This document shows, one piece after another, positions 1-45,645 of a stretch of 45,645 nt of DNA (position 1 is the first letter of the stretch; every line of letters starts with the position of its first letter). The position numbers were made by a program, and so were the translations under genes. Source of the stretch: a virus. The notes below the pieces were generated by a model. The model was not told the DNA's origin, did not search any database, and saw only the letters and a program-made list of their open reading frames with translations. The DNA lies in the IMG/VR virus record IMGVR_UViG_3300025087_000124, positions 1 through 45,645 of that record. One strand, written 5' to 3'.

Positions 1-476
1 CAGTTAGACCATGCAGTTCCTCTAGTTACACCACTTGAGTCTGTATAGACATGGGCTTGGCCGAAGAAAGGAGTACCATCGAAACAAATTACTGATACAC
101 CATCTCGAAGGAATCTTTCGGTTTCTTCTTTAAGTGATCTTTCGACTGCGTTTCCGAAGTCTTGTACTTTTCTTCTAAGTAATCCACCTGACTGATCGTC
201 ATCTAACACTTCTCTTTTAGTAGTGGTTGTTAGCTCCCACTTGTCCAAAGTTAGAGTCTGTTTGTACTCATTAAAGATCTTTGGTTGTCTCTCTCCTCTA
301 AATCTCTCAAGTTTTCCCTTGTTACCATAGAACACTTCAATCTTAGCTGAAGAGGTCGTTGGAACAACTTGGATCATTTCCCGATATTCCGCACCTGTGA
401 AAGCATCTCTACCTTCTTGGTATGCGATTTTTAAATCGGTTTTGAGCGATTGAGGAAAATTGTCTCTTGTTAACAT
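1..476 (-). CDS. Major capsid protein, N-terminal part (Mu gpT-like), cut by window edge
   Basis: This is the first 158 residues of a major head subunit; the reading frame runs off the left edge with two bases (TG) of the next codon left over. The start is the ATG at 474-476, beginning MLTRDNFPQSLK. The pattern (an early FPQSLKTDL segment, a KLERFRGERQ stretch, then LRDG followed by CFDGTPFF and a QAHVY segment near the edge) matches the Mu gpT family, where the same region reads LLKDG, CYDGQNFF and KEHPV. The missing C-terminal half is at 45115-45645. It follows the decoration and protease genes by short gaps, as in Mu-like head operons. No Shine-Dalgarno is visible; the leader is A/T-rich. 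Confidence 0.85.
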   Translation of the reverse strand, partial: MLTRDNFPQSLKTDLKIAYQEGRDAFTGAEYREMIQVVPTTSSAKIEVFYGNKGKLERFRGERQPKIFNEYKQTLTLDKWELTTTTKREVLDDDQSGGLLRRKVQDFGNAVERSLKEETERFLRDGVSVICFDGTPFFGQAHVYTDSSGVTRGTAWSN

Positions 477-494
477 TTTTAGTTATCGCTTAAA

Positions 495-962
495 TTAAAT
501 GTTGTAGTTCGCAAATAACGAAATACCTCTAGAACCGATTGCTGGATCTATCAACACTCTATACTTAGAGGTTGAAGGGAAACCAGTAATTACTCCTACT
601 GGAAGTGCGTTGATCTGTATTGAAACACCGACTGTTTGATCATCAAGACCATAAGCCCATTGTCCAATATGAGCACTTACACCTGTTCCGTTTGCTTCAA
701 AAGTAAATTCTCCTTTTGACCAGACGTCAATTATTGCTTGAGAGGCACCAAGTCCTGCTGTTAAATCAACAAGGTTCTCGACAACTCCTAAGAAATAACC
801 GTTTGATGCACCTGCGGAAGTCAAAGGAATTACTCTTGCACCTGAAGCTCCTGTTTTCATAAGTAGAGTACCTTTGTAGTACTTATACCCGCTTGCTCCT
901 GTAAAGTGCAATAATTCTCCTGTCTGTCTTTGTGCGTCTCTGTTTGCGTTTGCTGCTGCCAT
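495..962 (-). CDS. Capsid decoration / cement protein (DUF2190-like)
   Basis: A 155-residue protein with a small-residue, beta-rich pattern: an early FTGASGYKYYKGTLLMK stretch, then IPLTSAGASNGYFLGV, and a mid-protein sequence reading VWSKGEFTFEANGTG. This resembles the DUF2190-type capsid cement proteins, which carry a G-V-A-type barrel and bind the outer capsid surface. It lies directly between the protease/scaffold gene and the major capsid gene, the usual position for such a protein. No transmembrane segment or signal peptide is present. The family call rests on pattern and place rather than on catalytic residues. Confidence 0.6.
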   Translation of the reverse strand: MAAANANRDAQRQTGELLHFTGASGYKYYKGTLLMKTGASGARVIPLTSAGASNGYFLGVVENLVDLTAGLGASQAIIDVWSKGEFTFEANGTGVSAHIGQWAYGLDDQTVGVSIQINALPVGVITGFPSTSKYRVLIDPAIGSRGISLFANYNI

Positions 963-983
963 GTTATTGCTTAATTAAATAAA

Positions 984-2150
984 TTACTTTGCTTTAGACT
1001 TTTTATAGTCTTCTATCGCCTTTTTTCCATACTTCTCCCAGAAAATAGCCCATTCCTCATCACTCTTTTTAGCGTGAGTTGGAAGTGCTTTAATCTCTGC
1101 CTTAATCTTGTCCTCTTCAGAAGGCTCTGCATCAACTTCGTTGACACCGACTTCCTCTAAGTTAATTAAGACTGGATTCTTTTGGAACAAACCAACTAGA
1201 ACCTCAGACAATGAAACTGCACCCTCTGCAAGGTCGACAGTAGCACCACCTTCTTTATGAGCAAGGATAAATCCTTCCTTTTGAGACGGTAGTATTCTAC
1301 CCTCAGATAAAAGCACATTAAATGCCTTCTCTGCTTCCTCACCTTTGAGTGTAGCCTTTAGTTCCGCTAGCTCTATTTGAAGTTTTTGAATTTCAGATGT
1401 TTCACTTAGTTCAGAGGCTTCAATCTCCTCTTTTTTCTCGGAGTCCTCAGCTGGAACTTCCTCAACTACTTCAGCAGGGGTTTCTACAACCTCTTCTACC
1501 GCCTCGGCAGGTGTTTCCACCGCTTCGGGAGTTTCAGCAACTTCCTTCTTAGATTCCTCAGAAACTTTTGGCTCGACTTCTTCAGTCGTTACCTTTTCCA
1601 CTATTGCTTCCTCAGATTCCGTCTTGGTCTCTTCAACCTTAACTTCCTCTAGTTCCACCACTGGTGTAATAGGGTCTTTTGTTTTTGCCATGCTTTGTAT
1701 TTCTGACAAATTAATTAAATAGTTTTTATCGTTCTCCGATAACATAGTAAATCCCTCCATACCTTTAATATAAGGGTTCATAACTGCGGCAACGTGTCTT
1801 AATACCGCACCAACATTCTTTCCACTCTCTTTGTCTATATACTCTGGATCGATTGAAACACTAACATCGTTATACTTATCAAGTTCTTTCTCCTCAATTT
1901 CCATTTCGGCAAATAGTTTTTCACCCTCTATGGATAGTTTATTAATGTTCTTATTTAGTATTAATGCAGGATTCTTTTCGGCTTCTAAGTTTGAAATGTG
2001 GCCCCTAAGAACAGGTACAAACGGAGTAATCTTAAAATTGTCCATTAACTCCTTTAAGTAGTCTGTGGTTACCTCTAGTATCCCTTTAGGTGCATTAGGG
2101 TGCATCCACTTACCAGCTCTCAGTATTTCTTTTTTGTATTTTCTTATCAT
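984..2150 (-). CDS. Prohead protease with C-terminal scaffold (Mu gpI-like)
   Basis: A 388-residue protein. The N-terminal 150 residues (ILRAGKWMHPN, then TTDYLKELMDNF, then PVLRGHIS) match the Mu gpI protease, which matures the prohead. Residues about 165-270 are a very acidic Glu/Val/Pro/Ala-rich tract (repeats such as VVETPAEVVEEVPAED), followed by a short coiled coil (IQKLQIELAELKATLK). A C-terminal segment reading LSEGRILPSQKEGF resembles the scaffold-like tail of gpI. Mu makes a separate scaffold (gpZ) from the same region by internal initiation; an ATG at residue 154 (MAKTKDP), in the same frame, could do so here, but that is inference. It is followed by the decoration and capsid genes. 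Confidence 0.75.
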   Translation of the reverse strand: MIRKYKKEILRAGKWMHPNAPKGILEVTTDYLKELMDNFKITPFVPVLRGHISNLEAEKNPALILNKNINKLSIEGEKLFAEMEIEEKELDKYNDVSVSIDPEYIDKESGKNVGAVLRHVAAVMNPYIKGMEGFTMLSENDKNYLINLSEIQSMAKTKDPITPVVELEEVKVEETKTESEEAIVEKVTTEEVEPKVSEESKKEVAETPEAVETPAEAVEEVVETPAEVVEEVPAEDSEKKEEIEASELSETSEIQKLQIELAELKATLKGEEAEKAFNVLLSEGRILPSQKEGFILAHKEGGATVDLAEGAVSLSEVLVGLFQKNPVLINLEEVGVNEVDAEPSEEDKIKAEIKALPTHAKKSDEEWAIFWEKYGKKAIEDYKKSKAK

Positions 2151-2222
2151 AATGAAAAAGGCCGCCTTGTTAAGATGCTGAATGCACCAAAACTAGCGAC
2201 TTTGTGTTTTATTAACTTAGTC

Positions 2223-2459
2223 TTATTCGATTGTATTCCAATCTACCACTCTTTTAGAATAAATGTCAAGCACCGAACTTCCTGCAATAATAGCTTGATC
2301 CTGCACACTTGTAACCTTGCCCCCCTCAAAACTAATAACTAGGCGTGTTTGAAGCCTTTTTGTTATGCACTCCTCCCACCTAGCAAGTACGAAATCCTTA
2401 TACTTTATCTGTAGAAGATCCTCTAAATTTTTTAAACTGCTCCTGTTTGTTTCTTGCAT
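2223..2459 (-). CDS. Hypothetical protein between sugar cluster and head genes
   Basis: A 78-residue soluble protein (MQETNRSSLKNLEDLLQ at the start) that I do not recognise. It has a helical N-terminal half and a beta-like C-terminal half (RLVISFEGGKVTSVQDQ). Its start overlaps the end of the upstream 99-residue gene by 28 bases, which suggests translational coupling. A gap of about 70 bases separates it from the protease gene. Position suggests a small head-assembly or regulatory protein, but nothing in the sequence shows a function. Confidence 0.6.
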   Translation of the reverse strand: MQETNRSSLKNLEDLLQIKYKDFVLARWEECITKRLQTRLVISFEGGKVTSVQDQAIIAGSSVLDIYSKRVVDWNTIE

Positions 2460-2731
2460 AATGTTGTTAAGTTATTAAATATGTCTATAAATATTTCCAC
2501 GCCTGCCTCGCTTTTACAAACCCTGTCGTTCTCTAGTGGGCAATGTTCTCTAGCCAGTTCAACAATATCGTTAAACCTCATTCCTAATTCATAAAGCCCA
2601 AATAAGTAGCCCAAGGTTTCTGGAGTTAGTATCTGTTCAAAACCAATTGTTCTAACAAGGTCTTTTTTAAGTGTCTCAAATAGGCTCTTATAAAACTTAA
2701 GCTGTGCTATCCTTCTATCAATTGTTTCCAT
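2432..2731 (-). CDS. Hypothetical helical protein
   Basis: A 99-residue, mostly helical protein starting METIDRRIAQLKFY. It has no recognisable motif; two widely spaced cysteines (in EHCPLENDRVCKS) and another near the end are visible. It overlaps the glycosyltransferase gene upstream and the 78-residue gene downstream, so the three are likely translated together. No function is assigned. Confidence 0.6.
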   Translation of the reverse strand: METIDRRIAQLKFYKSLFETLKKDLVRTIGFEQILTPETLGYLFGLYELGMRFNDIVELAREHCPLENDRVCKSEAGVEIFIDIFNNLTTLCKKQTGAV

Positions 2732-3708
2732 TCACTTACCCCTTTTTCTAAACTAAACTTTTCAGCGTGCTTTTTGTTTCTATCTAAAGACCCCTTACCT
2801 TTAAAAGTAGACACTCCCACCTTTTGTCCAACAAGGGAATCAAAGTCTATAAACTCGTTGACTGTTTCCTGTAACCCACCTATTCTCCTTACAACGGGAA
2901 TTGCCCCGCAGTATTGAGCCTTTATTGCATTCATACAAAACAATTCTCCGTCTGGATTGTTACACGGAAGACACCAGTACTCAGACCTCCAGTACATTTC
3001 ACTCATTTGGGCAAAAGAAAGCCTGCCTAAGAGCTCTATTCCTTCCTGCTCCGTTAGTTTCATTATTTTCTTCTTCCAGTCCGCCATAGAAGGGTTAAAG
3101 GCAATTACCTTGTCTATAAAGTCCCATCCGTAGGTTATGTATAGCTTTTTAAGTTTTAACTTCTCTTTAACTGTACCCCACTTCGATAGTAAGTCCTCAA
3201 GCCCCCTGTCGTAACTTGAACAGTAGAGCATAGACCCCTCCTCTTTCGCTACCTTATTTTCGTCTAATCTGTTTAAATCCGCCCACAAGTACATTGGTTG
3301 AATCTTTACGTCTTTCGTGGCCATCCTAGAGGTGTGGTAGTTGCTTATAGTTATTACCTTATCTACGTTTCCTAACTCGTAGGGCAACCACTCTCCTTCA
3401 ATATCCGTTGTCCAATGAAACCTCTTTCTAGCACCAATACTCTTTTGAAACATTTCTCTGGTCTTGAAGGAAACAAAAACGTCCCTAGTCATGAATCCTT
3501 TAAACTCTAAATGGTCTCTATAATGCACCCCGTCAAAGTCCCCGTGTTCTCCGTTATGGTAAATGGTTACATCGTAGTCTTTAGAAAGTCCTCTAGCAAG
3601 TTCAATTAGTTTTTCTTCACTTCCGCCTACCCCTGTTTCAAGTGACTTAGCACTCCAACCTTCTTTAACTAGGTTTGTGTAAAAGTGTATCTTCTTCTTT
3701 GGGTTCAT
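2707..3708 (-). CDS. GT-B glycosyltransferase (GT4-like), last of the sugar cluster
   Basis: A 333-residue protein with the layout of a GT-B glycosyltransferase. It has an early glycine-rich GVGGSEEKLIELARGL segment (the donor-side loop with GGSE), a mid TISNYH segment, and a C-terminal half with SSYDRGLEDLL, ITYGWD and NNPDGELFCMNAIKAQ, the last being the equivalent of the E-x7-E region. The same landmarks (GIGGSEGMC, SSYDRGLDNVL, YYGWN, EFYEISCINAMTAQ) occur in the C-terminal half of the protein at 12004-14451, so the two are paralogous modules. It probably transfers an activated sugar to a surface or virion glycan; donor and acceptor cannot be read. Its start overlaps the preceding methyltransferase stop (ATGA). 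Confidence 0.75.
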   Translation of the reverse strand: MNPKKKIHFYTNLVKEGWSAKSLETGVGGSEEKLIELARGLSKDYDVTIYHNGEHGDFDGVHYRDHLEFKGFMTRDVFVSFKTREMFQKSIGARKRFHWTTDIEGEWLPYELGNVDKVITISNYHTSRMATKDVKIQPMYLWADLNRLDENKVAKEEGSMLYCSSYDRGLEDLLSKWGTVKEKLKLKKLYITYGWDFIDKVIAFNPSMADWKKKIMKLTEQEGIELLGRLSFAQMSEMYWRSEYWCLPCNNPDGELFCMNAIKAQYCGAIPVVRRIGGLQETVNEFIDFDSLVGQKVGVSTFKGKGSLDRNKKHAEKFSLEKGVSEWKQLIEG

Positions 3709-4325
3709 ATTGGTCTGTATAAAATTAGCAGTTGGTCGTCTCTAACGACACTTTCTTTAATCTCTCCGTACTTAGCAATCAGTTTTTCAAACTCTTCTTT
3801 AGTAAACATTCTAACGTGTTCTTCATTTCTCTTGGCGTCTTCTAGTCCGTGTCTACCATTAGCGTCTGGCGTAGATACCATTACATAAGTACCTAACCGA
3901 CTTAACACCTTCAACAAGGCGTTCTCGTCTACTACGTGTTCTATAACTTCTAAACAACTGACCGTGTCCGCGTGAAGACCCTCTGGCATATCTTCAGCAA
4001 ATCCTTTTTGAAACATTTTTCTACCGTCCCAACCTAATTGATCGGCCTTGTGTCTTGCCTCAAGTATAGAATCCTCACTTGGGTCTATACCAACACAATC
4101 AACCCCCATCGCTTGGAGTGTTAGACATTCGTAACCGTCTTTGCAACCCACAGCTATATGAGTTCTACCGTCTAACTCGTGTACCTTCTCTACTAGCCAT
4201 GCTATACGGTCTATCACCTTATGGGCTTGTGTACAGTTTTCTAATGGCATGAAGTTGCCGTCACTCTTGGCGTAGTATTCTTTGTTCTTATCCTTGTCCA
4301 GATACTTTTTGTTTTTTGTTTTCAT
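3705..4325 (-). CDS. Class I SAM-dependent methyltransferase
   Basis: A 206-residue protein with Rossmann methyltransferase motifs: motif I at about residues 56-64 (IAVGCKDGYE, a variant of the usual E/DxGxGxG), an acidic end to strand 2 (VGIDPSED), and a motif IV/post-I region reading VSCLEVIEHV, followed by YVMVSTPDANG. The last resembles the ubiE/COQ5-like and Methyltransf_23 families. It stands among glycosyltransferase and nucleotide-sugar genes and therefore most likely O- or C-methylates a sugar or its intermediate. It ends in TGA overlapping the next ATG, which also shows that TGA is a stop in this genome. Confidence 0.75.
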   Translation of the reverse strand: MKTKNKKYLDKDKNKEYYAKSDGNFMPLENCTQAHKVIDRIAWLVEKVHELDGRTHIAVGCKDGYECLTLQAMGVDCVGIDPSEDSILEARHKADQLGWDGRKMFQKGFAEDMPEGLHADTVSCLEVIEHVVDENALLKVLSRLGTYVMVSTPDANGRHGLEDAKRNEEHVRMFTKEEFEKLIAKYGEIKESVVRDDQLLILYRPI

Positions 4326-4332
4326 TGCTATT

Positions 4333-4560
4333 CTAACTAAAATTAATTCTCCGAATATAAGCCCTCAAGAACTCTAAATAATCCGAAGTAAACCCAAACT
4401 TTTTATCAAACTGTCTAAAAAATAAATCTATAAACGACATTATTCTCTCATTACTTTCAGTCATTTCTTCAATCATTATTTCACGAGGCAACCCCGTCCT
4501 CTGATAAAAATCAAAGGTGTAATAGTCTAACCAAGTTATAAAATTGCTAATCTTTTCCAT
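4333..4560 (-). CDS. Small hypothetical protein in sugar cluster
   Basis: A 75-residue protein rich in aromatic and charged residues (WLDYYTFDFYQR, FFRQFDKKFGF) with no family I recognise. It overlaps the end of the transketolase C-terminal gene by 14 bases and is followed after 7 bases by the methyltransferase gene, so it is clearly part of the cluster. It could be a small partner protein of one of the neighbouring enzymes; that is a guess from position. Confidence 0.6.
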   Translation of the reverse strand: MEKISNFITWLDYYTFDFYQRTGLPREIMIEEMTESNERIMSFIDLFFRQFDKKFGFTSDYLEFLRAYIRRINFS

Positions 4561-5122
4561 ATTTCTTTATAAAATATTCTTTACTCCCCCCAGTTTTTGG
4601 ATATTCTTTTAACTTGTCCAAGTCTATTTCAATCTCTGGATTCTCTTTATACCCACCAACTCTTATATACCGAGGCCTAGTAGGGGTTTCCCTTAATAGC
4701 TTATCAAGTTCTTCCTGGGTTTCTGGTGTGTAAATGTCTATGTTTAACAACTGTCCAATAGCCTTATCATCATCAAATGCAAAGTGGGTACTCCCTAAGT
4801 ATGCGTAATCAAAGTTAGTACCCACCCCGATCATCGTAACTGGTGAATTCTGGTAGCACAGGTCTAGCTTAATCTGTTCAAAAGCCCTCAAGTAGAAGGC
4901 ACACATAGTATATGTAAACACCTTCTTTCCCGCTAACGCTAATCCTGAAGCGATACCAACCATACTCTGTTCAGCCAATCCCACATTAATAAACCTATTA
5001 CCCATCTTTTCTTTAAGTGGCTCAAGAACGTTGTAGCCAACGTCTGCCGTCAAAAAGTAGGTATTATCGTCATTTATTTTTAGTAGTGTGTCTACTATTT
5101 TAGTTCTCATTGTAAAATCCAT
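4547..5122 (-). CDS. Transketolase, pyrimidine-binding (C-terminal) subunit, short
   Basis: A 191-residue protein matching the pyrimidine-binding domain of two-subunit transketolases. It has FLTADVG, then FINVGLAEQSMVGIASGLA, whose Glu (in GLAEQ) is the one that activates thiamine diphosphate, then YTMCAFYLRAFEQIK and a histidine in GSTHFAFDDD. The usual C-terminal domain of the family (another ~100 residues) is missing. It should pair with the N-terminal subunit at 5663-6355 to form a thiamine-dependent ketol-transfer enzyme. A methyltransferase gene separates the two halves. In a sugar cluster the likely role is adding a two-carbon unit to a keto sugar, giving a branched sugar; that role is inference. 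Confidence 0.8.
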   Translation of the reverse strand: MDFTMRTKIVDTLLKINDDNTYFLTADVGYNVLEPLKEKMGNRFINVGLAEQSMVGIASGLALAGKKVFTYTMCAFYLRAFEQIKLDLCYQNSPVTMIGVGTNFDYAYLGSTHFAFDDDKAIGQLLNIDIYTPETQEELDKLLRETPTRPRYIRVGGYKENPEIEIDLDKLKEYPKTGGSKEYFIKKYGKD

Positions 5123-5694
5123 TATTTTTTTATAAGCTCAAATACTCCTCTACCACCTATAGGTTGATAAACCTTAAATCCGTTCTCTTTAGCAAACCTG
5201 TCTACAGACAAAGTTACTCCTGGCCACCCGTAATCGTGTCCTAGAATATGCTTTACCGAATGCTTACATAAACATAGCTCAAGATACACAATAGGGTCTC
5301 TATGATCCCCGTCTATAAAACAGTATTCGTAGGTGTTGTCTATAATAGCCATAGCACCCGTCCAATCTAAAGACTTACTCCTTACAGTTCTCACGCAATC
5401 CGCCAACTCTTTGAGACTCGCTTTCATTGATTCCTCCGTGTGTTCTCCGTAAATATGCGTCTTGGCTTCGTCTTCGTCTATAGGGATATCAAACGTGTCC
5501 ACTACAGTATGCTTACCACCCTTTTCCTTTGCTATTGCACAACATACATAAGTCAACATTCCCTTGTAAGCTCCTATTTCTAGCGAATTACCACCTTTAT
5601 TAAGCTCTCTAAATCTATCAATAAGCCACTCAAGTTCGTCCCAACTCATTTTAGCGTCTGGATTAACTTGCCAAGCCTCGTCTATTAATCCCAT
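5122..5694 (-). CDS. SAM-dependent methyltransferase (Methyltransf_24/TylF-like)
   Basis: A 190-residue protein with the landmarks of the TylF/CmcI-like methyltransferase group. It has LEIGAYKGMLTYVC (SAM loop, about residues 38-51), VVDTFD (acidic strand-2 end), then FIDGDHRDPIVYLEL and ILGHDYGWPGV, the metal-binding D-x-D-H and HDY segments typical of metal-dependent O-methyltransferases acting on sugars. It sits between the two transketolase genes, overlapping the N-subunit gene by 32 bases and touching the C-subunit gene, so a joint role in finishing the same sugar is plausible. The ATG at 5692-5694 is a good start. Confidence 0.75.
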   Translation of the reverse strand: MGLIDEAWQVNPDAKMSWDELEWLIDRFRELNKGGNSLEIGAYKGMLTYVCCAIAKEKGGKHTVVDTFDIPIDEDEAKTHIYGEHTEESMKASLKELADCVRTVRSKSLDWTGAMAIIDNTYEYCFIDGDHRDPIVYLELCLCKHSVKHILGHDYGWPGVTLSVDRFAKENGFKVYQPIGGRGVFELIKK

Positions 5695-6355
5695 TGTTCT
5701 TTTTATATAACTTATATATTTCCTTATCTACCTTCTGGTAATGACTGGCCAAAGTATTTTCCAACTCACCCCAACCCTCACCCTTAGTAGAATAGAACTT
5801 AAATGTGTTGTAGGGTATTTGACCCTCACTTAACTCCTGAAAACCACCGAAGCCATTCACATCAACAACAGGTACTATGTTTCTTATTTCCAGTCTTCTA
5901 ATAATCTGTAACGATTCAAGTGTAGACCCTTCTTGACATTCCCCGTCACTCATAATAACAACCACCTTACGGTCTGGATTAGCTATCGCCCAACCTATAC
6001 CGATAGGCAATCCATGTCCTAACGACCCTGTAGAAGCGTATATGCCGTGTTCTATGTCTAGTGTGGCGTGCCCTGATAGCCCATCGTCTTTGTAATAACT
6101 CTTTAACATCTCATTGCTTATAACACCTGCTTCGTTTAAACAAACATACTGTGCCAACGCACCATGTCCCTTTGAAAGAATAACAATAGCCTTCGGGTCG
6201 TCATAATAAGTAGCTACTAGTATAGGAGCAACTGTCATTGCCGAAGCTACATGACCACAACCCGTTTCAAGTCCTATTCTCATTATTCTATCCTGTACTT
6301 TACGGGTTATGGCTTTAATCTCTTTTAGTCTTTTAGTTTTTTGTTTCTCTGTCAT
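5663..6355 (-). CDS. Transketolase, thiamine-diphosphate-binding (N-terminal) subunit
   Basis: A 230-residue protein with the ThDP-binding fold of split transketolases: LETGCGHVASAMT, then ILSKGHGALAQY, LSGHATLDIEHGIYASTGSLGHGL (residues about 93-116), and the cofactor motif starting MSDGECQEGSTLESLQ and ending VDVNGFGG. These correspond to the conserved histidines, the SLG loop and the GDG...N magnesium motif. Together with the protein from 4547-5122 it would form a complete active site. Phage-borne transketolase halves are rare. It is the third enzyme gene downstream of the dehydrase and dehydratase, so it likely acts on the keto-sugar they make. Confidence 0.85.
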   Translation of the reverse strand: MTEKQKTKRLKEIKAITRKVQDRIMRIGLETGCGHVASAMTVAPILVATYYDDPKAIVILSKGHGALAQYVCLNEAGVISNEMLKSYYKDDGLSGHATLDIEHGIYASTGSLGHGLPIGIGWAIANPDRKVVVIMSDGECQEGSTLESLQIIRRLEIRNIVPVVDVNGFGGFQELSEGQIPYNTFKFYSTKGEGWGELENTLASHYQKVDKEIYKLYKKNNGINRRGLAS

Positions 6356-7071
6356 AGATTTAATAGTTTCTTCATTTTAATTGGGTTTCCTACCCAAACA
6401 CTAGGTTCGTACTGATTTTGCTTGTATTTGTGCCACTTTTTATTGTCCTTACCGTTTAATATAAAGTCCCCGTTCTCAAGGGACTCTCCCTCGCAAACGT
6501 TTATTATTTCTCCGTACAGGTGCTTGGCGTGTAGTAGCCTCTCAACCGCATAAGAAACCAACTCTACAGGGAAATAGTCTCTACAATCCTTTGGGTTTCC
6601 GTACTTCAAAGCTTTTTTAAATCTAGACACAAAGTTCTTACCACCCTCTCCGTAAGGACTGAATATTCTTAGCGTGTTGTAACCAAGCAACTTAGCATAC
6701 AAAGTCACCGATAACTTTGCAATCCCGTAAGCATTCACAGGCTCGCATACCATATCTTCTTTCATAGGCTCGTATTTAACACCGTACTCACTTGAGCTAC
6801 CTATGTTAATAACTCGAATACCCCTCTTTTTACACTCATTAAAGAAGTTACAAGTCCATTCAGCAAACTCTAAGTGTTCTATAGACTGTAAGTCCTTGTC
6901 CGTACACCACGCACAGTGAATAACCGTGTCCAAACCCTCAAGTACCGACCATTCCTGATTCATAAACTCGCCTCTAGTTATCAAAGTAACCTCGTACCCA
7001 AGATCGTATAAATACTTACTCACGTGCTTACCTACAAACCCTGTTGACCCCGTTATACCTATTTTACCCAT
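6352..7071 (-). CDS. NAD(P)-dependent sugar epimerase/4-ketoreductase (extended SDR, short)
   Basis: A 239-residue short-chain dehydrogenase. The nucleotide motif GITGSTGFVG is at residues 5-14, the catalytic serine lies in GSSSEYG (91-97), and the Tyr-x3-Lys pair is Y115/K119 (YGIAK). It is shorter than typical epimerases (~300+), with the substrate domain trimmed. Such enzymes serve as 4-ketoreductases for 3,6-dideoxyhexoses (abequose and paratose synthases). That role would fit directly after the 4,6-dehydratase and the RfbH-type enzyme encoded upstream, but the exact product cannot be read. It overlaps both neighbours by a few bases. Confidence 0.75.
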   Translation of the reverse strand: MGKIGITGSTGFVGKHVSKYLYDLGYEVTLITRGEFMNQEWSVLEGLDTVIHCAWCTDKDLQSIEHLEFAEWTCNFFNECKKRGIRVINIGSSSEYGVKYEPMKEDMVCEPVNAYGIAKLSVTLYAKLLGYNTLRIFSPYGEGGKNFVSRFKKALKYGNPKDCRDYFPVELVSYAVERLLHAKHLYGEIINVCEGESLENGDFILNGKDNKKWHKYKQNQYEPSVWVGNPIKMKKLLNL

Positions 7072-8036
7072 TCTGGATTATTCATACTAAATTTAACTGT
7101 CTGCTCTAACGCATTGTCAAAGTCGAATGGTGGTCTCCAACCCAACTCCAGTATCTTACTATAGTCTATTGAGTATCTTCTATCATACCCTGGTCTAATT
7201 GATTTGGCCTCTACCATTTCATACTTCAATTCTTGACCCATAATATCCGCTACCTTTTGAGCCATTTCTAAGTTACTCAATTCTACTTCGCTTCCTACAT
7301 TAATCTTCTTCTCATTCTGTTCTAGCATATACAATATAGCACTTGCACTATTCTTAGCGTATAACCAGTATCGGCTACCTACTACCCCGCCTGTATGATG
7401 TATAGGTACTTTTTCCCCTCTAAGTATATGTCCAACTATCTTAGGCACAAACTTTTCAGGATCTTGTCTTTCTCCGAACATATTCATAGTACGCATTATG
7501 GTAATCGGCAATCCATACGTTTCCATATAGGCATTCGCTATCATTTCTCCAGAAGCTTTCCCAGCACTGTAAGGATTTCTAGGATTTAAAGCGTCTGTCT
7601 CCTTAAACTTTGATCCGACTTCAGCGTCTCCGTATACCTCGTCTGTAGAATAGTAAATAAACCTCTTTAATCTAGTCTGATACTTCCTTGCGTAATCTAA
7701 CATCGAGATTGTAGACAAAGAATTGTTAACAAACACCTCTCTAGGTCTAGTAATAGAATCATCAACATGACTGTCCGCAGCTACGTGTACAATGTAATCA
7801 ACTTCCCCTATATGACGGTGTACAGAATCCAACGGGTCTATTAGATCGTGTCTGATAATCTGTACTCTTTTAGGTAGGTTGTAGCCCTCCACAATCGATT
7901 CTAAACGGTTCAAGTTACCCGCCCTACTCATTCGCACAAGGCACACAATTTCCCAATCAGTAGTATGCAAAAAGTACTCAAGTACATGAGCACCTACAAA
8001 CCCAGAAACTCCCGTTATTGCTACCCTTGTATTCAC
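7059..8036 (-). CDS. NDP-glucose 4,6-dehydratase-like protein (RmlB-like)
   Basis: A 325-residue extended SDR with a textbook dehydratase signature. It has GVSGFVG at 9-15, HVAADSHVDDSI at about 84-95 (compare HxAAxSHVDRS in RmlB), the catalytic T131-D132-E133 in STDEVYG, and Y156/K160 in NPYSAGK. The TDE triad is what distinguishes 4,6-dehydratases from epimerases. The product would be an NDP-4-keto-6-deoxyhexose, the substrate of the RfbH-type enzyme just upstream. The start is GTG at 8034-8036, preceded by a leader that repeats a sequence found 121 bases upstream. No nucleotidyltransferase is present, so the NDP-sugar probably comes from the host. Confidence 0.8.
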   Translation of the reverse strand: MNTRVAITGVSGFVGAHVLEYFLHTTDWEIVCLVRMSRAGNLNRLESIVEGYNLPKRVQIIRHDLIDPLDSVHRHIGEVDYIVHVAADSHVDDSITRPREVFVNNSLSTISMLDYARKYQTRLKRFIYYSTDEVYGDAEVGSKFKETDALNPRNPYSAGKASGEMIANAYMETYGLPITIMRTMNMFGERQDPEKFVPKIVGHILRGEKVPIHHTGGVVGSRYWLYAKNSASAILYMLEQNEKKINVGSEVELSNLEMAQKVADIMGQELKYEMVEAKSIRPGYDRRYSIDYSKILELGWRPPFDFDNALEQTVKFSMNNPEWVK

Positions 8037-8169
8037 GTAATGTTCAATTAATTTATACTACTCCCCTATTCAACCCCTCTCGCCACCCTATTTTCACAAA
8101 CCCTGTTAAATCAACGCTTTTCCCCTCCCCTACTGTGTGAAAAGCGGAGTGGGGGAGAGTATGTTCAAT
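8037..8169 (-). promoter_or_regulatory. Intergenic region with interleaved inverted repeats
   Basis: This 133-base gap is the longest inside the otherwise tightly packed sugar cluster. It holds two overlapping inverted repeats in the order A-B-A'-B'. A/A' is CGCTTTTC (8115-8122) with GAAAAGCG (8139-8146). B/B' is CTCCCCTACT (8125-8134) with AGTGGGGGAG (8148-8157), which matches except for one G-T pair. Both stems cannot form together comfortably because the crossing loops are only 1-4 bases, so they look mutually exclusive. The position between two sugar genes suggests a transcriptional or translational control element, or a remnant of insertion. No clear U-tract follows either hairpin. Confidence 0.5.
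8041..8058. repeat. Direct repeat copy 1 (18 bp, one mismatch to copy 2)
   Basis: TGTTCAATTAATTTATAC here and TGTTCAATTTATTTATAC at 8162-8179 differ at one base. This copy forms the leader of the dehydratase gene, in the place where a ribosome-binding site would be. Confidence 0.7.
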
Positions 8170-8179
8170 TTATTTATAC
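8162..8179. repeat. Direct repeat copy 2
   Basis: The second copy of the 18-bp repeat overlaps the stop codon of the RfbH-like gene. The two copies bracket the GC-richer segment with the interleaved inverted repeats, as if that segment had been inserted or duplicated between them. Confidence 0.7.
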
Positions 8180-9414
8180 CTTCCCAAGAACTCAAGTATC
8201 TTCTCCTTCATATACGCCCTCTGTTCTTCTTTTATACCAGGGTGTACCCCTATCCAGAAGCTATTGTCCATTATGTCATCACTTACACTTAGGTCGGGGT
8301 GTTTTCTGAATGCCCACTTGCCACCCCTAGAAAGTACGGGTTGTTTAGTAATGTTACCACAAAAGAAAGCCCTACTCCTGATACCCTGTTCATCTAGGAA
8401 CTGCTCAAACTCTCTTTTAGTAAACGGAGCTTTATCGTTTAGTTTTATAACATACCCGAAAGGACTCATTTCGGCACCGTCATACGCTAGTGTAGGTTCA
8501 AACCATTCCTTGTACTGACTGAACACCGCAGTTAGAAACTTGTGGTTAAATTGCCTGTCTCTAATAAATCCTGGTAGCCTTTTCATTTGCTCTACTCCAA
8601 TCGCAGCTTGTATCTGGCTCATTTTAAAATTAAACCCGAACTCCGTGTACGTGTTCTTATGGTCGTACCCCTTTGGTAGTTCACCGTGCTTTTGTCCGTA
8701 CCTAGCACCGCAAGTGTTGTCCTGCCCTGGAGGGCAATAGCAATCTCTACCCCAATTGATCATTGCATTTAATCCCCTTTGAAGCTGAAAGTTGTTTGTC
8801 ATTACAGCACCGCCTTCGCCTGTAGATATATGGTGTGCAGGATAAAAGGACAAAGTACTTAAATGACCAAAGCTACCAGTCTTTCTACCGTTCCACGTCC
8901 CGCCTAAGCAGTCGCAGTTATCCTCAATCAAGGTTATTCCTTCTTCTTCACAAATAGCCATTATCTCTTCCAAATTAAATGGGTTTCCCAAAGCGTGAGC
9001 CACCATGATAGCCTTTGTTTTATCGGTTATCATTTCCCTAACTTGTCCAGGGCTTATGTTCCAAGTATTCCTTTCCACATCAACAAACACAGGTATCGCA
9101 CCCGAATAGGCTATGGGACTTACGGTAGTTGGAAAACTTAATGCAGTGGTTATTACTTCGTCACCCTTGTTCAATCTTCTATTAACAGGAATGTAGTCGG
9201 TAGTTAGTGCCATTAAGGCTGCGAAGTTTGCACTCGTACCGCTGTTGACTAATTCAACGTGTTTCATGCCAATAAACCCACTCAAAGCCCTTTCAAACTC
9301 TTCAGTAGGTTCACCCTCGACATTCCACCATTGCTCGGCTGCTCTTTGTGCTGCTTCGACCTCTTCTCTGCCGTGTACAGGCGTTGAAGGATCAATTCGT
9401 ATTTGGCTACTCAT
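8170..9414 (-). CDS. rfbH: RfbH/E1-type NDP-4-keto-6-deoxyglucose 3-dehydrase (PMP, 2Fe-2S)
   Basis: A 414-residue DegT-fold protein. The pyridoxal lysine of aminotransferases is replaced by histidine: FYPAHHISTGEGGA, with H194 at the lysine position. The four iron-sulphur cysteines of the E1 family are present with the exact known spacing C-57x-C-1x-C-7x-C (C167, C225, C227, C235, in EDNCDC and GRDCYCPPGQDNTCG). The downstream GYDHKNTYTEFGFN block also matches RfbH. E1 removes the 3-hydroxyl of NDP-4-keto-6-deoxyhexose using PMP and electrons from a reductase (E3), and starts 3,6-dideoxyhexose synthesis. No E3 gene is visible in the window; the host or a generic reductase would have to supply electrons. 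The dehydratase gene follows directly. Confidence 0.9.
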   Translation of the reverse strand: MSSQIRIDPSTPVHGREEVEAAQRAAEQWWNVEGEPTEEFERALSGFIGMKHVELVNSGTSANFAALMALTTDYIPVNRRLNKGDEVITTALSFPTTVSPIAYSGAIPVFVDVERNTWNISPGQVREMITDKTKAIMVAHALGNPFNLEEIMAICEEEGITLIEDNCDCLGGTWNGRKTGSFGHLSTLSFYPAHHISTGEGGAVMTNNFQLQRGLNAMINWGRDCYCPPGQDNTCGARYGQKHGELPKGYDHKNTYTEFGFNFKMSQIQAAIGVEQMKRLPGFIRDRQFNHKFLTAVFSQYKEWFEPTLAYDGAEMSPFGYVIKLNDKAPFTKREFEQFLDEQGIRSRAFFCGNITKQPVLSRGGKWAFRKHPDLSVSDDIMDNSFWIGVHPGIKEEQRAYMKEKILEFLGRYK

Positions 9415-9417
9415 TTG

Positions 9418-10263
9418 TTACAAACTATCATAAAACTTAGAGAGAATCAATGACTCAATTTTTAGTAATTGCTCTTTCATTTCGTACTTTTTAACCTTTA
9501 GGTATCCACTCTCTATAATGTCCTTATAGCTGTCGTAATCCTTCAGTACAGCGTCCAGTTGTGTGGGCAAATCACTTAGCCTGTTCCAATATATGAACTG
9601 CCTGCCGTTCTCAAATCCTAGCTTCTCGATTAGGGAAGTTTGTAGTCTCTTCTGTAATAATAACGAGTTACTTCCCATTGCTTCAAAGAATCTATTGTTA
9701 AGTATAATGTCCCAAGGCTCTGTAGGTTGGTTAATAACTATTTTGGCGGAGCTCATGACCTCGGAATAGGTCTCCAAGTCTTCAATTCTGCCACAATAAC
9801 TATTATATCCCTTTAAAACTTCCCACAATCGTATTCTTTCCTGACTATTAGCGTTTCCTATCATAACAACGTCATACTTCTTTTCTATAGGCTTAAAGTA
9901 CTCCTCACGGTATGTAATCGGTACTAAGTAGCTTTCTATTCCGTTTAATTCGAGAAGCTTTGCTCCGTGTTCATAATTACTACTAATCACTAGTTCGCAC
10001 TTTCTAGCTAGGTTACAACCCCTATCAAGACCCCCTGGCATATGAGAATCCATTAGCCAACACACTTTTGGATACTTAATCTCTGGTATATTAGCGGTAA
10101 AGTCCTCGCTACAATCGACAAAGAAGTAAACCCCCTTCTTAACAGGTATTCTTTCGTTGCGGTCATAGGCTTCGACCTCGTGCCCAATCTGGCGTAAACC
10201 GTCTACAACCCACTGTCCCATAGACCCGTATTGTCCCAGGTACCCCACAACAATAAACTTCAT
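9418..10263 (-). CDS. Glycosyltransferase, CgeB/GT-B-like
   Basis: A 281-residue protein resembling the CgeB-type glycosyltransferases. The N-terminal half has MKFIVVGYLGQYGSMG and VCWLMDSHMPGG. The C-terminal half has DVVMIGNANSQERI and INQPTEPWDIILNNRFFEAM, the family's E-x-M region that marks the donor-binding domain (RFFEAMGS). It probably adds one sugar to the glycan built by this cluster. It overlaps the Nudix gene by an ATGA junction and lies 3 bases from the RfbH start. Confidence 0.7.
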   Translation of the reverse strand: MKFIVVGYLGQYGSMGQWVVDGLRQIGHEVEAYDRNERIPVKKGVYFFVDCSEDFTANIPEIKYPKVCWLMDSHMPGGLDRGCNLARKCELVISSNYEHGAKLLELNGIESYLVPITYREEYFKPIEKKYDVVMIGNANSQERIRLWEVLKGYNSYCGRIEDLETYSEVMSSAKIVINQPTEPWDIILNNRFFEAMGSNSLLLQKRLQTSLIEKLGFENGRQFIYWNRLSDLPTQLDAVLKDYDSYKDIIESGYLKVKKYEMKEQLLKIESLILSKFYDSL

Positions 10264-10730
10264 AAGTTTTGTATTAGCTTTCTATGGTAATTAATCATAT
10301 TCCCTGGTAGTTCATCTTTTGAATAAAACAAACCAACCTCACCATTACCCTTCACATACCTTGCCTTATAGAGCAGATGAGTTATAGTTCCCCTCTTAGT
10401 TTCCGCCGTGTAAACATCAAACAATTCCGCCTCGACTGGTTTGAAGGAGGAAAAGTCGTCTAAAAAAAGTCTTTCTATCGCCTTTTTCACCGTCTCATTT
10501 CCTCTTACCATAGTGCCAGGTATATGGTACTTACTAGGCCAAAATTTATCATCAACTCTTCTTTTTACTAAACAGTATTTTTTATGTTTGCCCATACCCT
10601 TATACATAAGTAACTCCACAGAGAGCTGGTGGTTAATCCTTTGCATTTCAAAGAAGATAGGCTCTGGTAAAAACCCAGGCCTTAACCTTTTAAGAAGTTT
10701 CACCGTTAACCAATCTAGTAGTGTTTTCAT
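10260..10730 (-). CDS. Nudix-fold protein with degenerate catalytic box
   Basis: A 156-residue protein with the overall layout of a Nudix hydrolase: a KYCLVKRR strand, then KYHIPGTMVRGNETVKKAI, followed by LFDVYTAETKRG. The Nudix box G-x5-E-x7-R-E-U-x-E-E-x-G-U is only partly kept: G and the first E are present (GTMVRGNE), but the R-E-x-x-E-E segment reads RLFLDDF. Loss of the metal-binding glutamates suggests weak or changed activity, perhaps a binding role. In sugar clusters such proteins often act on GDP-mannose. It is packed between a methyltransferase and a glycosyltransferase gene. Confidence 0.6.
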   Translation of the reverse strand: MKTLLDWLTVKLLKRLRPGFLPEPIFFEMQRINHQLSVELLMYKGMGKHKKYCLVKRRVDDKFWPSKYHIPGTMVRGNETVKKAIERLFLDDFSSFKPVEAELFDVYTAETKRGTITHLLYKARYVKGNGEVGLFYSKDELPGNMINYHRKLIQNL

Positions 10731-11317
10731 GCCTTTGTCCCTCTCATTCCGAATGCAGGGTAGGTGTGCATATTCGGATATAATTTAATATCCACAAGTC
10801 CCACATCTTGAAACAGCTTCCTTAATGTCTTTTTGTTGTACATTGCCTTGTGAACGCCGTACTCGTTCTTCTGCGATCCGTACAAAAGCCTTGTTCCCCA
10901 CACAGGGTCGGTTCTATATATTTCCACCGTTCTATCTAGGTCTGGCACATCTAAATGGACAAACCCTCCGTGTTTTAGAAGTGAAACCCAATACTCTAGT
11001 ACCTCCCGACCCTCTACAAACGAAAAGTGCTCAAATACCTGAACTCCAAGTATTTCGTCAACACTTTCTTTCTCGTAAGGCAATTCTCGTATATCAGCAA
11101 ACAAGTCGCAAACGTTCTCCTTGTGTTGTAAAGACCCGCTCAAGAATATATCCCTATCAACATACTCCTTATAGTAGCTATCTAATGTTGTCGTATTCTT
11201 TTCCACTAAATCAGGTCTGTCTTTTGCTAAAAAGGCTTCGGGCAATGAAACGTCTATATTTGTATATCCTGGAGTTAGGTAGACCGTTCCGTTTGCTAAG
11301 TGCAGTTTATTTTTCAC
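10727..11317 (-). CDS. SAM-dependent methyltransferase-like protein (COG4627-like)
   Basis: A 196-residue protein starting with GTG. The opening KLHLANGTVYLTPGYTNIDVS matches the COG4627-type opening (LHLGCG...GWINID), but with LANG in place of LGCG, so the SAM loop is altered. The later segments VQVFEHFSF and HGGFVHLDVPDLDR fit motif IV and the strand after it. Activity is therefore uncertain, although the fold seems clear. It overlaps the upstream glycosyltransferase gene by 11 bases. Confidence 0.65.
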   Translation of the reverse strand: MKNKLHLANGTVYLTPGYTNIDVSLPEAFLAKDRPDLVEKNTTTLDSYYKEYVDRDIFLSGSLQHKENVCDLFADIRELPYEKESVDEILGVQVFEHFSFVEGREVLEYWVSLLKHGGFVHLDVPDLDRTVEIYRTDPVWGTRLLYGSQKNEYGVHKAMYNKKTLRKLFQDVGLVDIKLYPNMHTYPAFGMRGTKA

Positions 11318-12002
11318 AGTAAGTTATTGGTAAAGTTAAATCGTTGTAAGGATGTAAAAACTTTTCTTCATTGGCATCCCCACCCCACTTTTGAATATAT
11401 CTCTTATAAGCCCTGTCAAGCCTCTCGGCATCGTTTCCTATCGTTCCAGAGTAAGGAGGATGATATTCTAACTCCATATCGGGTTGTATCCACTCAAAAC
11501 CACACACCCTCGCCCTATAAAGAAAATCCCTCTCCACAAATTCACACGGAAACTGTTCGTCAGCGTATCCTACCGCCTCTAAAACCCCTTTGCGTAACAA
11601 AAACGTAGCAGGATCTTTAGGTTTGTGAGTGGTAAGCCGTTCCGTATAACTTCTTTGACCGAAGTTCTTTTTAAAACCCTCGTAGTCTCTGGTAACTTTA
11701 CAGGAAATAGCCCCTCCTTTTGGGTTCTCCTCTGCACACCTTACAAGAAAGTCCACCATCATAGGGTCGTGCTCCACGTCATTAGCGGTGATAAGTAGGT
11801 AATCGTATTCTTTACCCATCCATTGCCTAAAAAAATGATTCCATACGCCCGCAACCTTCGTTTCGTACCTTCTGCCATCCTCATAGACCTTTAAACAGTG
11901 TTCAAACGACATTAAAGACTTTCTAGACTTGTCAGTCATTTCCTGTTGTTCTTTATTTGTTATGTAGTACGGCAATAAAGCCTTTATCTTTATACACTCC
12001 AC
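11307..12002 (-). CDS. GT-A-type glycosyltransferase-like protein
   Basis: A 231-residue protein with an apparent GTG start (an internal ATG at residue 22 is the alternative). It has an acidic mid-region ITANDVEHDPMMVDFL (a D-x-x-x-D-like donor motif), and ATFLLRKGVLEAVGYADEQF, then FVERDFLYRARVCGFEW, a pattern seen in GT2-like enzymes where an E-x-D near the C-terminal end is the catalytic-base region. Donor and acceptor are unknown. The gene lies 1 base downstream of the large bifunctional glycosyltransferase gene. Confidence 0.6.
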   Translation of the reverse strand: MECIKIKALLPYYITNKEQQEMTDKSRKSLMSFEHCLKVYEDGRRYETKVAGVWNHFFRQWMGKEYDYLLITANDVEHDPMMVDFLVRCAEENPKGGAISCKVTRDYEGFKKNFGQRSYTERLTTHKPKDPATFLLRKGVLEAVGYADEQFPCEFVERDFLYRARVCGFEWIQPDMELEYHPPYSGTIGNDAERLDRAYKRYIQKWGGDANEEKFLHPYNDLTLPITYCEK

Positions 12003-12003
12003 C

Positions 12004-14451
12004 CTAATTAGAATCGAAAAACTTATCCCACTCCAAAGCTAATTTTTCCATATCAAATTGCTTTCTAGCCCACTTCATCATAGGTTTTCTTCTTTTTTCA
12101 AGTTCTTCTGGATTGTCTAGTAAGTAAACACAAGCCTCTGGTATCTCGTTTAATTCCGCCTTAATACCAAACTCTCCATTGACTGTCTCATTAAGTGCTG
12201 CAAACGGAGTACATACAGGCACACAACCCATTGCCTGTGCTGTCATAGCGTTAATACACGATATCTCGTAAAATTCTGTAGGATACAACCATATACTAGC
12301 TTCCTTAAAAGCCTTGTACAGCTCATTTTGTGAAACTCTACCTACTTCTCTGACCCCTAAAGGTGCTAATTGCGTCATCATACCGACTATCCGATTCTTG
12401 TAGTCTCTCATATAATTGCCTTGTGGAGTACCTTGTCTTGCGTTCATCATAGCGTCATAAGTATTCCAACCGTAGTAAATATCCAAAGTCGCTTCAGGGT
12501 GCTTCTCTTTAATAGAGGGCCACATACTCAACACGTTATCAAGTCCTCTGTCGTAGCTTGAAGCATAAATAAACTTATTCTTATCTCTCTCACCTGCGTG
12601 TTCATCTGCATACGCCATCGCAATTGGATTCAATCCGTTTCTAGTAACCCAAAACTGCTTATCGTCTAACACCCCGTGGTTCTCTTTAATCACCTGTTTG
12701 TGTGACTCACTTAATACGAATACCTTGTTAGGAGCGTAAAAATGACCCAATTCTAACTCGTTTCCATACTCTGTGTCGTGTAGCCACAAATACTGTTTAG
12801 TCGCCCTATACACTTGGTTAAACATATCAGGCCTTCTCATTACCACCAAAACGTCACACTTCATGCCTGCATTAAACTTCTTCCAATCCATGTAAGTAAC
12901 CCCGTCTATGACTTTCCCGTCTGACTCCCCACATTCGTTGTATACATACACCTCGTTACCAATCGCAGCAAGTTCTCTACTCATTTGAATACACATTCCC
13001 TCACTACCACCGATTCCCTTTTCCTTGTCTGAATTGCCATCCCAAGGTTCGTAGTGACCCCCTACAAATATAACAATAGACTTTTTTCCCTTTAGTATGG
13101 TCTGTACACCTTTCCTGGAGTAGTTATCCGTTACTTCTTTAATAATTTGTTGCACATACCTTTCTTCTTTTAGTGGTAGGGGAATAGCTGTCTTTAACCT
13201 GTCAAACATAGGCACATCGTTTGTGCTAATAATATACTTAGTTACTTGAGCCAATCCCTTCATCGCTTCCTGTTTAGTTACTTCGCTTAGTATATTTCTT
13301 TTGTCGTTCTTATGCCCTGGAAGTGGGGATAACTTAATTATTTCGTCAGCCATTGCTAAAGCCTCGGCATTCATACCCTTAAACATATAAGCCTGTTCAA
13401 GTATCTTTCGTGGAGTTATTAAATAGTCGTACTCATTAATTGGTGCGGTTGTATTAGGCATTCCTATTTGCAAAACCTTTTGTGCATAAGTAGCTGCTTC
13501 TTCCCACCGATTAAGCATAGCGTAACTCTGTGCAATGGTTACATACGGCTCTGCTCTATCTGGCTGATTAAGCACTCTCGGTATATTACTTGCCTTTAAA
13601 AGTACCATGAGAGCTGTGTAAGGCTTGTTCATAGACATATACGCAAAACCCATTTTCAGGTAGGAGTTATACATTCCCTCTAAGTCGTTAGACTCTTTTA
13701 GTCTCTTTGTAAGTATTCTGTAGTACTTTAAGGAAGGTTTAAACTCTCTGTGTTCCCAATGGTCAAAGGCTAGGTTATGAAGCATTTTATTACTAAACTT
13801 CTCAAGACCGTCTTCTTCTAACTGTCTAGTCATAATGATATTGTTTCTCCTGCCTGTAGCAATGGCTTCGTGTGAAGTCCTCTCGTGTTCAACCGACAAC
13901 AAGGGTATGTCTACCATCTTGTGAGGTGGCACTATTTCGTAAGTTTCATGTACTCTGTCTTTCCATTCTCCTTCAATCCTTAAATCTATAAACCTTTCCC
14001 TTTTCTGTACAACAGGCTTCAGTCCATCGGAACTCTTAGCGTATACATAAGTTACAAGTCCAAGATTAACACCTTCTTTATCTAGTCTTTCAGCTATCTC
14101 TGGTACTAATTGAGGGTTTACAAGCACATCGTCTGAATCAATCCAGAAAGCATAGTCATACCCCTTAGCTAGAGCAAAACTATCATTTCTGGCCCTTCCG
14201 AAGTCGCCAAGCCATTCACGGTCTTCTACCATGACTGATTTATAATCTTTTCCTATGAATTTCTTTGAGGTTTTAAATGGTTTCTTGTTGTCTTTACACC
14301 ATTTCTCAAACATTTCTACAGTACCGTCTTTTGATCCTGTGTCTTGAAGGAAGTATCCATCGAATACTCCTTGTGTTGAGTTAAGCGTTCTTAGTAATTG
14401 CCTTTCCCTGTCTTTAGCAATCACGCAAAGGGCTACTTTGACTTTCTTCAT
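12004..14451 (-). CDS. Large three-part glycosyltransferase (GT2 + TPR + GT4)
   Basis: An 815-residue protein with three visible parts. Residues 1 to about 210 are a GT2 domain: VALCVIAKDRERQL, then LQDTGSKDGTVE, and the donor motif D105-S-D107-D108. Residues about 215-430 are helical repeats with TPR-like spacing (LKYYRILTKRLKE, YVTIAQSYAMLNRWEEA). Residues about 450-815 are a GT-B domain with GIGGSEGMCIQMS, SSYDRGLDNVL and EFYEISCINAMTAQAMGCVP. It is the first gene of the sugar cluster, next to the tail-fibre-like genes. It could attach and then extend a glycan on a virion protein, or act at the host surface. Confidence 0.8.
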   Translation of the reverse strand: MKKVKVALCVIAKDRERQLLRTLNSTQGVFDGYFLQDTGSKDGTVEMFEKWCKDNKKPFKTSKKFIGKDYKSVMVEDREWLGDFGRARNDSFALAKGYDYAFWIDSDDVLVNPQLVPEIAERLDKEGVNLGLVTYVYAKSSDGLKPVVQKRERFIDLRIEGEWKDRVHETYEIVPPHKMVDIPLLSVEHERTSHEAIATGRRNNIIMTRQLEEDGLEKFSNKMLHNLAFDHWEHREFKPSLKYYRILTKRLKESNDLEGMYNSYLKMGFAYMSMNKPYTALMVLLKASNIPRVLNQPDRAEPYVTIAQSYAMLNRWEEAATYAQKVLQIGMPNTTAPINEYDYLITPRKILEQAYMFKGMNAEALAMADEIIKLSPLPGHKNDKRNILSEVTKQEAMKGLAQVTKYIISTNDVPMFDRLKTAIPLPLKEERYVQQIIKEVTDNYSRKGVQTILKGKKSIVIFVGGHYEPWDGNSDKEKGIGGSEGMCIQMSRELAAIGNEVYVYNECGESDGKVIDGVTYMDWKKFNAGMKCDVLVVMRRPDMFNQVYRATKQYLWLHDTEYGNELELGHFYAPNKVFVLSESHKQVIKENHGVLDDKQFWVTRNGLNPIAMAYADEHAGERDKNKFIYASSYDRGLDNVLSMWPSIKEKHPEATLDIYYGWNTYDAMMNARQGTPQGNYMRDYKNRIVGMMTQLAPLGVREVGRVSQNELYKAFKEASIWLYPTEFYEISCINAMTAQAMGCVPVCTPFAALNETVNGEFGIKAELNEIPEACVYLLDNPEELEKRRKPMMKWARKQFDMEKLALEWDKFFDSN

Positions 14452-14471
14452 TGCGTTTTAAATTGTTAAAC

Positions 14472-14792
14472 TTAATACTCCAATACTTTTACTACATGAG
14501 CTGTGGCGTGAGACAATCCTGTGAATGTTCCATACAATGCCCCACCAAATCCTTCTATAACTTTAACCGATCCCGTAGCAATCGTTCCAAATGCTGTTCC
14601 TGTAGCTCCTACAGTTACATTACTAGAAACTCCTAGCCAAATACTAGAAAGACCCGTGTTCTCTATAATAACAAACTGCCTCTCATCACTAGCCGAACAT
14701 AGTGTCCCTACTGTGTTACTAGCAATAGCCACATTAGCCATTCTAAGTGCCTGCGTTGGCTTCATCGTTACTCTCTGTGTTGATGGATTCAT
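14472..14792 (-). CDS. Small virion-type protein (beta-rich)
   Basis: A 106-residue beta-rich protein (QFVIIENTGLSSIWLGVSSN, then TGTAFGTIATGSVKVIEGFGG) lying directly after the fibre genes and before the sugar cluster. The pattern of 'ERQFVIIENTG...IWLGV' is common in small phage structural or decoration proteins. No catalytic residues are visible. It may be a target of the downstream glycosyltransferases, but this is only a guess from position. Confidence 0.55.
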   Translation of the reverse strand: MNPSTQRVTMKPTQALRMANVAIASNTVGTLCSASDERQFVIIENTGLSSIWLGVSSNVTVGATGTAFGTIATGSVKVIEGFGGALYGTFTGLSHATAHVVKVLEY

Positions 14793-14872
14793 ATTAATTG
14801 AATAAATTTATTATTGGCTACTTCAGACTACTAAAATTAATCTACTTTGTAAATGGACTGTTTTCTTTGTCT

Positions 14873-15853
14873 CTAAGCCATTTTCATTACCCTAATCATT
14901 GTTCCTGCTTTTAATGTTGTTACTGCCGTAGTTTCTGAACGGAAAAAGAATGTAGCTGTTCCCGCGTTGGTTGTACTAATTAATATTCCACCACCAATCA
15001 CAGGATAGGTAGCGGTACCTGGCATGCCTGAAGATATTCCGTTTGCAGTCGCACCAGCGCCACCTACACTTGTAGCTCCAGATAGTGTACCTGTTAAAGC
15101 TAGTGAGTGACTTACAAAAACACCCACATAAGTAACAGCAACCGAAGTGTCAATAAGAATACCACATCCAGTTGTGGCGGCGGTCGGGGCAACCATACCA
15201 AAAATATCAATTACATACTTAGAATTAGCCTCAAAGCTGAAACTCAATCCAGTTGTTACAGGAGTAGTGTTTGCACCAGTAGGCTTGTCCGCAGCTAAAA
15301 CAAGTTTAGCAGTAAATGGGTCCGCACCGCCAGAATGAGAGTGAGAAGATATGGCTCCTGTGAGTTTGGCTTCTATTTCGGCTTTTGTTATGTCAGCATT
15401 TACTTGAGCTCCAGAAGGTGCGTGTGCAGAAGTCACATGAGCCTGAATATTAGAGTTACTCGCTTCTTTTGCATTTAAAGCATTCTGTAGGTCTGTTTGT
15501 GATGACAATGTTCCCGCTATCCCACCCCAAGTAGGGGTACCACCAGAAGTATTGTCTTCTAGCAAATCAACGTCTACTATAGCGGTAGGAGGGGGAGGAA
15601 AAATAACGTCCCCTGGATTAGTATAGGTCTCTGGTATGTCCCTCAACGCCTGCCTATAAGTGACCCAGTCTATAGGAATAATCTTAGTCTTTTCGACTAT
15701 AGCGGCTATAAGCCAATCAGTTCGTTCTAAAAGAGAATCCCTCGATTTTCTTATTAACACCCATTTTTCCTCAGCGGAAGTTAAATCTACCAACATTGGT
15801 ACTACATTATCCGTGTTTCTTACTAAGGTCGTTGTATCTATATATTCACTCAT
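14873..15853 (-). CDS. Tail-fibre / appendage-like protein
   Basis: A 326-residue protein. The N-terminal 130 residues contain helical and linker segments including KAEIEAKLTGAISSHSHS (a His-Ser linker frequent in tail fibres). The C-terminal half is small-residue and beta-rich (FEANSKYVIDIFGMVAPTA, GNAGTATFFFRSETTAV-like), typical of trimeric receptor-binding tips. It follows the larger 691-residue fibre-like gene after 2 bases. It probably forms part of a host-recognition or head fibre. Confidence 0.6.
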   Translation of the reverse strand: MSEYIDTTTLVRNTDNVVPMLVDLTSAEEKWVLIRKSRDSLLERTDWLIAAIVEKTKIIPIDWVTYRQALRDIPETYTNPGDVIFPPPPTAIVDVDLLEDNTSGGTPTWGGIAGTLSSQTDLQNALNAKEASNSNIQAHVTSAHAPSGAQVNADITKAEIEAKLTGAISSHSHSGGADPFTAKLVLAADKPTGANTTPVTTGLSFSFEANSKYVIDIFGMVAPTAATTGCGILIDTSVAVTYVGVFVSHSLALTGTLSGATSVGGAGATANGISSGMPGTATYPVIGGGILISTTNAGTATFFFRSETTAVTTLKAGTMIRVMKMA

Positions 15854-15855
15854 AT

Positions 15856-17931
15856 TTATGCTCCATTATCTGCAAACGCCAACTCGTACCAGTTGGTGTT
15901 ATCTGCAATTAAAAATAGTTTGTCTGCACCGTTATTCAAAACTCTGTCTGCGGGAAGTTTTATATTCCCCGTTGTTTTAACCGTTATGTCTCTAGCACTG
16001 GAGGTAGACTGGAGAATTAACACCCTTCCCGCCGCTTGTCCGTTAATAGTTACCAAATCGTCTGAAGCAGCCGCGCCCTCGGTGTCAACGGCAATAAAAG
16101 AGGACGTTGCCGTAATTACCCCCGTTGCTATCGTTTCGTTAGTACGAAGAAACGTGAAAAAACCAGCGGCGCTCAGTGCGGAAACGTTTGTTATGGCCCC
16201 ACCAGTTATAGATACACCGTTAGAGTTTTGTATTCCCATTGTTCCCATAGACGACCCATAAATAGTGAGTGTCGCCCCCGTATTTGATACCGACACCCCA
16301 CCAGTTCCTACAAACCTCGCTGGCATATAGTAAAAATTAGACGCACCCTCCGTCACTTCTTGGGTATTTAAAGTCGTGGCATTATATACTTGACCAGACA
16401 GTCCACTTCTAAGTATTCCAGAAGTACCTAATGCGTTTATTAAAAAGGTATTTCCTACCCCTAAACTCGAAGCAAACATATTCCACCTGTTGCCAACCCT
16501 ACCCAAGTTCGGCGTACCAGTACTGTCAATCGGATATATCTCCGCAGCGGCCCCGTAAGGAGTTATACTTCCACTAGAGCTTACATAGTTAAACCCAATG
16601 ATTCTGTTGTTTGTTCCTGATCCAGTACCAATAGTAAGCACGGTAGATCTCTGATAAATATTAATCGGTGTCTGCGAGTCTGGAGCAAACCTTAGCGGTT
16701 GGGTCTCGGACGATGACGTGTTCCCTAAAGAAAGCACCCCATCCATGACATGAAGACTGCCAGCAACAGTATCACCTGTTCTTGACAAAAAGTTTGATTG
16801 CCCCTGTGAAAATATTGTTGTTGTTAACCCGTTTACAGATACCGAGGCTCCACCCAATCCCACGAAGCGAGAAGTTTTGTAGTAAAAGTTACTCACTCCC
16901 TCGCTTAAATCGTTTGTTGTTTTAGTACTAAAATCAGTGGAGAATCTAGAGGCCGAATAGTATAACCCGCTACCCCCTTCTGTTGTCTCGTTTGTGTTTA
17001 CTTTTGTAGAGGCTCCGTACAATGTGTATGTGCCACCAGTTAATAATACAGACACCCCTCCTGTGCCTACAAATCCGAGCGTGTTACTGACCGTCAGTCC
17101 TGTTATATTAATACCATTACCAGCGTATATAGTTGACCCTGCACTACCTGTTGATGAAATGGTGACTCCGTTAATGGCTATATTATTACCTGCTTGTAGC
17201 GAAACACCAGGCATTGTGTTTGTAATTGTAGACCCACTTATGTTTATACCCACTCCCGCATACACAGTAGACCCAGTGGTAGCTCCTCCAGATCCTCGAA
17301 TTATGGCAAGGCTTTGCCTGTCTCTATTTATTTTATAAACTGTCTTCTTAGGATAATCTATTCTTACTACCTGCCCTACGACCTCTCCTCTTATCTCTAT
17401 TTCTTTAGGTATCTCAGTCCTATCGGCTTTCCTTTTTAATTCCCCCTTAATCTCTTTAATCTCTGGGGAAAGATCAGACACCTTTATACTTCCAATCCTT
17501 TTACCTAATTGCTCTATAGCATCATTTATTCTCTTGTTTGTTTCAATTCGGAAATCGTTTAAACTAGGCACAGACTCTTTAGTCTCTTTTATCTTTTTAT
17601 CAAAGTCCACTAGTCTAGCGTTAATCTCGTCAATCAATCCTGATATACTTTCTACAGAAGTGTCTTGGAGTTTGGTAAGTTCTGATATAGAAGCGTCTAA
17701 CCTTCCAAGCCTTTCTAGCGAGTCTTTATAATCGTCAACGCTTACTAATCCGTTTCTATCTATCACTGCGTCTTGAAGTTCTACTTTTAACCCTTCTAAC
17801 CTGTCCTCAAGCTCTTGTTTCTTTTTGGTTATTCTGGCTCGTCTCTTTTTCTCCAATTCTGCCAACTTCAAGGCCTCTCGCTTTTTATTCTGAGTTTCAA
17901 AGTATTTTTTTAGAAAAACCTCTTTTATCAT
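15856..17931 (-). CDS. Large fibre protein with coiled-coil stem and repeats
   Basis: A 691-residue protein. Residues 1 to about 180 are a charged coiled coil (KKRRARITKKKQELEDRLEG, then KRKADRTEIPKEIEI). The rest is beta-rich with repeats of two types: a GGVSV...GATLTIYG-type strand pair, and a TEGxSNFYYxxxRF motif present at least three times (GSGLYYSASRF, GVSNFYYKTSRF, GASNFYYMPARF). The latter is a common phage fibre repeat. It lies just downstream of the portal-MuF gene, far from the tail-tip genes, so it could be a head-attached fibre. Confidence 0.7.
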   Translation of the reverse strand: MIKEVFLKKYFETQNKKREALKLAELEKKRRARITKKKQELEDRLEGLKVELQDAVIDRNGLVSVDDYKDSLERLGRLDASISELTKLQDTSVESISGLIDEINARLVDFDKKIKETKESVPSLNDFRIETNKRINDAIEQLGKRIGSIKVSDLSPEIKEIKGELKRKADRTEIPKEIEIRGEVVGQVVRIDYPKKTVYKINRDRQSLAIIRGSGGATTGSTVYAGVGINISGSTITNTMPGVSLQAGNNIAINGVTISSTGSAGSTIYAGNGINITGLTVSNTLGFVGTGGVSVLLTGGTYTLYGASTKVNTNETTEGGSGLYYSASRFSTDFSTKTTNDLSEGVSNFYYKTSRFVGLGGASVSVNGLTTTIFSQGQSNFLSRTGDTVAGSLHVMDGVLSLGNTSSSETQPLRFAPDSQTPINIYQRSTVLTIGTGSGTNNRIIGFNYVSSSGSITPYGAAAEIYPIDSTGTPNLGRVGNRWNMFASSLGVGNTFLINALGTSGILRSGLSGQVYNATTLNTQEVTEGASNFYYMPARFVGTGGVSVSNTGATLTIYGSSMGTMGIQNSNGVSITGGAITNVSALSAAGFFTFLRTNETIATGVITATSSFIAVDTEGAAASDDLVTINGQAAGRVLILQSTSSARDITVKTTGNIKLPADRVLNNGADKLFLIADNTNWYELAFADNGA

Positions 17932-20309
17932 TATTTAACATCTTTGAACGTATCCACACTTGAATATACAGGCATATCGAAAGGCTTGCCCTCCACTTCT
18001 ATACCCTCTGACTCGTTCTGAAGTATTGGCGTCCAGAAAGACCTGCATCCGTAGTGGTTAGGCGGGGTTAATAGTGCGTAATTAGCGTCAACCGCCTGAA
18101 ACACCTTACCGTCTAAGTCTCTACAGTATTGAGTCGTTCTAGCATCTAAAACCGCTGTATACCTGAAGGCAAAAATCTCTTGTGCGTTCTTTTCAAATGC
18201 AATCTTTCTACCGCTGTTAAACATCTTAGAAACAAGTAGCCCAACCGTAGGTATAAGTATCTTATCCCAGAAAGAATCGTACTCTTGTTCTAGCATTAAC
18301 TTAGCATCATTCTCGGCTATACCACCCTCTAATGCAGAATTAGCCACACTTCTTAGTTTAAGTTTAAGTCTTTCTTCCTGCTCTTCAGCGACTATATCTG
18401 TGCCTTCGGCAATTCTTACTGCCTCGCTCTTTGGTGTAGACGGCACACTCTTACCAATTTCGTTAGCAGCCATTCTCTTTCCGTACTCGTAAATATCACT
18501 TCCAAGCTCTCTCAACTCTTCCTTATAGGTAGTCTCTCCTTCCGCTAGGTCTACTTCTACCTTCTTAACCGCTTGTCTGCCCTCTCGTAATGCCATTGTA
18601 TAAGCATTGATTATTCTTTCCTTTTCAGTCATGAGTTTGTTCTTGAGTATAAACTCCGCCCTAACCCTTGAGTCGTCAAGTTTCATTTTAATATCACTAA
18701 ACTTGATCTTGTTTTCGTCTGGATACAAAGGCCTAACAACAGGGTCTATTAAAACAGGTTCTGTCCCGTCCCCAAGATCTAAGCGTTTGTGCGTCACTTC
18801 GGACAGCTTTTGCGTCTTAGTCTTAGTTTCCTTTTCTTTCTTCATTGCCATGTCCCTTTTAGCCATCATTTCTTTCTCCCCACTTGCCTTCATATTGGCC
18901 TGTGCTTGAACCTGATTTGCCATATCTTCGGCCTCTTTCTTCTTCTCCTCGGCTTCGGCCTCAATCTCTTCTTCACTCACTTCTATACCTAGCTTATCCG
19001 CACCCGTAGTTATGATTCTACTCTTTAGTACGTCTGGTATGTTTCCGCCCTTTGTTAACTCGAGTAGCATGTTATAAATAAGTTCTGCCGTAGCGTCCTC
19101 AATAGGATTTACTTTCAAAGAAGGATACACTTCGCTTCCAAAGTTTATCTTTATAAGGTCTGCGACAATCTCATTCCACGGATCTTCAATCAGAGTCTTT
19201 GCAATAGCCATTAATCCCTGTTTAAAGAAATCAACCTGGCTCTCACCTAACGCCCTGCTTCCCGTGTTACTCACACTTGATCCTAAATCAACAAACTGTG
19301 CAAGTATGCTCTTAGCCATCAACGAGTAGTGTAGGTTTACGGTCTCACGACCCTCTGACATTACCCCTGAGTCCGTAGTCTCTGGAAACTCTACTTTGTA
19401 AGACTCCGAAGGCAACATGATAGACGATTCCATATGAATACGATCAAACGCCTTTAATACATTAGTTCTGTCTGTTTCTTGTGTGTTACCAATGGTATAA
19501 ATCAATCGAGGTTTTATAACTCCAAGCTCGTGTCCTACATGATTCAAGAACAATCCCTTGTGTGCCTTGTCGTAGTGATACCACGCAGCTCTTAATCCGC
19601 TCCTGCCGTATAATGATCCAAACTCCTGACCGAAAGCTACTCTATGCACCTTTTTAATACCACCGTCATTTATTACACTTACATCAACAGCCTTCTTACC
19701 AAAAGACATTCTCTGTTTGTATCCCATGAAGTTCCCGTTATCGTCAACAAGTACCTTCATTTCAAAGTCATCACCACCAGCTCTTGGTGCTAGCTTTCTC
19801 AAGTATATCTTACCGTCTGGATCTAGTCTGTATACAATCTCGAACAATCTATACCCCTCAATAAACGCCCTTAAAGCGTATCGGTTAGTCAATTCCATAC
19901 TCATTTCCATTCCGCCCTTCCATTGTGGGGAAAGTAGGTTCTTCTCAATAAATATCTTCTCTTCAGAATCTTCTTCGGCCTCGTACTCTGGGTCGTCTAC
20001 TATCGCAATGCCTGGAGCAAGTATAGTATTAAACACTGCATTAACAAGCATTTGTACTTGACCGTCATTGTCAAACATTCTCCTGTAATCAGTTATCTTC
20101 AAGTTGTCCTGTCGTATTTCCTCACTTATTAACGAATTAGCCAAGTTAAGTCCCTGACTCTTTATCATTTGTTCTCCTTTAACACCTATTTCTTTGAATT
20201 TGTCTTTAGACCCACCCTGTACAGGGCTGGAGTCCGCAAGTTTAATCTCTTTAGGGGTAAATGTTCTGGCTATGCTTCTAAACAAGGAAGTAACTATGTT
20301 CTCGTCCAT
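17931..20309 (-). CDS. Portal protein fused to MuF-like head morphogenesis domain
   Basis: A 792-residue fusion. Residues 1 to about 450 resemble the Mu gp29/DUF935-type portal: YRRMFDNDGQVQMLVNAVFN, then NRYALRAFIEGYRLFEIVY, GSLYGRSGLRAAWYHYDKA, and SRALGESQVDFFKQG. A lysine/glutamate-rich coiled linker covers about 455-530 (EEEIEAEAEEKKKEAED). The C-terminal end carries the Mu gpF/SPP1 gp7 signature: VLDARTTQYCRDLDGKVF and PPNHYGCRSFWTPI, with the Cys-x2-Leu-Asp-Gly and Pro-Pro-x-His-x2-Cys-Arg pairs. In Mu these are two genes. It follows the large terminase and precedes fibre genes, so it marks the packaging vertex. Confidence 0.8.
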   Translation of the reverse strand: MDENIVTSLFRSIARTFTPKEIKLADSSPVQGGSKDKFKEIGVKGEQMIKSQGLNLANSLISEEIRQDNLKITDYRRMFDNDGQVQMLVNAVFNTILAPGIAIVDDPEYEAEEDSEEKIFIEKNLLSPQWKGGMEMSMELTNRYALRAFIEGYRLFEIVYRLDPDGKIYLRKLAPRAGGDDFEMKVLVDDNGNFMGYKQRMSFGKKAVDVSVINDGGIKKVHRVAFGQEFGSLYGRSGLRAAWYHYDKAHKGLFLNHVGHELGVIKPRLIYTIGNTQETDRTNVLKAFDRIHMESSIMLPSESYKVEFPETTDSGVMSEGRETVNLHYSLMAKSILAQFVDLGSSVSNTGSRALGESQVDFFKQGLMAIAKTLIEDPWNEIVADLIKINFGSEVYPSLKVNPIEDATAELIYNMLLELTKGGNIPDVLKSRIITTGADKLGIEVSEEEIEAEAEEKKKEAEDMANQVQAQANMKASGEKEMMAKRDMAMKKEKETKTKTQKLSEVTHKRLDLGDGTEPVLIDPVVRPLYPDENKIKFSDIKMKLDDSRVRAEFILKNKLMTEKERIINAYTMALREGRQAVKKVEVDLAEGETTYKEELRELGSDIYEYGKRMAANEIGKSVPSTPKSEAVRIAEGTDIVAEEQEERLKLKLRSVANSALEGGIAENDAKLMLEQEYDSFWDKILIPTVGLLVSKMFNSGRKIAFEKNAQEIFAFRYTAVLDARTTQYCRDLDGKVFQAVDANYALLTPPNHYGCRSFWTPILQNESEGIEVEGKPFDMPVYSSVDTFKDVK

Positions 20310-21724
20310 TATAACTCTTTAGGATAAATTGAATTTCCCATTGTACTCACGGAATAACTACCGATTGCACTCTGGAGAGCTATTTTCATTGCACCAACAA
20401 ATGCGTCTACATAATCGTCATGGTCTGCTTTTGGAAACTGTACTAATTCTGCCATAAATTCTTGATACGAAGCATTAAATAATACCGTGCCATTCTCTAC
20501 ATGAGGAGTTATTTCTATAGCCCTTCGTACTTTGTCTTTATCAATCATCACCTCTATAACAGGTATGTATATCTTCTTCTCGCTACTCTTTTCCTTCAGT
20601 ACCTGAGCAAACGCTTTTTGGTACGCCACACTCTCAACCCCGAAGGTTTTGTAGTGGTACTTCAAGTTCATATCAAAGACCCGTTGCAACTGTTCGCTAA
20701 TAGATCCCCTCATTCTAACAGGCTCTATTACATACAATTTACCCGTTACCTTGTGCTTTCCAATAGTAACGATTGACGTGTAATCAGCCGTCTCTTTCTC
20801 ACTAATCGCTAAATCAATATAACCATAACACTCCACCATTGTCAAATCCACACTTTCGTAAAATTCAACAGGCTTAAATATCTGCGTACTAGGATCTAAC
20901 GGGTTATTCATAAACTCCTGATTGAAAGGTATTTCTCCTATTTCCCTTCTTCTAGCTTCTAGCCTTTCCCTTGTCCACCATTCAGGCCATAACGGTTCGC
21001 TGTTATCCTTGTACGCTTTATACATTTTCCAAGTCCAACCCTCTCTAGGTGCTTTAAACTCGTTCTGTAACAGGGAATCGAAGTGTAGTATCGTACCTAC
21101 AAACCTGTACTTAGCCTCTGGTTCTCCTAAGTTTAATATCTTCTTTTCAAATGTAGCCTTCAGTTTGGTACGCATTAAGGTAGACATAACGTCTTCATCA
21201 TTCTCGATATCATCAATTACTATCTTACTAGGTCTATACTCTTTCCATCGCATACCTCTAGTCTTACTTCTCCAACCCTTTGCCTCTACCTTTACACCGT
21301 TGTTAGTGATAATAGCCGATTGTGTCCATTTCTCCTTCAGTTTGTTTCCTACCTGTCTAGCCGTATACAACTCACCATAAAACTCTAGTATTCTTTCATT
21401 ACCTTCTAGCTCTTCTACCATAGCTCCTAAGTGTTCCGTTGCCTGTTCTGGAGTGTCTGAAAATATAACTATGTACGGTTCGTATCCGTTACATATATCG
21501 AATAGATTGTCTGCTATATTGATAATTGTCGATTTTGCGTGTCCTCTCGGAGCAATAATGCCTAACTTTCTTTCTGTTGAGAGTAGGTCAAACCACTCAC
21601 TATGAAGTTGGTTAATTCCATCGGTCTTTATATAGTGACCGAGTATAAATTCAAAGAAAAACTTACGATCCTTGCGTAGCTTCTTCTTTATCTTTATCCA
21701 GTTCAGCGTGGCTTCCTTCGTCAT
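20309..21724 (-). CDS. terL: Terminase large subunit
   Basis: A 471-residue packaging motor. Walker A is at 58-66 (APRGHAKST), Walker B at about 168-172 (IVIDD, in SKIVIDDIEND), and a coupling motif is in RFVGTILHFDSL. The nuclease half starts around 298 (CYGYIDLAISEKETADY, with D304 as a metal ligand) and ends with an acidic DHDDYVDAFVGA. It would cut the concatemer and pump DNA through the portal encoded directly downstream. It overlaps the small-subunit candidate by about 60 bases and touches the portal gene. Confidence 0.9.
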   Translation of the reverse strand: MTKEATLNWIKIKKKLRKDRKFFFEFILGHYIKTDGINQLHSEWFDLLSTERKLGIIAPRGHAKSTIINIADNLFDICNGYEPYIVIFSDTPEQATEHLGAMVEELEGNERILEFYGELYTARQVGNKLKEKWTQSAIITNNGVKVEAKGWRSKTRGMRWKEYRPSKIVIDDIENDEDVMSTLMRTKLKATFEKKILNLGEPEAKYRFVGTILHFDSLLQNEFKAPREGWTWKMYKAYKDNSEPLWPEWWTRERLEARRREIGEIPFNQEFMNNPLDPSTQIFKPVEFYESVDLTMVECYGYIDLAISEKETADYTSIVTIGKHKVTGKLYVIEPVRMRGSISEQLQRVFDMNLKYHYKTFGVESVAYQKAFAQVLKEKSSEKKIYIPVIEVMIDKDKVRRAIEITPHVENGTVLFNASYQEFMAELVQFPKADHDDYVDAFVGAMKIALQSAIGSYSVSTMGNSIYPKEL

Positions 21725-22010
21725 TTATATGAAACTTTTTAACTATTGAGTCTAATTCTTCGTCCTTCATAGCACTAAGCCCACCATTAACTTTTACCTC
21801 ACTGGTAGTCTTTGGCTTCTCTAGTATAAAGTCCCACACCAGTTTAAGCAATGCCGTGAAATCTCTAGTATTTAATGCTGGATTGTCCAGCCTCTCTCTT
21901 ATGTTCGTATAGTCTTTAACTAGGTCTTGCCTATCATATAGCTCTAATAAAGCTTCTTTACTTATCGCTCCTATTACTTTCTCTTTTGTGCTTCCTTGTG
22001 TATCAACCAT
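21663..22010 (-). CDS. Probable terminase small subunit
   Basis: A 115-residue, largely helical, charged protein located immediately before the large terminase, whose start it overlaps by 62 bases. The sequence (ISKEALLELYDRQDLVKDY, then LDNPALNTRDFTALLKLVWDF) contains helices in a pattern seen in small terminases and a charged tail (DKDKEEATQGS). I see no definite HTH. The assignment rests mostly on position. Confidence 0.55.
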   Translation of the reverse strand: MVDTQGSTKEKVIGAISKEALLELYDRQDLVKDYTNIRERLDNPALNTRDFTALLKLVWDFILEKPKTTSEVKVNGGLSAMKDEELDSIVKKFHINDEGSHAELDKDKEEATQGS

Positions 22011-22038
22011 ATTTTGCTAGTTATGGGCTCACTATAAG

Positions 22039-22536
22039 CTAATCGCTAAAGTGTCCCACTACATAAATTTTATTGTCACACTTACTTTCCCATGTGTAGA
22101 TACCGAGGTGTTTGTACTCCTTGCCTACCATGATCTCGTAGTGCGTTGGACTCTTAATCCAACCGTTTACAGCTCCTTCTGGAGTCTTAAACCATCGAGC
22201 TAGTATCTCACCTCGAGTTGAACTCTTTACTCTAGCCTGTGTAAAGGTTTCAACCCAATCGTTATTACTTTCTATATCGTGAGCAAATTTACAAGTTCTT
22301 TCTATTTGTTCTGCTTTTAACTTACTGCTCTCTACCAATGTAGCACTTTCAACTAAGGACTTCAATCCCGCAGTTTCCCTTGTTTCATTAATCTTATTCA
22401 TTACTATCGTGTTGTATACAGGGAACGGTTGATCCTGAACCTCTGGTCTTTGTCCACGATTGACCATTACCATGCCACAGGCAAATAACACAAACAGGAA
22501 AGCATTCAGTCCAATCGCCCACAGAATCTTTTTCAT
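22039..22536 (-). CDS. CAP/SCP-domain secreted or membrane-anchored protein
   Basis: A 165-residue protein if it begins at the ATG at 22534-22536, which overlaps the previous stop (TAATG); an upstream in-frame start is less likely. It opens with a membrane segment (ILWAIGLNAFLFVLFACGM). The body matches the CAP (SCP/PR-1) fold: NKINETRETAGLKSLV, a KFAHD segment, and then GAVNGWIKSPTHYEIMV, the hallmark W-x-x-S-x-x-H-x2-x-M segment, followed by YKHLGIYTW. CAP proteins usually act outside the cell. Such a gene just before the terminase of a phage is unusual; a role in host-surface alteration or superinfection exclusion is possible, and cannot be read from sequence. Confidence 0.7.
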   Translation of the reverse strand: MKKILWAIGLNAFLFVLFACGMVMVNRGQRPEVQDQPFPVYNTIVMNKINETRETAGLKSLVESATLVESSKLKAEQIERTCKFAHDIESNNDWVETFTQARVKSSTRGEILARWFKTPEGAVNGWIKSPTHYEIMVGKEYKHLGIYTWESKCDNKIYVVGHFSD

Positions 22537-23063
22537 TAACTTGGCTTGACTAAAGTATATTCGCATTTGTCTACCACGACTGTTGCAGGACATTCTTCAA
22601 CTGGTGGTTCTTCCTCTTCTTCTTCTTCTGGTACTTCACATACTAATGTGCAAGCCTCCGACCACAACCGTCCAGTACCTGGATGCCCGTCTCTTTGATA
22701 CGCCTGTACCATGTAATTACCTGTAGTCGTACTATCAAACTCTATTGTAAAGCACTCGCCACTCTTCAGTGCAGGTATAACACCACTCTCTACAACTGAT
22801 CCGTTCTTAGCGTTTCCACTAACAGCGTAGTACACATTGTAATTAACCGATCCTTGCATATCTTGACTGTCTGATCCGTTACAGACTTTTACTTTGCTCT
22901 TCTGGCAGGTTTCATCACAACTACCTACAAAACTCAAACTTGATTTGTCCCAGTCTTCAGACTTACCGCCTGACGCTTGAACTACTCCATAAAACAGGAG
23001 TCCTATAAATAAGGTTGAAATTGTTACCAACCCTACCATCACATACTCTAATATCTTTTTCAT
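22536..23063 (-). CDS. Cysteine-containing exported protein with acidic tail
   Basis: A 175-residue protein with an N-terminal membrane segment (YVMVGLVTISTLFIGLLFYG) that reads as a signal anchor. The outer part has several cysteines (SCDETC, VCNGSD, GECFTI, SEACTLVCE, EECPAT, DKCEYT) and an Ig-like beta pattern (NVYYAVSGNAKNGSVV, then NYMVQAYQRDGHPGTG), followed by a run of seven Glu and a Pro-Val-Glu stretch. It is translationally coupled to the CAP-domain gene. I do not know its family; extracytoplasmic location is well supported by sequence. It may act at the cell surface with the CAP protein. Confidence 0.65.
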   Translation of the reverse strand: MKKILEYVMVGLVTISTLFIGLLFYGVVQASGGKSEDWDKSSLSFVGSCDETCQKSKVKVCNGSDSQDMQGSVNYNVYYAVSGNAKNGSVVESGVIPALKSGECFTIEFDSTTTGNYMVQAYQRDGHPGTGRLWSEACTLVCEVPEEEEEEEPPVEECPATVVVDKCEYTLVKPS

Positions 23064-23068
23064 ATTAG

Positions 23069-23476
23069 CTATTCTAATAAACTTATATAATCCTCTAACT
23101 CTTTAATCCTCTGCTCTTTGTCAAAAGCAGTCCAATGCTTCTCTTCATTCATTACACATACTATCTTCTGTAAGTTTTCCCAATTTTTGTCTTCCATCTC
23201 GTAATGCATCCACTCTGGATTCTGGTGTGCTGATTGTCTACCAAATACATGATGTAATGTACACAAAACAACCCCATTAAATACTTCCCACCTTAGTCTC
23301 AAGTTCCTTCTCCCTACTATATGATGGGCGTTCAACTTCTCTGTAGCTCCACATATTAAACACTTATGACACCCCGTATGTAACACCGCACTTGTCCATA
23401 ACTTATCTAACTTCTTGTCTAACGACTTCATGCTTTTTCCCCTCTTTGGCTTGCACAATTGCTGATCCTTTGTCAT
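23069..23476 (-). CDS. HNH endonuclease near the terminase genes
   Basis: A 135-residue HNH nuclease. It has a Cys pair (CHKCLICG), then LNAHHIVGR (the HH of the HNH motif), an asparagine in VFNGVVLCTLHH and a following CxxxH, which together give the ββα-metal fold with a structural zinc. HNH genes beside terL occur in many HK97-type phages, where they assist packaging cleavage. The start at 23474-23476 overlaps the previous stop; an internal ATG at residue 16 is possible. Confidence 0.8.
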   Translation of the reverse strand: MTKDQQLCKPKRGKSMKSLDKKLDKLWTSAVLHTGCHKCLICGATEKLNAHHIVGRRNLRLRWEVFNGVVLCTLHHVFGRQSAHQNPEWMHYEMEDKNWENLQKIVCVMNEEKHWTAFDKEQRIKELEDYISLLE

Positions 23477-23706
23477 CGTATCTGTTTCAATATATTACTT
23501 AAACAATCAAACGCTACTCTCTTTAAACTATCAAGTTCTTGTGTAATAAAGTGGTACTCTGTAAGTAGCTTCTGTTGATCGTTATACTTGTTATCCTCCC
23601 ATATCTCAAGTATCCATCTTTGCTCTCTATTTTTAAGGTACATAATGTAAACCCCTACTCGGTTATAATAACCGTCATCGTACAGTTTCCATTCTGGCAG
23701 TTTCAT
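23473..23706 (-). CDS. Hypothetical protein
   Basis: A 77-residue protein with a beta-like N-terminal half (KLYDDGYYNRVGVYIMYLKN) and helical C-terminal half. No family is recognised. It has an ATGA overlap with the HNH gene and is likely coexpressed with it. Confidence 0.6.
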   Translation of the reverse strand: MKLPEWKLYDDGYYNRVGVYIMYLKNREQRWILEIWEDNKYNDQQKLLTEYHFITQELDSLKRVAFDCLSNILKQIR

Positions 23707-23726
23707 TTTTTAGTTACTAAACTTAG

Positions 23727-23996
23727 TTAATAGCTAAACACCCGCTTAGACCACGCTTCCGCTAACACCTTCTGGAAGTCGACCTCTAAGACCTCGATCT
23801 TTCTCCTCTCTGACATTATCTTAATTATCTTTCTCACCGTAGGTAGGTAATACTTTACAGGATACGGTCTACTCGCTAGCACATCAGGACCTGGCAATCT
23901 ACCGTTCTGCCTATTACTGATTATCCTCTGCTCTGTTAGAGGCAATCCTAACCCCTTTAAAACTCCGATCAATTCTTTTTGTGTTAAATATTTCAT
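23727..23996 (-). CDS. Putative small DNA-binding protein
   Basis: An 89-residue protein whose N-terminal half (KYLTQKELIGVLKGLGLPL, then TEQRIISNRQNGRLPGP) has the pattern of a helix-turn-helix with a following basic wing, reminiscent of excisionase or MerR-like proteins. Its place upstream of the HNH and terminase genes would suit a late-gene regulator or a packaging-site binder. The fold assignment is tentative. Confidence 0.5.
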   Translation of the reverse strand: MKYLTQKELIGVLKGLGLPLTEQRIISNRQNGRLPGPDVLASRPYPVKYYLPTVRKIIKIMSERRKIEVLEVDFQKVLAEAWSKRVFSY

Positions 23997-24394
23997 ATGC
24001 TTGTTCTAAATAAAGACTCCTGCCTTATTAATTTAATTTGCTCTGAATAAGTGGGTCGACTCTCTACAGGTTTTTCCTCCATCTGTTTAAAAGCCTCATC
24101 AACTCCCACAGGCTCATTTATAAACCTACCCTTCGTAGCCTCTTTCAAGGCTCTCTGTTCTTGCACCCACTCAGAACCCCTTAGACTAGGATTGTCTTCT
24201 TGTACCTGCCTTCTAGCCCGTGTAATTGACTCGCTAGGAGTCCCATCCATATACCTTTCTAATCTTAAAGTCTTCTTGTCTGGCTCGACTATTCCATCGT
24301 ATACAATCCAGTAAGCCCAGATAAGCTTCTTATCCGAATCCCTAAGACTTACATTCTTTTCTAATAGATCCTTTACCTGTTCTTTAATTGTCAT
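23993..24394 (-). CDS. Phage hypothetical protein (helical, charged)
   Basis: A 133-residue protein containing VKDLLEKNVSLRDSDKKLIWAYW and ESITRARRQVQEDNPSLRGS. I have the impression of having seen this pattern in other phage hypothetical proteins, but I assign no function. The stop overlaps the next start. It may be regulatory, given its place before the DNA-binding-like gene; that is weak inference. Confidence 0.6.
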   Translation of the reverse strand: MTIKEQVKDLLEKNVSLRDSDKKLIWAYWIVYDGIVEPDKKTLRLERYMDGTPSESITRARRQVQEDNPSLRGSEWVQEQRALKEATKGRFINEPVGVDEAFKQMEEKPVESRPTYSEQIKLIRQESLFRTSI

Positions 24395-24490
24395 ATTCCT
24401 TGTTTAAAAACCTAATCCGCACCCAACGATCGTTTTCAACTTTCCTCAGGCGGGGATCAAGCTTCTAAGTTAATACATACTAACAGATAT
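24395..24490. promoter_or_regulatory. Short intergenic with 10-bp palindrome
   Basis: The 96-base gap contains the perfect palindrome AACGATCGTT (24437-24446 region) upstream of the 133-residue gene. It could be an operator; no confident promoter boxes are visible beside it. Confidence 0.3.
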
Positions 24491-24709
24491 CTACTTCTTT
24501 GTCAACTTAGATTTAATATCTTCGTTTTCCCACTTGACCTTCATTTGCTTCATTTCCTCACTCTCTGGAAAGCCAAACCCCGTAGTGACTACTATTTCAG
24601 TCTTTGATTTTACTATCAACTTATTTACAGCGTCTACTAGTTCGTTAATCTTAGCCTCAACGGTTCTTATGGGGTTTATATATAAGTCTAACTTTTTTAT
24701 TTTCTTCAT
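24491..24709 (-). CDS. Small coiled-coil hypothetical protein
   Basis: A 72-residue protein (MKKIKKLDLYINPIRT) with a heptad-like helix (VEAKINELVDAVNKLIVK) and a charged C-terminus. No family is recognised. It sits between the YopX-like gene and the next operon segment. Confidence 0.5.
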   Translation of the reverse strand: MKKIKKLDLYINPIRTVEAKINELVDAVNKLIVKSKTEIVVTTGFGFPESEEMKQMKVKWENEDIKSKLTKK

Positions 24710-24712
24710 ACC

Positions 24713-25234
24713 TTATTTCTTAGATATTAAATTAGGATTCTCATAAATATTGCCCAACACCTCAAACTCTTCTCCATTATGTACGGTATCTAAAGCAAAT
24801 TCATCATCTTCTTCACAAAACCACTTCAAAAGATAAGAAACTCTTAGTTCATCAAACACAATTTCCCCAGTTCTAATAGTTTCAACATTCTCGAAACTAA
24901 AGATTATTCCCTCCTTATAAACGCCGACACCATTTAGAAACCTTATCCGTATAACATCTCCTTCATACACCTTTACTCCATTCTTATCCTTTAACCCTGT
25001 GTATTGCATAACAACTATCTTTGGGTTGTTTAAGAACTCTCCAAAGGAACGATTAGGCATCTGGTTTTCCCAATCACAATCTTTTCTATAAAAGTCAACC
25101 TCCTGTCCGTGATTGTCAACCCACTTTTTGACAACCTCAGAATCATCATCAACAAAGCCGTCATACATATATTGTATGTCCATAATCATTCTTTTTTGCC
25201 CTTTGTTCCATGCCCTAAATTTTATGTTTCTCAT
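24713..25234 (-). CDS. YopX-like protein
   Basis: A 173-residue protein with the YopX landmarks: an opening KFRAWNKGQKRM, a central VMQYTGLKDKNGVKVYEGDVI, and a closing VLGNIYENPNL. YopX proteins are common in phages and prophages and have no well-established biochemical function. Length and order agree with the family. It stands among small early-type genes. Confidence 0.8.
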   Translation of the reverse strand: MRNIKFRAWNKGQKRMIMDIQYMYDGFVDDDSEVVKKWVDNHGQEVDFYRKDCDWENQMPNRSFGEFLNNPKIVVMQYTGLKDKNGVKVYEGDVIRIRFLNGVGVYKEGIIFSFENVETIRTGEIVFDELRVSYLLKWFCEEDDEFALDTVHNGEEFEVLGNIYENPNLISKK

Positions 25235-25268
25235 TTCTTTATTAGAAAAGTTAGTTTAAATACTTTAG

Positions 25269-25391
25269 TCAAAATAGAATTATATATATCAAAATCATTT
25301 CCTCCATTATTGAAAAATAGTTATCTTTTTCCTTGTATCCTATGTTCGCAAGGGTCGTTGGACTCGGAAGTTTCGTTATTTTCTTGTCCAT
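25269..25391 (-). CDS. Possible very small protein (40 aa)
   Basis: An open frame of 40 codons (MDKKITKLPSPTTLANIGYK at the start) whose ATG directly abuts the TAA of the HExxH gene (TAAATG). It ends in a hydrophobic C-terminus (MILIYIILF). Adjacency and the AT-rich leader make translation plausible; there is no homology I recognise. It could equally be a chance frame in a 157-base gap. Confidence 0.35.
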   Translation of the reverse strand: MDKKITKLPSPTTLANIGYKEKDNYFSIMEEMILIYIILF

Positions 25392-25757
25392 TTATTTTCT
25401 AGTTAATTTAATTGTTTCTAATGCCCGAACTATTGCTTCAATCGAGTGTGCGTATACTTCGTCCTTAGTCTCTTCTTTGATGTACTCCCATATAAAATTG
25501 ATGGCGTGTACCGCCTCATGAGCCAAAACAGAGTATTTCACTTTAACTCCCTTCCTAATCCAGATAACAGGGTGAAGTCCCCACCTATAAAAGGTAAGTC
25601 CTTGTTGTTGAGTGTTAACCGATGAAAAGTCGAAGTCATCTCCAAAGTATCCCAAGACATATTTCCTTATATACTCCTCATCACAAATAAAAAGATAAAC
25701 CTTATACTGGTCGTTCAGAATAGTAACCTCTACTTCTTGTATGTGCTTGCTCTTCAT
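25392..25757 (-). CDS. Small HExxH zincin-like protein
   Basis: A 121-residue protein containing VLAHEAVHAINFIWEYI at about residues 80-96; HEAVH is the zinc-binding HExxH motif of metallopeptidases. The upstream half is beta-rich (YKVYLFICDEEYIRKY, then GLHPVIWIRKG). A third ligand is not certain, though an Asp/Glu lies 15-20 residues later (KDEVYAHS). Domain size is at the low end for a peptidase. Its target is unknown. Confidence 0.6.
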   Translation of the reverse strand: MKSKHIQEVEVTILNDQYKVYLFICDEEYIRKYVLGYFGDDFDFSSVNTQQQGLTFYRWGLHPVIWIRKGVKVKYSVLAHEAVHAINFIWEYIKEETKDEVYAHSIEAIVRALETIKLTRK

Positions 25758-25769
25758 GTTCTATTTACT

Positions 25770-25955
25770 TTAATTAAAATAACTAATTATCCTCCACTTA
25801 ATCTGTAACCAAATCCACTTAACCTTCAAAAATAGTAGTCGTTTATCTTTATAGTTAGGGTGCTCTAGTGATGTACTGTTATACGCCATTATCTCTGTAA
25901 TATCACCTATATACTTCCCCCTCTGTTGTTGTGTTAATTTACTAAACCAATTCAT
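25770..25955 (-). CDS. Small hypothetical protein
   Basis: A 61-residue basic, aromatic protein (MNWFSKLTQQQRGKYIGD at the start, LFLKVKWIWLQIKWR near the end). No family is recognised. It is packed between neighbouring small genes with AT-rich leaders. Confidence 0.5.
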   Translation of the reverse strand: MNWFSKLTQQQRGKYIGDITEIMAYNSTSLEHPNYKDKRLLFLKVKWIWLQIKWRIISYFN

Positions 25956-25961
25956 ACTTAT

Positions 25962-26468
25962 TTACTTTAATTTAGATAACCATTCTTTGTAGCACACATC
26001 CCAAAGCCCTTTGCTACCATAGTCGTTATATAGACACATATCTTCGTCATCGAATAACTTCTCTACTTCTTCTAATGCTTTTTTCCTCTCTCTTTCTAGT
26101 AGGGATTGAACTTTGTCTACAACTTCTAGCAATCCTTTGTTTGTTCGCAACTGTTCTCCAAATTTATTAACTAAATAGTTTGTAAAATCCTCCCTACTCC
26201 AATCTGCCCCATTCCAATCTTCTATATTAGTATCAACTTCGGGAGTATGGAGCTTCTTATACAGTCCTCTCGATAGTATAAAGTCCATGGTTTCCTCTGC
26301 GTGTTGAAAATCTCTATCACTTTCTATATTAGTATCTGGTTCAACTTCAAGTTCTTCTGACAGCACTTTTCCACAGTCTATACATTTAGTGATGTTTGGG
26401 TTTTTACCTTCCCCTGTCCAATACACTAGTGTTTGTGTGCATCTTAAATGTTTACATTCTTCTTTCAT
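25962..26468 (-). CDS. Zinc-ribbon hypothetical protein, paralogous to next gene
   Basis: A 168-residue protein with an N-terminal C-x4-C and a later C-x2-C (ECKHLRC and KCIDCGK), consistent with a zinc ribbon. It then has a linker containing EVEPDTNIE and a C-terminal helix LLERERKKALEEVEKLF. The neighbouring upstream gene (26471-27004) shares the linker (EVKPDTNME) and the terminal helix (LLLEERKKTLEEVLK), so the two seem to be duplicated parts with different N-terminal domains. Function unknown. Confidence 0.6.
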   Translation of the reverse strand: MKEECKHLRCTQTLVYWTGEGKNPNITKCIDCGKVLSEELEVEPDTNIESDRDFQHAEETMDFILSRGLYKKLHTPEVDTNIEDWNGADWSREDFTNYLVNKFGEQLRTNKGLLEVVDKVQSLLERERKKALEEVEKLFDDEDMCLYNDYGSKGLWDVCYKEWLSKLK

Positions 26469-26470
26469 TT

Positions 26471-27004
26471 CTATTTAGTCTTAAAATTAGATAGTTCTTT
26501 CTCAATATATCTTATATTTATTAAATTCAATTCCAAGTGTTCTGTGTTTTTGTGAGACATATTCTTTAACACCTCTTCTAATGTTTTCTTACGCTCCTCT
26601 AAAAGTAATTTATCTACTTCTGATTGAGTGTAGAGTTTCTCTACCAATTCTAATTCAACTTCTGTATATATTTGACCGCTTTCTTCACAATAATAAGTTA
26701 TCCCATCATCTGGCATTTCGTCTGCATCCATCTTTCTAACTTTAACATCTATTCCATTATCATTTACAGTTGCTCGTATATTATATTCTTCTTTCTTTTC
26801 CATATTAGTATCTGGTTTAACCTCAAAAACATCATTCAATAAGTCCGATACAAAATCATATAAATCATCATATATAACCTCTACCCCGTTATTATTCTTA
26901 TAGCTAATCTCTATACTATCCTCACTATCCATTCCATAACTAATTCTGCCTATTAGCGAATTGATTATCATATCAATTTTACTTTTCTTTACTTCTTCTT
27001 TCAT
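26471..27004 (-). CDS. Hypothetical protein, paralogous tail to 25962-26468
   Basis: A 177-residue acidic protein. It opens MKEEVKKSKIDMIINS and has VEVIYDDLYDFVSDLLNDV, then the shared EVKPDTNME linker. A beta-rich middle (YNIRATVNDNGIDVKVRK) is followed by the shared helix LLLEERKKTLEEVLKNM. It lacks the zinc ribbon of its neighbour. No function is assigned. Confidence 0.55.
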   Translation of the reverse strand: MKEEVKKSKIDMIINSLIGRISYGMDSEDSIEISYKNNNGVEVIYDDLYDFVSDLLNDVFEVKPDTNMEKKEEYNIRATVNDNGIDVKVRKMDADEMPDDGITYYCEESGQIYTEVELELVEKLYTQSEVDKLLLEERKKTLEEVLKNMSHKNTEHLELNLINIRYIEKELSNFKTK

Positions 27005-27010
27005 TTCTAT

Positions 27011-27613
27011 TTAGTCTTTAGATTTTAGATACTTACTCACTGCACTAAAAAACCAGTTATAATCAGTTCCTTTAGGATACTTTTTTCTTACTGCTTTCTT
27101 AAATTCACTTAATGTCCCTCTAAAGCACCCTGCACACACCATACCGTCTGATTTAGTGATAGTTATATATCTATTTTCTCCAAGAGGACCAATCTGCAAG
27201 CATCCTTTAGTCGTTTTAATAACAGCATCACCATAGACCCTAGCCTTACCAGAGACCTCAGCATTACCAGAGACCCTAGCCTTACCAGAGACCTCAGCAT
27301 CACCATAGACCTCAGCATTACCATAGACCCTAGCATAACCATAGACCTCAGCATTACCATAGACCCTAGCATAACCATAGACCCAAGCATTACCAGAGAC
27401 CCCAGCATAACCATAGACCTCAGCATTACCAGAGACCCCAGCATAACCATAGACCCAAGCATTACCATCTTCCGAAAGGTTCTCCTTTTTCTCTATATAA
27501 CCACCCTTATCTCCTTTGCTTACATTCCCGAAATCCATAAGTGCTTGAATACGGTAGAGTTTCAGTTCTCCATACTCTTTGTATTCATTTTTTAATAATT
27601 TGTATTTCTTCAT
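27011..27613 (-). CDS. Hexapeptide-repeat beta-helix protein
   Basis: A 200-residue protein. The first ~45 residues (LKLYRIQALMDFGNVSKGDKGGYIEKKENLS) match the start of a family of phage and bacterial proteins that I recognise by this opening. Residues about 50-132 are thirteen to fourteen six-residue units of the form G-[NYDK]-A-x-V-[YS], the pattern of a left-handed beta helix. A C-terminal cap has a Cys pair (MVCAGCFRG) and a basic end. Repeats at DNA level are 18 bp and nearly identical, so copy number may vary between isolates. A structural or surface-protein role is possible; function is not established. Confidence 0.75.
   Translation of the reverse strand: MKKYKLLKNEYKEYGELKLYRIQALMDFGNVSKGDKGGYIEKKENLSEDGNAWVYGYAGVSGNAEVYGYAGVSGNAWVYGYARVYGNAEVYGYARVYGNAEVYGDAEVSGKARVSGNAEVSGKARVYGDAVIKTTKGCLQIGPLGENRYITITKSDGMVCAGCFRGTLSEFKKAVRKKYPKGTDYNWFFSAVSKYLKSKD
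27218..27466. repeat. 18-bp tandem repeats inside the beta-helix gene
   Basis: About fourteen copies of an 18-bp unit (on the plus strand variants of CCATAGACCTCAGCATTA) are arranged head to tail. They encode the G-x-A-x-V-x units. The near identity of units suggests recent expansion or contraction by slippage or recombination. Confidence 0.85.
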
Positions 27614-27637
27614 ATGCTTATACCCTACTTGTTAAAA

Positions 27638-27856
27638 TTAAACTAACAATATCTTTAATACAATTACAAACACTACACAAAACAAAACTCCTACCCATAT
27701 TCCATTTATCATTCCCCTTGCATATTCAGTTTCTGTCTTTTCACCTAATTGTAATACCCTATCTTCTAATTCTCTTTTAGAGTACTTTCTAGGTTCAGAT
27801 GTTGTTGCAAAATAATATGTTCCTCTATCAGTTAGCTCTCTATAATTTGGTGTCAT
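27638..27856 (-). CDS. Small membrane protein
   Basis: A 72-residue protein with a hydrophilic N-terminal region (KYSKRELEDRVLQLGEK) and one strong C-terminal membrane helix (GIWVGVLFCVVFVIVLKILLV). No family is recognised. It might sit in the host inner membrane; the rest is unknown. Confidence 0.55.
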   Translation of the reverse strand: MTPNYRELTDRGTYYFATTSEPRKYSKRELEDRVLQLGEKTETEYARGMINGIWVGVLFCVVFVIVLKILLV

Positions 27857-27879
27857 CTCTTACTATAGTTATAATTTAA

Positions 27880-28143
27880 TTAGGTTGAAATAGGAATGAT
27901 GACGCATCTGAAACGACCTTCTGTTGGAAAAGCTTTGCCACAATCTTCGCAATACGGCATAGAATAATTTTTATTCTTTCCTCCTATTCTTTCCCCGTCA
28001 ACAAGTGCGTATTGTTTATTCCTATGCTGACATACTTCCCTTTTGATTGAAGGTTTTACTTTGATACCGAAAGTCTTCGCACTCTCCCAAATTTTCAAAT
28101 ACCCGTTTACTGTCTTTTCTATTTTCTTTACTGATGCTTCCAT
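27880..28143 (-). CDS. Small zinc-finger hypothetical protein
   Basis: An 87-residue protein with a CQHRN segment and a later YCEDCGKAFP segment, which gives a likely zinc-binding set (C, H, C, C). It is helical at the N-terminus (VKKIEKTVNGYLKIWESAK). No function is assigned. Confidence 0.55.
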   Translation of the reverse strand: MEASVKKIEKTVNGYLKIWESAKTFGIKVKPSIKREVCQHRNKQYALVDGERIGGKNKNYSMPYCEDCGKAFPTEGRFRCVIIPIST

Positions 28144-28149
28144 AGTTAG

Positions 28150-28332
28150 TTAGATTTTTAATTTTAAAACTTCGACCAAATCCTCTAAGAACTCTAGTTC
28201 GTGATTAAGTGTTGCTACCTGACCGTCTCTAAATAAACTACCACCAATGCCAAGCGCCATCTCCTTCAAATCTTTTACTAGCCTTTTTACCATTTTAATT
28301 CTACCTTCAACTAACCCTATTACTTTTTCCAT
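28150..28332 (-). CDS. Small coiled-coil protein
   Basis: A 60-residue protein with helices (GLVEGRIKMVKRLVKDLKEM and LNHELEFLEDLVEVLKLK). It is the first gene after the structured intergenic RNA, whose end lies 29 bases before its start. No family is recognised. Confidence 0.5.
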   Translation of the reverse strand: MEKVIGLVEGRIKMVKRLVKDLKEMALGIGGSLFRDGQVATLNHELEFLEDLVEVLKLKI

Positions 28333-28361
28333 TTTAAGTATATCGATAAATTTAAATTAAC

Positions 28362-28534
28362 TAACAGTAGGGAGCAACCTAGGGTCGAACCTCAGAGTCT
28401 CCTTCGATATTTACGGATTACCCGCCCACTCACCCCGAAGGGCTTTCGGTTTACGGCTATTTCCCTGCACTCCCTGTTGCTACTAGGATTCAATCCATTC
28501 GCCTCTCGGTACTGTAGCCAACCCCCTACTGTTA
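28362..28534 (-). ncRNA. Putative structured RNA, closed by an 11-bp helix
   Basis: This intergenic element is richer in G+C than its surroundings. The ends form a perfect 11-bp inverted repeat (28362-28372 TAACAGTAGGG with 28524-28534 CCCTACTGTTA). Inside, read as minus-strand RNA, are an 8-bp helix with one bulged G (28514-28522 with 28476-28483), a cUUCGg hairpin (28440-28443 with 28432-28435), and a 5-bp UCGAA/UUCGA helix (28403-28407 with 28385-28389). An alternative pairing, AGCAAC (28373-28378) with GTTGCT (28476-28481), would extend the closing helix. It contains a GGTTCGACCC segment resembling a tRNA T-loop, but no cloverleaf fits. No ORF of useful size is present. It lies between the glucosaminidase gene and the 60-residue gene. 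It could be a regulatory leader, an independent small RNA, or a DNA-level element. Confidence 0.6.
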
Positions 28535-28539
28535 ATCAA

Positions 28540-29280
28540 TTATTTAAAAGATCCAATTATACTATTAACCCCTATTACCCATTCTTTGTGGAAATTATAA
28601 CCCCTACTTGCCATGTCCTGTGCAGTGGTCTTTCCATAACCCTGTCTCTTATAAGCATCTAATATCTTCTCAGTGGTTTCTTTAAAAGAACCCTCATAAT
28701 TTCCAACCTTTCCGCTATCAGTGTACCCATATCCAAAACAGTTGCCCTTGTTCATACAATAATAGCTTTTGCCCCAACCCGATTCTTTAGCCATAACCGC
28801 AAGTACCAACTTAGCGTTCAAATTCCTTTTCTTTGCCTCACTGTATACAAATGCTATCTTAGATCTACCAAAGGGGCTTCCTGCCCTACCGTAGCCCTCT
28901 AGAATTGATCTTAGATCGCTATCAGATTTGCCAACCTTAGAAACCAACTCTTTCTTGCTAACAATCTCATTCTTACCCTCAATAACACCATCCGAAACCC
29001 TGCCGACTCTAAACGGTTCTTCATTACTTGTAATCTGTGGCTTGAGGTAACTGTTGATTTTTTCGTCAACAATATCTCGTTTAAACCCCTGCACCTCTTT
29101 TTGAGATTTAGATATCTCCTCATAATACCCATATATTGTCCTTGCATGACTGTATGAAAATAAAATTATTCCTAAAGTAACAACTAACACTATCCTACTT
29201 GCCTTTTCAAAACTTATCTCACCATCCTTTATGTTTATAATCTTCACTCTAGCAGTACTTAATTTATATCTTACCCCCAT
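28540..29280 (-). CDS. Membrane-anchored glucosaminidase/lysozyme-like hydrolase
   Basis: A 246-residue protein with one N-terminal membrane segment (residues about 28-45, IVLVVTLGIILFSY), then a linker, and a C-terminal muramidase-type domain: LNAKLVLAVMAKESGWGKSYY, with E166 as the probable catalytic glutamate, then NKGNCFGYGYTDSG and an ending VNSIIGSF. This is the pattern of bacterial N-acetylglucosaminidases and transglycosylases that cut peptidoglycan glycan. It is not in the lysis cassette, which lies some 5 kb away, so it may serve DNA entry, host wall remodelling, or auxiliary lysis. Confidence 0.75.
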   Translation of the reverse strand: MGVRYKLSTARVKIINIKDGEISFEKASRIVLVVTLGIILFSYSHARTIYGYYEEISKSQKEVQGFKRDIVDEKINSYLKPQITSNEEPFRVGRVSDGVIEGKNEIVSKKELVSKVGKSDSDLRSILEGYGRAGSPFGRSKIAFVYSEAKKRNLNAKLVLAVMAKESGWGKSYYCMNKGNCFGYGYTDSGKVGNYEGSFKETTEKILDAYKRQGYGKTTAQDMASRGYNFHKEWVIGVNSIIGSFK

Positions 29281-29308
29281 GTTAGTATATATTAACTAAG
29301 ATGTCAAG

Positions 29309-29659
29309 TTAATCAAACTTTCTCTTTAATACACTAGCTATTTCGTCCATTTTAAAGTTGTAGTAAGTTCTCCAGTCCATATCTTTACCCTCTATTCCTT
29401 GTTTCCATATAGAAAATAGAATTGATCGTTGTCTTTGACTCGGAGTTTTACCCTCAAAGTCTGCTTCGTCTTTTGGCACTTCTTCTTCCTGAATCTCTTT
29501 CTCTTTAAATAACAGGTAGCCTTCTTGACCCATTGCGTTTATAAGTTCTAGCTTCTCGGAGTCTGCCATTACTATTGCAGTATGGAAGTTTAATCCAAAG
29601 ATATCGCCTAAAAGTGGTTTTACCGAGGTAAGTTGTGCTTGTACTGTAAATCCCTTCAT
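29309..29659 (-). CDS. Phage hypothetical protein near recombination genes
   Basis: A 116-residue protein ending KTPSQRQRSILFSIWKQ and YNFKMDEIASVLKRKF. I recall a similar C-terminal pattern (TPSxRLRxVLxxLWE...FYxxKM) from phage proteins that neighbour annealing proteins. No function is established. It overlaps nothing, and lies directly after the XRE-sigma gene. Confidence 0.6.
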   Translation of the reverse strand: MKGFTVQAQLTSVKPLLGDIFGLNFHTAIVMADSEKLELINAMGQEGYLLFKEKEIQEEEVPKDEADFEGKTPSQRQRSILFSIWKQGIEGKDMDWRTYYNFKMDEIASVLKRKFD

Positions 29660-30259
29660 TTATATAAAATTGCTCATATTAACTCCATCCACCTTCATTA
29701 AATTTTTTAGCCTGTGTAACCCACGATCTTCTATTTGCCTTACTCTTTCCCTTGTAACTCCAAACTCTTTAGCAACATCCTCAAGTGTTCTGGTTACTCC
29801 GTCCTGCATACCAAACCTCAAAGATAGCACCGCTTTTTCTCTGGTTTGCAATTGGTCAATATACTTATCTACCAACATTTTAGACCCCTCATTGCGATCA
29901 ATTGATTCTATATCCTCTCCATTTGAAAGTAGCAAACTCTCGCTTGACTTCAATGTAAGTGGAGTTATATCAAAAAACACCTCAGATTTAATACCCTTAA
30001 CCTTGTCAACCACCCTTTGGTACAAATCCATTGGAAATATATCCTCTACCGAAACCTCTAGCATATCAGCAATACGGCCTGCCTCATCAGGGGTTGGCAC
30101 TCGTTTTAAGGACTCAAACTCCCCTATTTTTACAATACTCATACCGCAGGCCTCAGACAGTTCCTTTTGAGACATACCAAGCTGTATCCTAACTTTTCTC
30201 ATAGAGGCGTTATATAGACGCCTTTTGATACCGACTTGTAGCTTCTGGTCAATTTCCAT
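29660..30259 (-). CDS. XRE-type HTH fused to sigma-70 region 4
   Basis: A 199-residue protein with two DNA-binding parts. Residues about 20-75 are an XRE helix-turn-helix (VRIQLGMSQKELSEACGM, then VPTPDEAGRIADMLEVSVEDIF). Residues about 133-188 match sigma-70 region 4 (REKAVLSLRFGM, then TLEDVAKEFGVTRERVRQIE, the -35-binding helix-turn-helix). Sigma regions 2 and 3 are absent, so it is not a complete sigma factor. It could bind RNA polymerase beta-flap through region 4 while the XRE part selects phage promoters, redirecting host transcription. That is inference; the two domains are clear. Confidence 0.8.
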   Translation of the reverse strand: MEIDQKLQVGIKRRLYNASMRKVRIQLGMSQKELSEACGMSIVKIGEFESLKRVPTPDEAGRIADMLEVSVEDIFPMDLYQRVVDKVKGIKSEVFFDITPLTLKSSESLLLSNGEDIESIDRNEGSKMLVDKYIDQLQTREKAVLSLRFGMQDGVTRTLEDVAKEFGVTRERVRQIEDRGLHRLKNLMKVDGVNMSNFI

Positions 30260-30452
30260 TCTGTTTTTTACTTTTACTTATTATATAAGACAACTGCAAT
30301 CCAATCCTATCTATTTCTGTTATACGTACCCTTACTTCCAAGCTTTTAATTTCTATAAAAGCACTTGCAAGGGCGGGGAAATCCTCAATTAGTTTTAATT
30401 GCTCCTCGTCAGTAGACTCCTCATATTTTTTTATAAATTCCTTTGGTGTCAT
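30249..30452 (-). CDS. Small helical hypothetical protein
   Basis: A 67-residue protein (MTPKEFIKKYEESTDEEQLK at the start) with an acidic first half and a helix-rich second half. It overlaps both neighbours by a few bases, so it is part of the same coupled operon as the annealing protein and the XRE-sigma gene. No family is recognised. Confidence 0.55.
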   Translation of the reverse strand: MTPKEFIKKYEESTDEEQLKLIEDFPALASAFIEIKSLEVRVRITEIDRIGLQLSYIISKSKKQNGN

Positions 30453-30964
30453 TCCTTTAATTCAGCTAATAATTTATTTACGTCCCTAAACTTAATATCC
30501 TCAAACTTTTCCAAGTTATGTGCTTTCAACCATTGGTCTGGTAATTCTTTTCTCGACACCAATCCTTCAATCAGTTTCACTTGCTTTTCACTTGCTGGTC
30601 TTTGATCCCAAGGTGTAGTGTTTTGAGCCTTAACAACCTCATCAGCACTTGCAAAACCTTCTACTATTCCAACGCCTAGAAATCCTAAGGCACGTCCAAC
30701 GGCACTTGTTTCGCAGTTTTCCAAAGCACTTGTACTGTTTACTTTACTCTTTGTGTCGTTCCAACTCGCTTGTGAATGGGCTATAAACGGTCTATCGTTT
30801 TCAGTATCATTTGGTTCTACAGTTGCTCGCATAACAACCATATCTGAATCAAGAGGCGACAGTATTTCCGTTACTATATATCCCTTTGGGTAACGCTTAT
30901 GAAACTCCAAAATCCTTTCGTGTACCATTATATATTCCTTGCCCTGTATGTTTATACTTTTCAT
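30449..30964 (-). CDS. Putative single-strand annealing/ssDNA-binding protein (ERF/Rad52-like)
   Basis: A 171-residue protein with a beta core (KEYIMVHERILEFHKRYP, then GYIVTEILSPLDSDMVVMRA) and the telling segment ALENCETSAVGRALGFLGVGI, then FASADEVVKAQ. This ETSAVGRAL...G motif occurs in the Erf/Rad52-like annealing proteins of many phages. A C-terminal PASEKQVKLIEGL segment, also frequent in the family, follows. It would anneal complementary single strands during replication and recombination. Confidence is moderate; the motif is good but short. Confidence 0.55.
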   Translation of the reverse strand: MKSINIQGKEYIMVHERILEFHKRYPKGYIVTEILSPLDSDMVVMRATVEPNDTENDRPFIAHSQASWNDTKSKVNSTSALENCETSAVGRALGFLGVGIVEGFASADEVVKAQNTTPWDQRPASEKQVKLIEGLVSRKELPDQWLKAHNLEKFEDIKFRDVNKLLAELKE

Positions 30965-31275
30965 AACTTGTACTGTATTAATTTAGTTGTCTTGTTGTAC
31001 TGTGTTTTTAATCCGTCTATAGCGTCTTGAGTCCACTTCTTTCTCTCTCCAGCGTCCTTGAAATCCATTGAGTCCTGTAGATTGTGATACACCCTACTTA
31101 CTTCGTTTCTCATTTCTCTTAAAGCCATTGCGTAATCTACAAATGTGGGTTCAGGCATGTGCCTTATAATCGGGCAATGCTCTCCGCACTCGCCACAAAT
31201 ATCTGGCTCAATTATTCTAGCCCCACAACAACCGCTACTCTCCTCGTATAAAAAGTCCATCATTGTAATATACAA
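30961..31275 (-). CDS. Cysteine-rich hypothetical protein
   Basis: A 104-residue protein whose N-terminal region has a run of cysteines (SSGCCGARII, DICGECGEHC, with a nearby H in IIRHMPEP), probably binding one or two metals. The rest is helical (YAMALREMRNEVSRVYHN). It overlaps the annealing protein gene and the upstream 114-residue gene. No family is recognised. Confidence 0.55.
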   Translation of the reverse strand: MYITMMDFLYEESSGCCGARIIEPDICGECGEHCPIIRHMPEPTFVDYAMALREMRNEVSRVYHNLQDSMDFKDAGERKKWTQDAIDGLKTQYNKTTKLIQYKL

Positions 31276-31604
31276 TTAAAACTTAATTCCTTTACACTAC
31301 ACTTTGGCAAATACCCGTTTACAGACTTAAACTTTTTTACAAACCTCTCTGATCTTCTTAATTGATTTAAAGTATGTTCTAACTCATTCTGTGATATCTC
31401 TCCTTGATTATAAGCGTCTAGGTATAATTTAGTCTGTGAATCTATTTCATCAAGTATTGTATGTCCTTTAATCTGATCCTCTATTCCTTGTATCATATCT
31501 TCTATTGAAGGGTGCTTTCCCAACGGCTTGTATACCGCCTCACCGTGATCTCCAAACCTTCCCTCTAAACTTGATATAATTTCCCTAACTCTTAAATTAC
31601 TCAT
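31260..31604 (-). CDS. Hypothetical protein, first gene after the promoter
   Basis: A 114-residue protein (MSNLRVREIISSLEGRFGDH at the start) that is mostly helical, with two cysteines near the end. It is the first gene downstream of the strong promoter at 31637-31665, so it should be transcribed early. I do not recognise it. Confidence 0.6.
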   Translation of the reverse strand: MSNLRVREIISSLEGRFGDHGEAVYKPLGKHPSIEDMIQGIEDQIKGHTILDEIDSQTKLYLDAYNQGEISQNELEHTLNQLRRSERFVKKFKSVNGYLPKCSVKELSFNCILQ

Positions 31605-31636
31605 ATCCTTTATATGTTTAACTTAACTCTATTGTG

Positions 31637-31665
31637 AGTATAACCTAACAACGGAAGAATGTAAA
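31637..31665 (-). promoter_or_regulatory. Sigma-70-like promoter
   Basis: On the minus strand TTTACA (31660-31665) and TATACT (31637-31642) are separated by 17 bases. Each differs from the sigma-70 consensus by one base. The promoter lies 33 bases before the start of the gene at 31260-31604 and just past a terminator, so it should drive the operon for the annealing protein, the XRE-sigma fusion and their neighbours. Confidence 0.7.
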
Positions 31666-31693
31666 TAGCCTGTAACAATTTTGCGTAATAAAC

Positions 31694-31716
31694 AAAAAGG
31701 GAGCAATGAAGCCCCC
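31694..31716 (-). terminator. Rho-independent terminator
   Basis: Read on the minus strand, GGGGGC, a TTCATT loop, and GCTCCC (one G-U) form a six-pair stem followed directly by TTTTTG (31694-31698 as A's on the plus strand). This is a standard intrinsic terminator for the replication operon ending at 31768. Confidence 0.8.
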
Positions 31717-31733
31717 TCTTTGAAAGGATATGA

Positions 31734-31768
31734 ACCTAGCTGACAACTGCCGTGTCGTGGATCTAGGT
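31734..31768 (-). other. Hairpin at the stop of the preceding gene
   Basis: ACCTAG (31734-31739) pairs with CTAGGT (31763-31768), and inside it GACA pairs with TGTC, so the region can fold into a two-part hairpin overlapping the TGA stop of the 62-residue gene. It lies just before the terminator and may protect the 3' end of the transcript. Confidence 0.5.
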
Positions 31769-31956
31769 CACTTAAATCTATCATACTTGTTAAGTCCTTT
31801 CAATGTTTTAAAATACTTCGCTTTTATGTAACCGCCCCACGATTTACTCATTTTATAATACTCTGCCAATTTTCTAGTAGATCTTAGTCTAATGTAGTTT
31901 AGTCTTATTTCTTCTAGTTGTTTATCTGTTAAAGGTTTACCCCTCATATCTTCCAT
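31768..31956 (-). CDS. Small helix-turn-helix-like protein
   Basis: A 62-residue basic protein with KQLEEIRLNYIRLRSTRKLAEYYKMSKSW-type helices that suggest a small HTH (the segment TRKLAEYYKMSKS would be the turn region). It overlaps the replication-initiator gene by 13 bases and is the last gene before the terminator. A regulatory role for replication is plausible; family not identified. Confidence 0.5.
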   Translation of the reverse strand: MEDMRGKPLTDKQLEEIRLNYIRLRSTRKLAEYYKMSKSWGGYIKAKYFKTLKGLNKYDRFK

Positions 31957-32453
31957 CCCATTTTATTATATAAAGCTTCCTTAGCAACCCGAATCCTATC
32001 TCTTTTCTCTTCCTCTGTTTCTTGATCCTGTTTTATAATTTTAAATTTACTGTTTATTATTCCTGATTCCTTATTTATAGGAGTATCTATACTAGTATCG
32101 AGGAGTATATTAAAATCTTTCTTCAAAACCTCTGGTATATAAGAAACTTCTTTTAAACAAGAAGTAACATTAAGAGGACTATTGAGGTACTTATTGTACT
32201 TTTCAACATTACAAACCTTGACCCACCCATCTTTAAAGACGGCCTTAGGCTTCAACTCTTCTTGTATACTACTAAGTATACTACTATCTATACTAGTATC
32301 GAACAGGATTTCCCTATCGCTTAATTCAAAAACACCTGAAATATTTATCTTGTCATTTGTTAGTAGGTATAACCAAAGAAACTTAGCTCCTTTAGATAGT
32401 TTGACAAACCATTGGTCTTTCCAGACCTTCGTGTGAACGATCCTTGTCTTCAT
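31944..32453 (-). CDS. Putative replication initiator (winged-helix)
   Basis: A 169-residue protein starting MKTRIVHTKVWKDQW, then FLWLYLLTNDKINISGVFELSDREI and VFKDGWVKVCNVEKYNKY. This opening is shared by many phage replication proteins that are annotated as replisome organisers with a winged-helix N-terminus. The C-terminal third is charged (DQETEEEKRDRIRVAKEAL) and could contact a helicase loader. No polymerase or helicase gene is seen in this window, so host machinery is likely recruited. Confidence 0.55.
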   Translation of the reverse strand: MKTRIVHTKVWKDQWFVKLSKGAKFLWLYLLTNDKINISGVFELSDREILFDTSIDSSILSSIQEELKPKAVFKDGWVKVCNVEKYNKYLNSPLNVTSCLKEVSYIPEVLKKDFNILLDTSIDTPINKESGIINSKFKIIKQDQETEEEKRDRIRVAKEALYNKMGWKI

Positions 32454-32476
32454 TATTGTTATAGTTATAATTTATA

Positions 32477-32728
32477 TTAGCCATTAAGACCTACTTTAGT
32501 TTTAAATGTAACTTTATTAAGCACGTCTTCTATCTCATCTAAGGACTTATCTATATCCAACCTAGTTGACCTCCAAGTCGCAATCCACTCATTAATCTCA
32601 CTTAAATCAAAATCGTCACGGCTAAGAGCCTCCTCAAGTAAATCTTGAAGCTTTTTAGCAGAGTAACTAGAGGTTGTGAAGTTTTTGAGTTTGTGAAAAA
32701 ACTCGAAGAGAATTAATTTCTCATTCAT
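32477..32728 (-). CDS. Hypothetical helical protein
   Basis: An 83-residue protein (MNEKLILFEFFHKLKNF at the start) with helices and an acidic C-terminal half (DIDKSLDEIEDVL). No family is recognised. It is 24 bases upstream of the replication-initiator gene in the same direction. Confidence 0.5.
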   Translation of the reverse strand: MNEKLILFEFFHKLKNFTTSSYSAKKLQDLLEEALSRDDFDLSEINEWIATWRSTRLDIDKSLDEIEDVLNKVTFKTKVGLNG

Positions 32729-32738
32729 ACAGTTATAA

Positions 32739-32921
32739 TTATAATTTATATATACTAACCTTATACCTCTTAAAATAATAAGTCAATACCTTATAGAGTG
32801 GTGTCTGTCTATGGTGGCTAACCATACCGTAATAGACCTGGTATTTTTCACTAAAGGGTTTAATAGTTCGTGTATATTTAAGCCTTAAGCTTACCTCACG
32901 AGTTACTTCTCTTGACACCAC
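32739..32921 (-). CDS. Small basic hypothetical protein
   Basis: A 60-residue very basic protein (opening with REVTREVSLRLKYTRT, ending KRYKVSIYKL) with GTG as apparent start. It may be a DNA-binding protein, and its pattern is compatible with an HTH. Overlap with neighbours is absent and the evidence is limited. Confidence 0.4.
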   Translation of the reverse strand: MVSREVTREVSLRLKYTRTIKPFSEKYQVYYGMVSHHRQTPLYKVLTYYFKRYKVSIYKL

Positions 32922-32983
32922 CCGTTACTATAAACTAGATCATTTGAAGATATTTTGCAATAGGATAGTTTTGATTTAATCTA

Positions 32984-33913
32984 CTACTTTTGATTGAGCT
33001 TGTTAAGTAGGTCTACTCCTTGTTGTACGTTACTTGCTGTTAATACTTCTTTCTTCCTTGGATTTAGCAGTACACAAGGACTTCCTGTCTGCCAGTCAGG
33101 TATAAATCCATTTTGGTCTTTATAAGCGTCTCTCTTCTTCATACTACCTGTTTTAAGAAAAGTCACTGTTCTCGGTACGTCATGTTCGTCTCTCAAGTTC
33201 CACTGTTCTACCGAATTAGAATGGGTATGTGCAGAAGCAATTATGTCTGCTTGTTGTGCGTTCATCCAGAACGTTCTGTGATTTGTATGATGGGGATTTA
33301 AGTCGGAGTTATATTTAGTCTTATGGTCTAGTCTAAACTTGTACTTCGCATCTCCGAACTTCAAGTTGAGAAACCCACCATCTCTCATATAGGGAACTAG
33401 CCCATTCATGCCTGATACTAGCATCCAAAATGGAACGCCTATTTTACTCATCCATTCGGTATGATTACCCCCAATGGTCGTGAGCATTTTTCCATTGTCC
33501 ACCATAGCCTTAGCCCAAGCGTTCAACATCTTCAACTGCTCTTCAAGGTTAAAGGTCTCCTCGTCAGCGTGAAAGAACAGGTTGTCACAGATATCACCCA
33601 TGTCGGCTTCCCAAACATTTGGAGTATTGATAATTAACTCACTATCGTACTGAAATCTAGCCCAATCAAATCCTGGAGCTCCTATGTGTTTATCACCACT
33701 TAAAACAATCAGTCCCCATTCCTCGCTAGGAATCCAAAGATTAACTTCTCTTACGTTATCACTTTGAGCCTCTCTAAATGACTGCCTTCTGGCATGTTCT
33801 AACCCGTGCTCTTGCCATGAGAAGTCCTGATGGGTATTTGGCTCTCTCTCCTGTCCGCCTAATCCTTCTACACCCCTAACTGTTCCCTGTCCGTCTACGA
33901 TTAACTGAGCCAT
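32984..33913 (-). CDS. Calcineurin-like metallophosphoesterase
   Basis: A 309-residue protein with all the landmarks of the metallophosphoesterase fold: LSGDKHIGAPG (D-x-H), VWEADMGDICDN (GDxxDN), TIGGNHTEW (GNH[ED]-like), and IIASAHTHSN (GHTH-like). The first ~65 residues are a Gln/Glu/Arg-rich extension. Such enzymes in phages can be nucleases, nucleotide phosphodiesterases or SbcD-like. It opens the replication block and could process DNA ends or nucleotides; the substrate cannot be read. Confidence 0.75.
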   Translation of the reverse strand: MAQLIVDGQGTVRGVEGLGGQEREPNTHQDFSWQEHGLEHARRQSFREAQSDNVREVNLWIPSEEWGLIVLSGDKHIGAPGFDWARFQYDSELIINTPNVWEADMGDICDNLFFHADEETFNLEEQLKMLNAWAKAMVDNGKMLTTIGGNHTEWMSKIGVPFWMLVSGMNGLVPYMRDGGFLNLKFGDAKYKFRLDHKTKYNSDLNPHHTNHRTFWMNAQQADIIASAHTHSNSVEQWNLRDEHDVPRTVTFLKTGSMKKRDAYKDQNGFIPDWQTGSPCVLLNPRKKEVLTASNVQQGVDLLNKLNQK

Positions 33914-34035
33914 AGTTTAATGGTAACAACTTAAATAGCCGATAACTTCGGCAAGAACCTAGAAACTAACTACTAGACTATTCCAAACACATTCAATAAT
34001 CTAACTACTAACATGACTTTTTCCTTTTAATAAAA
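33914..34035. promoter_or_regulatory. Intergenic with short repeats
   Basis: A 122-base gap between the lysis and replication genes contains a direct repeat CTAACTACTA (33966-33975 and 34001-34010) and the hairpin GCCGA-TAACT-TCGGC (33939-33953 region). These could be binding sites or a leader structure for the metallophosphoesterase gene. No confident promoter boxes are visible. Confidence 0.35.
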
Positions 34036-34266
34036 TTATTTGTCTTCTCCCTCAACGTACTTCGCTATTGCGAATGTCAGAATATTTATAATCATGTAGA
34101 TGAGTGTGGAGTACTCCTTGGCGAGCTGGAGTAGGTCTACAAACTTCGATAACTCGATTAATGCGTAAGTGGCTACACCTGACACAACGATCCATTTAAG
34201 AGCGCCTACAACCTTAGATGCTGTAAACTTAGCTCTCACTTTTGGACTTATAGAACCTTTCTTCAT
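34036..34266 (-). CDS. Putative holin
   Basis: A 76-residue protein with two likely membrane helices (ALKWIVVSGVATYALIELS and YSTLIYMIINILTFAIAKY) and a charged start and end (MKKGSISPKVRAKF, YVEGEDK). Size, two membrane spans and place next to a peptidase gene fit a holin, which opens the inner membrane for the endolysin. It has no unique holin signature. Confidence 0.55.
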   Translation of the reverse strand: MKKGSISPKVRAKFTASKVVGALKWIVVSGVATYALIELSKFVDLLQLAKEYSTLIYMIINILTFAIAKYVEGEDK

Positions 34267-34283
34267 ATTAATTACTAATAAAA

Positions 34284-34430
34284 TTAACTAAACCAAATAT
34301 TTAGAATAAAATTCACTGCTATTAGCACTACCACTAAAGTCTGAACTATATTCCAAAATATTTCCATTGCCCGTTTTTGTTTACTATACTCTTCTCGGAC
34401 TACCCCCCTTGCGAGGTGTTGTATATCCAT
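34284..34430 (-). CDS. 48-residue single-span membrane protein
   Basis: An open frame from the ATG at 34428-34430 to the TAA at 34284-34286 lies between the holin candidate and the peptidase gene. It encodes MDIQHLARGVVREEYSKQK, then a membrane helix (ALIAVNFILNIWF-like segment IVQTLVVVLIAVNFIL) near the C-terminus. It is shorter than usual gene-prediction cut-offs. It may be an additional holin, antiholin or accessory lysis protein. Confidence 0.6.
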   Translation of the reverse strand: MDIQHLARGVVREEYSKQKRAMEIFWNIVQTLVVVLIAVNFILNIWFS

Positions 34431-34447
34431 TAAAGATTCCTATTAAT

Positions 34448-35179
34448 TTATTCCTTTACTGGAAACAATCTATTAAGAATGTCTACAATAAAAGCCCACC
34501 TCTCATAGTCTTTCAATCGACTATTTAGGTTTTCAATGTTCAGTGACTTGGCCTTTAATGCCAAATCTCTGTTGTTTAATTCTATGGTAAGTTGTTCTAT
34601 CTTAGCTAACTCCTCACTACAATCGTTTGTGACGGGCTCTACGGGGTCTGGAACGGGCGTTGGGATAGGAATTGGTACAACGACAGGTGGTACTACCACG
34701 GGTGGTACAGGTTTGCTCATTACATAACCTTTAGGAATCAGTTTGTCAGGGTCTTTAAGCCAATCATTAGGATATAACCCTTTAGAAGTAAAGAACCTTA
34801 AAACATCAACTGGTTTACCTCTGTTATCTAGTATAAAAAAATGAATGTGCGAAGGAACTCCGCTTGGGTTTGATTTGGCAATATCTCCAATATTACCACC
34901 CTGCTTAGTTTGAAAACCAACAACAATCTTTACATTAATTTCACAATGTACAAAAAACATTCTATACCCGCCAGAAATAGTAAAAATAAAGTACGGGTCT
35001 ATTTTCTTACCAACTTTAACTGCTTTCTGAATGTATGTTATCGTTCCTTTAAGTGGTGCGTGTATTCTCCAATCTGTAAATCCTCTGGGTGATAAGTCTA
35101 TAGCATCTTGTCCTTGATTGGGAATACTGTGTTTCCATTGGGTAACTGTCAGTTTCTTTACACAAGGTTTTATTGCCAT
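34448..35179 (-). CDS. M23-type peptidase with proline-rich linker and coiled-coil end (endolysin candidate)
   Basis: A 243-residue protein. Residues about 15-130 resemble the LytM/M23 zinc peptidase fold: NQGQDAIDL (21-29), HCE (H78) and PSHIHF (H111, H113, the HxH motif). At the first ligand position the usual His of HxGxD reads N21 (NQGQD), so zinc binding may be changed. A proline/valine-rich linker (VPPVVVPPVVVPIPIP) covers about 155-180, then a coiled coil (KIEQLTIELNNRDLALK) ends the protein. It probably cuts peptidoglycan peptide bonds and lies beside the holin-like genes. Confidence 0.6.
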   Translation of the reverse strand: MAIKPCVKKLTVTQWKHSIPNQGQDAIDLSPRGFTDWRIHAPLKGTITYIQKAVKVGKKIDPYFIFTISGGYRMFFVHCEINVKIVVGFQTKQGGNIGDIAKSNPSGVPSHIHFFILDNRGKPVDVLRFFTSKGLYPNDWLKDPDKLIPKGYVMSKPVPPVVVPPVVVPIPIPTPVPDPVEPVTNDCSEELAKIEQLTIELNNRDLALKAKSLNIENLNSRLKDYERWAFIVDILNRLFPVKE

Positions 35180-35195
35180 TTTATTAAACCTAAAC

Positions 35196-35450
35196 TTATC
35201 TTATTATCACCAACGACAGTAAAGCTATCACAACCACAGTAAGCACAAGCCCTGCAAATCCATAAGTTAGATTCTTCACCGTAGCAAATTCTACTTTGTC
35301 TACTTTAGTTTCTATTTCTGTTTTGATATCCTTTAAGTCATCTTTTAAAACCGCTCTATTCTTTAGGTCTTTAACGTCACTCTTGATTTCGGAGACTTCA
35401 GATGTAATATAGTCTAGTTTTGTTTGTATAACGTTTAATCCTATTGCCAT
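35196..35450 (-). CDS. XhlA-like coiled-coil membrane protein
   Basis: An 84-residue protein with an N-terminal coiled coil (TKLDYITSEVSEIKSDVKD, then KDIKTEIETKVDKVEFA) followed by one membrane helix (YGFAGLVLTVVVIALLSLV). This is the layout of XhlA-type proteins, which help holins in PBSX-like prophages. It is immediately upstream of the peptidase gene and downstream of the tail fibre gene. Confidence 0.65.
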   Translation of the reverse strand: MAIGLNVIQTKLDYITSEVSEIKSDVKDLKNRAVLKDDLKDIKTEIETKVDKVEFATVKNLTYGFAGLVLTVVVIALLSLVIIR

Positions 35451-35507
35451 TTTATATATTTCTCACTCTAAATTAGCATACCATTTTAATTTAAGCAATT
35501 CGTTGAT

Positions 35508-36245
35508 TTAAGCCGCCTCATAACACCCAAAAGCGAGGATAATATCCCCCGTTGTCCAAGTCATAGGAATTGTTGAACTTATACCCGCAATATTAGTGTA
35601 GGTTAAGTCTCCCCTTTGAACCACAAATTTTGCCGTTGTTGTTGTTGCCCAAAAAACATATCCCATATAGGATGTTGTACCAGTATCTCTCAGATTGGCC
35701 GTCCCTATCGGATGCACCGTTGAAGAGTATGTTATAGACGGTACTGGAAGTGAGAATATTGGCTCTCCACTAATAGAGGTGTCGGCGGCAAAGGTGATAG
35801 AAACCCTATAATTAACCGTCTTGCCCACCTTTTTGTATGCGGCTTCTACTGTGGCACTCCCTATGGTTAGATTAGTCCAGGAAGGAGTAAATGACTGCCA
35901 CGTTCCGCCTATAATATTAGGGTCGTTTATTGTTGATGTGCGGTAGTCGATAAACGAGGGTTGCGAGTTGTACGTTCCCAATATGTAGTTTTGTAAACTG
36001 TTCTTTATGTCTGGACATATAATTACCGCAGTATCGCCCACGCTAATATTAACAGTTCCCCTAGGTATTCTCACGGTCGCCAGCTGTTCCCCAGTACCAA
36101 TAACCCTCACGCTACAACTATTTAGTGTGTTGCTAATCTCGGTAACAGTAGCCAACCGAATGTTCTCTTTGGCCTGCCTGTTATATTCAGGAATGTTTTC
36201 TGTTGTGGCCTTTCTAAAAGCCCTTTTAAAATCGTTAGGGTTCAT
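35508..36245 (-). CDS. Tail-tip or baseplate protein with fibre-like C-terminal domain
   Basis: A 245-residue protein. The N-terminal half has an OB-like pattern (VRVIGTGEQLATVRIPRG, then ISVGDTAVIICPDI), as in gpV/gp5-like baseplate proteins. The C-terminal half (WQSFTPSWTNLTIGSATVEA, then YRVSITFAADTSISG) is the recurrent phage fibre domain seen at tail tips. Together this suggests a receptor-binding or host-contact protein. The stop touches the gene at 36245-38329. Confidence 0.6.
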   Translation of the reverse strand: MNPNDFKRAFRKATTENIPEYNRQAKENIRLATVTEISNTLNSCSVRVIGTGEQLATVRIPRGTVNISVGDTAVIICPDIKNSLQNYILGTYNSQPSFIDYRTSTINDPNIIGGTWQSFTPSWTNLTIGSATVEAAYKKVGKTVNYRVSITFAADTSISGEPIFSLPVPSITYSSTVHPIGTANLRDTGTTSYMGYVFWATTTTAKFVVQRGDLTYTNIAGISSTIPMTWTTGDIILAFGCYEAA

Positions 36246-38329
36246 TAATCTATATTATCTAGGTTAGTTATTAGGTTTATATCTTCCGTATAGCTTCCCG
36301 TTGTGAAGTCTGCACTTCTGTTGAAAGAAATTACCTGCCCATTTATGGTTACTCCAGTCGTAGAGTCCCTAAAGCTTATATGATCTAGTTTTTCTGTAAG
36401 AGGCAGTCCTACCGTAGTAAAGTTTACCTCTTTGCTTCGAGTTAACTCATCTGCAATACGGTTGTCCCCAATCATATCTAAATCCGACTCTTGTTTGATA
36501 TTTGTGTCCATATCCACAACAACCCCCCTGTTTTCAAGCGATAGCCTATCTATCAGTAGGTTGCTTTTTCTCGACATATCAAGGAAAACTTCTCCCCTGG
36601 AAATAGCCATTGTGGCCATTCCCCTAACCGCTTGTCTGCCAGAATTGTTTACGTACACATTTGTTATCCCCAATAAAGATTTTGAGATTCCAAGCCTCTC
36701 AAAAACAACAACCGAGTTTCCTAAGATATAATCGTAATTATCGGGCTTGAACCTCTGCATTATTGATGATGTGCTTTCAGCGCTAGAAATAGATAAGCTG
36801 TCTGTAACGGTTGGTATTAAGTGTGCCCTGATGTTTTTAAACATAAGTGTACCCCCGCTTACTCCGTTCTGTAAACTTAACACCCCTCCCCATGACAACG
36901 GTACGAAATTAGAATCAGTCGTTGTCGTTATGTAATTAGACAACCTTCCGTTCACATAAAAAGCCACGCTAGTCGCACTCTTATCTACTGTACACTTATG
37001 CCACACGTTAGGGGCAAGTTGTAAGAACGGATTCCCGTTTTGATAGGTTTTCCATGTGTTACCGCTTTTATATACTATGTTGTTTGGATTGGTAGACCCT
37101 ATTGTGTTGACCATACCATAAAATGAACTTGAAGACCCCACAACAAGACCACCTTGAACCCCAGAGGCCCCCTTCATTTCTGCCTCCAACCTAAAGCCCA
37201 CCCCTGTGGTAGCAAACAACACAGACAACAGAGATCCCCCCGATGTCACAGCAAGGTTGGCAAAACCAAACTCTGAAACCCCCACAGTCCACGACCCGTT
37301 GCTTATATAGTTCCTAGCGTCGATCTGATCCGATTTTGCAGTAAATTTCAACTGAGTGTCTGCCAGATAAAGAGAAGACCTAATTGCGTCTTCATAGGTG
37401 ATTGGTGCGTCCAGTGTTGAAACCCTGACGGTTCCGACTTCGGCAAGGGTGTTATTTAAAACAGTGCGTCCAACAACTGAGTTGGCGTAGAACCCCATGT
37501 CCCCCCCCCTATAGGACGTATCTGACGCAAAAAGTCGTGTGCTGAATGTTACTCCCTGCACGTCCCCATAGTCGGTGTTAAAATAATTGTTAGCAAAGCT
37601 TCTTCCAGCAATTGCTCCGTATATTTTGTCCCTCTCCGCATATGTAACCAAGTCATACTCTCCCGCAGTTGGTAGAGGAGTAAATCCAACACTATTTAGT
37701 ATGGTTATGCTTGTAGTCCCAGTTAGTTTCCCAATTATAAATAAGTTTTGAGTAGCCCCTATTAGCCCAACCACATACCCTTTTTGTCCCGTGGGGTCTG
37801 AGGCGTCACTTGATCTTATTAGGTGTCCAAAAAAATTTCCAAAAGTTGATCCGTATACAACGCTGTCAACAGACGCCCCAACAAAAATGGGATACCCAAC
37901 TTTAAACTTTGAACTCATGTAAACATCTTGAAATTCAAACTGGTTTCCTAAATAAGCGTTTTCTATGGCCTCTCCAGTAATCCAGTATCCGAATTGCCTA
38001 CTTAGTCCAGAATAATTTCCAAAAAACAGGTTTCCGTCTATAGAATCCCCATCCCGAAACTTAGCCGTTATAACTTTGCCCGATTTAATAAGCCTCGACC
38101 CATAGGCCCTGTCTGTAAATATTTTGTCAAACAAGTGGTTGGCCGACAATGTTATTCTTTCGTTGTTCTGAGTTGGTAGAGTAAACGACTCAATATTAAA
38201 TTTTCCGAGTGTGTTCGTGTATACTGACCCACCTAACGCAACAGACTCCACAACCTCTATGTTACTGGCCAAAGGCAGGTAAGACGCCCCGTACAAGGCA
38301 GATTGTCCAAATATTTGCTGTGTTATCAT
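36245..38329 (-). CDS. Large tail protein with LamG/concanavalin-like domain
   Basis: A 694-residue beta-rich protein. Residues about 370-510 resemble a LamG/ConA-like carbohydrate-binding domain: RLEAEMKGASGVQGG, then WKTYQNGNPF, then WHKCTVDKSATSVAFYVNGR. The rest is made of short beta strands with many Ser/Thr/Gly. No catalytic residues are visible. Next to tail genes, this is likely a tail-tip or fibre protein contacting a surface glycan. It overlaps the next gene by 4 bases. Confidence 0.6.
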   Translation of the reverse strand: MITQQIFGQSALYGASYLPLASNIEVVESVALGGSVYTNTLGKFNIESFTLPTQNNERITLSANHLFDKIFTDRAYGSRLIKSGKVITAKFRDGDSIDGNLFFGNYSGLSRQFGYWITGEAIENAYLGNQFEFQDVYMSSKFKVGYPIFVGASVDSVVYGSTFGNFFGHLIRSSDASDPTGQKGYVVGLIGATQNLFIIGKLTGTTSITILNSVGFTPLPTAGEYDLVTYAERDKIYGAIAGRSFANNYFNTDYGDVQGVTFSTRLFASDTSYRGGDMGFYANSVVGRTVLNNTLAEVGTVRVSTLDAPITYEDAIRSSLYLADTQLKFTAKSDQIDARNYISNGSWTVGVSEFGFANLAVTSGGSLLSVLFATTGVGFRLEAEMKGASGVQGGLVVGSSSSFYGMVNTIGSTNPNNIVYKSGNTWKTYQNGNPFLQLAPNVWHKCTVDKSATSVAFYVNGRLSNYITTTTDSNFVPLSWGGVLSLQNGVSGGTLMFKNIRAHLIPTVTDSLSISSAESTSSIMQRFKPDNYDYILGNSVVVFERLGISKSLLGITNVYVNNSGRQAVRGMATMAISRGEVFLDMSRKSNLLIDRLSLENRGVVVDMDTNIKQESDLDMIGDNRIADELTRSKEVNFTTVGLPLTEKLDHISFRDSTTGVTINGQVISFNRSADFTTGSYTEDINLITNLDNID

Positions 38330-39522
38330 AATGCGTTGCCTAACGTTAATGTTATTCTACGGTTGTCTTCGCTACTATAGTTTTGTACCAAAGGCCCGAT
38401 ATTGTAACGGGTTTGCCCCGTTTCACTCACAAAACTCCATCTTGAGGCGGTCGTAGTACCCTGTCCAAAGTTATAAGTCAAGAGAAATTGGTCGGTAGTT
38501 AGTCCAGGAAAAATGCCCTCGAAGGTTGTGCCTTGTGACAGCAGAGACCATTCCCCAAAGTTTTTGGAATACGAAACAAAGCACCCCAAATCTGTGGAGG
38601 GTAGCGGGTATGAGTCCATAGACTCTTTGTACGCCTTGAGATGTACCCCAAACGCCCGATAACTACTACTTACACCAAAATTAGAGTTCAGCAACAGCGT
38701 TCTTATATAAGAGGTTTTTACGTTCTGTATTGCCCCCTCTGTCTTTAGAAACTCTTCCTCCTTATAGAGATTATAACCGTCTGATTGGTAATAAATGATG
38801 TCTTCCACCGATCCCTCTCCAGTGGCGTTGCTTTCAAATGCTTGCACGGTGGCCCCTCTAATTCCCCTTGTAAATACTTCGTCTAGTTCATTATCCTTCC
38901 CAAACCCCACCATTTTTCCATAAGAATTAGATAATTGATCCGAAAACACTGGGGTTTTTGAAAGTTGATTTTTCCTCCATGTGGCCCCATCGTTAACTAA
39001 CGAGTAAAGATTTACTATCGCTATTTCCGTGGTACTGTTGTCTTTGTAAGTAAGCCCTTCATAGAAATAAAGCTTACTCGACCCTACCATTGTAAATGCG
39101 GAAATGTAACTACCCCCATATATAGTCGATGTAGACCCCCAATTCACCCCGTCCGAGGATATTATGCGGTTAATAGTTGACCCCTTTGTTCTCGATGCTC
39201 CATCGGTACAGTAGTAAAGTTCTAGTGTCCCCCCAGTATTCACAAATTTCACATCCAGTATATAAAATGGGTTGTTTGAGTTAAACGAGGCCCCAATTCC
39301 CAAAATAGTGGTTCCGCTCACATCCATACTTACTATATTAGCAACAGACCCCGTTCTTCCCCAATACACCACACTATCCTTAAAATTAATAACATCACTG
39401 GCCAGTTTCGGGACAATCCTTTGTCCGCTTAATACCCTGCCTGATGATAAATATACCTCTAGGGACACCCCTAAAGGTTTGTTGTTTATATTGGATACGT
39501 AGTTGGTTGCCCCTGCTATCAT
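38326..39522 (-). CDS. Tail protein (minor, tail-tip type)
   Basis: A 398-residue beta-rich protein starting MIAGATNYVSNINN. It shows several strand patterns (WGRTGSVANIVSMDVSG, then LYYCTDGASRTKGST, then YQSDGYNLYKEEEF), suggesting a beta-propeller or fibre. It is flanked by coupled tail genes with overlaps of 1-4 bases. No family is identified; the tail-tip role rests on context. Confidence 0.5.
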   Translation of the reverse strand: MIAGATNYVSNINNKPLGVSLEVYLSSGRVLSGQRIVPKLASDVINFKDSVVYWGRTGSVANIVSMDVSGTTILGIGASFNSNNPFYILDVKFVNTGGTLELYYCTDGASRTKGSTINRIISSDGVNWGSTSTIYGGSYISAFTMVGSSKLYFYEGLTYKDNSTTEIAIVNLYSLVNDGATWRKNQLSKTPVFSDQLSNSYGKMVGFGKDNELDEVFTRGIRGATVQAFESNATGEGSVEDIIYYQSDGYNLYKEEEFLKTEGAIQNVKTSYIRTLLLNSNFGVSSSYRAFGVHLKAYKESMDSYPLPSTDLGCFVSYSKNFGEWSLLSQGTTFEGIFPGLTTDQFLLTYNFGQGTTTASRWSFVSETGQTRYNIGPLVQNYSSEDNRRITLTLGNAL

Positions 39523-39959
39523 TAAAGTACTTCTAAAGTTAGCGAAACTCTAAACTCTGTTCCATTTGTGGAATCACTAGGATTTTCGGGATTAAATATC
39601 CCTATATCTAAAGATCCAACAGGTATAACCGAGTATGTAACACCATAAGGAACAACCAGCGTCAAGGGTAGTGAATCTCCGTTTGCTCCTACAAAAGACT
39701 TAAAATCTACAAGCCTAGACAGTCCAACCCAGACCGTAGCCCCCACAAAGGAAGACCCAGCGTACACATTGTACGAGCTGTCTAACGAAAGTGATAGTGT
39801 AAAGGTTTCTTTTGACTTTCCCATAGCCGTAGCCGTTCTACTTGTTTGTGTTTCGTGTACTTGATTTTTCAGTTTTAAAGACTCTCTAAAAGAGCTAGTG
39901 TCGTAACCGTAGTATTTTCCTTCTAACAATACACCCCTGTATGGATTGATTAATGGCAT
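39522..39959 (-). CDS. Distal tail-like protein
   Basis: A 145-residue protein with beta pattern (YRGVLLEGKYYGYDTS, then ETQTSRTATAMGKSKETF, then FRVSLTLEVL) located just after the tape-measure gene and before the large tail proteins, the normal place for a distal tail or tail-tip connector protein. I do not recognise a definite family signature. Confidence 0.5.
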   Translation of the reverse strand: MPLINPYRGVLLEGKYYGYDTSSFRESLKLKNQVHETQTSRTATAMGKSKETFTLSLSLDSSYNVYAGSSFVGATVWVGLSRLVDFKSFVGANGDSLPLTLVVPYGVTYSVIPVGSLDIGIFNPENPSDSTNGTEFRVSLTLEVL

Positions 39960-41524
39960 TATCTTGCTATGTTCATAAGTAAGTTAACAAATTGGTTTTC
40001 TTGTTGCATAGGACTTGATTGTCCTGCAAAGTTTATTGGTGCGTTAAATGCTATGTTCTGACTCATAGACATATTTTTTAGTAGGTTGAATAGGTTAGAT
40101 TGTTGACTCTTGTTTAGTACCATTTCTCCAGAGTTTACACGAGCTAGTACTTTATCGCCAGAGGTTGATGACCCACCTACAATACCACCCTGTGCGAATC
40201 TTGGTATGTTAACAAACGGTATATTTCCAAGTATCGGAATTGCGTTATAAGCCCCTATGATTCTATTAAGACCAGTGTTCATAAAACTTATTGCTGAGTT
40301 GATTGCGTTCTTAAAGGAAGTTGCTATAGAACTACCAATTGAACTAAAAGCCCCTGAGATAGAGTTTCTTGCTGCCGCCACCTTGCCAATTATCCACTGA
40401 AGGGCGTTGTTTATTTTTAAGATTGCCCCTGCCACCGACAGTATTGCTATGACTATTGCGGCTACTATGACTCCAATCGCTTTTCCGAGCACCTGCATAT
40501 TAAGCTTAAACTTATCACTATTTGCCGCCCCTAAGTTAAAGGTTGTGTTTAGTGTCTGCATAAAATCGTCAACAGCAAACTTCATTGCGTCCCACACAAA
40601 CATAAATCCCTCTCCAAGTCCGTTGAACAAGGCTTTAAAGAGTTCAACCTGAGACCCAAGGTAGCCAAAAAAAGGTTGTAACGCCTCTGATATTTTAGCT
40701 ACATTTTCTGGAGTTATTATTTTCAAAAAGCTACTCAACATATCAACTCCACTTGCTAGTATAGGAAGAAAACCCGTACCGATAGCATTTGCTGCTTCCT
40801 CAAATAAACGAGGAAGAGATGATATTTTCTTTCCAGCTGTTTCCATTGCCATCTCGTAAGTACCCGCCACCCTAGACCCCTGTTCGAGTATAGTGTTCAT
40901 AAACGCAGTTCTTTTTTCGGTTTCGGTAAGTTGTTCAACCGTCTTGCCGAGAGTTGCTGCGTACTGTCTAAACACTCCATCAGAGGTAGTAACAATTCCA
41001 TACTGTCTTAGCATCATTACATTCTGGTTTGCAATAGCTTCGGTTAAAGTTGCTGCTGTTTGTGAGGAGTTTTCTCCTGAAATTACCGCTAAGTCTTGAG
41101 CTACCCTTGCTATCTTTGTAGCGTCAGCTACGTCTAATTGAGACTGCATAAACAACATAAGTATTCTTCTAGACTCCTGAGTAGTAATTCCTTGCTTCTT
41201 TAGTATCTTTTCTTGTTCTTTCAACGCTTCTAAAGATGTTCCTGTAGCCTTTGCAACCGCCTCCATCGCCACGCCCAACGTCTCTGTTCTTGCTGCAACC
41301 ATAGTCGATTTGGAAATTACCGTCACCATAGCCGCTGTTACTGCTAATGCTGCTGCTGCAACCGCCTTAAAAGCAACACTTCCGACAGTACCAAACATAC
41401 TTGCTTTCTTAGTTGCAGTTGCTGATCCTTCTGAAACCGTGCCAAGTGCAGAGTTAACATCTGACTTAAACCTATCAGACCCATTTAGTTTTAAAGTTAC
41501 TATTACATCATTTGACGTTGCCAT
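39959..41524 (-). CDS. Tape measure protein
   Basis: A 521-residue protein if it starts at the ATG at 41522-41524 (MATSNDVIVTLKLNG); an upstream in-frame TTG is less likely. It has the usual tape-measure make-up: an Ala/Thr-rich start with a membrane-like segment (AFKAVAAAALAVTAAMVTVI), long helices (LEALKEQEKILKKQGI), and a second hydrophobic stretch (GVIVAAIVIAILSVAGAIL), ending in FAQGGIVGGSSTSGDKVLAR and FNAPINFAG, which are typical tape-measure C-terminal motifs. Length of this kind of protein sets tail length; about 520 residues suggests a short-to-medium tail of roughly 80 nm. Confidence 0.8.
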   Translation of the reverse strand: MATSNDVIVTLKLNGSDRFKSDVNSALGTVSEGSATATKKASMFGTVGSVAFKAVAAAALAVTAAMVTVISKSTMVAARTETLGVAMEAVAKATGTSLEALKEQEKILKKQGITTQESRRILMLFMQSQLDVADATKIARVAQDLAVISGENSSQTAATLTEAIANQNVMMLRQYGIVTTSDGVFRQYAATLGKTVEQLTETEKRTAFMNTILEQGSRVAGTYEMAMETAGKKISSLPRLFEEAANAIGTGFLPILASGVDMLSSFLKIITPENVAKISEALQPFFGYLGSQVELFKALFNGLGEGFMFVWDAMKFAVDDFMQTLNTTFNLGAANSDKFKLNMQVLGKAIGVIVAAIVIAILSVAGAILKINNALQWIIGKVAAARNSISGAFSSIGSSIATSFKNAINSAISFMNTGLNRIIGAYNAIPILGNIPFVNIPRFAQGGIVGGSSTSGDKVLARVNSGEMVLNKSQQSNLFNLLKNMSMSQNIAFNAPINFAGQSSPMQQENQFVNLLMNIAR

Positions 41525-42049
41525 TTTTCTTTGTTTCAAACTCGCTTTGTGCTGCTAAGTATCTTTTCAGATTTTCCACAATATACGAGGGTTGTTTCAA
41601 AAAAGTTAGATAATCCCAATGGAACATTTCCATTATTCTCGTCCTGTTTACAAACTCCCTTAATCCAGAGTTACTTGTCTTTTCCCCCATTTCCCAGAAC
41701 TTAATAAATTCTATCGGGGGAATTAGTTTTTTTCCCGTATCTCTCGTATCTTTTCTAAAAGATCTGTTCTTATACTTGGCTTCCAACTGTTGATTTCTTC
41801 CCAAGAAGTTTTACACAAAGACTGCATTAAAAATCTATTGCTTTCCCCAACCCTTTGAAGCGATACTTTCATTTGAATTTCGCCCTTTGAGGCTTTGTTC
41901 AGCTGTGCTGGATCAAGTTCTAAATCTCCTAACATAATCGAGTTATACTTGTCTTCCTCTTCTTGAGTAAGCCATTGATAAAGAACTACTTTCTTTAAAT
42001 CCTCTCCCTTTCCTATTTCTACTTCTATTGTAGGAATTTGTTTCTCCAT
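41508..42049 (-). CDS. Tail assembly chaperone, long form by -1 frameshift (gpGT-like)
   Basis: The frame at 41508-41725 has no good start of its own (only TTG) and overlaps the end of the 108-residue gene in the -1 frame. Ribosomes slipping at A AAA AAC (41726-41732) would continue as LIPPIEFIKFWEM and finish after 72 more residues, giving a 180-residue product. This is the same arrangement as lambda gpG-gpGT, in which the long form helps load the tape-measure protein. The tape-measure gene starts inside the last bases of this frame. A downstream stimulatory structure has not been tested. Confidence 0.75.
41723..42049 (-). CDS. Tail assembly chaperone, short form (gpG-like)
   Basis: A 108-residue acidic protein (MEKQIPTIEVEIGKGEDLKK at the start, LTQEEEDKYNSIMLG, then DLLEKIREIREKN at the end) directly upstream of the tape-measure gene. 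It ends TAA immediately after the slippery heptamer. Position, size and frameshift arrangement identify it as the short chaperone even though sequence in this family is poorly conserved. Confidence 0.75.
   Translation of the reverse strand: MEKQIPTIEVEIGKGEDLKKVVLYQWLTQEEEDKYNSIMLGDLELDPAQLNKASKGEIQMKVSLQRVGESNRFLMQSLCKTSWEEINSWKPSIRTDLLEKIREIREKN
41726..41732 (-). promoter_or_regulatory. Programmed -1 frameshift site A AAA AAC
   Basis: On the minus strand the codons GAA AAA AAC TAA of the short chaperone contain the heptamer A AAA AAC in the canonical X XXY YYZ register, one codon before the stop. A -1 slip moves exactly into the frame of the 41508 extension. Confidence 0.85.
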
Positions 42050-42110
42050 TGCTTGACTATATTAATTTAGCTATATTATGCGGCAATTGCCGTGGCTATT
42101 TTAACAAATT

Positions 42111-42146
42111 GAGGAGGTCTAGGAATAGCCAGAACTAAACCCCCTC
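42111..42146 (-). terminator. Hairpin after the tail tube gene
   Basis: On the minus strand GAGGGGGTTTAG and CTAGACCTCCTC form a 12-pair stem with two G-U pairs and a 12-base loop, placed 9 bases past the stop of the tail tube gene. The following bases (AATTTGTT) are only partly U-rich. It may limit transcription or protect mRNA past the highly expressed tail tube gene. Confidence 0.6.
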
Positions 42147-42154
42147 ATTCTGTC

Positions 42155-43135
42155 TTAAAAATCCAAAGGTACTGTCATGCTTGCTTTCCACAAAGCACTC
42201 GTTCCTACTGGACTCAAATCCATTAAACCAACAAACTCAATCTCTTCAACTGCAAACTCGTTCTGTTCGTAGTTTCTTACATTTGTTTTCAATTGACTTC
42301 TTGGAATATCGATTCGTAGTGTGTAAGGAGTCAATCCACCAATTAATCCAGCTTGACTTGGTAAACTACCGTCAAACCTCAAGTAGAACTCTGAAGCTCC
42401 GTATGCAGCGTCTACCCAGCTTGTACCCTCGTGGAATATCTTAAACTTACCTTCTACCATTGGAATCTTAGGATCAATTCTTGTTACATCAGGGCTTCCA
42501 GAAAGATGTGTCGCCTCTGTTCCGTTATCATACTTAACTGACCACTCGGAAACCTTGTGTGTTACAGGTTGTGCTCCATAGGTAGCCCCTTTATGAATAG
42601 TAACCGTGATATCCGAGAAGTTATAAGCGTGTACCGTTTCTCCGATTACATTGTCTGCAATCGCAGCACCAGCTCCCCTGGTCTTAGCACCACCACTCAT
42701 TGTCCACTCAAGTAAATCGTCAGCACCTGTTATTTCAAGTGAAGTAGCATAAACCCCATTGAAAGCTTCCGTACTGTTGTTTCTATCCGCCCATAAAGAC
42801 TTAGTCATCATTGTGCCACTTACATTTTGTCCGTAAGTTACAACCATTAGGGAAACTCCTGTCGTTACACCTTCCATTCCGTTAACCAGCTCTAGCATTT
42901 CGTGTAAAGCTCTAGGCGATGCGTATCCACTCATATCACCTTCAATAACGTTCTTTCTTCTTATTAACCTATCCCTACCCCTACTTGAAGAAACTGTGTC
43001 TTCTACAAGTTCTTTGTTTTGGTTTAAACCAAATCCAAAACTTTTAACATGAATCCTCGATGCCATCGCTAAAGACGTACCAAAAGAGGCTTCTGTTGCT
43101 ATTCCAATATCCTTATATATTGCCTGATATGCCAT
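42155..43135 (-). CDS. Major tail tube protein
   Basis: A 326-residue protein that starts MAYQAIYKDIGIATEASFGT, followed by DTVSSSRGRDRLIRRKNVIEG and GYASPRALHEMLE, then a beta-rich body with an Ig-like part (MVEGKFKIFHEG, then LRFDGSLP). This pattern, size and place between the tail terminator and the chaperone genes fit the tail tube subunit of long-tailed siphophages. A strong hairpin directly after the stop agrees with high expression. Confidence 0.7.
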   Translation of the reverse strand: MAYQAIYKDIGIATEASFGTSLAMASRIHVKSFGFGLNQNKELVEDTVSSSRGRDRLIRRKNVIEGDMSGYASPRALHEMLELVNGMEGVTTGVSLMVVTYGQNVSGTMMTKSLWADRNNSTEAFNGVYATSLEITGADDLLEWTMSGGAKTRGAGAAIADNVIGETVHAYNFSDITVTIHKGATYGAQPVTHKVSEWSVKYDNGTEATHLSGSPDVTRIDPKIPMVEGKFKIFHEGTSWVDAAYGASEFYLRFDGSLPSQAGLIGGLTPYTLRIDIPRSQLKTNVRNYEQNEFAVEEIEFVGLMDLSPVGTSALWKASMTVPLDF

Positions 43136-43147
43136 TTTATTTATTTA

Positions 43148-43621
43148 TTAAATTATACTTTGGTCTCCTATAGAGTTCTGTCTTAGCGTTAAGGTCGCTA
43201 CAACTATTCCCTCTTTATTAAACCTATTGTCACTCCAATTTATAGTCATTGATGGCTGATTAATTCCATAACTTCTAAAATTGTTTCTAACCACATACAC
43301 AATACTGTTTGTCAAAAGGTTGTTGTTAGCGTCCTTGCCTCTCATTACCCTAGTTAAAAACTCTACATCACCCGATTGACTAGCGTTCTGGTACACAGAA
43401 GTCTTAAAGCTCTTAACTAGAATAATCTCTATCGTGTCTTCGTCTTGATCCAACACCCCCGTAGCAATAGGTTTTATTTCTGTACTTACTGGATTAACGA
43501 TCACCATACCCCCCAGAGTATCACCGAGTTCTAAAGGTCGCCCGTACATATAGGTTTGAACATCATTCTTACTTATAACCCCTCTTAAATCTTCAATTAT
43601 CTTTGGTATTGCGTAATTCAT
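43148..43621 (-). CDS. Tail terminator-like protein
   Basis: A 157-residue protein (MNYAIPKIIEDLRGVISKN at the start) with alternating strands (VVRNNFRSYGIN, then TINWSDNRFNKEGIVVATLTLRQ). It lies between the gpG/HK97 gp10-like gene and the tail tube gene, the usual slot for a tail terminator or a neck protein. Sequence is not distinctive; the call rests on synteny. Confidence 0.5.
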   Translation of the reverse strand: MNYAIPKIIEDLRGVISKNDVQTYMYGRPLELGDTLGGMVIVNPVSTEIKPIATGVLDQDEDTIEIILVKSFKTSVYQNASQSGDVEFLTRVMRGKDANNNLLTNSIVYVVRNNFRSYGINQPSMTINWSDNRFNKEGIVVATLTLRQNSIGDQSII

Positions 43622-44067
43622 AATCCTCTAATTAACCTGTTTACCCAGTTATTAAATATCAAAAGTATAGCTTTTTTAGCTTTGTCCGTTTCCTTTAAAA
43701 TCTGTCTTTGTGGCATTCTATTAGTACCTAATTGGTGATAAGGATAGTAGGGAACATCATTTCCAACTTCAGCCTTTGTGTTACTGACCGACTTTATCTT
43801 CACACCCTTTTTAAGCCTACCACTAACTATAAGTATAGGTCTTGCACCAAGTCCCATTCTAGCCCTATGTTTCACGGTACTAGGTTTTAATGGCTTCCAA
43901 GCCTCACCAAAGGTGAACCCCTGTGTACCAAAATTCCTTATACTTTCGTCAACTAAAACCTGTGCTGACTCCTTTAACGGTTCGTTTGCACGTGTTTTAA
44001 TGTCACTCAACAACTTTTTAAAAGAACCTTCCACCTTACTTTTGTCTATCTTTATATAAATATTCAT
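43618..44067 (-). CDS. Phage virion morphogenesis protein (Mu gpG / HK97 gp10-like)
   Basis: A 149-residue basic protein with the family landmarks FGEAWKPLKPSTVKHRARMG, then LIVSGRLKKGVKIKS, and YYPYHQLGTNRMPQRQIL. The SGRL and HQxGT...PxR motifs are diagnostic for tail-completion proteins of this class. It would join head and tail. It overlaps the gp36-like gene by 4 bases. Confidence 0.8.
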   Translation of the reverse strand: MNIYIKIDKSKVEGSFKKLLSDIKTRANEPLKESAQVLVDESIRNFGTQGFTFGEAWKPLKPSTVKHRARMGLGARPILIVSGRLKKGVKIKSVSNTKAEVGNDVPYYPYHQLGTNRMPQRQILKETDKAKKAILLIFNNWVNRLIRGL

Positions 44068-44891
44068 CCTTGCTGTTTAACTGTACCGTCATATCCTGAT
44101 CCTGCTTGATTACTGTCGGCGTCAACCTGTGGCTCTTTAAACCTCATGTTCTCATCAGTTATGTTGTTAAGCCTTCCAGCCACTCTACCTCCCTCTACAT
44201 ACGAGACAGTAGCGGTAACATTATCCTCATCGTTTCGAGGTATAATACTTCCGTTATCGTCTACCAATTGGTAGTTTTGATTACATATCATTCCTATTTC
44301 TCCCACATCTAACACTCCAATTCCTGTTTCAGCATAAGCCGATTGTTGTTTACCCATTAACTGCTCATACAACATGTACCCGTCCTTACTTGTACTTCTA
44401 GATCCAACCCCATAATCTTTGATCAAAAGAAGTGCTGCTCCTAGTCTTGAAGCCATACTATCTAATGCTGAAGGTACTGGACTCATAGGCAGGTCATAGC
44501 AAAGACTTAGTCTCTGATTCACTATGCTTTCGGCCTGTAGTCTTACAGTCTCTATGTCGTTGTAGTTCAAAGGCGAACTTGCATAGTCTATTGTCAAAGA
44601 AACTCCTGTAGTAGGAGTTACTCCTAGAGTAATCATTCCTATTTCAGGATCTATACTGGAAATAACCGCCCTTGTAGAGCCATTGACTCCAGATAAACCC
44701 CACCATACCGCTACATCACTAACTCCTGCTACCGTGTTACCCGTTGAAAAACTTGGTACTATCTTTACAGGGTCGTCTGTACTTACATGAAAAGCCGTAC
44801 CTGTACCATCTGCATTGTTTAAAAAAGATATGCGACTGAATCTGTGTTGATACCCAGACTCAAGTCTTATCTTCTCGTGTGTTGTCAACAT
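44064..44891 (-). CDS. Head-tail connector (Mu gp36/DUF1320-like)
   Basis: A 275-residue protein. The central part (AESIVNQRLSLCYDLPMSPVPSA, then LDSMASRLGAALLLIKDYG) matches the connector helices of Mu gp36/DUF1320 (xIDGYLxxRYxLPLxxVPxxL). An N-terminal beta domain of about 110 residues and a C-terminal basic tail are added. It forms the ring below the portal. It begins directly at the stop of the 51-residue gene. Confidence 0.65.
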   Translation of the reverse strand: MLTTHEKIRLESGYQHRFSRISFLNNADGTGTAFHVSTDDPVKIVPSFSTGNTVAGVSDVAVWWGLSGVNGSTRAVISSIDPEIGMITLGVTPTTGVSLTIDYASSPLNYNDIETVRLQAESIVNQRLSLCYDLPMSPVPSALDSMASRLGAALLLIKDYGVGSRSTSKDGYMLYEQLMGKQQSAYAETGIGVLDVGEIGMICNQNYQLVDDNGSIIPRNDEDNVTATVSYVEGGRVAGRLNNITDENMRFKEPQVDADSNQAGSGYDGTVKQQG

Positions 44892-45047
44892 TTACTTCTT
44901 TGGTTTAGGTTTAATTTCTTCTATCTCTTCAACAGCTATTACATGAAAATTCTCTAATAACTGTTTTCTAGTCAATGTTGTTTCCTCTATCTTAGTCTTT
45001 ACAATCGTTCTCTCTGGATTGTCGTAGTATGTTATCTTGTACTTCAT
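44892..45047 (-). CDS. 51-residue hypothetical protein between capsid and connector genes
   Basis: An ATG at 45045-45047 opens a 51-codon frame (MKYKITYYDNPERTIVK at the start, EEIEEIKPKPKK at the end) that ends in TAA directly abutting the ATG of the connector gene. It is acidic in the middle and basic at the end. Exact abutment and lack of another frame make it a likely real gene; no family is recognised. Confidence 0.65.
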   Translation of the reverse strand: MKYKITYYDNPERTIVKTKIEETTLTRKQLLENFHVIAVEEIEEIKPKPKK

Positions 45048-45073
45048 TGCTTCAGCTATTAACTTAATCCTCT

Positions 45074-45103
45074 AAAAGAGGGGAGCTATTCTTCCCCCCT
45101 TCT
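45074..45103 (-). terminator. Terminator-like hairpin after the major capsid gene
   Basis: Read on the minus strand, AGAAGGGG and CCCCTCT pair (one bulge) around a GGAAGAATAGCT loop and are followed by TTTT. A second small hairpin, GTCTAA-AGCA-TTAGAC (45105-45120), includes the capsid stop codon. Such a site could set capsid gene expression apart from the tail genes. Confidence 0.5.
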
Positions 45104-45114
45104 AGTCTAATGCT

Positions 45115-45645
45115 TTAGACATTAGCTCTCAAGACCCTAGATCTCTCAAGATCAGTACTTGCTACAGAGTAAGCACTTGATCCATAAAGATACGCAGTTC
45201 TTGGGTCGCCTGGATTCCAGTCGAATCGACCGTAAACTCCGAATGCGAACTCGTCTTTCCAGAATCCTGTATCAGAATCCTCAAGAAGTTGAGTATATTC
45301 AAGATTATCAAATCCAGCACTTACTGTGTGGCTTAATACCTTGATTGGCTTCATATCGCCTTGTGAAAGGTCGAGTGCTGCCCATTCGGTTGTTCCGAAT
45401 CCGTAGTCCACAGGTATAATACTGAATGAACCTTTAAAGATGTTGTCCTTAAATGTACTTGCTTCAATAGTAAACTGTGAGTTGGAAAGCTCTTTAGCTG
45501 CTTTGTGGTTAAGAGAACCTCTCTTTACTACAATGTGAGTTAATTGCATTCCAAGTACCTCATCGTCATCACCCTTCAAGTCTGCGAAGTGTCCTTCGGT
45601 TAATTGTAAGGTTGTTGCATCGAGTTGGGATACACCATAGTTCCA
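45115..45645 (-). CDS. Major capsid protein, C-terminal part (Mu gpT-like), cut by window edge
   Basis: The frame enters at 45645 in phase (TGG AAC TAT ..., WNYGVSQLDATTLQLTEGHF) and ends at the TAA at 45115-45117. It has LGMQLTHIVVKRGSLNHKAAK, matching the gpT C-terminal segment LKPTHIVVPVGLEKAAEQ, then FSIIPVDYGFG and DEFAFGVYGRFDWNPGDPR. It continues the N-terminal part at 1-476: the combined length, about 335 residues, agrees with the gpT family (about 300). The bare ends do not join in frame unless a 2-base overlap (TG) is allowed. Confidence 0.85.
   Translation of the reverse strand, partial: WNYGVSQLDATTLQLTEGHFADLKGDDDEVLGMQLTHIVVKRGSLNHKAAKELSNSQFTIEASTFKDNIFKGSFSIIPVDYGFGTTEWAALDLSQGDMKPIKVLSHTVSAGFDNLEYTQLLEDSDTGFWKDEFAFGVYGRFDWNPGDPRTAYLYGSSAYSVASTDLERSRVLRANV

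Follow-up and report, generated by a model that had tools for sequence, protein, structure and literature searches.

In mycobacteriophages, phage-encoded glycosyltransferases have been described as decorating capsid and tail-tube subunits (Freeman et al. 2023, as cited in PMC12619734). CDP-3,6-dideoxy-4-keto-D-glucose receives a two-carbon branch from the flavoprotein YerE, and for miharamycin/amipurimycin it has been proposed that keto sugars are branched by split-gene transketolases (PMC12247030). The locus described here, known from its genes, is proposed to share with the mycobacteriophages the use of phage-encoded glycosyltransferases (GTs) on particle proteins. We consider it probable (roughly 0.6) that it is an island for virion glycosylation which belongs to the phage and has been passed down vertically within the head operon. 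More tentatively, this small phage may use an Fe-S dehydrase of its own, together with a minimal transketolase of two chains, to make a 3,6-dideoxysugar with a carbon branch. A SunS/GmaR-like GT2-TPR-GT-B enzyme, which is also found near head genes in phages with unrelated capsids, may then link this sugar to a protein of the head or fibre; this would amount to a general capsid glycosylation system with exchangeable outer sugars.

A sugar island inside the head module of a whole phage genome

The window (the whole 45,645-nt stretch of DNA analysed) is essentially a whole genome, the two ends of which split one major capsid gene. Joining the ends with a 2-bp overlap ('TG') restored an uninterrupted 334-aa major capsid protein (MCP) that aligned with the 336-aa MCP of a relative without a gap at the junction, so the contig was taken as the whole genome. 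The record is classed as linear, yet a fragmentary genome was rejected given that the MCP runs across its ends; a gap in the Pfam profile (positions 141–219), which could be read as ~230 missing bases, was likewise ruled out by the relative's MCP, as nothing is missing. Because the genome is whole, the claim of an earlier note that the sugar genes occupy a quarter of it holds (11.7 of 45.6 kb). The phage group is siphophage-like with Mu-type head genes; no close isolate was found, the nearest portal matches being 27–30% (e.g. Rossellomorea and Bacillus phages). The earlier note had placed the cluster between the fibre and head genes. The fibre gene is indeed upstream and the protease downstream, but the island actually lies inside the head module, in the order TerL, portal/MuF, fibre, island, protease, decoration protein and MCP. 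Its G+C content (40.3%, versus 39.2% in the rest of the genome) shows no step at either edge.

Every major gene previously listed for 2707–14451 was present on the minus strand, and most overlap or abut, the exception being a 133-bp gap (8037–8169). Strand and coordinates were right, and profile searches confirmed each of the four GT proteins (five GT domains), three methyltransferases, the 4,6-dehydratase, 3-dehydrase, reductase/epimerase and split transketolase. The Nudix-like protein did not hold up: its match lies below the curated cut-off, and a homologue was absent from the related loci searched. The AF2 model of the small GT-A-like glycosyltransferase (pLDDT 70, moderate) matched GT-A folds, among them those of B4GalT1 and SpsA. 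A homologue of the Methyltransf_23 methyltransferase (33%) sits in the unrelated head operon of contig L021.

Table 1 Features of the sugar island and its surroundings in the window (L numbers are contigs).
Feature	Position	Strand	Evidence and remarks
Major capsid protein, N part	3..476	-	PF10124; continues at 45115-45645 over contig ends
Decoration-like protein, candidate acceptor	495..962	-	Position and conservation
Head maturation protease, fixed landmark downstream of island	984..2150	-	phrog_976 2.5e-12
GT-B glycosyltransferase, core gene	2707..3708	-	PF00534 3e-6; window and L002, L010/L018, L011, L014, L015, L016, L017
Methyltransferase (Methyltransf_23)	3705..4325	-	PF13489 3e-14
Small ORF, 75 aa	4333..4560	-	No family match
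Split transketolase, Pyr half (TktC), C-terminal domain absent	4547..5122	-	PF02779 1.4e-15; 6yaj profile match 5.6e-29; catalytic Glu in GLAEQ
Methyltransferase (Methyltransf_24), here between transketolase halves	5122..5694	-	PF13578 8e-9; also L002, L017
Split transketolase, PP (N) half (TktN)	5663..6355	-	PF00456; NF004559 4e-27; 6yak profile match 2.4e-41; phage clade 100/100
SDR reductase/epimerase	6352..7071	-	PF01370 8e-19, phrog_540; conserved in 5 relatives
NDP-hexose 4,6-dehydratase, RmlB-like	7059..8036	-	TIGR01181 246 bits (below cut-off of 365); in phage group only here and L002
RfbH/E1-type NDP-4-keto-6-deoxyhexose 3-dehydrase	8170..9414	-	NF011936 500.6 bits (above equivalog cut-off of 423); E1 3bcx 358 bits
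GT-B-type glycosyltransferase (Glyco_trans_1_2)	9418..10263	-	PF13524 2.6e-8; conserved in 5 relatives
Nudix-like protein, weak call	10260..10730	-	PF00293 E = 0.009, 16.5 bits (cut-off 21.1)
SAM methyltransferase	10727..11317	-	PF08241 just over cut-off; conserved in L002, L006/L016, L014, L015, L017
Small GT-A-like glycosyltransferase	11307..12002	-	phrog_29879 galactosyltransferase; 53-61% identity in 5 relatives
GT2 (GT-A) + TPR + GT-B fusion, 815 aa, core gene	12004..14451	-	Pfam/PHROG; AF2 pLDDT 84
Phage_tail_APC-domain protein, upstream neighbour, candidate acceptor	14873..15853	-	PF16778 2.8e-12, phrog_4912
Fibre-like protein, 691 aa, candidate acceptor	15856..17931	-	phrog_257 0.0004; composition (21% Ser+Thr)
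Portal-MuF fusion, fixed landmark upstream of island	17931..20309	-	PF06074, PF04233
Major capsid protein, C part	45115..45645	-	PF10124; junction with 3..476

Conservation and variation among related phages

The GT core was found in eight other contigs of the phage group, in the portal-to-protease position wherever the flanks were visible, and the 815-aa GT2-TPR-GT-B gene is present in all nine contigs of the group with a visible island. Five phages carry the 3-dehydrase together with the split transketolase, one carries only the reductase and two have only the core. Judged by gene content, the predicted attachment core is constant among relatives and the genes for making sugars differ. The whole cluster, with the protease, decoration protein and MCP, recurs in L002 at mostly 44–65% identity, and a separate record (L003) shows 100% protein identity across portal, fibre and APC-domain protein. 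The phage TktN sequences form a single clade, the island shows a third-position excess of change and its G+C content is like that of the genome, features consistent with an island long resident in these phages.

In two contigs (L008, L011) a GT gene directly follows the portal with no fibre between them. The fibre is therefore not a constant neighbour, and was rejected as an obligatory neighbour or acceptor. Contig L025 is a candidate island-less relative, which is only suggestive because this 8-kb contig has its portal gene on the other strand; in L026 (portal 27%), the protease comes after the portal with nothing in between.

A putative pathway to a branched dideoxysugar

The 3-dehydrase retains an intact [2Fe-2S] motif, CX57CXCX7C (C167, C225, C227, C235), and the catalytic His in YPAH that replaces the PLP Lys. 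No ferredoxin-reductase-like gene that could serve as its E3 partner was found among the proteins scanned, so host reductants would have to serve. Since no nucleotidylyltransferase was found either and relatives lack successive upstream pathway steps, the pathway must draw on NDP-sugars of the host. The description of the locus as a phage cluster for sugar synthesis and transfer thus stands as regards phage ownership (conservation, fixed head-operon position and third-position excess of change), but to call the route complete, from the nucleotide sugar up to the attached glycan, was an overstatement, as a nucleotidylyltransferase and a recognised RfbH reductase partner are lacking.

TIGR01181 is the nearest family of the 4,6-dehydratase, which scored 75.7 bits against the CDP-type model TIGR02622 (RfbG; cut-off 278). 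Six cellular loci unite TktN, TktC, RfbF, a 4,6-dehydratase and RfbH, and another viral contig (L012) has the order RfbG-TktN-TktC-RfbF-SDR. The sugar nucleotide is uncertain because the phage dehydratase is RmlB-like and not CDP-type; CDP was accordingly not adopted, since the cellular loci support it and the phage enzyme does not. The best PDB matches of the two transketolase halves are those of a split transketolase (6yak, 6yaj), and the ThDP motif (SDGE...N in TktN) and catalytic Glu are present. All five phage N halves miss a stretch of ~40 residues, and the 191-aa TktC stops after the Pyr domain, without the C domain of 6yaj (341 aa), which is also missing from its homologues in L002, L014 and L017; activity of the phage transketolase is therefore not assured.

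In the proposed pathway, the 4,6-dehydratase would turn host NDP-glucose into a 4-keto-6-deoxy sugar, from which the RfbH-type Fe-S/PMP enzyme would remove the C3 hydroxyl using host reductants. The split transketolase could then move a two-carbon ketol unit onto the C4 ketone to give a branched sugar, and the SDR would reduce the new or remaining ketone (cf. YerE and a reductase for yersiniose). We infer this order of steps, and a 4-C-branched 3,6-dideoxysugar as the product. Carbon-branch building by the split transketolase was not part of the earlier reading and is newly proposed here.

It is somewhat unlikely that virion glycans are made while the split transketolase supplies or consumes a pentose/ketose precursor of another residue, with no branching. 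Many split-transketolase sugar clusters lack RfbH (73 of 80 TktN loci have no RfbH match of at least 38%), and the phage halves are shortened relative to cellular ones. By contrast, the five phages that have the transketolase are also those that have RfbH, L016 and L018 lack RfbH along with both transketolase halves, and the six cellular loci link the two with CDP-sugar genes; in one of these loci, TktC and RfbH overlap by 4 bp. Transketolase in sugar clusters could also serve some other role.

Candidate targets and comparison with known systems

The 815-aa enzyme has a GT-A domain followed by a helical repeat domain, with a SunS/GmaR-type fold match. Foldseek ranked SunS (4e-14; 7msp TMt 0.69), SPINDLY, OGT and ThuS as the best matches of its model; EarP and several GTs that do not act on proteins ranked lower. 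The GT-B part also matched GTs of this non-protein kind, BshA and PimA among them. A sequence search matched GmaR (4.5e-7) and a profile search SunS (2.6e-4). The matches of the modelled fold and the profile are thus mostly to protein or peptide glycosyltransferases (SunS, ThuS, GmaR, SPINDLY, OGT), and the enzyme is probably an initiating virion-protein glycosyltransferase that also makes the first extension. Like SunS/ThuS (SPbeta prophage-derived S-glycosyltransferase) and GmaR (flagellin O-GlcNAc transferase), it combines GT2 with a helical/TPR-type partner, the fold match covering ~320 columns and the GmaR match being by sequence; unlike them, it carries an additional C-terminal GT-B domain in a locus that is neither bacteriocin nor flagellin. 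A literature search found no paper that brings together TPR glycosyltransferases, the phage capsid and the glycosylation of flagellin.

This enzyme would act in the cytoplasm, placing the first sugar(s) on a Ser/Thr/Cys residue of a head or fibre protein; the remaining GTs would lengthen the chain by adding the branched sugar, and the methyltransferases would cap it. The acceptor may thus be a head or fibre protein, and the benefit particle shielding or adsorption tuning. The GT genes lie at a conserved position in a structural operon, as would be expected for predicted virion glycosylation. Among the targets offered earlier (capsid, fibre or host surface), virion decoration is favoured because the initiator resembles protein GTs, every island protein examined lacks a strong hydrophobic segment, and the GT2-TPR(-GT-B) architecture recurs alongside the head genes of three contigs that have an MCP of a different family (L107, L019, L021). 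Core LPS glycosyltransferases are likewise soluble.

The host surface is an unlikely but real candidate: LPS, capsule or S-layer sugars might be remodelled in infection, blocking superinfection or adsorption to debris. RfbH, the 4,6-dehydratase and the split transketolase are typical cellular envelope-polysaccharide genes, and published readings of phage GTs in pelagimyophages and groundwater phages favour LPS (PMC7029224, PMC10980836). The island, however, contains no membrane-embedded flippase, polymerase, phosphoglycosyltransferase or other lipid-carrier enzyme, its initiating enzyme is of a protein-GT-like kind, and its fixed place in a late head operon, echoed beside the heads of the second capsid family, would predict late expression with the head genes. 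Modification of phage DNA (glucosylated or otherwise hypermodified bases) is improbable: clusters of GTs encoded by viruses are able to hypermodify DNA (Pyle et al. 2024, as cited in PMC12619734) and one phage BFVD match (rank 49) is annotated as a DNA GT, but no hydroxymethylase, thymidylate-synthase-like or nucleoside-modifying gene was found in 20 further proteins scanned with PHROGs, and the initiator is of the GT2-TPR type. An assembly chimera with a host chromosome, which the earlier note had named as grounds for abandoning its reading, was rejected despite enzyme types common in cellular polysaccharide loci, because the MCP is continuous over the contig ends, relatives from independent samples are syntenic and G+C is uniform.

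Like the yersiniose pathway of Yersinia O-antigen (E1/RfbH and YerE; PMC12247030, PMC4753412), the island combines an RfbH-type 3-dehydrase, a ThDP-dependent carboligase and a reduction step. It differs in having a two-subunit transketolase where Yersinia has the single-chain YerE, in lacking E3 and RfbF, in its RmlB-like dehydratase and in its location in a phage head operon. Sugar/LPS genes of pelagimyophages, cyanophages and groundwater phages (PMC7029224, PMC10980836, PMC12911398) also include GTs and NDP-sugar enzymes, some near the tail fibre, whereas in this 45.6-kb genome the island keeps to one place in the head operon, with a core that stays constant and a deoxysugar module that is nearly complete. 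If the proposal is correct, GT2-TPR-GT-B genes near head genes would mark glycosylated phages in metagenomes, the short transketolase would be a candidate minimal enzyme for C-C branching in deoxysugars, and the question of why phages glycosylate capsids would gain testable genes. The glycans of mycobacteriophages are simpler and made from host sugars, and are not known to involve a dideoxysugar/transketolase pathway. A large eukaryotic virus with N-linked beta-glucose glycans is alike in encoding most of a cytoplasmic pathway, with NDP-sugar enzymes, several GTs, sugar methylation and a conserved core with virus-specific outer sugars; it differs in its linkage and is unrelated to the phage, and we know of no RfbH or transketolase in its glycosylation pathway. 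If the proposal is correct, a genome of ~45 kb can encode the greater part of a rare-sugar pathway that serves the phage's own particle, as a phage analogue of what chloroviruses do.

Genome layout and the sugar gene island

The record is a single virus sequence of 45,645 bases, in which nearly all likely genes lie on the minus strand. The gene for a Mu gpT-type major capsid protein (MCP) is split, with one part at each contig end; overlapping the ends by 2 bp yields a continuous 334-aa MCP, which aligns with the 336-aa MCP of L002, a related viral contig, with no gap where the two ends meet. Although IMG/VR classes it as linear, the record is therefore in essence a full genome of ~45,643 bp, circularly permuted. 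Genes run in the order TerL, portal-MuF, fibre, Phage_tail_APC-domain (APC) protein, island, protease, decoration protein, MCP and tail, and the island occupies 26% of the genome. Profile searches bore out the sugar cluster and enzymes described in an earlier note, apart from the weak Nudix-like protein, the sole call on its gene list to fail. Elsewhere, a protein with a strong hydrophobic segment matches phrog_16914, annotated 'sporulation protein', and together with a DnaD-like helicase loader offers a weak hint of the host.

Island genes in transcription order, and other located features
Feature	Location	Strand	Basis
Sugar island	window 2707-14451	minus	
1, GT2-TPR-GT-B enzyme (815 aa)	window 12004-14451	minus	profile search
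2, GT-A-like enzyme			profile search
3, methyltransferase			profile search
4, weak Nudix-like protein			profile search
5, GT-B enzyme			profile search
6, RfbH 3-dehydrase			profile search
7, 4,6-dehydratase			profile search
8, SDR			profile search
9, transketolase N half (TktN)			profile search
10, methyltransferase, between transketolase halves			profile search
11, transketolase C half (TktC)			profile search
12, 75-aa ORF			
13, methyltransferase			profile search
14 (last), GT-B enzyme			profile search
Overlap of contig ends, inside MCP gene	window 1-2 / 45644-45645		
phrog_16914 match	window 22039-22593		
DnaD-like loader	window 31944-32453		
RfbH, one intein	L002 5290-7323		
HNH endonuclease ORF	L002 6027-6548		
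RfbH, two inteins	L015 7817-10963		
RfbG-TktN-TktC locus	L012 8844-13501		
groEL	L021 8434-10002		

A constant core and a variable middle

Relatives were sought among viral contigs using portal, RfbH, glycosyltransferase and MCP searches. The 815-aa glycosyltransferase was present in eight further contigs of the group (L002, L006/L016, L008, L010/L018, L011, L014, L015 and L017), lying after the portal and before the protease wherever flanks were visible. Together with the terminal glycosyltransferase GT_2707 (not visible in truncated L008) it forms the core; the methyltransferase MT_3705 was also found in all group contigs except L011 and L008. The window and L002 carry every gene of the set, 4,6-dehydratase included, while L014, L015 and L017 carry RfbH, the SDR and both transketolase halves with the dehydratase homologue absent. 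L016 keeps only the SDR among sugar-making genes, and L018 and L011 keep only glycosyltransferases and methyltransferases. Across the group, the genes for attachment stay constant as a core, and the middle section that makes the sugar varies. Between the window and L002, codons changed far less at positions 1 and 2 than at position 3, as expected for maintained genes. The tree placed phage TktN in a single clade (support 100/100) on a long branch. L025/L113, a possible rearranged relative, has portal and protease divergently transcribed ~0.4 kb apart, with no island between.

The window RfbH scores above the curated family cut-off, matches E1 crystal structures (3bcx, 358 bits) and has an intact CX57CXCX7C iron-sulphur motif and catalytic histidine. 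In two relatives the RfbH gene is interrupted by inteins. Their insertion sites immediately precede Cys167 and Cys225 (numbered as in the window), which are two of the four [2Fe-2S] ligands, and an Fe-S ligand is thereby the +1 extein residue; in silico removal restored the motif. The L002 intein coding region also holds, in a different frame, an HNH endonuclease ORF (PF13392).

Split transketolase and the proposed sugar

In structure searches each transketolase half matched best to one chain of a two-chain (split) transketolase (6yak, 2.4e-41; 6yaj, 5.6e-29); the C-terminal domain is missing from the phage C half, and phage N halves are short by ~40 residues. Among 80 cellular loci centred on TktN relatives, 7 encode RfbH at 40-51% identity (L028, L037, L038, L039, L046, L058 and L094), accompanied by RfbF and a 4,6-dehydratase in all except L038, a truncated contig. 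The E1 motif was exact in six, the exception being L046, and in L039 the TktC and RfbH genes share 4 bp. When dehydratase and RfbF from selected members of these loci were scanned, the CDP-type dehydratase was the best family match, above its cut-off of 278 bits in L058 (478) and below it in L037, L046 and L094 (201-211); RfbF scored 285-287 bits, slightly under its cut-off of 300. The viral contig L012 encodes a structural-looking ORF followed by RfbG, TktN, TktC, RfbF and an SDR, without RfbH; its TktN clusters with cellular TktN.

Yersiniose is made by a known route in which YerE attaches a two-carbon unit to CDP-3,6-dideoxy-4-keto-D-glucose; a like role in antibiotic sugars has been proposed for split-gene transketolases (PMC12247030). 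Judging from the gene sets, the phage product would be a 4-C-branched 3,6-dideoxysugar. Its nucleotide could be either CDP or dTDP, since the dehydratase of the phage resembles RmlB but falls under every family cut-off. The route from nucleotide sugar to glycan, previously called complete, proved incomplete: neither a nucleotidylyltransferase nor a recognised E3 reductase (the partner of E1) was found in the phage, which would thus rely on host NDP-sugar and reductants.

The probable attachment enzyme, its likely acceptor and known systems

An AF2 model of the 815-aa protein (mean pLDDT 84, pTM 0.52) comprises GT-A, TPR-like helical and GT-B domains. Its top PDB matches were SunS (the sublancin S-glycosyltransferase, from a prophage), SPINDLY, OGT and ThuS, with EarP at rank 50; the GT-B part was also matched by non-protein glycosyltransferases such as BshA and PimA. 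The N-terminal domain matched GmaR by sequence (4.5e-7) and SunS by profile (2.6e-4). Strong hydrophobic stretches are absent from all the island proteins (19-residue mean <1.5). GT2-TPR(-GT-B)-like genes directly adjoin head genes in L107 (a podovirus from Manatee Spring), L019 and L021, whose MCP belongs to another family, phrog_1328; in L021 the stretch from TerL to portal contains both glycosyltransferase parts, GT2-TPR and GT-B, separated by groEL. The protein-glycosyltransferase-like matches, the lack of a hydrophobic stretch and these head-gene neighbours make a virion protein the most likely acceptor, with the MCP, decoration, fibre, APC and portal proteins as candidates. Of the targets offered earlier, virion decoration is accordingly preferred to a change of host surface.

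The literature searched, with partial coverage, contained no report of the transketolase/RfbH branch or of a head-operon core-plus-variable design. Phage virion glycosylation is already known, so the class is a known one, within which this branch and this design are, as far as our searches show, new.

Follow-up and report, generated by a model that had tools for sequence, protein, structure and literature searches.

Why would a phage encode a transketolase split between two genes, shortened, and surrounded by genes for nucleotide sugars and glycosyl transfer? The window, meaning the whole stretch of DNA analyzed here, is a viral record of 45,645 bases that includes terminase, portal, and tape-measure-like genes. 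The question can be approached through the domains and residues of the transketolase pair, the genes next to it, and the distribution of this arrangement in other viruses and in cells.

Gene cluster

The cluster lies on the minus strand. The ThDP pyrophosphate-binding (PP) subunit, TK-N (230 aa), is encoded at positions 5663 to 6355 (PF00456, Transketolase_N; E value 3.5e-8), and TK-C (191 aa), which consists of the pyrimidine-binding (Pyr) subunit only, at 4547 to 5122 (PF02779, Transket_pyr; 1.4e-15). Between them, at 5122 to 5694, is a gene for a 190-aa methyltransferase of the Methyltransf_24 family (PF13578; 8e-9). All three Pfam matches exceed the curated cut-offs. The overlap of TK-N is 4 nt (ATGA) with the preceding SDR gene and 32 nt with the methyltransferase gene, and the methyltransferase stop codon and the TK-C start codon have one base in common (TAATG). 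The coordinates of the open reading frames, their strand, and the Pfam matches thus confirm the initial annotation, which described transketolase subunits flanking a methyltransferase gene, all overlapping.

The adjoining SDR reductase/epimerase (6352 to 7071; PF01370, 8.2e-19) is a candidate for reducing the branch or ring ketone of a sugar. It is followed by an SDR similar to NDP-glucose 4,6-dehydratases (7059 to 8036; phrog_540, 4.3e-83; TIGR01181, 246 bits, below the cut-off of 365) and by RfbH, an E1-type PMP-dependent [2Fe-2S] 3-dehydrase (8170 to 9414; NF011936, 500.6 bits, cut-off 423). Other cluster genes encode a class I methyltransferase, MT23 (3705 to 4325; PF13489, 3.2e-14), a GT4-type glycosyltransferase (2707 to 3708; PF00534, 3e-6), a glycosyltransferase-like protein (9418 to 10263; PF13524, 2.6e-8), a methyltransferase-like protein, MT11 (10727 to 11317; PF08241, 3.2e-4), and a GT2-like protein (11307 to 12002; PF00535, 0.003, below the cut-off). 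An 815-aa fused protein (12004 to 14451) begins with a GT2 domain (PF00535, 2.5e-8), continues with TPR repeats, and ends with a GT4-like domain (Glyco_trans_1_4). The cluster is adjoined by genes for a head maturation protease (984 to 2150; phrog_976, 2.5e-12) and a virion structural (head decoration-like) protein (495 to 962; phrog_1731, 3.9e-11). None of the cluster proteins looks membrane bound, and the cluster includes neither a polymerase nor a flippase. Neither a sugar nucleotidyltransferase nor an E3 reductase was found in the record, which is linear and possibly a fragment.

Domain architecture and conserved residues of the transketolase pair

The third transketolase domain (Transketolase_C; PF02780) has no match anywhere in the record even at an E value of ≤10, in a search that detected it in 14 of 14 control genomes. 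It is likewise absent from the four related phage contigs described below. This result bears out the proposal that the C-subunit lacks the third domain and leads us to reject a location of that domain in a separate gene elsewhere in the record. TK-N is also short, with most of the stretch between the Asn of the Mg site and the last His motif gone. Because the third domain was not found, we refer to the pair as two-domain transketolase-like and not as a standard transketolase.

The best match of the TK-N family profile among solved structures is the N chain of a split transketolase, 6YAK (5.7e-66), and the TK-C profile matches the C chain in 6YAJ across the Pyr domain (7.8e-43). Both structures are of the split-gene transketolase of Carboxydothermus hydrogenoformans (PMC7661550). 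That enzyme likewise carries PP and Pyr on separate chains, with the same ThDP and donor-site residues, but its C chain has the third domain (Pyr, residues 1 to 162, followed by residues 164 to 312), its PP chain is longer, and it has been studied as a metabolic enzyme with no link to a sugar cluster. Two PHROG families match the phage proteins, phrog_18761 for TK-N (5e-7) and phrog_23258, a profile of 153 positions, for TK-C (2.9e-12); both are unlabeled, with no assigned function.

In the alignments of relatives, TK-N residues H35, H64, H96, D137, and N167 (53 sequences) and TK-C residues E51 and F76 (52 sequences) are invariant, and TK-N H205 and TK-C H113 are nearly so. The Mg/ThDP motif of the PP domain, GD(G)-X25-30-N, is present as SDG...N, with D137 and N167 forming the predicted Mg site, and TK-C E51 corresponds to the catalytic Glu of the Pyr domain. 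Alignment to 6YAK/6YAJ and to the data of PMC7661550 equates TK-N H64 and H96 and TK-C H113 with the donor-site histidines H66, H100, and H473 of EcTK; they are kept in at least 51 sequences. All diagnostic transketolase histidines are therefore present, and an origin of the pair as decayed or chance open reading frames is rejected, given its conservation in relatives and the retention of all catalytic residues.

These residues bear on two other readings of the pair. TK-C scores 60.7 bits on the DXP synthase model NF003933, about the same as on transketolase, and an enzyme of the DXP synthase or YerE type would decarboxylate pyruvate and transfer an acetyl unit to form a sugar resembling yersiniose; YerE performs such chemistry on the same type of acceptor (PMC12247030). 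However, TK-N has His (H96) at the position of EcTK His100, a residue replaced by Phe in DXP synthase (PMC7661550), making a transketolase-type donor, a ketose phosphate, likelier than pyruvate. There is also no enzyme of the decarboxylase family to which YerE belongs (PF02776) in the five phage records, so that the use of pyruvate appears highly improbable. The other reading is a role in central metabolism, and here every residue for ordinary transketolase activity is retained. Modeled on the role thought for cyanophage transaldolase, it would have the phage enzyme push host pentose phosphate flux to ribose 5-phosphate for nucleotides. Yet the transketolase genes overlap within a nucleotide-sugar and glycosyltransferase cluster in all five related phages, and one Patescibacteria genome (L111) encodes a long split transketolase together with a short one that lies in a glycan cluster, which points to specialization of the short form. 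We consider a metabolic role improbable.

RfbH and the predicted acceptor

RfbH aligns over its full length with the solved dehydrase E1 (3BCX/3BB8; 5e-106). The [2Fe-2S] ligands are present as C-X57-C-X-C-X7-C at residue 167, as they are in the related contigs L002, L005, and L018, and in the PAHH motif, aligned to 3BCX, His replaces the PLP-binding Lys. Since it retains all four cysteine ligands of the iron-sulfur cluster and the His of the E1 catalytic site, the protein is expected to produce a 4-keto-3,6-dideoxy sugar, namely an NDP-4-keto-3,6-dideoxyhexose. No PF00175 reductase that could be its E3 partner is seen in the window or its relatives, and all five records are linear and may be fragments.

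Inteins interrupt RfbH in L002 (positions 1156 to 3189; 677 aa in all) and in L114 (positions 3408 to 6554; 1,048 aa in all), two of the five phages. Both proteins have Intein_splicing and Hint domains, and the one in L114 also has LAGLIDADG. The L002 intein is inserted exactly at the Cys that corresponds to the first iron-sulfur ligand of E1.

Conservation in related phages

The same cluster is found in four further viral contigs (L002/L112, L005, L018/L113, and L114), next to the same head protease and decoration genes, with 47 to 64% identity in the transketolase pair. The window and these relatives form one fully supported clade in a tree built from 120 dereplicated pairs. The order RfbH-SDR-TKN-TKC is a constant core in the five phages, as are the flanking MT23 and GT1 genes (in the window, the methyltransferase at 3705 to 4325 and the GT4-type glycosyltransferase at 2707 to 3708). 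The SDR gene adjoins TK-N in all five, with one small open reading frame between them in L002. The 4,6-dehydratase-like gene is variable. A close homologue occurs in L002, a different SDR precedes RfbH in L005, and no such gene separates RfbH from the SDR in L113 and L114.

The methyltransferase gene separates the transketolase subunits in two of the five phages, the window and L005. It is downstream of TK-C in L002, reduced to a 66-aa C-terminal remnant between the subunits in L113, and absent in L114. Its position between the halves is therefore incidental, and the transketolase pair is the conserved element; the methyltransferase between subunits was rejected as a conserved functional unit, given the varying order and the remnant or missing gene in two of the five phages. 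Methylation of the branched sugar by the in-between gene, part of the initial proposal, finds no support in a gene that is displaced, truncated, or missing among phages whose other cluster methyltransferases are constant.

Bacterial clusters with RfbH and transketolase

In Marinomonas flavescens (L100), a single run of genes encodes a ferredoxin-type (E3-like) reductase, a glucose-1-phosphate cytidylyltransferase (TIGR02623), a CDP-glucose 4,6-dehydratase (TIGR02622), RfbH (734 bits), TK-N, a full-length TK-C, an SDR, and an FkbM methyltransferase. The part of this run from E3 to TK-C (E3-RfbF-RfbG-RfbH-TKN-TKC) recurs in Enterovibrio baiacu (L106), and a third locus, L046, has RfbF-RfbG-RfbH-TKN-TKC. 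Unlike in the phages, the E3-like reductase adjoins the RfbH and transketolase genes in L100 and L106. Among 79 cellular transketolase pairs, E1 is encoded within 6 kb of 6, and RfbF or RfbG is found with 10.

In the biosynthesis of yersiniose A and erwiniose, the ThDP enzyme YerE/ErwE branches C-4 of CDP-4-keto-3,6-dideoxyglucose, an acceptor made by RfbF, RfbG, RfbH, and E3 (PMC12247030). YerE is an enzyme of the acetolactate synthase type that uses 2-oxo acids, whereas the phage clusters have a split transketolase instead. By gene content, the Marinomonas and Enterovibrio clusters are the yersiniose gene set with a predicted split transketolase in the slot of YerE; the only matches to PF02776, the YerE superfamily, in the Marinomonas genome are on contigs other than that of the transketolase cluster. 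This independent recurrence of E1 with transketolase in bacteria is the strongest support for the predicted ketol branching.

Distribution of the two-domain form

Viral and cellular sequences were scanned with a short sequence pattern, and the matches were confirmed by comparison with the short protein of the window. A Pyr-only TK-C (153 to 195 aa) was found in 54 of 82 viral pairs and a short TK-C in 4 of 79 cellular pairs, counts that include near-duplicate contigs and are not census figures. The third domain has no match at any of the 54 short viral loci and was detected at 22 of the 28 long ones. The four cellular cases (L095, 8001 to 8477; L108, 7923 to 8435; L109, 7980 to 8480; and L111, 7986 to 8480) come from three Patescibacteria and one nanoarchaeon. 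The short form is not a general trait of Patescibacteria, as 192 sampled genomes gave two clear full matches; the remaining short frames matched only in part or were truncated, and almost all the rest measure at least about 300 aa.

On the tree, a quick LG+G4 reconstruction with weak deep branches, the short form requires at least two changes. L142, L160, L177, and L181 make up a second, separate Pyr-only group nested among long viral transketolases, which suggests that the third domain was lost independently there. Three of these (L142, L160, and L181) have in common a gene of about 270 aa immediately upstream of TK-N; the copy that was checked, in L181, has no Pfam match.

SDRs dominate the neighborhoods of the short viral and cellular pairs, which also include methyltransferases and glycosyltransferases. 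An SDR is encoded within 6 kb of 34 of the 53 viral two-domain transketolases and E1 of only 4, indicating that the general partner is a keto sugar made by an SDR and not the E1 product. As RfbH is missing from the neighborhood of most of the other two-domain transketolases of phages, the acceptor differs within the family. These counts also favor a different division of labor in the window, in which the SDR reduces the RfbH product to an ordinary 3,6-dideoxyhexose while the transketolase makes another building block of the same glycan, using a different keto-sugar acceptor or producing a seven- or eight-carbon ketose. Genes near some relatives, among them those for FkbM methyltransferases, sugar kinases, and radical SAM proteins, fit this option as well. 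We nevertheless regard it as unlikely, since RfbH and transketolase occur in one run in the five phages and in L046, L100, and L106, and no other consumer of a ketose product was recognized among the annotated genes.

Several matches stand apart. On the viral contig L003 (4844 to 9501), which lacks RfbH, a full-length split transketolase is flanked by a CDP-glucose 4,6-dehydratase-like gene and a cytidylyltransferase-like gene, a hint of transfer to CDP-4-keto-6-deoxyglucose. Campylobacter phage vB_CjeM_WX1 encodes a 192-aa PP-domain “putative transketolase” (L008, 7821 to 8399), with no Pyr partner annotated nearby; this PP-only protein is distant and outside any sugar cluster and was set aside as a counterpart. 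Matches in records of Acinetobacter “phage” MD-2021a, of Salmonella houtenae, and of “Bacteriophage sp.” from human feces were excluded from the phage evidence, as these records either have a full-length TK-C or are unverified and look like bacterial DNA.

Known systems with related chemistry

The idea that a transketolase branches a sugar is not new, having been proposed for Streptomyces, and related chemistry has been tested for Rif15. In miharamycin and amipurimycin biosynthesis, a split transketolase has been proposed to add a hydroxyacetyl branch to a keto sugar (PMC12247030), and the same review, citing Krug et al., reports a proposed role in keto-sugar branching for 13 Streptomyces split transketolases. 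As of that 2025 review, there was no in vitro demonstration of such branching (PMC12247030). The Streptomyces systems differ from the phage one in belonging to antibiotic clusters, with neither phages nor RfbH described in PMC12247030. In rifamycin biosynthesis, the experimentally tested two-subunit transketolase Rif15a/b uses a C2 unit derived from ketose phosphates to attack a ketone of rifamycin S, and the product rearranges to an ester (PMC6002545). Rif15a/b resembles the phage pair in its two overlapping genes and in joining a ketone with a C2 unit; it differs in its nonsugar acceptor and ester product.

We found no description of a phage transketolase associated with nucleotide-sugar genes or RfbH, and none of the recurring two-domain form, in the literature searched, whose coverage stopped short of subscription papers. 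The remark in the initial annotation that no well-described phage system of this type exists therefore stands for phages, although the underlying idea had already been published for Streptomyces antibiotics.

Proposed function

The best reading of the locus, to which we assign a probability of about 55%, remains the one first suggested, a ketol transfer to C-4 of an NDP-4-keto-3,6-dideoxyhexose followed by the SDR step. It draws on the retained ThDP and donor-site residues, the adjacent E1-type RfbH, and the bacterial clusters with transketolase in the YerE slot. Against it, an ordinary 3,6-dideoxyhexose would need no more than RfbH and a plain SDR reductase, and activity could be altered where the third domain is missing. 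TK-N and TK-C would form a two-domain transketolase-like ThDP enzyme, probably α2β2 like the Carboxydothermus enzyme, that transfers a two-carbon ketol (hydroxyacetyl) unit, with a host ketose phosphate as the donor, to the C-4 ketone of the sugar presumably made by RfbH. The neighboring SDR would then probably reduce a ketone of the branched product, and the methyltransferases and glycosyltransferases of the cluster would finish and attach the sugar. As neither the nucleotidyltransferase nor the E3 electron donor was found in the record, the host would have to supply both.

The neighboring head genes and the lack of a membrane protein, polymerase, or flippase make a virion protein a likelier target of the glycan than host LPS, so that attachment to the virion might be weakly favored. 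The TPR repeats of the glycosyltransferase at 12004 to 14451 may likewise fit the glycosylation of a soluble virion protein.

Implications

More broadly, and quite tentatively, a minimal two-domain transketolase (PP and Pyr, about 360 to 430 residues) might have arisen at least twice in viruses and become specialized for ketol branches on nucleotide-linked keto sugars, building branched sugars on virions or host surfaces. The phage, Marinomonas, and Enterovibrio clusters are compact enzyme sets and the acceptor can be made enzymatically, so the branching proposal is directly testable. If it is true, the two-domain form would demonstrate that nature can do without the third transketolase domain, these proteins would provide small enzymes for tertiary alcohol synthesis, and branched sugars would join the biosynthetic repertoire of phages.

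Follow-up and report, generated by a model that had tools for sequence, protein, structure and literature searches.

An RNA element of 187 nt, here called RNA1, was located between the lysis genes and an operon of small genes in a tailed phage, and it is probably a real, previously undescribed viral RNA. It is read as a structured RNA because the departures of its closing helix from Watson-Crick pairing are G-U only, because a relative with 99.5% identity lies between different genes in a second phage, and because it matches no known family. RNA1 is quite probably a functional RNA of some kind; the full account preferred here, held tentatively, is that of a structured phage RNA which is cut from a polycistronic transcript and acts in trans. 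Few phage RNAs beyond tRNAs are known, several of them without known function; RNA1 is a compact candidate, its bounds are clear, and another phage carries a relative. Should it work in trans, it would represent a novel means by which phages deal with the host.

Position and bounds of the element

The window, i.e. the whole stretch of DNA that was analysed, is a tailed-phage contig of 45,645 nt, in which the terminase large subunit was assigned to PHROG 38 (E 5.9e-90) and portal-like and tape-measure proteins are also encoded, the similarity of the tape-measure protein to a Cellulophaga phage being limited to 58 residues. All genes around the element are read from the minus strand, and RNA1 is read on this strand from 28541 to 28355 (Table 1). 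Four gaps on the gene strand measure at least 120 nt; that holding RNA1 (28333-28539, 207 nt) exceeds the others in length and contains no ORF of at least 35 aa on the gene strand. The stop codon of the lysis gene overlaps the first two bases of RNA1, and the ATG of the downstream gene lies 22 nt past its end. A first-pass annotation, made from the sequence alone, had described positions 28362-28534 as a GC-rich, non-coding segment, and this description was borne out by a GC content of 0.520 in the longest, ORF-free gap. The same or a higher GC content was reached in 80 of the 45,472 segments of 173 nt; the remainder of these lie near 16.0 kb and at 37.1-37.4 kb and fall within coding DNA.

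Table 1. Features in and around RNA1 (positions in the window; probabilities are base-pairing probabilities)
Feature	Position	Strand	Remarks
Upstream gene, glucosaminidase-domain protein (lysis)	28540..29280	minus	PF01832, E 3.6e-8
TATAAT box	28556..28561	minus	just upstream of RNA1; no good -35; absent there in G001; weak
RNA1, whole element	28355..28541	minus	187 nt, ends set by closing helix
Block common to window and G001	28350..28541	minus	192 nt, 99.5%, one mismatch
P1 5' arm	28521..28541	minus	21-bp closing helix: 17 Watson-Crick, 4 G-U, 0 A-C
P2 5' arm, UGGCUA	28515..28520	minus	predicted in fold B; probability about 0.2 in window, about 0.8 in G001 allele
Small hairpin GGAU-UGA-AUCC	28486..28496	minus	probability 0.49-0.63, window allele
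P2 3' arm	28454..28459	minus	contains sole variable base 28454: G in window, A in G001
P4 arm, cUUCGg loop	28426..28449	minus	3 + 4 pairs; probability 0.88-0.95
P5 hairpin GCGG-GUAAU-CCGU	28413..28425	minus	probability 0.3 in window, 0.9 in G001
P7 bulged helix	28376..28399	minus	ends in T-loop-like GGUUCGACC; probability about 0.1 in window, 0.3 in G001; weak
P1 3' arm	28355..28375	minus	21-bp closing helix
Downstream gene, 60-aa protein without known family	28150..28332	minus	run of small genes begins

The closing helix

The closing helix TAACAGTAGGG/CCCTACTGTTA that had been noted at first is present on the minus strand; its 11 bp belong to a longer helix of 21 uninterrupted pairs with G-U allowed (P1), so that the element extends over 28355-28541. 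One helix alone on the minus strand of the window is longer than P1. It has 22 uninterrupted pairs, G-U allowed, at 43426/43344, lies inside the ORF 43148-43621 and is probably due to chance; as a helix of this length is also found in a coding gene, helix length by itself is no proof. On the plus strand of the window no helix longer than 16 bp was found. The occurrence of P1 at its place is far beyond chance: in dinucleotide shuffles of the gap the longest helix had 18 bp and in shuffles of the arms only 17 bp, and 21 bp were reached in none of 1500 shuffles in either case.

All four non-Watson-Crick pairs of P1 are G-U on the gene strand and none is A-C, although A-C steps were equally allowed. 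On the opposite strand each of these G-U pairs becomes an A-C mismatch, so that the gene strand forms the better helix. This strand preference favours selection of P1 as RNA, but is suggestive only, as the same outcome would be obtained by coin tossing in one of 16 trials.

A relative between different genes in a second phage

Scans of viral and genome contigs yielded one true relative, the phage contig IMGVR_UViG_3300002097_000014 (G001, 41,217 bases), whose copy is identical to RNA1 at 186 of the 187 positions. RNA1 is present once in each of the two genomes. The block of identity has its left limit at precisely the base with which P1 opens and runs 5 nt beyond the last base of P1, on both sides the flanks of the block do not align, and the proteins encoded up- and downstream are unrelated between the two phages. 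In both phages RNA1 is preceded by a stop codon and followed, after 16-22 nt, by the ATG of another gene, and the slot has a common order of RNA1, shared portions of the small-gene operon (92.5% identity over 161 nt and 90% over 59 nt), an HNH/NinG-like gene and the terminase gene. Longer pieces of DNA shared elsewhere by the two phages are just 80-93% identical, with 80-86% in the endolysin region. Among the long stretches common to this pair of genomes RNA1 is thus the best kept, and it is kept as a helix-bounded unit.

A recent, functionless exchange of DNA between co-occurring phages would also give such a block, and the two contigs are mosaic relatives with identity high enough to make a swap plausible. 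This explanation is regarded as very improbable, because the block matches the helix to the base on the left and within 5 nt on the right, and because P1 is far beyond chance.

It is quite improbable, if less so than a mere exchange, that the conserved entity is an element of the DNA itself, such as a recombination joint, a site of packaging or of replication, or a small mobile element whose termini are inverted repeats of 21 bp. For such an element one would expect mosaic phages to share a block bounded by the helix, other intergenic stop/start joints are likewise identical in both phages (38, 30, 26 and 23 nt at 100%), RNA1 is immediately flanked on either side by TAAAT (5 nt) in the window, and the G001 contig breaks inside RNA1. 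Against it, wherever the inverted repeat is imperfect the pair is G-U on one and the same strand, which DNA would not favour, there is one copy per genome, and no direct repeat flanks RNA1 in G001 (TTTAC versus TAAAT). A transposable element or MITE was rejected, as there is a single copy per genome and a flanking direct repeat at one of the two loci.

The contig break was accounted for by the arithmetic of assembly. The two ends of G001 have in common 98 nt that lie within the element, the contig ending at element position 189 and starting at position 92, and the alleles of the window and G001 differ at positions 88 and 193 and are identical between these. For an assembler that stops at a second allele, 88+k-1=189 and 193-k+1=92 both give k=102, so that a window-like allele in the same sample would cause the break and a physical genome end is not needed to explain it. 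We infer that the G001 assembly may be circular and complete, and that a phage carrying the allele and right flank of the window may have lived alongside it.

The identical stop/start joints were found at 27609-27646, 27853-27882, 26460-26485 and 26996-27018 of the window, the genes beside them differing between the phages; recombination joints and translation signals are suggested as alternative explanations of them.

Interior folds

On the minus strand the folding energy of the 173 nt first delimited (28362-28534) was unremarkable, at z -0.98 with 31 of 200 shuffles equally good; the plus strand gave z -1.79 (12 of 200). The full 187 nt gave z -2.77, with 2 of 500 shuffles as good, and the inner 145 nt gave z +1.03, with 425 of 500 as good. 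As this inner part shows no advantage in folding over its shuffles, the inner helices of the first-pass annotation are not established by energy, which stands at chance level. The cUUCGg hairpin and the T-loop-like GGTTCGACCC that it had listed are both present on the minus (gene) strand.

For the window allele, a rod-like fold A (-63.0 kcal/mol) and a multibranched fold B (-62.7 kcal/mol) were computed; in the G001 allele fold A is at -58.2 kcal/mol and fold B is best at -63.6 kcal/mol. The sole substitution, at position 88, turns the U22-G88 pair of P2 (fold B) into U22-A88 and disrupts G88-C118 in fold A, at a cost to the latter of 4.8 kcal/mol. The comparison of RNA1 with its relative consists of two sequences with one difference, which is compatible with fold B only. 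The change is compatible with P2 but not compensatory, and 61 of the 102 possible transitions at paired positions would likewise retain a pair. It favours fold B and speaks against two conserved states, though it is a single base; the two-state RNA that had been proposed is not supported, one of the states being lost in G001. The two copies, being nearly identical, give no covariation support for the fold.

6S RNAs are about as long as RNA1, and an RNA of the 6S type, which would mimic an open promoter and thereby hold RNA polymerase of the host, would agree with the length and with the rod-like minimum-energy fold of the window allele. This is extremely unlikely, given that no 6S family of Rfam was matched even at E 10 and that the rod-like fold is lost in the G001 allele.

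Searches for known families and further copies

ARAGORN found no tRNA or tmRNA gene in the window, in agreement with the initial statement that no tRNA or tmRNA fold fits, and no tRNA was found in the G001 pieces; at lowered thresholds dozens of matches appeared everywhere in both phages and were discarded as chance noise. The Rfam scan that had been proposed as a check, a match in which would have spoken against a new RNA, gave none of 4227 families of Rfam 15 at the gathering score, a collection that includes 6S, GOLLD, ROOL, phage pRNA, abiF and introns. With E up to 10 the lone match was PhotoRC-I (E 3.4), which scored 10.7 bits where the cut-off is 45 and is at chance level.

Searching RNA1 by blastn against 50,697 phage records gave two weak chance matches alone, and against 72,556 plasmids none. 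With a covariance model of both copies, 10 sources and 8 records yielded no further one, the next match having an E value of 0.84. Matches of 17 to 19 bases in L028, L029 and L030 were attributed to chance, as the seed alone matches and the surroundings do not align, and of 18 contigs with a degenerate 5' pattern all but L014 were rejected. Searches with the lysis protein and with the sigma-like protein of the window gave no relative, the terminase search gave six loci, none with RNA1 in the DNA or records searched, and two short proteins common to both phages retrieved G001 alone. In a literature search with thin coverage of subscription journals no description of RNA1 was found. The endolysin-like proteins at 34448-34630 of the window and 6347-6529 of L014 share a C-terminal end of 60 aa with 85% identity and are otherwise dissimilar.

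RNA1 has the general features of phage structured non-coding RNAs, being conserved, non-coding and closed by a helix beyond chance on the gene strand, and with its unusual slot and stalk it is a candidate for a new family of these. RNA C and RNA D of phage T4 are short stable RNAs without known function and lie within the T4 tRNA cluster; RNA1 differs from them in setting, as there is no such cluster around it. The packaging RNA of the phi29 type is similar in length to RNA1, but RNA1 has no Rfam match and the window encodes an ordinary terminase large subunit and not a phi29-type motor. GOLLD and ROOL are, like RNA1, structured non-coding RNAs of phages or prophages without known function; they often lie near tRNA islands and have covariation-based folds, GOLLD often exceeding 800 nt (PMC12286853). 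Both are far longer than RNA1, which with 187 nt, no tRNA in the window and no Rfam match has neither the length of several hundred nt nor the tRNA island expected of a member. AbiF RNA and the type III antitoxins are prophage-borne structured RNAs which, like RNA1, lie beside genes; AbiF RNA is described as going with an Abi_2 toxin gene and as active both in cis and in trans (PMC12373285). Among the scanned neighbours of RNA1, neither Abi_2 nor another known defence family was detected, though a toxin of a novel kind may be encoded there.

Transcriptional context and proposed mode of action

Promoter-like sites numbered 8 against 9.6 expected, none of them convincing, and no terminator was found. 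A Shine-Dalgarno-like motif was present in 3 of 52 hand-picked gene starts of the window; the host probably does not rely on Shine-Dalgarno sequences. Complementarity of RNA1 to transcripts of its own phage reached a longest run of 11, and shuffles mostly gave 10-11, i.e. the level of chance. The window also encodes, at 29660-30259, an unusual regulator in which a Cro/C1-type HTH is fused to sigma-70 region 4.

Directly observed for RNA1 are the stalk, wobble pairs in it that prefer one strand, the helix-bounded conservation and the changed neighbour genes. RNase III cuts stalks around rRNA precursors, and phage T7 has intercistronic RNase III sites; like P1, these are long imperfect helices closing a segment between cistrons, with the difference that cutting of P1 is postulated and that the 145 nt within P1 correspond neither to rRNA nor to a simple hairpin. 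By analogy with the rRNA precursors, RNA1 would be transcribed on the gene strand by readthrough from the lysis gene into the small-gene operon, and host RNase III or a like enzyme would cut the 21-bp stalk, freeing a compact GC-rich RNA with a multibranched inner fold of P2, P4, P5 and P7. The freed RNA would then act in trans on a host partner met by both phages, a proposal that draws on the changed neighbours in two genomes.

The main rival to a trans-acting RNA is control of the operon in cis, by an intercistronic element that governs processing, stability or translation of the downstream mRNA. It is considered somewhat unlikely. The placement from stop codon to ATG in both phages and the lack of a detected terminator agree with it, a structure near the start could matter where so few starts have a Shine-Dalgarno-like motif, and it matches the operon leader that had initially been named beside a phage small RNA. 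Of these two early suggestions the structured small RNA fits best, and the leader loses weight, as RNA1 precedes a different gene in each of the two phages. Up- as well as downstream genes have changed while RNA1 is 99.5% identical, and a plain processing hairpin would need no 145 conserved inner bases.

Further non-coding elements in the slot of the relative

In G001 (L031), RNA1 and one short gene are followed by 459 non-coding nt at 392-850, which may be counted as two or three strongly folded elements. Positions 392-620 gave z -4.45 and positions 615-828 gave z -4.53, with none of 200 shuffles as good in either case; the former contain a 13-bp helix (1 G-U, 0 A-C) and the latter are closed by 22 pairs (6 G-U, 0 A-C), helices on the other strand having at most 18 bp. 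Nothing beyond short words is common to these elements and RNA1, and no Rfam family was matched (best E 0.44, below the cut-off). The joint at 829-863 of G001 is similar to that by which RNA1 is immediately followed in the window (81.6% over 38 nt, E 0.037), a weak match that looks like the trace of cassettes gained and lost in one slot.

Taken further, the slot before the small-gene operon might be an RNA island, holding helix-closed RNA cassettes that are unrelated in sequence and aimed at host partners, for example defence systems or ribosomes. Such cassettes, one in the window and several in G001, would be gained and lost by phages that probably have a common host. This extended reading is unlikely as a whole; if true, phages would have accessory RNA cassettes comparable to their accessory protein cassettes. 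The slot between lysis genes and small-gene operon is in any case a place in which to seek further RNAs.

Elsewhere in G001 (L031), about 2 kb at 7940-9880 are without an ORF of at least 90 aa and contain several hairpins and TGGTATAAT promoter-like boxes; no Rfam match was obtained there at E up to 2, and the region possibly holds more non-coding RNAs. Repeated ATGGTATAATAT boxes, not seen in the window, occur at 8038, 9201, 14779, 20580, 28012 and 30320 of G001, and with their extended -10 motif they look like a family of phage promoters.
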